A DNA stretch of 32,408 nt from an uncultured Acidobacteriia bacterium (GTDB lineage Bacteria > Acidobacteriota > Terriglobia > Bryobacterales > Bryobacteraceae): the NCBI GenBank assembly GCA_903892565.1, contig CAITIX010000339.1, forward strand, positions 1 through 32,408, read 5' to 3'. Positions 1 to 32,408 of this stretch are shown here, in pieces (position 1 is the stretch's first letter; each line of letters starts with the position of its first letter). The position numbers and the translations under genes were made by a program. The notes under the pieces were generated by a model. The model was not told the origin of the DNA. It saw only the letters and a list, made by a program, of their open reading frames with translations, and ran no database searches.

Positions 1-58
1 CGTGTAACTTCATCATCCGCTCCGTTTCCGCCGCGGAGTACTGCTGTGAGGTGTCCAA
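1..58 (-). CDS. Transposase N-terminus (partial, runs off the left edge)
   Basis: On the minus strand an open frame from TTG at 58 (or ATG at 16) reads LDTSQQYSAAETERMMKLH and leaves the window. The segment SAAETERMMKL resembles the first residues of integrase-core transposases that start with a helix-turn-helix domain (groups annotated as ISNCY or IS481-like). A GGAGG stretch lies directly before the TTG, too close to be its ribosome site, so the start is uncertain. Only about 19 codons are visible, so the call rests on resemblance of a short peptide plus the repeats next to it. Confidence 0.42.
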   Translation of the reverse strand, partial: MDTSQQYSAAETERMMKLH

Positions 59-125
59 CCTCCAGCTTCCCCCGCCGCTTTTTCAAAAGCGGACAGTTCA
101 TGTGTGAATTAGACCGGACAGATCA
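1..125 (-). mobile_element. End of an insertion sequence (partial)
   Basis: The first 125 bases look like the left-hand (5') end of an IS read on the minus strand: the start of a transposase-like frame (1-58), an 8-bp inverted repeat with a 2-nt loop (CCGCTTTT / AAAAGCGG, 75-92), and two copies of a 12-bp direct repeat, GCGGACAGTTCA (89-100) and CCGGACAGATCA (114-125), 25 bp apart. Repeated subterminal motifs and a CA-3' boundary are usual for elements with rve-type DDE transposases. The outer boundary at about 125 is an inference from the last repeat. Most of the element is outside the window, so family and completeness cannot be judged. Confidence 0.5.
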
Positions 126-155
126 CATACTAGCGACATGGCTGGTTGGAGCCAT

Positions 156-184
156 TTGACCCGGGCGTCGCGCTGCGATATCCT
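156..184 (+). promoter_or_regulatory. Sigma-70 promoter of rpsT, nearly leaderless
   Basis: A -35 box TTGACC (156-161) and a -10 box TATCCT (179-184) are separated by exactly 17 nt. Transcription would start at about 190-192, only 3-5 nt before the rpsT ATG at 195, leaving no room for a Shine-Dalgarno site. The promoter lies downstream of the IS boundary, so the insertion has not removed it. Confidence 0.6.
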
Positions 185-194
185 AAGAATTCGC

Positions 195-464
195 ATGGCT
201 AATACTGTTACCGCGCTGAAGCGCGTACGCATCACCGAACGCCGCACCGCGGTGAACCAGACTCGCAAGACCCGTCTTCGTCACGGCATCCGCAAAATGC
301 GGAGACTGCTGGAAGCGAAGGACGCCAAGGGCGCCACTGCTGCGGTGCCGACCACGTTTTCTTTGATTGACCGCGCCGCCAAGTGGGGCATCATCAAGAA
401 GAACACGGCCGCTCGCTACAAGAGCCGTTTGACGATTCGCCTCCGCAAACTTGCGGCTGCTTAA
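195..464 (+). CDS. rpsT: Small ribosomal subunit protein S20
   Basis: S20 binds 16S rRNA in the small subunit early in assembly. The 89-residue product has the family's usual length and composition: it begins [17 protein letters not shown], is rich in Lys and Arg throughout, and ends with the conserved pattern [18 protein letters not shown]. The ATG at 195 is chosen because the longer frame from 138 would add a 19-residue extension absent from S20 proteins and would begin upstream of the likely promoter. No ribosome-binding site is visible; the transcript appears to start almost at the ATG. The gene is monocistronic and converges on holA, with a hairpin-rich repeat between them. Confidence 0.95.
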
Positions 465-574
465 TCGTTAGGTCTTCCTTCCTCGTTCGTCCGGCTTGAA
501 AAGCAGATCCCTCGACTTTGCTCGGGTTGACGGTCTTTTGGGATTCGTGTATCTAGACCATTTTCTGAGTTCAT

Positions 575-670
575 GTGGGGCGGGTCTTTGCTCGCATCCG
601 TTCCGGAGACCCGCAGCCCGAGCCAACGCCAGGCGGAAGCCTGGCGCGCGGAGCAGAAGCTCCGCCCCAC
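575..670. repeat. REP-like palindromic element of nested and tandem hairpins
   Basis: A 96-bp element bounded by an inverted repeat GTGGGGCGG (575-583) / CCGCCCCAC (662-670). Inside are a hairpin GCGGGTCT (580-587) / AGACCCGC (607-614), a perfect 8-bp hairpin CGCCAGGC-GGAA-GCCTGGCG (627-646) and a perfect 7-bp hairpin GCGGAGC-AGAA-GCTCCGC (648-665). It lies between the convergent 3' ends of rpsT and holA, the usual site of REP elements, and could also act as a two-way transcription stop. The rest of the 465-705 gap holds no gene that I can support. Confidence 0.65.
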
Positions 671-705
671 CATTCAATCCCAGAAAATTATCTAACGCAA
701 GAAGT

Positions 706-1794
706 TCAGGTTGTCAGAGCCAGGATCATTTCTTCCATCACGATGCGGTCGTCAGGACGCGCATCGCGCAGGTCGCGGTCCGCTTCGAAGAGTTTGCCGA
801 CCGCCTTCTGCAGTTTCTCTTTTGAAAACGCACTGACCGTCTGCTCGATCTGACGCGCCCGCTCGGGCCACATGCGCGCGCCGAGCTTGGTGAAGTGCGC
901 CTGGATCTGTGCGGCGTTGCGGGCTCCGGCTTCGCGCGCCACGAGCGCCATGCGGAACTGCGTGCCGAGGAACGTGAGCGCAAGCGGCATGTACTCGTCA
1001 TCGCGCGACAACGTATCGAGGATTTCGAAAGCTCGCACGCGATCACCACGGCCCAGAGCGGCCACCAAAACGAAGATGGTGGTCTGCTGGGCGTTGGCAA
1101 CCAAAGACGTGATGTCTTCGGCCGTCACCTTGCGCTTTCCTCCGGTCAACAAGAACAGCTTTTCGATTTCCACGGCGAGGCGCGCGGCGTCTCCGCCGGT
1201 GGCTTCGATTAAGAGCGCGAGCTCGGCGAGGCCCAACTGCAAACCGATTTGTTTGGCGATGCCTTGTGCGAGTGATCGCGCGGACTCCGGCGTATAGGGA
1301 CGAAATTCCACCTGCGCTGGAATCGTCGCGTAAAATTTCTGGACGCGTTCGATCTTGGCTTTGTCGTCGCCGTCAAATCCATAGCGGCTGGATTCGAGAA
1401 CGACGACGGTGCCGGGAGTGGGCGCGCGCAAATAGGCCGCGAGACCGTCGCCGTCGTTCGCGGATTCCGAGTCGTCGTCATCCTCTTGTGCCGCGGCGCG
1501 GGCGGCGGCTTTGCTGGACCGGGGAAGAGCGGCTTCGGCGCTGCCGATCCAGACGAGACGCTTCGATGCGAAGAGCGACATGGCGCGGGCGTCGTCGAGC
1601 GCCGCGGAGAGAGAGCCTTCGCTCAGGTCGTGGCGGGAGAATCCATTCTCGCGTTCTTCGGGATCGTCGCCCAGGACGGCTTGGATCAGTTCGCGGCGGC
1701 AGCGCTCGCGCTGATAGGCTTCGGGTCCGAGGAAAAGATAGACGGGAGCGGGACCGTTTTTTTGAAGGCCGGCGAGGAATTGATCGGGCAACAT
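706..1794 (-). CDS. holA: DNA polymerase III subunit delta
   Basis: The delta subunit opens the beta sliding clamp as part of the clamp loader. The 362-residue product matches the family in length and layout: an N-terminal region with PVYLFLGPEAYQRERC, a central part with VLESSRYGFDGDDKAKIERV and VEFRPYTPE, and a C-terminal helical collar (residues ~215-362). An acidic insertion (QEDDDDSESANDGDG, residues 103-117) sits in the N-terminal domain, probably a flexible loop. The gene follows lptE after 19 nt and is the last in the psd-pssA-(Asd-like)-lptE-holA run. The lptE-holA pairing is conserved in many Gram-negative bacteria, which supports both calls. Confidence 0.9.
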   Translation of the reverse strand: MLPDQFLAGLQKNGPAPVYLFLGPEAYQRERCRRELIQAVLGDDPEERENGFSRHDLSEGSLSAALDDARAMSLFASKRLVWIGSAEAALPRSSKAAARAAAQEDDDDSESANDGDGLAAYLRAPTPGTVVVLESSRYGFDGDDKAKIERVQKFYATIPAQVEFRPYTPESARSLAQGIAKQIGLQLGLAELALLIEATGGDAARLAVEIEKLFLLTGGKRKVTAEDITSLVANAQQTTIFVLVAALGRGDRVRAFEILDTLSRDDEYMPLALTFLGTQFRMALVAREAGARNAAQIQAHFTKLGARMWPERARQIEQTVSAFSKEKLQKAVGKLFEADRDLRDARPDDRIVMEEMILALTT

Positions 1795-1813
1795 GACTTA
1801 TATCCGAGGCTGC

Positions 1814-2335
1814 CTAGAAGTTTTCCAAGATTGCCGAGACCACTTGACGCGCGGTCTGCTCGCTGGCGCGCGCGATGGCCGTATCGCTTTCTTCGAAGAA
1901 GGCTCCGGGATCGACAGAGACTTGATAGCGTTCGCGCACTTCCATGGCGGGACGCGTGAAGAGAACTTTCCCGGTGGCGCGCTCTTCGAGCGTGATACGC
2001 AGGTAAACGTGGATGTCGACGGCGGTGGCGCGTCCGCTGGTGGGATCGAACACCGTTGCGCCGGATGTGTAGTTGGTGACGGCGCCGCGGAGAACGGCAT
2101 CGGCAGCCGCGGGATTCGGGACGATTTTATAGCGCGTGCGCGTGATGAACTCGCGCGTGATGGCTTCGGCCATGACGTCGGTGATCTTGTAGCGATTGGT
2201 CGCGTTGGCGAAGGGCAGAACGGCAATCGAGTGAATGGTTGCGGGAAGCGTATCGCCACGTCCACCGGCGTGATAGCCGCAGGCGGAGAGCAGCATGGGC
2301 ACGAGAATGGCCGTGACGAATCTCACGTGCGTCAT
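1814..2335 (-). CDS. lptE: LPS-assembly lipoprotein LptE
   Basis: LptE is an outer-membrane lipoprotein that plugs the LptD barrel and helps insert lipopolysaccharide. The 173-residue product has a short hydrophobic signal sequence ending in a lipobox LSAC (Cys19), followed by GYHAGGRG, the typical LptE beginning after the lipidated Cys. The body (SIAVLPFANATNRY and a C-terminal helix) fits the LptE/RlpB fold. The ATG overlaps the stop of the upstream Asd-like gene in an ATGA arrangement, indicating translational coupling, and holA follows. Its presence implies an LPS-bearing outer membrane. Confidence 0.88.
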   Translation of the reverse strand: MTHVRFVTAILVPMLLSACGYHAGGRGDTLPATIHSIAVLPFANATNRYKITDVMAEAITREFITRTRYKIVPNPAAADAVLRGAVTNYTSGATVFDPTSGRATAVDIHVYLRITLEERATGKVLFTRPAMEVRERYQVSVDPGAFFEESDTAIARASEQTARQVVSAILENF

Positions 2336-3336
2336 CCGAAAAACTCCACCGCTACGGCCACGGCGTTTTCCGCAGCGAGACGGAAATTATCGGAAACGGC
2401 CCAGATCCAAGCGGCTCGCGGCTGATTGGAATCGATGGAGATGGCTCCCGCGCTTAGGCCGCTTTGCCCGGCGATATTCGCATTCGACGGAGGATCGTCG
2501 GGGAGCACGTCGATGCCAGCTGCCTGCAGCGCCGCCGCGATCGCTTCGACGCCAGGGTTCTCTGCGAATTCGATCCACAGAGAAAAGCTGTGGCCGTGAA
2601 ACACGGGAGCCTGCACCAGACGCAGCGACGGCATGGGGATGGCGGGATACGCGGCGAGAAGCGAGGCCACATTCCTTTCGATGCGTTGTTCGACGCCTTC
2701 GATGGGTTCGACGGCTTCCTGTCCATAGCGCGCCAACATGTTGAAGCTCAGTTGCGCGTCGAAGATGTCCGTTTTGAGCTTGCGGAAATTCAGCACGGCG
2801 ACGGTCTGCTGCTGCAGTTCGTCGAGGCCTTTTTGCCCGCGTTCGCTGGCGGGTTCGAAGACGTGGACCACGGATCTGCGAATCGTTGTCTTTTCCACCA
2901 ATGCGGCGAGGAGCATCGAAATGCCGATGGCGGCGGGATGCGCGATCACATGGATGGCGGCGGGATCGGCCACGGCGCTCTTCGGCTCGGCGGAGGGCGC
3001 TCGCAGGCGGGCTTGCGGCAGCTCTTCCAAAGCTCCGGTGAGATCGATGAGAGCGGGGCCCTTCGGTGGATTGATGCGCTGAGTTTTGCGGCTGGAGGCG
3101 GGAGATCCGACGAGGAAGGCCGCGTCTGCGCCCATCAGGCTTTTCGCGGACAAAGGACTGAGCGGAACGGCGTCTTCGCCGTCGCTCGCGAGTACGGCGG
3201 AGGTTTCGCTGGCCGCGGAAATCAATTCCATAGCCGGAGCGGGCTTCCTGTCACGCAACAGTTCCTGGATTTCCCGGGCAAGAAGCGTATCGCCGCCGAC
3301 GATGGCGACGCGATTTTTAGAATGAGTTTCAGCCAA
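2332..3336 (-). CDS. Asd-like (Usg-type) protein lacking the catalytic cysteine
   Basis: The product resembles aspartate-semialdehyde dehydrogenase: an N-terminal Rossmann segment (RVAIVGGDTLLARE), a dimerisation domain beginning VVHVFEPASERGQKGLDEL, and the conserved PVFHGHSFSLW. At the place of the catalytic cysteine (normally NPNCST) it has HPAAIG (about residues 133-138), and the YQ-SGAG segment has become FEPASERG, so dehydrogenase activity is unlikely. This recalls the Usg paralogue of E. coli. I chose TTG at 3336 (334 residues): it has GGAG 9 nt upstream and overlaps the pssA stop by 8 nt. A frame to 3390 would add 18 unrelated residues and overlap pssA by 62 nt. The role is unknown; the operon deals with phospholipids and LPS export. 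Confidence 0.8.
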   Translation of the reverse strand: MAETHSKNRVAIVGGDTLLAREIQELLRDRKPAPAMELISAASETSAVLASDGEDAVPLSPLSAKSLMGADAAFLVGSPASSRKTQRINPPKGPALIDLTGALEELPQARLRAPSAEPKSAVADPAAIHVIAHPAAIGISMLLAALVEKTTIRRSVVHVFEPASERGQKGLDELQQQTVAVLNFRKLKTDIFDAQLSFNMLARYGQEAVEPIEGVEQRIERNVASLLAAYPAIPMPSLRLVQAPVFHGHSFSLWIEFAENPGVEAIAAALQAAGIDVLPDDPPSNANIAGQSGLSAGAISIDSNQPRAAWIWAVSDNFRLAAENAVAVAVEFFG

Positions 3337-4222
3337 CCTGATGCTCCGGTTGCTTGGGGGCGGGCTTGAATCTTCTGCGCAGGATGCCACCGATGCGAAT
3401 CAGGATTCCGCTGCCCACATAGCAAATACACATGCCCAGCAAGACGGGCTGGGAAAAATTCAAGATGAGATAAATCAGACTGCCGAGCAGCACGAACATC
3501 AACGGCGAGCGCGGCTGCATCAGGTTCAGATCTTTAAAGCTGGGATAACGCCAGGTGCTCACCATCAGGAACGAGAGCAGCGCAATCAGACACAGCCACA
3601 AGGACGAGATGATCCAGTTGTGGATAGGCTCGCTTTCGGCAGCATACACGACGGAGGCGACCATGCCGGCGGCGGCGGGAATCGGCAGGCCTACGAAATA
3701 TTTCTTATCCGGACGGCCAGGATTCGAGGGTACTGGATTGTGCTGAATGTTAAAACGCGCCAGGCGCATGGCGCCGCACAGCAGGAAAAGAAACGCGACG
3801 AAATATCCAGCGCGACGTAAATATTCGAGCGTGGCGCCGTCAATGCCGGGATCGATGAATTGCACGCCCCAGGCAAAGGCCAGCACGGCGGGCGCGATGC
3901 CGAAGGTGATGACGTCGGCCAGAGAATCGAGCTCGCGGCCGAAATCGCTGGTGGTGTTGGTCATGCGCGCGATGCGTCCGTCGAGTCCGTCAAAGAATAC
4001 GGCCGCGCCGATGGCGATGGAAGCGATTTGAAAATGATGAATCGCATCGGCGCTGGTTACTCGCAACTGCAGAGCGGCTTGGAAGATTTCGAGTATGGAA
4101 TAAAATCCCAGGAAAACGTTGGCCGCGGTGAAGAGCGTCGGCAGTGCATAGGCCGCGCGGCGTGGGCGGCGATCGGGCGAACGGGGGTCGACTAAACGGT
4201 CACGCCATGTCATCTTGCTCAT
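3329..4222 (-). CDS. pssA: CDP-diacylglycerol-serine O-phosphatidyltransferase
   Basis: This inner-membrane enzyme makes phosphatidylserine from CDP-diacylglycerol and serine. The 297-residue protein carries the complete CDP-alcohol phosphatidyltransferase signature D81-G-x2-A85-R86-x8-G95-x3-D99-x3-D103, with hydrophobic helices before and after it (ALPTLFTAANVFLGFYSI near residue 26; further membrane segments to about residue 275). It starts inside the psd stop codon (ATGA overlap at 4219-4222), so the two consecutive steps phosphatidylserine to phosphatidylethanolamine are translationally coupled. The 3' end overlaps the TTG start of the Asd-like gene. Confidence 0.93.
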   Translation of the reverse strand: MSKMTWRDRLVDPRSPDRRPRRAAYALPTLFTAANVFLGFYSILEIFQAALQLRVTSADAIHHFQIASIAIGAAVFFDGLDGRIARMTNTTSDFGRELDSLADVITFGIAPAVLAFAWGVQFIDPGIDGATLEYLRRAGYFVAFLFLLCGAMRLARFNIQHNPVPSNPGRPDKKYFVGLPIPAAAGMVASVVYAAESEPIHNWIISSLWLCLIALLSFLMVSTWRYPSFKDLNLMQPRSPLMFVLLGSLIYLILNFSQPVLLGMCICYVGSGILIRIGGILRRRFKPAPKQPEHQVG

Positions 4223-4845
4223 GCGTTTTCTCCCGAAGTACGCATCCGGGCGATCACACTGGACCCGGCGCTGACGCGTTCGCCATCACGGACCGTGACT
4301 TCCCACTCCGGTCCCAGGAAAATGTCGACGCGCGAACCGAACTTGATTAGTCCGACGCGTTCGCCAGCGGCGAGGACGTCGCCGATCTTTTTGTAACAGA
4401 TGATGCGACGGGCGATGAGCCCTGCGATTTGCGAAAAGACGACGCGCGTGGGACGTCCACCAACGTTGCCTTCCACGGTGAACACATTTTGCTCGTTCAA
4501 AGTGCACGCATCTTCGCGGCTGGCGTTGACGAACTCGCCGGTCTTGTATTCGATCTTCGTGATGCGGCCGGGGATGGGAGTGCGATTGACGTGAACATCG
4601 AAGACGTTCATGAAGATGTTGACGCGTCCGCCGTTTGCGTCCGCTTGGACGCCGATGACTTTGCCGTCGGCAGGCGCGACAGCAACAGCGCCTTCGGGGA
4701 TCTTTCGTTCGGGATCACGGAAGAAGTTGAGGCAAAAGATCGCCAGCAGATAGAAAGGGATCGCGAAGGGCCATCCCACAAGCCACGTGAGGGCGGCACC
4801 GGCGGCCACGAAGCCCAACGCATAATAAATTCCGTAAGAGACCAT
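4219..4845 (-). CDS. psd: Phosphatidylserine decarboxylase (short form)
   Basis: The enzyme converts phosphatidylserine to phosphatidylethanolamine using a pyruvoyl group made by self-cleavage. The 208-residue product belongs to the short class: two N-terminal membrane segments (residues ~4-42), the PADGKV motif with Asp60, FDVHVNR with His85, and KFGSR, where cleavage between Gly170 and Ser171 would release a short alpha chain with pyruvate at its N-terminus. The three residues Asp60, His85 and Ser171 fit the known self-processing triad. The gene is the first of the envelope operon; the 131-nt gap upstream separates it from the peptidase gene. Confidence 0.93.
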   Translation of the reverse strand: MVSYGIYYALGFVAAGAALTWLVGWPFAIPFYLLAIFCLNFFRDPERKIPEGAVAVAPADGKVIGVQADANGGRVNIFMNVFDVHVNRTPIPGRITKIEYKTGEFVNASREDACTLNEQNVFTVEGNVGGRPTRVVFSQIAGLIARRIICYKKIGDVLAAGERVGLIKFGSRVDIFLGPEWEVTVRDGERVSAGSSVIARMRTSGENA

Positions 4846-4911
4846 GTTCCCTATGAAGCGGCTATCGTTCGCTCATGCCGCAGCCAGCTTTACTTTCTTC
4901 TACTTCTTTTT

Positions 4912-4939
4912 GTTCCCATCATATTGTCGCACTGGGAAC
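4912..4939 (-). promoter_or_regulatory. Dyad around a possible psd promoter
   Basis: A perfect inverted repeat GTTCCCA (4912-4918) / TGGGAAC (4933-4939) encloses, on the minus strand, a TATGAT hexamer (4923-4918) about 70 nt upstream of psd. No good -35 box is at the right distance. The repeat is not followed by a T run on either strand, so it is not a usual terminator. An operator over the psd promoter is possible but unproven. Confidence 0.3.
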
Positions 4940-4976
4940 GCCGCAGGCCAACGGAAGATTTAAACAGGCGACAGAA

Positions 4977-7388
4977 CTAATGTTTCAGAAGCATGTCATC
5001 CGGCAGAGTAATTTTCGTGGGCGCCTGTTTGAGTTTTTCCGAAAACGTTTCTTCGCCCGTGGAGGTGCGCACCCAGATGGTTTGCGATGGCCCTTTGGCA
5101 AACTGGACCTCCAAGGGGACGTCGACGGAGAAGTCCTCGTCCACGCCGCTTTGTTCGAGGGTTCCGGTGACAGAAATGTTCGGAGCTACGCCTGTGACTT
5201 TCGTCGTCAATTTCAAAGTGGGGACGCCAGTGGCGTAGACCCAGTTGTCGAAAAACGTATCGATGGCTTCGGCACCTAAGGCGCGAGGACGAAACTCCTG
5301 CACCAGCGCTTTAAAACCCTCTGTAGTGGCCACGCGAAATTCGTAGCGCTTGCGAAATTCGGCGAGCATGGACAGAAAGCGTTCGTCGCCTAAGCGGCGG
5401 CGGAGCATGTGCAGAACCCAAACGCCCTTGCCGTAGGTAACGGCGCGCCAGGCTTCCGGCGTCTCTGAAGCCAGCAGGCGATCTCCCCACACGATGGGGC
5501 CGGCGGATTCCACCGTTTTCTTGCCGTCGGTTTCGGCGAGCAGTTCGTCGCGATAACCTTGCAACACGGCGAGCGCATCTTTGAGCCCGCGTTTCTTTTC
5601 GAGCCACAGGAGCGCGGAATAGTTGGCAAGGCCTTCGAGGAGCCAGGCGTCCTCGGTGCGATCGACCGTCGTCACCGCGCCCCACCATTGATGCGCCGTC
5701 TCGTGCGCGGCCAGCATATCGGAGAAGAACACTTGCTGGCGCGCGTCGCGCATCACCGCAGGACGCTCGCGGGGATCGAGATACGCAAACGTCGAGAGGT
5801 AGACCAGCCCCGGGAAGCCTTGTCCAAAGGTGGCCGGGATGGGCGCGACGGCAAGCGTCTTCAGTGCGGGAGGTCCGAAGAGCGTGGAATAAAAATTGAC
5901 CGCGGACGAGACGTCCTCGGCGACGGCCTTCAGCCTGCCCAGAGGATCGGGTGCGGTGGGCATGGTGGGGATCGTCATTCCTATTTGGCTCTGGGGGCCA
6001 CGTCCGCGTCGGACAGGCGGCGGAGGCTGCGGCAGAACGTCTACAGGGGGCTTCAGAGACTCCACCAGATGACGATTTCCGTAGACGTCGATTGCCACGC
6101 CGCTGGCGACGGTGGAGACCTTTTCGTAATCCCCGAGATTGAATCCGGTGGCGCCGACGGGCACGGTAATGCGGCGACGCGTGGTCCGCCAATCGCCTTC
6201 CGTCTTATCGCTGACGAGTTCGCCGGCGAGCGCGAGCGTGACGCGCTTGGGATAGCGGAAGGTGATGTCGTAGGTGGAGCCGGCGGCTCCGCCACCGCCG
6301 CGCGGGTACCAGCTTTCGCGATCGGCAACGAAAAAGACGCCGTCGCCGGCTTGCTTCACGACGCTGCCTTCGTGGGCGAACTCCAAGGTATGCTCGCTGC
6401 CGGAGGCAAGTGGCGTGGGAGGAAACAGAAGGATGGCGGATTCCTGATCGTCGGTGGGGAGCTGGCCTTTTTCGGTATCTCCGCGCAGGAATTCGAGGGG
6501 CTTGCCGTCGAGCAAAACGCTGCCGAGGCGCATGTCCTTTGCAAGGATCATGCCGAGCGTGGTGATGGGCGAAGGGCCAACGCGCAGAGTGGCGCTGGTC
6601 TTGGCGGTCATCCGAAAATCGTTGGCCAGGCTGGCGTCAATCCGATAGCTCTGGATCGAATACTCCGGCGGCGGCTGTTGAGCTCCGGCCATGCGGGCTT
6701 TGCGAGTGGCAAAACTGGTCCAGATTTCATAGCTTAGTTTGCCGTCGTGCTCCACTCCACGGCGGATCTCGACACGAGTGGCTCCGCGGGGCTCGACAAA
6801 GATATCGAAGTTGCCAAACGTTTTGCCGTTCAAGGCGAGGAACGCGAATCCTGCCCCGGGCTTAGCGGGGGACAGGACTTCCTGCAACAGACGTAATCCC
6901 ATGGGCCCATGGATCCTCGCAACCGTGGGCGACCACTGGGGCGCAAGCAGAGCGCCCACTTCCGGCGACTTCTTGGCGGCTCCTTCGCGTTCGAGTTGCG
7001 CGAGCAGTTGATCGGCCGTGCCGTCGGGAAAGAGCAGGAACGCCGCGCGGAGGTGTTCGTCCAGATTCGCGGAAGAGGTAAAACGCGCCAAAGACTGGCG
7101 CTCGCTGCGCGTGGGAGGGAGCACGATCACCTCCGCGTCGCCGCCTTCGACATCGGCGGAAAAGAGAGCGCCCGTGCGGCGGCCTTCGACCGGCTTGGTA
7201 AAAATCAAGTAGCCTTCGTTGAGATATACGCGCACGTCTTCGCGGGCGAAGCTGAGATCGCGGACTCGGTAACAGGTGGAAGGATCGAGCGTGTTCTCCT
7301 GAATCGCGCGGAGAAGCTCGGCGGGAGACGCAGCTGCCGTATAGCCAGCGGTCACGATGATGGAGAGCAAAAGGAAGCGAGAGCGCAC
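4977..7388 (-). CDS. Secreted M1-family (gluzincin) metallopeptidase
   Basis: A zinc aminopeptidase-like protein of 803 residues exported by an N-terminal signal peptide (MRSRFLLLSIIVTAGYTAAA). The zinc site HETAH (about residue 560) is followed by 18 residues and Glu in HQWWGAVTT...WLLEGLANY, exactly the HExxH-x18-E spacing of family M1. Further on, YGKGVWVLHMLRRRLGDE is the typical M1 helical segment. The substrate-anchoring GAMEN motif is replaced by GQGFPGLVYLS, so exopeptidase activity is uncertain. The N-terminal ~270 residues are a separate beta-rich region. Start: GTG at 7388 with AAGGAAG upstream. Its 3' end is 131 nt before psd on the same strand; it is divergent from the DUF4159 gene. 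Confidence 0.82.
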   Translation of the reverse strand: MRSRFLLLSIIVTAGYTAAASPAELLRAIQENTLDPSTCYRVRDLSFAREDVRVYLNEGYLIFTKPVEGRRTGALFSADVEGGDAEVIVLPPTRSERQSLARFTSSANLDEHLRAAFLLFPDGTADQLLAQLEREGAAKKSPEVGALLAPQWSPTVARIHGPMGLRLLQEVLSPAKPGAGFAFLALNGKTFGNFDIFVEPRGATRVEIRRGVEHDGKLSYEIWTSFATRKARMAGAQQPPPEYSIQSYRIDASLANDFRMTAKTSATLRVGPSPITTLGMILAKDMRLGSVLLDGKPLEFLRGDTEKGQLPTDDQESAILLFPPTPLASGSEHTLEFAHEGSVVKQAGDGVFFVADRESWYPRGGGGAAGSTYDITFRYPKRVTLALAGELVSDKTEGDWRTTRRRITVPVGATGFNLGDYEKVSTVASGVAIDVYGNRHLVESLKPPVDVLPQPPPPVRRGRGPQSQIGMTIPTMPTAPDPLGRLKAVAEDVSSAVNFYSTLFGPPALKTLAVAPIPATFGQGFPGLVYLSTFAYLDPRERPAVMRDARQQVFFSDMLAAHETAHQWWGAVTTVDRTEDAWLLEGLANYSALLWLEKKRGLKDALAVLQGYRDELLAETDGKKTVESAGPIVWGDRLLASETPEAWRAVTYGKGVWVLHMLRRRLGDERFLSMLAEFRKRYEFRVATTEGFKALVQEFRPRALGAEAIDTFFDNWVYATGVPTLKLTTKVTGVAPNISVTGTLEQSGVDEDFSVDVPLEVQFAKGPSQTIWVRTSTGEETFSEKLKQAPTKITLPDDMLLKH

Positions 7389-7504
7389 GACTTCCTTCAG
7401 TCTACCGCCAGTCTACGGCCCGTTCTGCGGCGGGCACGTCAAGACGGCCCGGGATGCACCCGGAGGATCTCGGCGCACGCAAGTGATATGCTCCAGCTAG
7501 GTCT

Positions 7505-8350
7505 ATGAAGGCTCGGACACGCACCGGTCTCGTGGCGTTGGGCGCAATGTTGTGCGTCACGGGTGTGTATGCGCAACGCGAGTTCCGGGTTTACACAAGC
7601 CTGGAAGGCTACGACAACATTCCGTTGCCGGACGACTACACGGTGCCTGGAGAATGGGTATTTGCGCGGCTGATGTATCCTCCGCATCCGAATGGCCGCT
7701 TCAGCAGGCCCTTTGGCAGAGGTGGACGTCGCGATTGGCGCGAGGGCGGCACAAGCTGGTCGCAAGATTATCCACGAGCGGATCGCCACTTCGCGCAAGC
7801 GATGCGTCGCCTGACGCGCGTGAATGCGAGATCCGTGGAACAGCCGGTCAATCTGGATGACGGCGACGACGTCTATAACTGGCCGTGGCTGTGCGCGGGC
7901 GAAATGGGCGATTGGAAACTGACGGACGAGCAGATCGTGAAATTACGCGATTATCTGCTGCGCGGAGGTTTCCTCATGCTGGACGATTTCTGGGGAACCG
8001 CGGAGTGGAATCGTTTCAACGAAACGATGAAGGCGGTGTTTCCGGACCGGCCGATTGTGGAGATCGACGACGCGGACGCGCTGTTCCACTCGGTTTACGA
8101 TTTGGACGATCGCTATCAGATCCCGGGGCAGTGGGCGCTGATGCGCGGGACCACATATCGCGACGACGGAGATCGCGCGTATTGGCGTGGGATTTACGAC
8201 GACCATGGCCGATTGCTGGTGGCGATGTGCTTCAACTCCGACGTGGGCGATTCGTGGGAATGGGCCGATGATCCGCACTATGGCGAGAAGTACTCCGCGC
8301 TGGGGATCCGCATCGGCGTCAACTATGTTGTCTATTCGATGACGCACTAG
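7505..8350 (+). CDS. Secreted DUF4159-domain protein
   Basis: The 281-residue product has a signal peptide (MKARTRTGLVALGAMLCVTGVYAQ), then a domain matching DUF4159: FARLMYPPH near residue 54, DYPRADRHFAQAMRRLTRV, a YNWPWLCAGE segment, and RDYLLRGGFLMLDDFWG, reminiscent of a glutamine-amidotransferase-like beta/alpha core. DUF4159 proteins are common in acidobacteria; their biochemical role is unknown. The gene stands alone, divergent from the peptidase across 116 nt. A TATGCT about 12 nt upstream of the ATG may be a -10 box, but no convincing -35 is present. Confidence 0.75.
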   Translation: MKARTRTGLVALGAMLCVTGVYAQREFRVYTSLEGYDNIPLPDDYTVPGEWVFARLMYPPHPNGRFSRPFGRGGRRDWREGGTSWSQDYPRADRHFAQAMRRLTRVNARSVEQPVNLDDGDDVYNWPWLCAGEMGDWKLTDEQIVKLRDYLLRGGFLMLDDFWGTAEWNRFNETMKAVFPDRPIVEIDDADALFHSVYDLDDRYQIPGQWALMRGTTYRDDGDRAYWRGIYDDHGRLLVAMCFNSDVGDSWEWADDPHYGEKYSALGIRIGVNYVVYSMTH

Positions 8351-8416
8351 CGGCGCGCCGCGATGTCCGCTCCCTCACGGTCGCGGTTCGGTGCGGAAGA
8401 CTTGTGCGCTGTTCGC

Positions 8417-8479
8417 AAAAATAGGCCGCAAGAAAAATATTAAAAAACTCTTGACAGCAGCATGTGCCTCGGCAATACT
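8417..8479 (+). promoter_or_regulatory. Sigma-70 promoter with UP-like A/T tract for the arsR operon
   Basis: TTGACA (8451-8456, perfect consensus -35) is followed after exactly 17 nt by AATACT (8474-8479). Upstream, 8417-8448 is strikingly A/T-rich for this genome (AGAAAAATATTAAAAAACTC) and is positioned as an UP element. The expected start point, about 8486-8487, coincides with the A of the arsR ATG, so the transcript would be leaderless. Confidence 0.8.
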
Positions 8480-8494
8480 TAACCATATGGTTAA
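8479..8494. promoter_or_regulatory. 16-bp perfect palindrome, probable ArsR operator
   Basis: TTAACCATATGGTTAA is a perfect palindrome that begins at the last base of the -10 box and covers the start codon of the regulator gene. A repressor bound there would block RNA polymerase. It fits autoregulation by the winged-helix protein coded directly at the site; binding is inferred, not shown. Confidence 0.75.
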
Positions 8495-8921
8495 TCATTC
8501 AGCCGCAGCGTCCGGCGCCGCGCTGGACGCCGCGTTTGCCGCGTTGTCCGATCCTACGCGACGGGCCATGGTGGAGCGGCTTGCGCATTCGTCGGCCACG
8601 GCCGGAGAGCTGGCTGCGCCGTTCGATATGTCTCTGCCGGCGGTGTCGAAACACCTGCGCGTGCTGGAAGACGCCGGTTTATTGACCAGACAAGTGGAAG
8701 GACGCACGCATCGGATGACGCTGCGCGTGGAAGCGTTGAGGGCGGCGAATATGTGGTTGGATTTCCATCTGAGGTTCTGGGAAACGCGGTTGGATGCATT
8801 GGACCGCTTCCTGAAGGAAACCGAAAACGAAAGTACCGAGAACAGCAGTAATCGCAAGACAAGTTCGGAGAGAGCCAATACAAAGAAGGCCAATACAAGG
8901 AGAAAACATGGCAACGACTGA
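8487..8921 (+). CDS. ArsR/SmtB-family winged-helix repressor
   Basis: A small DNA-binding regulator of 144 residues. The winged helix-turn-helix spans about residues 12-85 (LSDPTRRAMVERL, SLPAVSKHLRVLEDAGLL, VEGRTHRMTL). There is no cysteine at all, so it is not a classical metal sensor; it resembles the SdpR-like group found with SRPBCC proteins. The ATG at 8487 is chosen over an upstream frame to 8391 because the promoter lies at 8451-8479. The C-terminal ~30 residues are polar and low in complexity (Ser, Asn, Lys) and are partly coded by a 15-bp direct repeat. It overlaps the next gene by 14 nt, forming an operon with an AHSA1 and a YCII-like gene. Confidence 0.9.
   Translation: MVNHSAAASGAALDAAFAALSDPTRRAMVERLAHSSATAGELAAPFDMSLPAVSKHLRVLEDAGLLTRQVEGRTHRMTLRVEALRAANMWLDFHLRFWETRLDALDRFLKETENESTENSSNRKTSSERANTKKANTRRKHGND
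8874..8903 (+). repeat. Tandem 15-bp repeat at the arsR 3' end
   Basis: GCCAATACAAAGAAG (8874-8888) is followed directly by GCCAATACAAGGAGA (8889-8903). Both copies lie in the end of arsR, giving ANTKK-ANTRR. The second copy carries the AAGGAG ribosome-binding site of the AHSA1 gene, so the duplication may have created or improved that site. Confidence 0.7.
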
Positions 8922-9357
8922 AACGATGAATCCCGTAGCGCTCCGCCTGGAGCGGAAGTTCGATGCAGCGCCTGAGCGCGTGTTCAACGCCTGGGTCAAT
9001 CCGCAGGCGGTGGCGAAGTGGTTCGGGCCGACGCCGGAGCACAAGTCCGTGGTGACATCGCTGGACGCGAGGGCGGGCGGCAACTATCGGATCGAAATCG
9101 TTCACACCGGCGGGAATGTGCACGTGGCGTTCGGGACGTACCGGGAAGTGGATCCGCCGAAGAAGATCGTGATGACGTGGGCGTGGGAAGGCAATACGGC
9201 GCTTGGGGAATCTTTGGTCACGGTGGAATTTACGCCGAGCGGCACGGGCACCGAGATGGTGCTGACGCACGAGTTGCTGCCGACGGAAGAGGCTCGCGAG
9301 GCTCACAAAAAGGGATGGACAGGATGCTTCGAAAAGATGGGGTCTTTCCTGGCATAG
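8908..9357 (+). CDS. SRPBCC / AHSA1-like domain protein
   Basis: The 149-residue product is a single START-like (SRPBCC) domain of the AHSA1 type: LRLERKFDAAPERVFNAWVNPQAVAKWFGP at the N-terminus, a beta sheet with GGNYRIEIV and VDPPKKIVMTWAWEG, and the C-terminal helix GWTGCFEKMGSFLA. These domains form a hydrophobic pocket; the ligand is unknown. Start ATG has a strong site (AAGGAG, 5 nt spacing). It overlaps arsR by 14 nt, and such ArsR-SRPBCC pairs are a common two-gene unit in which the repressor probably controls both. Confidence 0.88.
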   Translation: MATTETMNPVALRLERKFDAAPERVFNAWVNPQAVAKWFGPTPEHKSVVTSLDARAGGNYRIEIVHTGGNVHVAFGTYREVDPPKKIVMTWAWEGNTALGESLVTVEFTPSGTGTEMVLTHELLPTEEAREAHKKGWTGCFEKMGSFLA

Positions 9358-9409
9358 CGGATTTGGTTTTGGAGACGGAGCCGTAAGTTTCTAGAGAAGG
9401 AGGAGGACT

Positions 9410-9745
9410 ATGAAAAAGTATTTGATTCTATATGTGTCGCCGAAGTCGGCGGCAGAGCGCATGACGACGCCGACGCCGGAACAGGTGAAGGGCATGATGG
9501 ATGCCTGGTTCGCGTGGAAGAACAAAGTGGGATCGGCGCTGGTGGATTTCGGAAATCCGACGGGACACACAGGGACGGTTCCAGCCGGGGCAAGCATGCT
9601 GGGCGAGGGCAAAATCGGAGGGTTCTCGATCCTGCAGGCGGAATCGACGGCGGTGGTGGAAGGATTGATCAAAGATCATCCGTTCCTGGCGATGCCGGGA
9701 AGCTCGATTGAAGTGCTGGAGTACTTGCCGATGCCGGGGATGTAG
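9410..9745 (+). CDS. YCII-related small protein
   Basis: The 111-residue product fits the YCII/DGPF-type ferredoxin-like fold: it begins MKKYLILYVSP, continues with MTTPTPEQVKGMMDAWFAW, GKIGGFSILQAES and ends HPFLAMPGSSIEVLEYLPMPG. Family members often carry a conserved Asp/His pair; here His is present in KDHPFLA. Biochemical function is not established. The ATG is preceded by a strong AGGAGGAGG. The gene follows the AHSA1 gene by 52 nt and is likely the third gene of the same operon. Confidence 0.8.
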   Translation: MKKYLILYVSPKSAAERMTTPTPEQVKGMMDAWFAWKNKVGSALVDFGNPTGHTGTVPAGASMLGEGKIGGFSILQAESTAVVEGLIKDHPFLAMPGSSIEVLEYLPMPGM

Positions 9746-9857
9746 TTGCCCGGTATCACCCGCTTGGATTACCCGGGGCCTCTTTGGGATCCCGGGGCTA
9801 GTTCTGGAAGCCCCATCTGTCCCTCCAACGTGCCGCTTCAACCCTCCGCCCCTCTTT

Positions 9858-9871
9858 TGCTATACTATAAT
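9858..9871 (+). promoter_or_regulatory. Extended -10 promoter of the rpmH-rnpA cluster
   Basis: TGCTATACT (TG 9858-9859, -10 at 9861-9866) overlaps a perfect TATAAT (9866-9871). A weak -35, TTCAAC (9837-9842), is 18 nt from the first box. The leader to rpmH would be about 75-80 nt, in contrast to the very short leaders elsewhere in the window. No DnaA-box cluster is seen here. Confidence 0.6.
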
Positions 9872-9952
9872 TTCTATTGTGTGCCCTTAGCGCATCTGTG
9901 AGCGTTTCGCGCCCAGAACGACGAAGGCAGAACGAAAAAAAGGAATACGCAG

Positions 9953-10120
9953 ATGCCGAAACGTACATTTCAGCCCAACAATCGCAAGCGCGCGAAAACG
10001 CATGGGTTCCGGGAACGCATGAAGACCAAGAACGGACGTGCCGTGCTGGCCCGCCGTCGCGCTCGTGGTCGTCACAAGCTGACGGTCAGCGATGAACGAG
10101 CCGTCCGCGCAGCCCATTAA
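9953..10120 (+). CDS. rpmH: Large ribosomal subunit protein L34
   Basis: L34 is a small rRNA-binding protein of the 50S subunit. The frame from ATG 9953 gives [19 protein letters not shown] followed by [19 protein letters not shown] and HKLTVSDE, the complete L34 pattern, then a short tail ERAVRAAH before TAA at 10118-10120 (55 residues, a little longer than the common 44-52). A GGAAT-type purine run (AAAAAAAGGA) lies upstream. The last 29 nt are shared with the beginning of rnpA in another frame. It is the first gene of rpmH-rnpA-yidD-yidC-khpB. Confidence 0.95.
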
Positions 10121-10505
10121 ATCGGCTGAAGGCGCCCGTTTTGGATTCCCGAAGTCTGCGAGAATCCTGCACACCGCCGAATTCCGCGCCACCTATGACC
10201 AAGGCTTCCGCATTTCCGGGCCCCTGTTCGCCGCATTTTGCAGGGCGCGGCCGGGGTCGGAATTGCAATCGGGCGCGGTCACTATCACGGGACCTCGTTT
10301 GGGGCTCACTGTGCCTCGCGCCATTGGCGGAGCCGTTATCCGCAATCGTATTAAAAGACGGCTGCGCGCGGCCTTCCGGCTGTATCGCGCCCAGATTGGT
10401 CCACAGTGGGACATCGTGCTTAACCCGCGGCGCGCGGCACTGGACGCGAGCTTTGCGGACATCGAAAAAGCATTTGGGCGCCTAATTCAAAAATGCGGAC
10501 CCTGA
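10092..10505 (+). CDS. rnpA: Ribonuclease P protein component
   Basis: The protein cofactor of RNase P, which trims the 5' leader of tRNA precursors. The 137-residue product has [22 protein letters not shown] at the N-terminus, the family start pattern, and [26 protein letters not shown] (about residues 74-99), containing the conserved RNR helix that binds the RNA. The ATG at 10092 lies 29 nt inside rpmH; no later start would keep the conserved N-terminal strand, although the first ~12 residues are not needed for it. It overlaps yidD by 13 nt. Confidence 0.93.
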
Positions 10506-10702
10506 CCCTGGCCCTCTTACGTACTTATAAACGATGGGTGTCTCCGTGCCTGCCCTCGGCCTGCCGCTTTCACCCGACGTGCTCCGTCTACATGATGCAA
10601 TCGATTGAGAAGTACGGCGTGGCGCGCGGGATCTGGATGGGCCTGGGACGCTTGCTACGCTGTCATCCCTTTCACGAAGGAGGATTCGATCCGGTACGTT
10701 AA
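10493..10702 (+). CDS. yidD: Membrane protein insertion efficiency factor YidD
   Basis: A 69-residue membrane-associated protein that assists YidC. It shows the whole conserved signature: LLRTYKRWVSPCLPSACRF, then HPTCSVYMMQSIEKYGV and RLLRCHPFHEGGFDPV, with three conserved cysteines. The N-terminal stretch [12 protein letters not shown] is a likely amphipathic helix. The start overlaps the end of rnpA by 13 nt and yidC begins 17 nt after its stop, the standard order for this cluster. Confidence 0.94.
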   Translation: MRTLTLALLRTYKRWVSPCLPSACRFHPTCSVYMMQSIEKYGVARGIWMGLGRLLRCHPFHEGGFDPVR

Positions 10703-10719
10703 ATGGATCGAGTTCAAAC

Positions 10720-12426
10720 ATGAAAAAAGATTTGTCCATGGAGGCTCGGCTCCTCATCGCGTTCCTACTCATGGGCGTGGTGCTGATGGTGAGCCAGTAC
10801 TTCATCAAGCCGGTGCCGGCGCCTACGAAACCGGCCGACGCAAAGTCCGCGCCATCGACGGCGGGGTCTACCTCACAGGCGGAGCCCTCTTCTGCTCCGA
10901 TTCCGTCCCCGAAATCGAGCCAAGCAGCAACATCCGCCCAACAGGAAGCCGTTCAGAGTTATGCCGAGCAGACCTACCCGGTAGACACCGACCATTTCCA
11001 CGTGGTGTTTTCGAATCGCGGCGCCACGGTGCGCAGTTGGATTCTCAAGGACTACAAGGATCACAACGGAAAACCGCTGGAGCTGGTTTATCAAAGGGGC
11101 ATGGGCAAGGTTTCGCCGCCCTTTGCGCTGACATTTAAAGGCACCACGCCTTCCACCGATCCGAATACGGCGTTGTTTAAAGAAGAAGGCTCCGACGGCG
11201 GGAATACGCTGACGTTCGAATTTTCCGACGGGCGCTCGGTAACGAAGAAGACGTTCCACTTCGAGCCCAAGAGCTATTTGGTGCAGGTCACAACCGAAGT
11301 GACGCAGAATGGCGTGGCGCTGCCGCATTCCATGACGTGGCGCGGCGGATTCGGCGACGCGGCCGCAGTGGGTGCGCGGGGCGGGACGGCTGCCACGGTG
11401 CAGCACGCCATTTACTACGACCTCCCGAACACGAAACTGCAAGTGAAGACCGCGAAGGATGCCAAGAATGGTCCGGTTTCGGCCAGCGGGCAATTTTCCT
11501 TCGTGGGCATTGAGGATAGTTACTTCGCTGCGGCGTTCCTGCCCGCGAATAAATCTTCCGTCGAGCAAACCACATTCGCCGATACGGTTCCGGATAACGC
11601 GGGAGCCGATGAACAACGCGTCGGCGTCGGCGTGGGTGGCGAAGGCGTAAACACGGTGTCGCTGTTCGTGGGTCCCAAGGATACGGACCTGCTGCGGGCC
11701 GTGGATCCAAAGCTCGAGCAGGTGGTGGACTGGGGCTGGTTCTGGTTCCTGGCGCAGCCCTTGTTCAAGGCGCTGAACTGGGTCACGGATAACGTCGCGC
11801 ACAATTACGGATGGTCGATTGTGCTGGTGACAGTCATCATCAATCTCGTATTGTTCCCGCTGAGACTCACGAGCATGAAGTCCTCGCGGAAAATGCAGAC
11901 GCTGCAGCCGCAGATCAACGCGATCAACGAACGATACAAGGGATTGCCGCTCAAAGATCCCAAGCAGAACGACAAGAACGCTGAGATCATGGATCTCTAC
12001 AAAAAGAACGACGTCAATCCGGTGGGCGGGTGCTTGCCGATGATGTTGCAGCTTCCGTTCTTGTGGGCCTTCTACAAGGTACTGAGCGTATCGATTGAAA
12101 TGCGCGGCGCGCACTGGTTGTGGGTGACCGATCTTTCGCAGCCGGAAACGCTGGCGATCCACATGCTGCCGGTGCTCCTAATCGTCACGCAATTTCTGAC
12201 GCAGAAGATGACGCCAAGCCCGGGCATGGATCCTTCACAGCAGAAGATCATGTTGTTTATGCCGCTGATGTTCGGCTACATGTTCTATTTCGCGTCCGCC
12301 GGGTTGGTACTATACTGGTTAACCGGCAACGTGGTTGCTGTCGCCCAGCAATGGGCACTGAATCGCATCTCTCCGCCGCCCGCGGCGGTCAAAGTGATTC
12401 CCAATAACAAGAAGGGCAGGAGTTGA
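10720..12426 (+). CDS. yidC: Membrane protein insertase YidC
   Basis: YidC inserts and folds inner-membrane proteins, alone or with Sec. The 568-residue product has the Gram-negative layout: a first membrane helix (residues ~9-28), a Pro/Ser/Ala-rich linker (~30-72), a large periplasmic beta domain (~75-320) and the C-terminal insertase core (~345-550) with NYGWSIVLVTVIINLVLFPL, KMQTLQPQINAINERY, NPVGGCLPMMLQLPFLWAF and GLVLYWLTGN. At the position of the hydrophilic-groove arginine there is Asn375; the nearest arginine is Arg382. The basic tail ends NNKKGRS. The stop overlaps the TTG start of khpB. Confidence 0.95.
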   Translation: MKKDLSMEARLLIAFLLMGVVLMVSQYFIKPVPAPTKPADAKSAPSTAGSTSQAEPSSAPIPSPKSSQAATSAQQEAVQSYAEQTYPVDTDHFHVVFSNRGATVRSWILKDYKDHNGKPLELVYQRGMGKVSPPFALTFKGTTPSTDPNTALFKEEGSDGGNTLTFEFSDGRSVTKKTFHFEPKSYLVQVTTEVTQNGVALPHSMTWRGGFGDAAAVGARGGTAATVQHAIYYDLPNTKLQVKTAKDAKNGPVSASGQFSFVGIEDSYFAAAFLPANKSSVEQTTFADTVPDNAGADEQRVGVGVGGEGVNTVSLFVGPKDTDLLRAVDPKLEQVVDWGWFWFLAQPLFKALNWVTDNVAHNYGWSIVLVTVIINLVLFPLRLTSMKSSRKMQTLQPQINAINERYKGLPLKDPKQNDKNAEIMDLYKKNDVNPVGGCLPMMLQLPFLWAFYKVLSVSIEMRGAHWLWVTDLSQPETLAIHMLPVLLIVTQFLTQKMTPSPGMDPSQQKIMLFMPLMFGYMFYFASAGLVLYWLTGNVVAVAQQWALNRISPPPAAVKVIPNNKKGRS

Positions 12427-13190
12427 ACTTGTCCGACAAAAAATATACTGTGGCCGAAACCGGCCCGCTGATTGAAGACTTTCTTGAGCCCGTACTGGAT
12501 GCCGCCGACTTCGACGTGGAATACGTCGTGGCCGAAGGCGAGACACCACATCCGGATTTCGAAAATCCCGAAGTGATGGTGAAGTTCTCGGGACCGGACG
12601 TCGATCTGCTTCTGGCGAACAAAGCCGAAGTGCTGCTCGCGCTGGAGCACCTGACGCAAGAAGCGCTGCACATGCCGTCGGACGATCACTCGAAACTGTG
12701 TTTCGACGCGAACGATCGACGCGCGTTGCGCATCGAGGAGCTTCGCATGAGCGCGGCAGCCGCTGCCGAACGTGTTCGCAAGACGCACGCGCCGTTTCAC
12801 TTTAGTCCGCTGAATAGCCGCGAACGCCGCATCCTGCATTTGTCGTTGCGCGACGAACAGGGCGTGCGCAGCGAAAGCGTCGGCGAAGGAGCGATTCGCC
12901 AGGTTGTGATTGTGCCGGCCGACATGAAGACGTTGCCCGAGCCGGTGATTCCGCCTCGTCCGCGTCCGGAAGATGACGGAGGGCGTCCGCGCTTTGGTGG
13001 ACGTGACGGAGATCGCGGTGGACGCGGCGGAGATCGTCGTGGTGGTCCGGGCGGCGGACGCGGTGGGCCGGGTGGTTCACGTGGCGGCAGACCGGGCGGT
13101 AGACCGGGTGGCGGCGGAGGCCGTGGTGGGCCGGGTGGTGGTGGCCGTGGCGGACCGGGCGGAGATCGCGGCGGCCGTCCAAGACACTAA
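12423..13190 (+). CDS. khpB: KhpB/Jag-type RNA-binding protein with Arg/Gly-rich tail
   Basis: A cytoplasmic RNA-binding protein of the KhpB (Jag/EloR) family, 255 residues. Visible parts: a KH-like core (~50-90) in which the GxxG loop is replaced by ANKA (65-68), an R3H domain (~105-166) with RERRILHLSL (Arg135, His139) and ESVGEGAIRQVVIVP, and a tail (~183-255) made of repeated GGRGG, GGPGG and GGRPGG units. The N-terminal Jag-N domain of many homologues is absent. The start is TTG at 12423, overlapping the yidC stop (TTGA). Position after yidC is the family's usual place. The tail DNA is a degenerate GGTGG/CGTGG repeat, so its length may vary between strains. Confidence 0.88.
   Translation: MNLSDKKYTVAETGPLIEDFLEPVLDAADFDVEYVVAEGETPHPDFENPEVMVKFSGPDVDLLLANKAEVLLALEHLTQEALHMPSDDHSKLCFDANDRRALRIEELRMSAAAAAERVRKTHAPFHFSPLNSRERRILHLSLRDEQGVRSESVGEGAIRQVVIVPADMKTLPEPVIPPRPRPEDDGGRPRFGGRDGDRGGRGGDRRGGPGGGRGGPGGSRGGRPGGRPGGGGGRGGPGGGGRGGPGGDRGGRPRH
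12966..13187 (+). repeat. Degenerate Gly/Arg codon repeat in the khpB tail
   Basis: About 220 bp of imperfect short repeats (GGTGG, CGTGGC, CCGGGCGG) code for the RGG-type tail of KhpB. The pattern has codon periodicity and no spacers, so it is a coding low-complexity repeat. Slippage here would change tail length in steps of codons. Confidence 0.75.
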
Positions 13191-13207
13191 GTAATTTTCA
13201 AGACAAA

Positions 13208-13229
13208 GTGGATAGAGCGCTCTGTCCAC
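13208..13229. repeat. Hairpin GTGGATAGA-GCGC-TCTGTCCAC
   Basis: A 9-bp stem with one T-G wobble and a GCGC loop, 18 nt after the khpB stop. Its right arm (TCTGTCC) is the same as that of the terminator hairpin 50 nt downstream, which suggests that both belong to one family of short palindromic repeats. No T run follows it directly. Confidence 0.55.
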
Positions 13230-13264
13230 GCCCGCGACGAGCGCGGACATCAGTAATATACGAG

Positions 13265-13296
13265 AGGGGACAGAGGCGTCTGTCCCCTTTTCTTGT
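13265..13296 (+). terminator. Rho-independent terminator of the rpmH-khpB cluster
   Basis: A perfect 10-bp stem AGGGGACAGA (13265-13274) / TCTGTCCCCT (13279-13288) with the four-base loop GGCG is followed by TTTTCTT. It stops transcription after khpB and separates it from mnmE, whose ATG is 28 nt after the stem. Confidence 0.85.
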
Positions 13297-13316
13297 CTCC
13301 TTTACTTCATTGCCGC

Positions 13317-14678
13317 ATGAATCTTCGCGACACCATCGCAGCCATTTCCACGCCGCCCGGCCGCGGCGGCATCGGGATCATACGGCTATCGGGATCAAAC
13401 GCGCGGGGCATCGCAGAGAGCATTCTGAAAACGCGCGGCGACTTTTCCTGGGAGCCTTGGACCGCCGCGCTCGCGCAGCTTACGGATGCCGGCGGCCACA
13501 CGATCGATCACGTGGTCGTGACGTTCTTCGCTGCTCCGAAATCTTACACCGCGGATGACGTGGTCGAGATTTCCTGTCACGGATCTCCCGTGGTGTTGCG
13601 GCACGCACTCGAGCGCGCATGCGCCGCGGGTGCACGCCTGGCGGAACCCGGCGAGTTCACATTGCGCGCGTATCTGAATGGCCGCATCGATTTGCCGAGG
13701 GCCGAAGCCGTGCGCGATCTGATTGATGCCACTACGTTGTATCAAGCGCGAGTCGCTGCGCAGCAGATTGAAGGCTCCGTCTCGCGCCGTTTGAAGCCGA
13801 TGAAGGATCAGTTGCTGGAGTTGATCGCGCTGCTCGAGGCCGGGATCGATTTCGCCGAAGACGACATCAGCGTCGCGCCCACCGAAGAGATCCAGCGACG
13901 CTTGGAGCCGATCCAGCAAGCCGTGCGAGCGCTGGCATCGAGCTTCGCTTACGGGAAACTGGTGCGCGATGGATTCACGCTCGCGATTGTCGGGCGTCCA
14001 AACGTGGGCAAGAGCAGCTTGTTCAATCGATTACTGGAGCAGGACCGCGCGATTGTGACGGATATCCCGGGCACGACGCGCGATTTAGTTTCCGAGCACG
14101 CCGCGCTCGAAGGCATCCCCGTGAAATTCGTCGACACGGCAGGCATTCGCGCGGGCGAAGATCTGGTCGAAAGATTGGGCATTGAACGCAGCTACGCCGC
14201 GATGGTTGACGCCGACGTCACGCTGGTGGTCGTGGATCTGGCGGCATCGCTCGAAGCGGACGATATCGCACTACTGGAAAAAGCGTGCGAACAAGGCAAG
14301 CTTGTCATCGCAGGAAATAAGTCAGACTTGCCGCGGCGCGCGGAGATCTCGGACGTGTTTGGACCCGTGGTTCCCGTTTCCGCACTCACGGGCGAAGGGT
14401 TATCGGAGCTGCGCACGGCGCTCGTGGAAAGCATTGCGCCGCGTGGACGCCTAGAGCAAGAAGGCGGATTCATCACCAGCCTGCGCCACGAACAACTGCT
14501 GCGCGAAAGTGCGGAAGCGCTCACGCAGGCACAGACCGCTGCGAGTTTCGGCATCCCTCATGAAATGCTACTGCTGGATCTTTATGCGGCGTTGCGCCCC
14601 ATCGATGCGATTACGGGCTCGACGACGGCGGACGATATTCTGAACCGCATTTTCTCTACGTTTTGCATCGGGAAGTGA
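13317..14678 (+). CDS. mnmE: tRNA uridine-5-carboxymethylaminomethyl GTPase MnmE
   Basis: MnmE with MnmG modifies U34 of tRNAs that read two-codon families. The 453-residue product starts [20 protein letters not shown], has the N-terminal formyl-THF-binding domain, a helical domain, and an inserted GTPase domain with GRPNVGKSS (about 225-233), [14 protein letters not shown] and NKSD. It ends FCIGK, the invariant C-terminus carrying the catalytic Cys. The ATG at 13317 is preferred to a frame from 13293, which would begin in the terminator region and adds residues absent from the family. No promoter is obvious in the 28 nt after the terminator. The next gene starts 7 nt after the stop. Confidence 0.95.
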
Positions 14679-14685
14679 TCCTGGA

Positions 14686-16020
14686 ATGACACTGGATCGT
14701 TCCGAGTTGCGCGCCATGTTCCTGCTGGCGCTGCCTTTGGTGCTCTCCGAGCTGGGCTGGATGGCCATGGGCATCGAGGATACGATGTTCGTCGGCTGCG
14801 TGAGTGCCGAGGCCATCGGCGCGATCAGCATCGGCACGACGATTTTCTATACGATCGCGATTCTCGGCGGAGGATTGTTGCTGGGCCTGGATACTCTTGT
14901 ATCGCAAGCGACGGGCGCGGGAGATATCGAGGACAGGCGGCGTTCCTTGATCAACGGCCTGTGGCTGGTGGCGGCGCTGGTGCCGACCGTGATGCTGCTC
15001 GTGCAAGGGGTGACGTCGATCCTCGGTCTCTTCGGAGTAAATCCCGAGGTACTCGGGCAGGTTGCGCCTTACATGCGGGCACTCAACTGGAGCACGCCGC
15101 CGCTCCTGGTGTTCTTCTGTCTGCGTCGCTATCTGCAATCGATGGGGCGGCCACGGCCCGTGATGATCGCCATGGTCGCGGCTAATGTAGTCAACATCGC
15201 GGGCAATTGGATTTTCGTGTTCGGCCATCTCGGTGCGCCGCGCCTCGGCGCCGTCGGATCCGCATGGTCTACGGTAATCGCGCGGACCTTGATGGCAGCG
15301 ATGGTCGTAGTTGCGGTGCTTCGAAGTGAACCGGCTTTGCGCGCGGTAAGCCGCGGTATGGACTTTGCTCGTGTGCGCGAACTATTGAAGTTGGGCGTGC
15401 CCGCTGCGCTGCAAATTGGCGCGGAGATGTTCGTGTGGGCCGCTGCAACAGTGCTTGCGGGAAGGCTTGCGGCGACGAGCCTGGCGGGACACCAGATCGC
15501 GGTGACGATTGTTTCGACCACGTTCATGTTGCCGTTGGGCGTAAGTTCCGCAGCGGCCGTGCGCGTGGGCCATGCGATTGGCCGTGGCGATCCTCGCGGC
15601 GCGGCGCATTCCGGATGGGTGGCTGTTGGCCTGGGAGCCGCGATCATGTCGATATCCGCGCTGACGTTGATGAGCGTACCGCAGTTTATCGCGCGACTAT
15701 TTACGCCCGATGCCGTCATCATCGCGGCGGCCGTACCACTGCTACGATTGGCCGCGCTGTTCCAACTCTTCGATGGCGTACAAGTGGTCACCACCGGCGC
15801 GCTGCGCGGAGCGGGCAACACGTCAGCGCCGATGATCTGCCACATCATCGGCTATGGCGTCATTGGGCTGCCCTTAGGCGCGTGGCTTTGTTTTGGCGAT
15901 GGCCTGGGCGCACCGGGGCTGTGGATTGGCCTGACTACAGGCCTGATCGTCATCGGCGTCGCGTTGGCGCTGTTTTGGCGCGGGGCGGCGCGCAGAATCG
16001 CGGCATCGTTGCAAGGATAA
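14686..16020 (+). CDS. MATE-family multidrug/cation exporter
   Basis: An inner-membrane antiporter of 444 residues with about 12 membrane segments arranged as two homologous halves. N-terminal half: MFLLALPLVLSELGWMAMG, then DTMFVGCVSAEAIGAISIG and GLLLGLDTLVSQATGAGD, which correspond to the conserved MATE segments (GLDTLVSQA is close to the NorM consensus). The second half begins near LLKLGVPAALQIGAEMF, with SLAGHQIAVTIVST. Substrate cannot be told from sequence. It follows mnmE by 7 nt, so it may be co-transcribed, and its stop is 3 nt from the end of the convergent fadB-like gene. Confidence 0.9.
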   Translation: MTLDRSELRAMFLLALPLVLSELGWMAMGIEDTMFVGCVSAEAIGAISIGTTIFYTIAILGGGLLLGLDTLVSQATGAGDIEDRRRSLINGLWLVAALVPTVMLLVQGVTSILGLFGVNPEVLGQVAPYMRALNWSTPPLLVFFCLRRYLQSMGRPRPVMIAMVAANVVNIAGNWIFVFGHLGAPRLGAVGSAWSTVIARTLMAAMVVVAVLRSEPALRAVSRGMDFARVRELLKLGVPAALQIGAEMFVWAAATVLAGRLAATSLAGHQIAVTIVSTTFMLPLGVSSAAAVRVGHAIGRGDPRGAAHSGWVAVGLGAAIMSISALTLMSVPQFIARLFTPDAVIIAAAVPLLRLAALFQLFDGVQVVTTGALRGAGNTSAPMICHIIGYGVIGLPLGAWLCFGDGLGAPGLWIGLTTGLIVIGVALALFWRGAARRIAASLQG

Positions 16021-16023
16021 CGA

Positions 16024-18138
16024 TTAGTCTTCGGACAGGTTGAATCCGCGACCTTCCGCTGCGTATTTTACGAGCAAGGGAGCCGGAGCCCACAACGCTG
16101 CTCCATGACGCTTCTCAAATTCCTGAATGCGAGAGAGCACGTTGGATAATCCAACGGTGTCGGCGTGGAACATCGGGCCGCCGCGCCATGCGGGGAATCC
16201 ATAGCCCGTCATGTAGACGACGTCGATATCCACGGCTCGCAGCGCGATCCCTTCTTCCAAAACGCGAGCCCCTTCGTTGACCATCGCGAAAATGCAGCGA
16301 TCGACGATTTCTTCTTTCGAAATCGTGCGACGTTCGATCCCCGCCTCACGCGCGCATGTTTCGATAAGCGCCGCGACTTCGGGATCAGGCATGGGCTTGC
16401 GGTTTTCGTCAAACTTCGCGAAACCTGCGCCACTCTTGAGACCGAGACGCCCCATAGCGACGAGCTTTTCCATCACCAAGGGACGACGTGCCGGCTGTTT
16501 TTCAATACGTCGCGCTTCGATCTCCACGTGCAATGCAACGTCCAGGCCGACGCTGTCATACATTGCGAGCGGGCCCATCGCCATACCGAAATCCAGCAGC
16601 GCGTTGTTCACGTCCTCAATGGATGCGCCCTCTTCGAGCAGCAACTGTGCCTCGCGCGCGTAAGGCCCCATAATACGATTGCCGATAAATCCGAAGCGAT
16701 TGCCCGAAAGCACGCCGACCTTGCCGAGTTTTTTCGCCAGAGCCATGGACGTCGCCAAAACATCGGGTGCCGTGGCTTTCCCTCGAACGATCTCCACCAA
16801 TCGCATCAGATTCGCAGGGCTGAAAAAATGGACGCCAAGCACGGATTCCGGACGCGACGTGGCGCTCGCGATTTCATCCACGTCGAGCGACGAGGTGTTG
16901 GTGGCAAGAATGCAGCCGGGCTTCGCGATTTTATCGAGATCCGCGAAGATGGCTTTCTTCACGGCCATCTTTTCGAACACGGCCTCGACCACGAGATCGG
17001 CATGTTCAAATCCGTCATAGCTAAGGCTGCCCTTGATGCGCGCCATGCGCTCTTCCATCGCGGCTTCGGTCAGGCGCCCGCTCTTGACGGTACGCACATA
17101 GTTCGCGCGAATCGTATTGAATCCGCGCTCGAGCGCTTCCTGCGTGGTTTCACGAATCGTCACAGGGATGCCGGCATCGGAAAACACCATCGCGATCCCG
17201 CCGCCCATGGTTCCTGCACCGACAATTGCGACGCGTTCGATCTTTCGCAGAGGCGTCGTAGACGGGACATCCGGAATTTTGCTCACGGTGCGCTCACCAA
17301 AGAAGGCGTGGATGAGTGACTTCGATTCATGGGACGTGCGGCATCGCTCGAACAGTTCCGCCTCGTAGAGAATTCCTTCGGCAAACGGAAGTTTCGACGC
17401 AGCCTCCACAGCATCGATCGCCGCGAGTGGGGCGGGCTGCCCGCGCATCTTCTTACGAGCCTGATCGCGCGCGGCGTTGAAGATCGCGGTATCGGCGTTG
17501 ACGAGCTTCTCGCTGCGGTCACACGTGCGAGAGATTGGCGCAGCGGATATTTCGCGCGCGAATGCCAGTGCGGCTTCGAGCAGATCCGCTTCGCCTTTCG
17601 TGTCCACGAGGCGATCCACGATCCCTGCCTGCAACGCGTCCTTCGCTTTCACGTTTCCGCCGAAAGCGCACATTTCGACGGCCTTTGCGATGCCGGCGAG
17701 CCGAGGTAGCCGTTGCGTACCACCTGCGCCGGGAATCAATCCGATCTTCACTTCGGGCTGCCCTACTTGCGCGTTCGAGGCCATGATGCGATAGTGCGCG
17801 GCCATCGCCGTCTCCAAACCGCCACCGAGCGCGGATCCGTGAAGCGCTGCGACCACGGGTTTGCCGCAATTTTCTACCGCCTGAAGGGACGCTGCGAGTT
17901 CGCCCGCGACGCGGCTTCCGTTGGCCTTGCCGAACTCTTTGATATCGGCTCCCGCGATGAACGTTTTCCCGGCACCGATCATCACGATGGCGCGAACGTT
18001 CGAATCGCCTTCGGCCTGGCGCACTCCGGCAAGTATCCCTTCTGGGACGCCGGTGCTCAAGGCATTGACAGGAGGATTATCGATCGTCAGTACAGCAATA
18101 TCGCCGTGCAAGGAATAGCGTACAAGTTCGGGCATCAC
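16024..18138 (-). CDS. Bifunctional enoyl-CoA hydratase / 3-hydroxyacyl-CoA dehydrogenase
   Basis: A two-domain fatty-acid beta-oxidation enzyme of 704 residues. The crotonase domain (1-~270) has AGADIKEF, GSALGGGLET with Glu109, and GQPEVKIGLIPGAGGTQRLP with Glu129, the two catalytic glutamates. The dehydrogenase domain has the NAD loop GAGTMGGGIA (307-316), NTSSL, and GVHFFSPANLMRLVE with catalytic His437, followed by the C-terminal repeats. The layout matches the peroxisomal-type MFE/FadJ-like enzymes; no thiolase gene is adjacent. Start ATG at 18138 has AAGGAG 6 nt upstream. Upstream on the same strand, 39 nt away, is the flavodoxin-like gene. Confidence 0.93.
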   Translation of the reverse strand: MMPELVRYSLHGDIAVLTIDNPPVNALSTGVPEGILAGVRQAEGDSNVRAIVMIGAGKTFIAGADIKEFGKANGSRVAGELAASLQAVENCGKPVVAALHGSALGGGLETAMAAHYRIMASNAQVGQPEVKIGLIPGAGGTQRLPRLAGIAKAVEMCAFGGNVKAKDALQAGIVDRLVDTKGEADLLEAALAFAREISAAPISRTCDRSEKLVNADTAIFNAARDQARKKMRGQPAPLAAIDAVEAASKLPFAEGILYEAELFERCRTSHESKSLIHAFFGERTVSKIPDVPSTTPLRKIERVAIVGAGTMGGGIAMVFSDAGIPVTIRETTQEALERGFNTIRANYVRTVKSGRLTEAAMEERMARIKGSLSYDGFEHADLVVEAVFEKMAVKKAIFADLDKIAKPGCILATNTSSLDVDEIASATSRPESVLGVHFFSPANLMRLVEIVRGKATAPDVLATSMALAKKLGKVGVLSGNRFGFIGNRIMGPYAREAQLLLEEGASIEDVNNALLDFGMAMGPLAMYDSVGLDVALHVEIEARRIEKQPARRPLVMEKLVAMGRLGLKSGAGFAKFDENRKPMPDPEVAALIETCAREAGIERRTISKEEIVDRCIFAMVNEGARVLEEGIALRAVDIDVVYMTGYGFPAWRGGPMFHADTVGLSNVLSRIQEFEKRHGAALWAPAPLLVKYAAEGRGFNLSED

Positions 18139-18177
18139 TCCTTAGGATAGCCGTGTTGTTTTATGCTTCTGTGAAGA

Positions 18178-18675
18178 TCACGCCTTGCGCGCGCGGGCCA
18201 TGTTGACGAGTGCTGTTCCGTGCGCACAAGCCGCAGCCAGCGCATCACCAGAGGGCAAGAACGGGACAATCGTCATTCCTGCCTTGGCGACGGCAGCAAT
18301 GATCGGCCCGAGCGTTGCTTCGCCATTGCGTGTGGCGATGGGCGCGGCAATCTTTCCCGCCATGGATCCATCCGCCGGCAGCGTTTCCGCATAGCGCAAT
18401 ACTTCGCAGGTTTCGTCGCCCGGCGTGAGCAGCACGAGCACGTCCGCAAGCTTCGCATCGCCGGGACGCGGAGCGATGTATTCGATCTTCATACGGCGAA
18501 GATTGTTCTTCCAGATCTCGTCGGCCTCAATCGCGTCCGGAGTGGCCAGATCCGCCAGGCGCCGGAATCGCGGCGTGGCCCGCGCCTGCAAAACACCGAG
18601 CCCCACGTTTAACGCGAGCTTCTCCGTTTCGCAATAGCGCGAGTAGAAGGCGATGACGACATTGAATTGTTGCAT
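18178..18675 (-). CDS. Flavodoxin-like (WrbA-related) protein
   Basis: The 165-residue product starts with VVIAFYSRYCETEKLALNVG, resembling the beta1-loop-alpha1 of WrbA-type flavodoxin-fold proteins, followed by ATPRFRRLADL. Later parts (DVLVLLTPGDE; MAGKIAAPIATRNGEATLGP) match the core strands in which WrbA has STRFG and G-K-V-G-AAF. The FMN phosphate loop (usually S/T-x-x-G-x-T/I-E) reads SRYCETE, losing the glycine, so FMN binding is not certain. Shorter than WrbA (about 200). It is placed between pirin and the beta-oxidation gene on the same strand, with 38 and 21 nt gaps, probably one transcript. Confidence 0.6.
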   Translation of the reverse strand: MQQFNVVIAFYSRYCETEKLALNVGLGVLQARATPRFRRLADLATPDAIEADEIWKNNLRRMKIEYIAPRPGDAKLADVLVLLTPGDETCEVLRYAETLPADGSMAGKIAAPIATRNGEATLGPIIAAVAKAGMTIVPFLPSGDALAAACAHGTALVNMARARKA

Positions 18676-18696
18676 GATCGGTTCCCGGGGGAAATT

Positions 18697-19407
18697 CTAG
18701 GCCAGATCGAAGACGAGAAACTCGCCGCCTGTGTCGCCCGTGCCGGCAAAGGACAATGCTTTCTCATCGCTCACGGCCGCACCGTCGCCTTCTTTGAACG
18801 CGATGCCGTTCACCGCGATGTTCCCTTCGGCGCAATGAATCCACGCGTGGCGACCTTCGGGAATCGCGTAGTCAAGCGTCTCGCCTGGCGTCAAGACCGC
18901 TGCGTAGACACGCGCATCCTGGTGGACCTTCGCCACACCCGCCTTCGCTTCGTTGGCCGGGGCCACCATCAAACGCAGCTTGCCATGCTTCTCGGTAGGA
19001 TCGTAGGCGAACTGCTGATAGGAAGGGCGCAAATCTTCCTCACTGGGAACAATCCAAATCTGCAGGAAGTGCGTGGGTTCGGTCGGCGAACCGTTGAACT
19101 CCGAGTGAATCACGCCGGTGCCGGCCGACATCAATTGGACCTCATTGGCCCCCAGCACAGCGTTTTCACCCGTGCTGTCCTTGTGCGCGACCTTGCCTTC
19201 GAGGACATAGGAAATGATTTCCATATCGCGATGGCCGTGCGCTCCAAAGCCCATGCCCGCCGCGACGCGGTCGTCGTTTAACACGCGTAGCGCGCGAAAG
19301 CCCATTTGCTTTGGATCGTAGTAATCGGCGAAGGAAAACGTGTGATAGCTATTCAGCCAGCCATGATTTCCGTGGCCCCGCTCTTCGGCTCTGCGCAGAG
19401 TAATCAT
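18697..19407 (-). CDS. Pirin-family bicupin (YhhW-type)
   Basis: A cytoplasmic metal-dependent bicupin; the E. coli relative YhhW has quercetin 2,3-dioxygenase activity in vitro. The 236-residue product reads MITLRRAEERGHGNHGWLNS at the start, very close to YhhW, and holds the metal ligands in GAHGHRDMEI (His57, His59) and VIHSEFNG (His101, Glu103). I chose ATG 19407 because it aligns with YhhW; a TTG six codons upstream has no ribosome site. The second cupin (residues ~140-236) ends GGEFLVFDLA. It stands 62 nt after the secreted-protein gene and 21 nt before the flavodoxin-like gene. Confidence 0.9.
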   Translation of the reverse strand: MITLRRAEERGHGNHGWLNSYHTFSFADYYDPKQMGFRALRVLNDDRVAAGMGFGAHGHRDMEIISYVLEGKVAHKDSTGENAVLGANEVQLMSAGTGVIHSEFNGSPTEPTHFLQIWIVPSEEDLRPSYQQFAYDPTEKHGKLRLMVAPANEAKAGVAKVHQDARVYAAVLTPGETLDYAIPEGRHAWIHCAEGNIAVNGIAFKEGDGAAVSDEKALSFAGTGDTGGEFLVFDLA

Positions 19408-19469
19408 GCTCCCATAATATTGCAAACGGGGATGACATATTCGCGCGGTTGCGCTTATCGCAAAGTGGA

Positions 19470-20699
19470 CTAGTTTCGATCCAGATTCACTTCGCGCACG
19501 CCGTCGTCGAGTCCGTAAATTTTGATGACTCTTGGCTTAGGAGGAGCGGTGGGCTGTATCGTAGCAACGGGCTGCACAGGGAAAGTGGGCGCAGACGCTG
19601 CCCCGGGCTCAACGGATGGGCCGCGGACAGCAAAGCGTGAAGCTGCGTCGCCCGGCTTGTGCTCCTGCATCGTGCGGATATTGGCAGCGAGCTCATCCTT
19701 CGTCAACGCGATCTGAACGCGCATCCGCGGCCCATCGGCTCCGACTTTCACTTTCTTCCAGAACTGCTCGGCCATTTGCGGGTCCATCTTCGGGGTAACC
19801 GCGGTCTGCATCTGCGATAAAAAGAGTTGCGACATGGCTTGTGCGGCCGCTTCTGTCTTGGTCGCGAGATTGAAGTCCATGTTCATGCCGTCGCGCAGCG
19901 CCAGTCCGAATTCAAAGCCCTGGAGCTCGGAGGCGAACATCGCGCCGGGGCCCGTGGCCTTCTGCAAAGCACCGGATTCATCGCGTGCCAGCATCCAGAT
20001 GTCGTTCGCGGCCGCTAATTCGCGGGCGCGGGCGAAGAGCGGCCCGACAGCCTTTGCTCCAACACTATGGCGATCAATCGCACGATAGATCGATTTTTCA
20101 TCTCCCAGTAAAAGAGTGTGCTCGTTTAACACGGCAAAGCAGATGGTATTCTGCCCGGTGCCGCGGTAGACATTGATGCCCTTGTAGCTGGGATGCGGAC
20201 CCGTTAAGAGAGGCCGAAGGTGCTCGTCCGGGAACGTTCCAGTGACGGCTACGAGGAATGCCGGGTTGGTGTTCGGAACGGCCTTGGCTGTGGCCTGGGG
20301 CGCGGCCTTAGGTCCAGCGTTGGGTGCGGACTTGGGTGAAGGACCGGGTGCGGCGTTAGGAGCAATTGTGGAGTCCACCTTTCCACCGGTTGTGCGCGCG
20401 GGCGCGGCCATATCGCCATTCGACGCTACGAAGATGCTGTCGATGTCTTGGAGAAGTTCTGAAATCGGAAGTGGGAACATCGCCAACGGCATTTGCATCT
20501 GCGTTTTCATTTGCGAGCGCATTTGCTCGGTCATGGAATCGGCCAGCGACGAGTTTCGTATTCCTCGAACATCCACGCCGACCATAAATTTTGCGTCCGA
20601 AGGCGCAAGCTCCCAGGCAGCCTCGGCGGCGAACGCACTTGTAGCCGACAGAAGAAAGATCGAACAGCTGAGACCGGCAGAGAGAGCTTTTATACGCAT
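19470..20699 (-). CDS. Secreted protein of unknown function with Pro/Ala-rich linker
   Basis: I do not recognise a named family. The 409-residue product has a signal peptide (MRIKALSAGLSCSIFLLSATSAFA), then AWELAPSDAKFMVGVDVRGIRNS, which resembles the opening of several uncharacterised acidobacterial exported proteins. Residues ~105-145 form a Pro/Ala/Lys-rich linker (GPSPKSAPNAGPKAAPQAT). Two similar-looking halves follow, with LLLGDEKSIYRAIDRHS and the Met-rich AMSQLFLSQMQTAVTPKMDPQMAEQF. The C-terminal tail is again Pro-rich and ends KIYGLDDGVREVNLDRN. Likely periplasmic. It starts the minus-strand run leading to pirin. Confidence 0.7.
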   Translation of the reverse strand: MRIKALSAGLSCSIFLLSATSAFAAEAAWELAPSDAKFMVGVDVRGIRNSSLADSMTEQMRSQMKTQMQMPLAMFPLPISELLQDIDSIFVASNGDMAAPARTTGGKVDSTIAPNAAPGPSPKSAPNAGPKAAPQATAKAVPNTNPAFLVAVTGTFPDEHLRPLLTGPHPSYKGINVYRGTGQNTICFAVLNEHTLLLGDEKSIYRAIDRHSVGAKAVGPLFARARELAAANDIWMLARDESGALQKATGPGAMFASELQGFEFGLALRDGMNMDFNLATKTEAAAQAMSQLFLSQMQTAVTPKMDPQMAEQFWKKVKVGADGPRMRVQIALTKDELAANIRTMQEHKPGDAASRFAVRGPSVEPGAASAPTFPVQPVATIQPTAPPKPRVIKIYGLDDGVREVNLDRN

Positions 20700-20742
20700 A
20701 ATGACACTCGTGCCCTCATACTAGTGCGAAAGTACCGCTTCT

Positions 20743-20773
20743 GGAATCGAGCAAACACCTTAGTTTCGATTCC
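20743..20773. repeat. Long hairpin after the hopanoid operon
   Basis: GGAATCGA (20743-20750) pairs with TCGATTCC (20766-20773); inside, AAAC pairs with GTTT around the loop ACCTTA, leaving a two-base bulge. It lies about 28 nt after the stop of the last hopanoid-operon gene and upstream of the secreted-protein gene. There is no T run after it on the minus strand, so it is not a standard terminator. It may protect the 3' end of the transcript or aid factor-dependent termination. Confidence 0.5.
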
Positions 20774-20800
20774 GATCTACTCAAGAGGTTCGGTGCGCCG

Positions 20801-21850
20801 CTACGCGAAGAATGCCCTCTGAATGAACCAGTACGTGGCGAGCAGCGCGATCGCCCAGGAGACGGCGGGGCGCAGCCACGTCCACCCGCGGTTCATCAAA
20901 TCCTCCAGTGCGGGGAACAGCAGGATCACGAAGATGAGCTGGCCGATTTCGACGCCCGCATTGAACGAGAAGAGCGATAGCGCGAGGTCTGGACGCGGCA
21001 GCTGCATTTCGCGCAGGACGTTGGAAAATCCGAAACCGTGAATTAAGCCGAACAGGAATGTGATGCGCCAGCGCTCGAGGGAGCGCTTGCGGATCAAATT
21101 CTCCACGGCAACGTAGATGATGCTGAGCGCGATCATGCTCTCGGTGAAGCGCGAAGGCAGAATTACAACGTCAAACGTGGCAAGCGCGAGCGTAATGCTG
21201 TGCGCAATCGTGAAGGACGTGATCGTTTTCACGAGCGAGCGGAGCGAAGCCGTGGCGATCAGCAATCCCAGCAAGAACGCCAGATGATCGTAACCGGTGG
21301 CGATGTGCTGCATCCCCAGCCAAACGAAACGCAGAAACGTCTGAAGTTTCGAGCCACTGGTTTGGGTGAAGAAGGCTTCTGGATGACCACCCGCAAGCAC
21401 TCCCTCTTGCAGGCGCCCGTTCAGGATGAACGTGACCAGATGGATATGATCCTTGCCGAGGATTTCCGGGAGAGTGGAGCGGACCGTCAAGCCGAGCACT
21501 TCTTGCGGGAAGGTATACTTGAGGTCCAGATCGAGCACGTGATCGTCGAATAGGCGATAGCGATTGCGCGTAATCCGCGAAGGCGGGCCGGAGCTGTCGA
21601 GCGCATAGTGCTGCAGGATGGCGGCATAGACGCCGTCGAACGCTGCATCGAATTCCTGCTGGGTGACGGTTTTGTTGTGGTCCTGATCCACGCCAGGGAA
21701 ATCGAGCAGATTGAACGTGAAGGCCGCGTGCACTTCGCGACCGTGGACCTCCAGGCGCGATTCGCTGCGGTAGAGGTCGTGCGCTGCGAGCGTCGAGGCT
21801 GCGGCAAGGAAGAGAGAAGCAGCAGCGAGCAGGCAGCGGCGCGTCCGCAC
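20801..21850 (-). CDS. HupE/UreJ-like membrane protein with EF-hand loop
   Basis: The 349-residue product has a signal peptide (MRTRRCLLAAASLFLAAASTLA), an extracytoplasmic domain of ~150 residues and a C-terminal membrane domain of the HupE/UreJ_2 type, marked by GYDHLAFLLGLL, SFTIAHSITLALA and GLIHGFGFSNVL, with histidines in the helices. HupE-type proteins are linked to nickel or cobalt transport, but this group is uncharacterised. Residues 55-66 (DQDHNKTVTQQE) form a complete 12-residue EF-hand calcium loop. The GTG start at 21850 has AAAGGAG upstream and overlaps the hpnD stop by one base; a TTG at 21871 is less likely. Last gene of the hopanoid operon. Confidence 0.78.
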   Translation of the reverse strand: MRTRRCLLAAASLFLAAASTLAAHDLYRSESRLEVHGREVHAAFTFNLLDFPGVDQDHNKTVTQQEFDAAFDGVYAAILQHYALDSSGPPSRITRNRYRLFDDHVLDLDLKYTFPQEVLGLTVRSTLPEILGKDHIHLVTFILNGRLQEGVLAGGHPEAFFTQTSGSKLQTFLRFVWLGMQHIATGYDHLAFLLGLLIATASLRSLVKTITSFTIAHSITLALATFDVVILPSRFTESMIALSIIYVAVENLIRKRSLERWRITFLFGLIHGFGFSNVLREMQLPRPDLALSLFSFNAGVEIGQLIFVILLFPALEDLMNRGWTWLRPAVSWAIALLATYWFIQRAFFA

Positions 21851-22716
21851 TACGCGGCTCCTTTGGCCCAACTCCTTATCAGCAGCCAGATTTTCTGTGC
21901 CGCCGATAAGCGGATGCGCCGGGAAAGAACGTCGTAGTTGGATTCCACAATGCGATCGAGCAGTGTCGAATAAATCGCAATGAGCGCGGCGAGCGAAGCG
22001 CGGCTGCCTTCATCGACCATCGCGACCAGCGGCGCGGATTGCTTGTAATAGTCGCGTGCGCGCTCGGCCTCGAACTGCATCAACTCGCGAAAGCGTTCGG
22101 GTGGGCCAAAGGTTTCGGCGGACACTTGGAACTTTTGTAGATCGTCAAGAGGAAGATAGACACGCTGTTTTCCCAGATCTTCGCGCACATCGCGCAGGAT
22201 GTTCGTGATCTGAAACGCGATGCCGCATTTTTCCGCGAGTTCTAGCGCGCGGGGATCGCTAAAGCCGAAGATGTGAATGATGGTGAGGCCGACGACGCTG
22301 GCCACGTGATAGCAGTAATCGTAGAGTTCGTCGAAGGTTTGAATGCGGCGGGGCTCGAGGTCGGAACTGACGCCAGCGATCATGTCAAAGAAATACTGGT
22401 GGGGGATTTTAAAACGCTGTACGGTATCTACGAACGCGGGCCACACAGGATGCTTCGGCGCGTTCCCGTTCGCGGCCCCATTAGCCAAAGCAGCCGTTAG
22501 ATCGTTTCGCCATTGCGCAATGGCCGACGCCCGATCGGCGATGCCCTCGTCGTCGCTGAGATCGTCGCAATAACGCATGAACGCGTAGATGGCGCACATC
22601 GCGCTGCGTTTTTCTTTGGAGAGGAGCAGGAACGAATAGTAGAAATTCTTCGCCTGCGTGCGTGCGACCTGCTCGCACCAGGCGTATGATTCCGCGATGG
22701 CCGGGCTCGGACTCAT
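21850..22716 (-). CDS. hpnD: Presqualene diphosphate synthase HpnD
   Basis: HpnD joins two farnesyl diphosphates into presqualene diphosphate, first step of the HpnCDE route to squalene. The 288-residue product has both metal-binding Asp-rich motifs: YCDDLSDDE (Asp51-Glu57) and NILRDVREDLGKQRVYLP (about residues 182-199). It lacks the membrane anchor of eukaryotic squalene synthase. Its ATG overlaps the hpnC stop (ATGA) and its stop overlaps the HupE-like start by one base. HpnD and HpnC are assigned by motif style (FWQD in HpnC, ILRD in HpnD). Confidence 0.9.
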   Translation of the reverse strand: MSPSPAIAESYAWCEQVARTQAKNFYYSFLLLSKEKRSAMCAIYAFMRYCDDLSDDEGIADRASAIAQWRNDLTAALANGAANGNAPKHPVWPAFVDTVQRFKIPHQYFFDMIAGVSSDLEPRRIQTFDELYDYCYHVASVVGLTIIHIFGFSDPRALELAEKCGIAFQITNILRDVREDLGKQRVYLPLDDLQKFQVSAETFGPPERFRELMQFEAERARDYYKQSAPLVAMVDEGSRASLAALIAIYSTLLDRIVESNYDVLSRRIRLSAAQKIWLLIRSWAKGAA

Positions 22717-23645
22717 GCGGCTCGGGAGAACGCACGACGCGTGACCGCGGCCAGCAACATGCCAACGCGTTCGGTTTTCGAGATCGCGGGACGCGCGCGC
22801 AACACGTCATAGCCCTGTTTCTCGATTTTCTCCAGCACCTTCAGACCGCCGCGGCTGAAGAGATCGAGATCGATGGCCAATCGCCGGTCGACTTGGTCGG
22901 CCAGTGGCAGCCCCTGCAAAAACAGCTCACGCGCCACGTCGACGGCTTCTTTCATGGCGCCTGCGAAACGCGGATCGAACTTGTGCGCGAAGAGTTCTTC
23001 TACCGAATAGCCGTGCCGCTCCAGCACGTCAAGCGGCAGGTACACGCGATCTTTTTTCAAATCGACTGTGACATCCTGCCAGAAGTTCGCCAGCTGCAGT
23101 GCGGTGCAAGTTGCATCGGAGAGCGCGTAGCGCGCGGCATCGTGATAGCCGCACAGTCCGAGAACGAGGCGTCCCACGGGGTTCGCAGAGTACTTGCAGT
23201 AGCGAAACAGCTCGTCGAAGTTGCGATAGCGCGTGACGGTTTGATCTTGGACGAAGGCAGTGATGAGATCGTCAAAGGGTTCGATCGGCAAATGATGCCG
23301 CGCCGCGGTGTCCTGCAGCGCGACATACACGGGATGCCGGGCTACTTTCTTGTTCTCTGCTGCTCCGGCGTACATCGCATGCAATTCGCCGCGCCACCAG
23401 GCGAGCTGCTTCAAGCTTTCCTGCGTGTCGCCGAGCTCGTCGCCTAAATCGTCGGCCCAGCGGCAGAAGGAGTAGACGTTGTAGAAATCCTGATGCAGGC
23501 GCTTGGGCAGCAGGAAGCTGACCACCTGAAAATTCTCGTAGTGATGGGTCGCAAGCCAGCGGGTGTAGGCGAGCGATTCCTCCGGCGTCCAAGCGCGTCC
23601 CATGGCTTCCGGCGATTTGAGGAACTGGACCGGCTGTAGAAACAC
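22713..23645 (-). CDS. hpnC: Hydroxysqualene synthase HpnC
   Basis: HpnC turns presqualene diphosphate into hydroxysqualene. The 310-residue product has FCRWADDLGDE (Asp65-Glu70) and LANFWQDVTVDLKKDRVYLP (~181-200), the HpnC-type versions of the two Asp-rich motifs. The GTG at 23645 begins 6 nt after the stop of the upstream dehydrogenase; ATG at 23603 with CCGGAAG upstream is an alternative start that keeps the conserved ESLAYTRWLATHHYENF. HpnE, which reduces hydroxysqualene to squalene, is not encoded in the window. Confidence 0.9.
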   Translation of the reverse strand: MFLQPVQFLKSPEAMGRAWTPEESLAYTRWLATHHYENFQVVSFLLPKRLHQDFYNVYSFCRWADDLGDELGDTQESLKQLAWWRGELHAMYAGAAENKKVARHPVYVALQDTAARHHLPIEPFDDLITAFVQDQTVTRYRNFDELFRYCKYSANPVGRLVLGLCGYHDAARYALSDATCTALQLANFWQDVTVDLKKDRVYLPLDVLERHGYSVEELFAHKFDPRFAGAMKEAVDVARELFLQGLPLADQVDRRLAIDLDLFSRGGLKVLEKIEKQGYDVLRARPAISKTERVGMLLAAVTRRAFSRAA

Positions 23646-23651
23646 GAGCGT

Positions 23652-24695
23652 TTACGGGATAATCGCCGTCTTCAAATGCCCGTTGTGACTCATCAAATGC
23701 TGCATGACTTCGAGCAGATTGGTGAGCGGCTCCACGCCATTCACAAAATCCTTGGCCGTAATGTAGCCACGCGTGACCGCCTCCAGCGCCTTGCGCATCA
23801 ACGCGGGCGTGTGATGGAAGCTGGCTTTGCACGTCAGTTCCGAATAGTGCAGCAGATTCGTATCGAGGCCGACTTCGGTGCCGCTGGCACATCCGCCGAA
23901 GAAATTGATGACACCGCCGCGCCGCAGCATGTGGACGCCGAGTTGCCACAATTCGGGAAGGCCCACGGCTTCGATCACGACGTCCGCGCCGCGTCCATGC
24001 GTCATGGCTTTCACGGCACTCACGGCATCGGCGCCGTCTTTGTTCAAAATTAGTTCGTCGGCACCCATGCGAGCCGCGCGATCCAACTGCGGCTGCCGGC
24101 GGCCGACGGCGATCACGCGCGCCTTGTACATGCTTTTCGCCAAGCGCACGAACATCATGCCGATGGGGCCCAGGCCGATAATGACGACGTTATCGCCGGG
24201 CTTTATGCCGCTCTCTTCGAGCCCGCGCATCACGCACGCCAAGGGTTCGGCAAGCGCCGCGTCCTGATATCCCACGCCATCTTCCAGCACGTACATATTG
24301 CGCCGGACGATGCGATCCGGAATACGGATGTATTCGGCATACGCGCCGTTGTTAAACAGCAGATCTTCGCACAGATTTTCCTGATCGCGCTGGCAGTAGA
24401 AGCACACACCGCAGGGAGCGGAGTTCGCGGCCATCACGCGCTGGCCAAGCTGGAATCCTTTGACCCCTTCGCCGACCGAGACAATGTCCCCGGCGAGTTC
24501 ATGCCCGAACAGGGCCGGCGGCTTGATCATGCGGGCATGGTAGCCACGCCGGAACACTTTCACGTCAGTACCGCACGTTAAGGCCGCACGAACGCGAACC
24601 AGCACGTCTCCCGCGCCGATGGTGGGCACGTCGACTTGCTCAATCTCGAGGTGTTCCTTGCCGTACAAGACGGCGGCTGTCATCTGATCCGTCAC
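23652..24695 (-). CDS. Zinc-dependent medium-chain dehydrogenase 1 of the hopanoid operon
   Basis: An NAD(P)-dependent alcohol/polyol dehydrogenase of the MDR family, 347 residues. Catalytic zinc: Cys41 (TCGTD), His65-Glu66 (FGHELAG). Structural zinc: Cys95, Cys98, Cys101, Cys109 (CGVCFYCQ...NLC). Cofactor fold: VVIIGLGPIGMM (~172-183). The overall pattern is closest to sorbitol/galactitol-phosphate-type dehydrogenases, which act on polyols and open-chain sugars. GTG start, 5 nt after the stop of the second dehydrogenase gene and 6 nt before hpnC. Placement inside the hopanoid operon, in the segment after hpnG, suggests a role on the sugar-derived side chain; this is inference. Confidence 0.85.
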   Translation of the reverse strand: MTDQMTAAVLYGKEHLEIEQVDVPTIGAGDVLVRVRAALTCGTDVKVFRRGYHARMIKPPALFGHELAGDIVSVGEGVKGFQLGQRVMAANSAPCGVCFYCQRDQENLCEDLLFNNGAYAEYIRIPDRIVRRNMYVLEDGVGYQDAALAEPLACVMRGLEESGIKPGDNVVIIGLGPIGMMFVRLAKSMYKARVIAVGRRQPQLDRAARMGADELILNKDGADAVSAVKAMTHGRGADVVIEAVGLPELWQLGVHMLRRGGVINFFGGCASGTEVGLDTNLLHYSELTCKASFHHTPALMRKALEAVTRGYITAKDFVNGVEPLTNLLEVMQHLMSHNGHLKTAIIP

Positions 24696-24700
24696 TCGCC

Positions 24701-25762
24701 TTACCTTTGAGGGTGTACTACGATCTTCAACGATTCTGCGTCCGGATGCAACGCCCGCTCAATTCCAAGATGAATATCCGTTAATGCAAATTGGTGCGAG
24801 ACCAGTTCCTCCAGCGGCAAGGCCTTGGAAAATACGAGGTTTGCGGACTCTTTCTGAACATCGACGGAGGCGCTATAAGACCCACACAGCACCCTTTCGC
24901 CCACGCAAATATCGGCGCCCGAAACCTCGATGCGCTCCTTATGTGACGTTTGTGCGAATAGCAGAATCTTCGCTCCCGGCCTGGAGCAAGCTACGGCCTG
25001 TTCCACAATGCCCGGAGCCGACGCCGCAATGATGACCAAATCCGCGCCGCGTCCTTCGGTCATCGACCGAACGGTCTTTTCGAAGTCGGGTGTCCGCGGA
25101 TCGAGCGCCTCGTGCGCCCCGAAGCGCCGGGACAAGCCGCGACGGAACTCCATGGTATCGGTGGCGACGATCCTCGCTCCGGTGCGCGCAGCAAGCATCG
25201 TAAAGATGAGGCCGATGGGTCCCTGCCCCAGAATCGCGACCACGTCGCCGGGTTGCGGATCCACCTGATGCATGCCTTTGACGCAGGTGTTGACGGGTTC
25301 CACAAAAGACGCCTGATCGAACGATACGCCGTCTGGGATTTTTTCGATGCCGCGTTCGACGATCCAATCCATCACACGCACATATTGCGCAAAGCCCCCG
25401 CCTGCGGGCTCGTATCCAGCCGTGACGCCGACTTTCTTATACACGGCGCATTGGGCATATAACTTCTTGCTGCAATAAAAACACTTACCGCAGGGGATGT
25501 GGTGAAACACCACCACGCGATCGCCCGGCGCATACTGCGTGACGCCAACGCCGACGGCCGCAATCACGCCCGCCGTTTCGTGCCCGTACACGCGGGGAGG
25601 CGGGAGCAGATCGTATTCAATCTTTTTGAGATCCGTGTGGCAAATCCCGCAGGTTTCGACGCGAATCAGCACTTCTCCGGGCCCGATTTGCGGCACGGGA
25701 ATGGCTTCGACGTCCACCTTCTGGGCGCCCTTGTAGACGGCCGCCATCATCGTTGCCGTCAT
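24701..25762 (-). CDS. Zinc-dependent medium-chain dehydrogenase 2 of the hopanoid operon
   Basis: A second MDR dehydrogenase, 353 residues from the ATG at 25762. Catalytic zinc: Cys41 (CGICHTD), His61-Glu62 (YGHETAG); structural zinc: Cys91, Cys94, Cys97, Cys105 (CGKCFYCSKKLYAQC). NAD(P) fold: VVAILGQGPIGLIF. The start is set by alignment with dehydrogenase 1 (MTATMMAAVYKG against MTDQMTAAVLYG); an open frame continues to a TTG at 25840, which would overlap hpnG by 20 nt and add a 26-residue unrelated leader. The two dehydrogenases are clearly diverged, so this is not a recent duplication. It follows hpnG directly. Confidence 0.85.
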   Translation of the reverse strand: MTATMMAAVYKGAQKVDVEAIPVPQIGPGEVLIRVETCGICHTDLKKIEYDLLPPPRVYGHETAGVIAAVGVGVTQYAPGDRVVVFHHIPCGKCFYCSKKLYAQCAVYKKVGVTAGYEPAGGGFAQYVRVMDWIVERGIEKIPDGVSFDQASFVEPVNTCVKGMHQVDPQPGDVVAILGQGPIGLIFTMLAARTGARIVATDTMEFRRGLSRRFGAHEALDPRTPDFEKTVRSMTEGRGADLVIIAASAPGIVEQAVACSRPGAKILLFAQTSHKERIEVSGADICVGERVLCGSYSASVDVQKESANLVFSKALPLEELVSHQFALTDIHLGIERALHPDAESLKIVVHPQR

Positions 25763-25820
25763 CGGGGGTATGCCGGTCGCCTGATGGCCAGGAGACGTGC
25801 CTTTTACGCTCGCGAGCAAG

Positions 25821-26522
25821 CTAGAATCTGCAGTCTGCAAGAAAGTCTCCTAACACCAAGGACGCCTGTTTACTGCGGCGGTCAAATTCCAGCAACGCGG
25901 GCATCACGGAAAACGGACGCGCCATGGCGGCGAGCGCAATGCGTCCGCGTGAAAAAGTTCCGTCGGCACTGCGATAACGATTAAAGTCCAAGGGCATGTC
26001 CTCGGCAGCGGCGTCTGAAACGACGCGCACACAGGCATACGCAACCCCGAGTTCGTTGGCCCGCTGCTCTACCGATGCGGCTTCCATGTCGACGGCGATG
26101 GCCGCCGTCTGCTGGAGCAGTGCGCGTTTCTCGGCGGCCGTCACGGCCACACGATCTTGCGTCGTCACGCCACCGCGCGCAAACGCGCGATGGGAACTCA
26201 GATGAGTCTCATTGGAAATAACGATATCCCCGACCCGAAGCGTCGGATCGAGTGCGCCGCAATAGCCTGTGCTGATCATCCCTATCACGTTGTCCTGCCC
26301 GGCGTCTTTCCTATCTAAATAGCGAAGCAAACCGTCCGATACCGCTTGGCTCGCCAATCCCCTGCCCGGTCCATTCGCCACCATCACCCAGCGCTCTTCG
26401 CCACGTATGCCTTCACACGCGAATTTCACGCCGAGACCCGTGATCGCCGCAGTTCCCGTGAGATGCCGGCGGATCCCATCGAATTCACGCCGTTCGGCGG
26501 CCACTAGCAGCCTTGTCTTCAC
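25821..26522 (-). CDS. hpnG: Hopanoid-associated nucleosidase HpnG
   Basis: HpnG removes adenine from adenosylhopane to give ribosylhopane. The 233-residue product has the nucleoside-phosphorylase/MTAN fold: N-terminal KTRLLVAAERREFDGI, GMISTGYCGALDPTLRVGDI, and VDMEAASVEQRANELGV with the conserved Met-Glu of the ribose site, then CVRVVSDAAAED with the Asp that contacts the base. GTG at 26522 is selected because it just includes the first beta strand; it overlaps the end of hpnA by 38 nt. A longer frame to 26654 adds an Arg-rich stretch that is a shadow of hpnA. hpnH, which makes its substrate, is not in the window. Confidence 0.87.
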   Translation of the reverse strand: MKTRLLVAAERREFDGIRRHLTGTAAITGLGVKFACEGIRGEERWVMVANGPGRGLASQAVSDGLLRYLDRKDAGQDNVIGMISTGYCGALDPTLRVGDIVISNETHLSSHRAFARGGVTTQDRVAVTAAEKRALLQQTAAIAVDMEAASVEQRANELGVAYACVRVVSDAAAEDMPLDFNRYRSADGTFSRGRIALAAMARPFSVMPALLEFDRRSKQASLVLGDFLADCRF

Positions 26523-27507
26523 AGTAACCGTTCGCCTGAAACCACTCCGCCGCCTGCCGCAACGCTTCGGTCGCAGGCCGCGCCGTATATCCCAATTCGC
26601 GCGCGGCTTTGTCATGCCGCACCCACATCTTCTTGCGAGCCATGCGCACTCCATCGAGCGGAGCCCTGGGCTCTTTCCCCGTCACCGACGCCCAACTCGT
26701 AGAAGCGACGCCTGCGGCGTACGCGACTGCATACGGGATGCGCATCCGCGGCGCTTTCTTGCCCGTCACCGCCGCCAGTTTTTCAAAAATCTGCTGCAGC
26801 GTGAGATTTTCGCCACCCAGCACGTATCGCTCGCCAACTCTACCACGCTCGCACGCTGCAAAATGACCCTCGGCGACGTCGCCTGCGTAAACTACGTTCA
26901 ACCCTGTATCGAGGAACGCCGGCATCGCGCCCCGCAAAAAATCCACTACGATCTTCCCGGTCGGCGTAGGACGAAAATCGTGATCGCCGATGGGCGCCGT
27001 GGGATTCACAATCACCACCGGGAACCCCTCGCGCGCGAACTCGAGCGCGACCTGCTCCGCCTGATACTTCGAGCGCTTATACGGCCCGGCCATTGCATCG
27101 AGCCCCACGGGAACGCTTTCGTCGCCGATTCCACCCTCGGGGATTCCGATGCAACCCACAGTGCTGGTATACACACAACGTTCTACGCCGGACTTGCGCG
27201 CGGCATCGAACACGTTCCGAGTGCCATCCACGTTTGACCGGTACATTTCCTCCGGCCTCCGCACCCACAACCGATAATCCGCCGCCGCGTGGTAAACGAC
27301 TCCGCAGCCATTCACCGCCCGTGTTACCGAATCCGCATCGCGCAGATCGCCGCGGGCAATCTCCGCGCCCTTCAGTTCACCAAGCGCCGTTGCTCCGCCG
27401 GAAGGATCCCGCACCAGCAGCCGGACCTTCTCCCCGCGGTCCAACAAGCGGCGCGCGATATGCCAGCCCAGGAACCCCGTCGCTCCCGTGACCAGTACAG
27501 GTTTCAA
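26485..27507 (-). CDS. hpnA: Hopanoid-associated NAD-dependent epimerase/dehydratase HpnA
   Basis: An extended short-chain dehydrogenase of 340 residues found with hopanoid genes. It has the TGATGFLGWHIARRLLDRG nucleotide loop at residues 7-25, VYHAAADYRLW, the Ser/Thr active-site strand VYTSTVGCIG and the catalytic YKRSK. The sequence PTAPIGDHDFRPTPTGKIV is characteristic of the HpnA group. The precise reaction is not established; hopanoid-linked sugar modification is often assumed. ATG start, 51 nt after the shc stop; its 3' end overlaps hpnG. Confidence 0.9.
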   Translation of the reverse strand: MKPVLVTGATGFLGWHIARRLLDRGEKVRLLVRDPSGGATALGELKGAEIARGDLRDADSVTRAVNGCGVVYHAAADYRLWVRRPEEMYRSNVDGTRNVFDAARKSGVERCVYTSTVGCIGIPEGGIGDESVPVGLDAMAGPYKRSKYQAEQVALEFAREGFPVVIVNPTAPIGDHDFRPTPTGKIVVDFLRGAMPAFLDTGLNVVYAGDVAEGHFAACERGRVGERYVLGGENLTLQQIFEKLAAVTGKKAPRMRIPYAVAYAAGVASTSWASVTGKEPRAPLDGVRMARKKMWVRHDKAARELGYTARPATEALRQAAEWFQANGYCEDKAASGRRTA

Positions 27508-27558
27508 ACTCGTCTCCCTGCAAACCGCCGGCCCGTGATGGCAGCGCCCATTTGCGAT

Positions 27559-29502
27559 CTAATTGCCCGAAGCGCCGGACTTGGCCTTCACGTAGGTCGC
27601 CAACGCCAGCACCGGGAACGAATGCCGGTAGTAGTGATACTGCAAATAGAACACGCGAGGGAAGCCTGTACCCGTGGCCAGTTCTTCATTCCAGCCTCCG
27701 TCGGGACGCTGCGTCTCCATCAAGTATTCGATGCCCTTCTGCAGGCTGCTGCTCGTCGTATCGCCACCGGCGATCAAACCCAGCACCGCCCATGCCGTTT
27801 GCGACGGCGTGCTCTGGGCCTCTACATACGTATTGCGATCGTAACTGGCGCAGCTTTCGCCCCAGCCTCCATCCGCATTTTGAATGGAGCGGAGCCACTC
27901 GCCCGCGCGCAGCACGTGCGCCTCGCGATCGCTCTCGCCCACGGCCTGCAAACCGCGCAGCGCCAAAAACGTTCCGTAGACGTAGTTCACGCCCCAGCGG
28001 CCATACCAACTACCATCGGCTTCCTGCGTGCGCACCAGGAAATCCACACCGCGGCGCAGCGCTGGATGATCATGCGGCACACCACAGGCCGCCATGGCCT
28101 CCAACACGCGGCCCGTAATATCCGGGCACGTAGGATCGAGCATGGCGTTGTGATCCGCAAAGGGGACCGAACTCAGGAACTCCCAGTTGTTATCGACGTC
28201 GAACGCCGCCCAGCCGCCATCCTTCGATTGCATGGCCAGCAGCCAGTTCACCGCGCGCTTGATGGTTTCATCCTGCTGCACGGCGTGTGTGCCCTTAGCG
28301 CCGGCCAGCGCCAGCAGCACCTGAGCCGTGTCGTCGATGTCCGGATAATATTCGTTGGCGAACTCGAAGTACCAACCGGAGGGCTCCACATTCGGACGCT
28401 TCACGCTCCAGTCGCCCTTACGGCGCACTTCTTTCGTGATCAGCCAATCGGCCGCGCGCTCCAGCGATTCCTGCGGCATGGCGCCGGATTCCGCGAGCGC
28501 ATAGGCCGCAATCGCCGTATCCCACACCACGCTAAAACAGGGCTGGAAGAAAAACCCGCGTTCGTCGTCCACCAGCAGATTGAAGAACTGTTGCTCGGCT
28601 TCCCGAACATCCGGATGATCTTTCGGGTAGCCCAACAGATCGAGCGCCATGATGACGTACATCATGGGCGGATAAATCGCAGCGACGCCGTCGGTGTAGC
28701 GCGTGCGTTCCAGAATCCAGCTTTCGGCGCGGCGAATGGATCGCTGCCGCAAGCTCTTCGAACCGTACTTCTCCCAGAACTTCAGGACCTTGTCGGCCTT
28801 GAGGAAGAAGTTCCGCATGCTGAAGAATCCCTCGTCGTTGGGGAATTCGAGCGAAACACCGGGCGTCAGCAACTCGTCCACCGTAAAGCCCGCGGGCACG
28901 GGACGCTGCGGATTCATAGAATGCACGATCGACAAAGGAATCACGATCGCGCGGGACCAGGACGAGATTTCGTAAATCAGCCGCCCCAGCAGCATGCCTT
29001 CCGGAGGAATGGTCGGCGTGAACTCGTGCGGGAACAGTCCAAACAAGCTGAGGTTGATTTTGACGTAGCTATTGGCCGCCTGCAGGCCGCCCATCGCCAT
29101 GATGCGCTCGCGCAACTTCACCAGGCGCGCATCGTCGGCATCCATGTGGCCCAGCACCACACCGCCCAGCTTCAGCGCCGTGTAGGCTTTGACGCTGGCG
29201 TTAATTTCCGAAGGGCCCTGCGGGTAAATATTGAACCCGCCATCGGGCAGCTGACGAGCCAAGATCGAGCGCACGGCTTTTTCAATGCGCGTTTTTGTAG
29301 GAGGATTCCAAACGCCGTTGACGGGAGCATGGCGCCACAATTCCAGCAGAATGAAATCGGATTCCAGTGTGCTATCGGCGGTGAGGTCGGCCCACCAATA
29401 CCCGTCGGCATGCTGCTTCTTCAGAAAGAAGTCGACTGCATTGCGAATGGTGCGCGTACAAGCCGTGCTCAATGCGTCACTCAATTGAAGACTTGGACTC
29501 AT
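27559..29502 (-). CDS. shc: Squalene-hopene cyclase
   Basis: Shc cyclises squalene to hopene/hopanol at the membrane surface. The 647-residue product has the usual length, the catalytic DIDDTA motif (residues 388-393), and the repeated QW-type motifs such as KKQHADGYWWA, QSKDGGWAAFDVDN, QEADGSWYGRWG, QNADGGWGES and QRPDGGWNEE. Conserved GVNYVYGTFLAL and FYLQYHYYRHSFPVLAL near the C-terminus complete the match. The ATG overlaps the ispH stop by 4 nt, so precursor supply and cyclisation are translationally linked. Confidence 0.96.
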   Translation of the reverse strand: MSPSLQLSDALSTACTRTIRNAVDFFLKKQHADGYWWADLTADSTLESDFILLELWRHAPVNGVWNPPTKTRIEKAVRSILARQLPDGGFNIYPQGPSEINASVKAYTALKLGGVVLGHMDADDARLVKLRERIMAMGGLQAANSYVKINLSLFGLFPHEFTPTIPPEGMLLGRLIYEISSWSRAIVIPLSIVHSMNPQRPVPAGFTVDELLTPGVSLEFPNDEGFFSMRNFFLKADKVLKFWEKYGSKSLRQRSIRRAESWILERTRYTDGVAAIYPPMMYVIMALDLLGYPKDHPDVREAEQQFFNLLVDDERGFFFQPCFSVVWDTAIAAYALAESGAMPQESLERAADWLITKEVRRKGDWSVKRPNVEPSGWYFEFANEYYPDIDDTAQVLLALAGAKGTHAVQQDETIKRAVNWLLAMQSKDGGWAAFDVDNNWEFLSSVPFADHNAMLDPTCPDITGRVLEAMAACGVPHDHPALRRGVDFLVRTQEADGSWYGRWGVNYVYGTFLALRGLQAVGESDREAHVLRAGEWLRSIQNADGGWGESCASYDRNTYVEAQSTPSQTAWAVLGLIAGGDTTSSSLQKGIEYLMETQRPDGGWNEELATGTGFPRVFYLQYHYYRHSFPVLALATYVKAKSGASGN

Positions 29503-30464
29503 GCCCTCGCAACCGTCTGTAATTCGACCGGCAATTGGAACCGCACGTTCTCTTCCTTGATCTCCACTTCTTCCAGACTCTCAAAACCAGCCCCGTGCAA
29601 ATGCGCGATCAAGCGTTCGACCAAGTTTTCCGGTGCCGACGCCCCAGCCGTCACCGCTACTGTTTCGACGTCCTTCAGCCACTCCGGTTTCACTTCACTG
29701 AGGTCGTCGATCAAATACGAGGCCACGCCCGTCTTCTCGCAAACCTCTACCAGACGCCGCGAATTCGAGCTGTTCTGCGAGCCCACCACCAGCAACAGCT
29801 GGCACATCGGCGCCACCGCTTTTACCGCCAACTGACGATTTTCGGTGGCATAACAAATATCCTGCGCCGCCGGACCCTGAATCTTCGGGTAGCATTCCTT
29901 CAACCGATCGACAATCTCTTTCGTCTCGTCGAGGCTGAGGGTTGTCTGCGTAATGTAGGAAATCTTTTCCGGATCTTTCACTTTGAGCAGGTCCACATCC
30001 TCTACGGTCGAGACCAACACCGTGGATTCCGGAGCTTCACCCAAGGTCCCTATCACTTCGTCGTGATCCTTGTGACCAATCAGGACAATCGTATAGCCCT
30101 TCTTGGCAAAACGGACCGCTTCCAAATGGACCTTCGTCACCAGAGGGCACGTGGCGTCGATGAATTGCAGCTTCCGCGCAACGGCTTCATCGCGAACCAC
30201 AGGAGCGACACCGTGCGCACTAAAAATAACCCGGGCGCCTTCGGGAACCTCCGAAAGCTCCTCGACGAAGATGGCTCCTGCAGCGCGCAACTCTTCTACT
30301 ACGTGCTTGTTATGGACGATTTCCTTGCGCACGTAGATCGGCGCCCCGTACAGGTTCAACGCGATCTTCACCACGTCGATGGCTCTTACCACGCCTGCGC
30401 AAAATCCACGCGGACGCAACAACAGAATTTTCCTGGTGATAGCAGCGGACGCAGTTGTACTCAT
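29499..30464 (-). CDS. ispH: 4-hydroxy-3-methylbut-2-enyl diphosphate reductase
   Basis: IspH is the last enzyme of the MEP pathway and makes IPP and DMAPP with a [4Fe-4S] centre. The 321-residue product has the three cluster cysteines, Cys22 (RGFCAGV), Cys106 (DATCPLV) and Cys204 (DICYATENRQ), with His51 and His84, and Glu136 in GHKDHDEVIGT as proton donor. The frame opens to a TTG at 30479, but that codon lies in the -10 box, so the ATG at 30464 is the start. First gene of the hopanoid operon. Confidence 0.95.
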   Translation of the reverse strand: MSTTASAAITRKILLLRPRGFCAGVVRAIDVVKIALNLYGAPIYVRKEIVHNKHVVEELRAAGAIFVEELSEVPEGARVIFSAHGVAPVVRDEAVARKLQFIDATCPLVTKVHLEAVRFAKKGYTIVLIGHKDHDEVIGTLGEAPESTVLVSTVEDVDLLKVKDPEKISYITQTTLSLDETKEIVDRLKECYPKIQGPAAQDICYATENRQLAVKAVAPMCQLLLVVGSQNSSNSRRLVEVCEKTGVASYLIDDLSEVKPEWLKDVETVAVTAGASAPENLVERLIAHLHGAGFESLEEVEIKEENVRFQLPVELQTVARA

Positions 30465-30478
30465 GGAAATCTTTTCCA

Positions 30479-30487
30479 ATTATAACA
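30479..30487 (-). promoter_or_regulatory. Extended -10 promoter of the hopanoid operon, very short leader
   Basis: On the minus strand TGTTATAAT (30487-30479) is a perfect extended -10 box. Transcription would begin near 30472-30470, only 6-8 nt before the ispH ATG at 30464. The GGAAAAG just upstream of the ATG (30477-30471) would be largely outside the transcript. No -35 box is visible, as expected for extended -10 promoters. Confidence 0.65.
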
Positions 30488-30588
30488 GTTACTTTTCGAG
30501 GATCCGGGGCGATTCACCCAAAGGCAAGAATCGGCGAAAGTTCTGTCGATTTCAAGGTCCGAACGGCGACGCGGTGGCACGCGGCTTT

Positions 30589-30614
30589 ATTCAAAGCATC
30601 TTGATTCAAAGCAT
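30589..30614 (-). repeat. 15-bp tandem duplication across a stop codon
   Basis: On the + strand ATTCAAAGCAT occurs at 30589-30599 and 30604-30614. Read on the minus strand this is ATGCTTTGAATCAAG followed by ATGCTTTGAATAAAG, so the end of the methyltransferase gene (Met-Leu-stop) is copied in frame: read-through of the first TGA would add five codons and meet a second TGA. Confidence 0.7.
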
Positions 30615-31805
30615 TCTGAAAGGATGCGTCCACTCCCGCCGCAGCGTCGGCCCGGTCTTCGCAAACGTCACCTGCACACCGAGCTCTCGCCCATCGGGCG
30701 CCGGAGGCAGATACGCCCTATCGAATGAGAATTCGATCCGGACACTTTCTCCTCCCAAAACGTCTTCGCCCGCGGGCAGCGCCGCCGCATACACATGCTC
30801 CCCTGCACCGTGAAACGTTTGCGCGCCGAGCTCGTGAGCTCCCAGCTCATGACTGCTGATACTGGCGCGCAGTGTGACTTCGGGCCGGGAAGCAGCCACT
30901 TGAGGATTCACCAGAAATCGGAACTCGATCGCCCTTGCGGGATCCAGCGGATGCCGGAGCATCTCCACCGAGAACTCGCGAGCCGTCCAACGCCAATCGC
31001 CTGCGTCGCCGCCTTCGTCCTCGTACCACCCGGAGATTAGCCGCGGGGCATCTCTGCGCGGAGCCCGCAAGCTTTCGATCAAGCACGTGGCCCGTTGATC
31101 GCGATCGGCCTTCACCGGCTCGGAATTCGCCACGTTGCCGGTAGTCACCAGCCCGCGCACTCTCCACCCGGCTCGCTCCAGCAGCCTTCGCAACGCCGCT
31201 TCGGAAAAAATCCAGTAATTCGATTCGTCCTCGTTGAGCTCGTACTCGCCCACCAGGTACGCCACGGCCTCGTCGGCCATCTTCGCGCCTCCGGGAGTTC
31301 TTTGCGCAATGCGCGTGCTCAGCAAGCAGAACTGCGTATGCTCGGCAAGCTGCTCCAAAATCCCGAAGGGATTCTTCAGGTGATAGAGGATGCCCAGGAA
31401 GAGCGTCAATCCATACAAAGGGCGCGGCGGCGCAAAACCCTTGTCGATATCCATGGAATGAATCTCAACCTTCGACGCGAGCGCCTGCTGCATGCACCGG
31501 ATCCCACGCATGCCGTTGTGATTCGTGGGTGGATAATCCACCGCATCGACCTGCGAACCAAGCGACTCCAGATAGAACGACAGCGCTCCATCGCCGCAGC
31601 CGACATCGAGCACCGGCAAATCTCCCGCGAGCTTTTTCAATTGCGAGACGGCGTCCGGCAGGAGCAGCGCATCCAAGGGCCTGGTGGATCCGAACGTATC
31701 GTAGGGATACCACGGGAAATCCTGCGCGCCCAGCGTGCGCTTCGCGTCGCTCAACTTGCGCTGAAACTCGACCGTCGCACGTTGCAGATGTTCTGGGATT
31801 CTCAT
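30606..31805 (-). CDS. CmoB-like SAM-dependent methyltransferase with extra C-terminal domain
   Basis: A 399-residue class I methyltransferase. The SAM site is VLDVGCGDG (65-73) with Asp near residue 90 (VDAVDYP) and the post-core segment LTLFLGILYHLKNP (~133-146), which resembles CmoB and the DUF1698/Methyltransf_9 group; PWYPYDTFGSTRPLD just before the SAM site supports this. The last ~140 residues (from about 255) form an additional beta-rich region containing the small repeat HELGAHELGA, not present in CmoB. Whether it modifies tRNA or a small molecule is open. ATG start, no clear ribosome site. It is upstream of ispH on the same strand, 126 nt apart. Confidence 0.75.
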   Translation of the reverse strand: MRIPEHLQRATVEFQRKLSDAKRTLGAQDFPWYPYDTFGSTRPLDALLLPDAVSQLKKLAGDLPVLDVGCGDGALSFYLESLGSQVDAVDYPPTNHNGMRGIRCMQQALASKVEIHSMDIDKGFAPPRPLYGLTLFLGILYHLKNPFGILEQLAEHTQFCLLSTRIAQRTPGGAKMADEAVAYLVGEYELNEDESNYWIFSEAALRRLLERAGWRVRGLVTTGNVANSEPVKADRDQRATCLIESLRAPRRDAPRLISGWYEDEGGDAGDWRWTAREFSVEMLRHPLDPARAIEFRFLVNPQVAASRPEVTLRASISSHELGAHELGAQTFHGAGEHVYAAALPAGEDVLGGESVRIEFSFDRAYLPPAPDGRELGVQVTFAKTGPTLRREWTHPFRML

Positions 31806-31917
31806 TCAGGCGCGTTCTATTTGTCCAACAGCTGCGCAGCGCCAACGGTGGCGCGTCACCAACAGCGGCGCGGGGCTTTTAACAGAATACGCCACACGCA
31901 GCGCGAAGCTTCGCCCG

Positions 31918-31972
31918 AAAAAGAAATCGGGACTCCACGAGCTGTCCTATGCGACAGATCGCGAAGTCCCGA
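31918..31972 (-). terminator. Rho-independent terminator of the right-edge gene
   Basis: On the minus strand the stem TCGGGACT (31972-31965) / AGTCCCGA (31934-31927) encloses an inner stem CTGTC/GACAG (31957-31953 / 31946-31942) and is followed by TTTCTTTTT (31926-31918). It lies 29 nt after the stop of the gene at the right edge. The rest of 31806-32000 is the upstream region of the methyltransferase; no clear promoter was found there. Confidence 0.75.
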
Positions 31973-32000
31973 GTTTCAAAATATGAACTCCGAACGGAGC

Positions 32001-32408
32001 TTAGTTCCCAGCGGGGGCCGCGCGCGAGTGGGGCGGCGGACCAAAACCGCCAAAGGGACCACCGCCGCCGATGAGCATCCGCGCTACGCCCGCCGCTTGC
32101 GCGGAGGTCACCGTAATGCCGAGGTGCGGAAGTTCCGCAAGGACTGCTTGCGCGGCCGCAACACCGGCCGCCAGATTACTGCTGTTCGCGGTGTTGATAA
32201 TACCCTCCTGCTTCACAATGTCGGCACCGCTGCCGCCGGGAGCAAGATCCGCAGCCAAGGCCGCATACGCTGCACTCAGAGCGGTCGCGTTTGTCTGACG
32301 CGTCGCTTGCTGAGTTTCAATATCGGAAACCAGGCTCGCGTCGCCCGTTAGCTTGGACGTCGTGGCGGAATCCAACTTGAGATACCGCGCGATGTTGGTC
32401 AGCTGCCC
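32001..32408 (-). CDS. Unknown Ala-rich protein, 5' part outside the window
   Basis: The frame is open to the window edge, reading QLTNIARYLKLDSATTSKL at the right boundary, so the visible ~135 residues are the C-terminal part of a larger protein. It is Ala/Ser/Thr-rich and helical in character (DIETQQATRQTNATALSAAYAAL), with an LPHLGITVTSAQAAGVARMLIGG segment and a Gly/Pro-rich end (GGGPFGGFGPPPHSRAAPAGN). The composition and the phrase YLKLDSATTSKL recall periplasmic Spy/CpxP-like proteins common in acidobacteria, but I cannot assign a family. A terminator follows. Confidence 0.6.
   Translation of the reverse strand, partial: GQLTNIARYLKLDSATTSKLTGDASLVSDIETQQATRQTNATALSAAYAALAADLAPGGSGADIVKQEGIINTANSSNLAAGVAAAQAVLAELPHLGITVTSAQAAGVARMLIGGGGPFGGFGPPPHSRAAPAGN

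Follow-up and report, generated by a model that had tools for sequence, protein, structure and literature searches.

The closest described system is the set of acidobacterial hopanoid clusters reported by Sinninghe Damste et al. 2017 (PMC5462960), in which two genes, ug1 and ug2, were printed as unknowns. The ug1 gene was located after hpnA-hpnG. The ug2 gene, immediately preceding hpnC, was described as encoding a Zn-binding alcohol dehydrogenase of some 350 aa; every strain of subdivisions 1 and 3 has it, and Chloracidobacterium thermophilum lacks it. In the accessible parts of that paper ug1 is given no family, ug2 is associated with the hpnCDE squalene genes, and HpnA is proposed for the ribosylhopane step; it is also stated there that bacteriohopanetetrol of Burkholderia cenocepacia does not depend on HpnA and that Rhodopseudomonas lacks this protein. 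Cultured strains of subdivision 3, the group of the closest named relatives of the DNA analysed here, contain 97-100% tetrafunctionalised hopanoids according to its Table 1; C. thermophilum contains 100%, yet lacks ug2. The environmental subdivision 3 clusters A and B are described there as reduced by the absence of ug2 and ug3, which is not reconciled with the loci read in this work.

Few molecular fossils are used as widely as bacteriohopanepolyols. The earlier note on this DNA had stated that no enzyme is well established for ribosylhopane reduction. This is still so in the accessible text of PMC12583986 (2025), where the enzyme converting ribosylhopane into bacteriohopanetetrol is considered as not established, citing Bodlenner 2015. 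An assigned ribosylhopane reductase was not found in the literature searched, the scope of which excluded most subscription journals.

The two dehydrogenase genes described here, DH1 and DH2, can be compared with those of the 2017 clusters. DH2 agrees with ug2 in family, in size (347 aa) and in its location 6 nt before hpnC. DH1 occupies the place of ug1 after hpnA-hpnG, and from this position we infer that both are the same gene. The association of these genes with hopanoid clusters was therefore already printed in 2017, with no reductase assignment in the accessible parts of PMC5462960; relative to these parts, the cofactor split, the strict nesting of DH1 in DH2 and a tandem outside hopanoid metabolism in the family f47 are new.

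The locus and the two zinc dehydrogenases

The window, that is, the whole stretch of 32,408 nucleotides analysed, carries on its minus strand the gene order ispH-shc-hpnA-hpnG-DH1-DH2-hpnC-hpnD (Table 1). Two MDR dehydrogenases with full catalytic and structural zinc sites had been claimed between hpnG and hpnC, with gaps of 5-58 nt, and this description was confirmed by the ORFs, the Pfam domains, the complete zinc sites of the window copies and the measured gaps (58 nt for hpnG-DH1, 5 nt for DH1-DH2 and 6 nt for DH2-hpnC). The DH1 ORF extends over 24701-25840 (379 aa from TTG), and homology starts at the ATG ending at 25762, which gives 353 aa. Homology of hpnG spans 25830-26510, and its translation probably does not begin at the ATG at 26654. 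In the source genome assembly (4.6 Mb, 454 contigs, 95.6% complete), hpnH is located on a separate contig (C375) and hpnE on contig C360. A dehydrogenase acting as stand-in for hpnE, which is absent from the window, was ruled out by the presence of hpnE on the latter contig. The closest named DH1 relatives, among the top 80 of at least 589 loci, are Bryobacterales metagenome bins, and the source organism probably belongs to this group as well.

Table 1. Genes of the hopanoid locus and predicted metal and cofactor sites of DH1 and DH2 (nucleotide positions in the window in codon brackets and gene rows).
Feature	Position or residues	Strand	Description
ispH	29499..30479	-	HMBPP reductase; over cut-off
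shc	27559..29502	-	squalene-hopene cyclase; over cut-off
hpnA	26485..27507	-	hopanoid-associated sugar epimerase (SDR); 465 bits, over cut-off
hpnG ORF	25821..26654	-	hopanoid-associated phosphorylase; TIGR03468, 103 bits, under cut-off 187
DH1	24701..25762	-	MDR dehydrogenase, 353 aa, predicted NAD-type cofactor site
DH1 catalytic Zn ligands	C38 (25649-25651), H61 (25580-25582), E62, E155 (25298-25300)	-	
DH1 structural Zn ligands	C91, C94, C97, C105	-	
DH2	23652..24695	-	MDR dehydrogenase, 347 aa, GTG start, predicted NADP-type cofactor site
DH2 catalytic Zn ligands	C41 (24573-24575), H65, E66, E150	-	
DH2 structural Zn ligands	C95, C98, C101, C109	-	
DH2 cofactor site of window copy	G198-R199-R200; R199 codon 24099-24101	-	
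hpnC	22713..23645	-	squalene synthase subunit; 349 bits, over cut-off
hpnD	21850..22716	-	presqualene diphosphate synthase; 261 bits, under cut-off 279

Both proteins belong to the MDR superfamily, as revealed by a GroES-like ADH_N domain (PF08240) and a Rossmann ADH_zinc_N domain (PF00107), each over its Pfam cut-off, together with catalytic and structural Zn sites. They share 38% identity over DH2 residues 1-268. None of the NCBIfam equivalogs reached its cut-off for DH1 or DH2; the best, scyllo-inosose 3-dehydrogenase, gave 164 and 159 bits against 450, and neither protein was assigned to the L-threonine 3-dehydrogenase or scyllo-inosose 3-dehydrogenase families (158-164 bits against 450-458). 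Foldseek matches of the AlphaFold models (mean pLDDT 94.2 for DH1 and 89.7 for DH2) were alcohol, threonine, sorbitol and ketose dehydrogenase structures, with 18-28% identity. The polyol/threonine dehydrogenase branch of MDRs (2d8a/2dfv TDH, 1e3j NADP ketose reductase, 1pl6 SDH, 4ej6, 4cpd) resembles DH1 and DH2 in fold (TM about 0.8-0.9), two-domain Pfam architecture, catalytic Zn ligands and four-Cys structural Zn lobe. However, identity to most of the best-ranked structures is a mere 22-28%, and each protein has conserved stretches of its own, HHxPC and TAG-x-EP-x-GGGF in DH1 and NSAPC, LLFNNGAYAE and FHHTP in DH2.

The zinc-ligand positions listed in Table 1 were assigned from family knowledge. 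The DH1 ligands of both sites are kept in 76/76 aligned copies. In DH2, His65, Glu66, Glu150 and the four structural cysteines are kept in 82/82 copies and Cys41 in 73/82, with Asp in its place in the other 9. Where the second Rossmann strand ends, all 76 DH1 copies have Asp202 (codon 25157-25159); in DH2 this place is taken by Gly, Val or Ala in 81/82 copies, followed by Lys/Arg199 in 82/82 and Arg200 in 77/82. By what we take to be the usual family reading of these strand-end residues, DH1 would be of the NAD type and DH2 of the NADP type, and their predicted cofactor preferences are thus opposite. In the accessible parts of an MDR survey (PMC2976758), 30/35 two-zinc families favour NAD, the NADP exceptions including YjgB, so a two-zinc protein of the NADP type such as DH2 would be unusual and more likely a reductase.

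Co-occurrence and gene order with hopanoid genes

DH1 was present in 75, DH2 in 80, HpnH in 88 and HpnG in 87 of the 121 genomes of the class. Without correction for kinship, DH1 and HpnG were found together in 73 genomes, DH1 alone in 2, HpnG alone in 14 and neither in 32; the corresponding numbers for DH2 and HpnG were 78, 2, 9 and 32. DH2 accompanied DH1 in 75/75 genomes and was found without DH1 in five, all of family f40. A lack of co-occurrence with hpnG had been named beforehand as evidence against the proposal, and it was not observed: 73 of the 75 DH1 genomes have HpnG, and the two exceptions (G102 and G121), the only class genomes with DH1 or DH2 but no HpnG and also the only ones with DH1 and no HpnG or HpnH, have contigs that end at DH1. 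Hopanoid genes and both dehydrogenases are jointly absent in many lineages of the class. Within the class, DH1 and DH2 are therefore present alongside HpnG and HpnH, as expected for a ribosylhopane reductase.

HpnH without DH1 was found in fifteen class genomes. The nine class genomes with HpnG and no DH2 comprise two of family f41, G115, in which a contig ends, and six with weak HpnG matches; both f41 genomes have a complete shc-hpnH-hpnA-hpnG run and neither DH1 nor DH2. Since the HpnG family model matches weakly in 12/14 control genomes, an alignment of our own was used for the HpnG counts. The six weak ones among the 87 matches were those of G070, G116, G136, G138, G154 and G162. Matches in G070, G138 and G162 (three hpnH loci read) may be paralogues because they sit on contigs other than that of hpnH-hpnA.

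DH1 lies directly after hpnG in 70/75 genomes of the class (68 identified by script; G072 and G126 added from their coordinates), the remaining five being contig ends (G068, G089, G102, G121) or having a 792-nt gap (G108). DH2 follows DH1 directly in 60/75. Of the 15 genomes in which it does not, G128 and G159 have a contig end there, and the remaining 13, which all belong to family f2, have DH1 and DH2 separated by 12 kb to 857 kb or inside different contigs. The break falls between DH1 and DH2 in 13/13 of these split genomes, with hpnG upstream of DH1 and hpnC downstream of DH2, so that hpnG remains the partner of DH1 and hpnC-hpnD that of DH2. As the genomes come from three genera, few evolutionary events may account for them. 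The order hpnG-DH2-hpnC, without DH1, was found in 5/5 genomes of f40, and seven loci of f28, a family of another class, show hpnA-DH1-DH2 followed by hpnD or hpnC, with hpnG not beside DH1 in 7/7. From the gene orders of split f2, f40 and f28 it follows that DH1 is tied mainly to side-chain genes and DH2 to both halves of the pathway, and the initial view of the two genes as a pair is not borne out in that form, their linkages being separate.

The scan of named loci for DH1 covered the 80 top loci out of at least 589, all in records grouping with Acidobacteriota. Among these 80, hpnG lies directly before DH1 in 79, the other (L190) being an artefact of measurement, as its gene list shows hpnG in that place; DH2 lies directly after DH1 in 74, and the six misses end within ~110 nt of DH1. 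The association of DH1 and DH2 with hopanoid genes is beyond chance.

The tandem outside hopanoid clusters

In the phylum sample of 297 genomes, DH1 was found in 49 at 1e-100, and in three more at about 1e-62, and HpnH in 80. Both were present in 46 genomes, HpnH without DH1 in 34/80 and DH1 without HpnH in three (G216, G310 and G331). The 34 genomes rule out DH1/DH2 as a universal partner of HpnG, and a presence in all bacteriohopanetetrol-capable lineages, as expected from the ribosylhopane reductase, was not found for the pair. The absence of HpnH from G331 is doubtful, because its contig carries ispH-hpnA-DH1-DH2-hpnD-hpnG and the genome is 88% complete.

Replacement of the pair by another MDR was also considered. 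Outside the class 16 DH1-negative Acidobacteriota loci were read, 11 with hpnG and 5 with hpnH only, and no match to the DH1/DH2 profiles was adjacent to hpnG in those 11; the same profiles gave no MDR adjacent to hpnG in the two f41 loci. Open frames downstream of hpnG were judged by eye in 12 loci, and no oxidoreductase was recognised among them. The locus L282 has a weak MDR match about 1.6 kb upstream of shc.

G310, a genome rated 100% complete, carries the DH1-DH2 tandem, with zero SHC matches and HpnH not found at 1e-60. It belongs to f47, a family with DH1 in 10/14 genomes searched and DH2 directly after DH1 in 10/10. No hpn genes were seen in the stretches of f47 read, nor hpnC beside DH1/DH2. 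A proline-dehydrogenase-family gene (PF01619, shown for two) is located upstream of the tandem in 8/10, immediately in 6. Another f47 genome, G179, has a separate shc-hpnH-hpnA-hpnG cluster without DH1/DH2. Identity of the f47 proteins to the window copies is 45-49% (DH1) and 48-53% (DH2), within the range of the hopanoid-cluster copies, which starts at 45% and 46%, respectively. A residue comparison was carried out with nine f47 copies per protein; the copies of G049, the gene from Rhodococcus, copies that were short or scored low, and repeated f47 loci were excluded. Conserved positions common to f47 and hopanoid-cluster copies were 64/79 in DH1 and 75/96 in DH2, with 2 and 3 positions, respectively, missing from every f47 copy. 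As most conserved positions are retained, the comparison suggests that the f47 tandem performs the same chemistry without hopanoids. In the joint tree DH1 and DH2 are separate, and f47 and f28 are placed near the base of each with weak support. A more distant pair, in reverse order and away from hpn genes, is present in G049.

Five hpn loci located on plasmids in other phyla (Mycetohabitans, Streptomyces, Roseomonas, Methylobacterium and Cupriavidus) gave DH1/DH2 profile matches in 0/5, and the annotation of three of them lists no MDR in the cluster. The plasmid search yielded no DH1 match at 1e-50 and 13 records for DH2, the nearest relative among them being a zinc-binding dehydrogenase of Rhodococcus opacus pLPS8 (WP_242323970.1), with 45% identity over 97% of DH2. 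Its neighbours differ from those of DH2, as they are not hopanoid genes but encode a DeoR-type regulator, an FGGY kinase and a class II aldolase, a setting of sugar or polyol catabolism.

Possible roles of DH1 and DH2

The two genes appear to encode a zinc MDR couple that became part of the hopanoid operon in a large section of the Acidobacteriota, and this couple would act on the C5 side chain downstream of HpnH and HpnG. HpnH forms adenosylhopane and HpnG removes adenine, and the resulting ribosylhopane requires one carbonyl reduction. The likeliest single reaction would be the NADPH-dependent reduction of the open-chain ribosylhopane aldehyde to bacteriohopanetetrol. The cell-free reduction of ribosylhopane reportedly used NADPH. 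DH2 would be the likelier catalyst, because it persists without DH1 in f40 and has the better cofactor site, and DH1 may be an NAD(H)-linked partner on the same chain. We infer substrate, product and reaction direction throughout, the function of both proteins being a prediction.

That the pair acts on the side chain, DH2 or DH1 being the candidate ribosylhopane reductase, is put forward tentatively, at less than an even chance. It is favoured by the tighter hpnG link of DH1, by the five f40 genomes with DH2 directly after hpnG, by the sugar/polyol context of the DH2-like gene of R. opacus and by the two-zinc NADP-type site of DH2, which suits a reductase (PMC2976758, accessible parts). Several results oppose it, namely the tandem of G310 with nearly unchanged conserved residues and no SHC or HpnH match, which evidently serves some purpose there in the absence of hopanoids, the two f41 genomes with neither dehydrogenase, the location of DH2 with hpnC-hpnD instead of hpnG in the 13 split genomes, the f28 loci with hpnG away from DH1 and the change of the catalytic Cys41 to Asp in nine DH2 copies. 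The chemistry is another objection: polyol-type MDRs usually work on a secondary hydroxyl, not on a terminal aldehyde, which speaks against the earlier argument that the family is suited to this step. The earlier interpretation of the pair as ribosylhopane reductase candidates is thus partly supported, since co-occurrence in the class speaks for it, and the 34 HpnH-bearing genomes without DH1, G310 and the tetrafunctionalised hopanoids of C. thermophilum, which lacks ug2 (PMC5462960, accessible parts), speak against it. With two genes of predicted cofactor type, natural DH2-only genomes and a non-hopanoid outgroup, the question becomes directly testable, and a side-chain role, if true, would help to predict side-chain chemistry from genomes.

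It is somewhat unlikely that the pair serves a general metabolic task, for example on a sugar, a polyol or an amino-acid-derived alcohol or ketone, its place in the operon being historical or regulatory and the reductase lying elsewhere, e.g. HpnA. The f47 tandems, away from hpn genes and mostly downstream of the proline-dehydrogenase-family gene, and G310 in particular are in agreement with such a task, and HpnA adjoins hpnG in many loci and was proposed for the ribosylhopane step in PMC5462960. Nevertheless, DH1 without HpnG or HpnH is limited in the class to the two contig-end genomes, many lineages lack hopanoid genes and both dehydrogenases together, and HpnA is dispensable for bacteriohopanetetrol in B. 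cenocepacia and absent from Rhodopseudomonas, according to the accessible parts of the same paper. A doubtful further proposal is that of a transplantable redox module, which would combine NAD-linked oxidation and NADPH-linked reduction of one polyol-like chain, and which would have arisen outside hopanoid metabolism and been recruited as a finisher of the C35 side chain, for ribosylhopane reduction or for bacteriohopanetetrol stereochemistry.

An editing couple is unlikely. DH1 would oxidise a secondary hydroxyl (e.g. C34 or C33) with NAD and DH2 would use NADPH to re-reduce the ketone, which would yield a stereoisomer or allow an aldose to go through a ketose stage, with the terminal aldehyde reduced by something else. 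The opposite predicted cofactor types in a co-inherited tandem and the preservation of this tandem outside hopanoid clusters are consistent with editing, as are the nearest solved relatives in sequence and fold, which include threonine dehydrogenases, the NADP ketose reductase 1e3j and sorbitol dehydrogenases. These enzymes act on secondary hydroxyls. On the other hand, DH2 occurs without DH1 in five genomes of f40, the two genes lie at a distance from each other in the 13 split genomes of f2, and the published acidobacterial lipid data come from degradation, by which side-chain stereochemistry would be lost (PMC5462960, accessible parts).

The HpnE of the source genome also bears on a division of the pair between the two halves of the pathway. 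To our knowledge, no oxidoreductase step is missing from farnesyl diphosphate to squalene once HpnE is present. Unrelated tasks, DH2 in the squalene half (hpnC-hpnD-hpnE) and DH1 in the side-chain half, are therefore very unlikely, even though all 13 split genomes keep DH2 before hpnC and DH1 after hpnG and the accessible parts of PMC5462960 likewise tie ug2 to hpnCDE, as DH1 and DH2 stand together in f47, with no hpnC seen beside them, and DH2 lies directly after hpnG in f40.

DH1-DH2 tandems outside hopanoid clusters

The two dehydrogenase genes, preceded by a proline-dehydrogenase-family gene, were found remote from hpn genes in L284, L285 and other loci of family f47, and searches of an f47 genome rated 100% complete (G310) revealed neither SHC nor HpnH. 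A diverged tandem in the reversed order, DH2-like then DH1-like, is present in locus L123 of genome G049, with no hpn genes in the 19 kb around it; SHC and HpnH are encoded elsewhere in this genome.

hpnH-hpnA loci

In four genomes (G070, G077, G138 and G162; loci L140-L143) hpnH adjoins hpnA, and hpnG, DH1 and DH2 are all missing there. The shc gene is located apart from these loci in G070 and G138, and weak HpnG-like matches were detected in three of the four genomes, on contigs other than those carrying hpnH-hpnA.

Residue 41 of DH2 and DH2 relatives

The catalytic Cys41 is replaced by Asp in 9 of the 82 aligned DH2 copies (L069, L071, L097, L100, L105-L107, L128 and L130), with the remaining ligands kept, a substitution that may alter the metal site. 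In Rhodococcus opacus, the gene for a DH2 relative (L261) has a DeoR-type regulator gene on one side and a class II aldolase gene on the other; an FGGY kinase is encoded close by.

Other observations

Genes located downstream of hpnD are included in the table. A Bryobacterales-type hpn locus (L158; DH1 identity 74%) occurs in a record titled Bordetella parapertussis, a title that looks wrong.

Positions of the features described
Sequence	Feature	Position	Strand	Remarks
Window	HupE/UreJ-type membrane protein	within 18697-21871	minus	downstream of hpnD
Window	409-aa protein	within 18697-21871	minus	downstream of hpnD; no matches in Pfam and NCBIfam searches
Window	Pirin	within 18697-21871	minus	downstream of hpnD
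L284	Proline-dehydrogenase-family gene and DH1-DH2	6581-9602		
L285	Proline-dehydrogenase-family gene and DH1-DH2	7329-10261		
L123	Reversed tandem	10186-12432		
L261	DH2 relative and flanking genes	6160-8709
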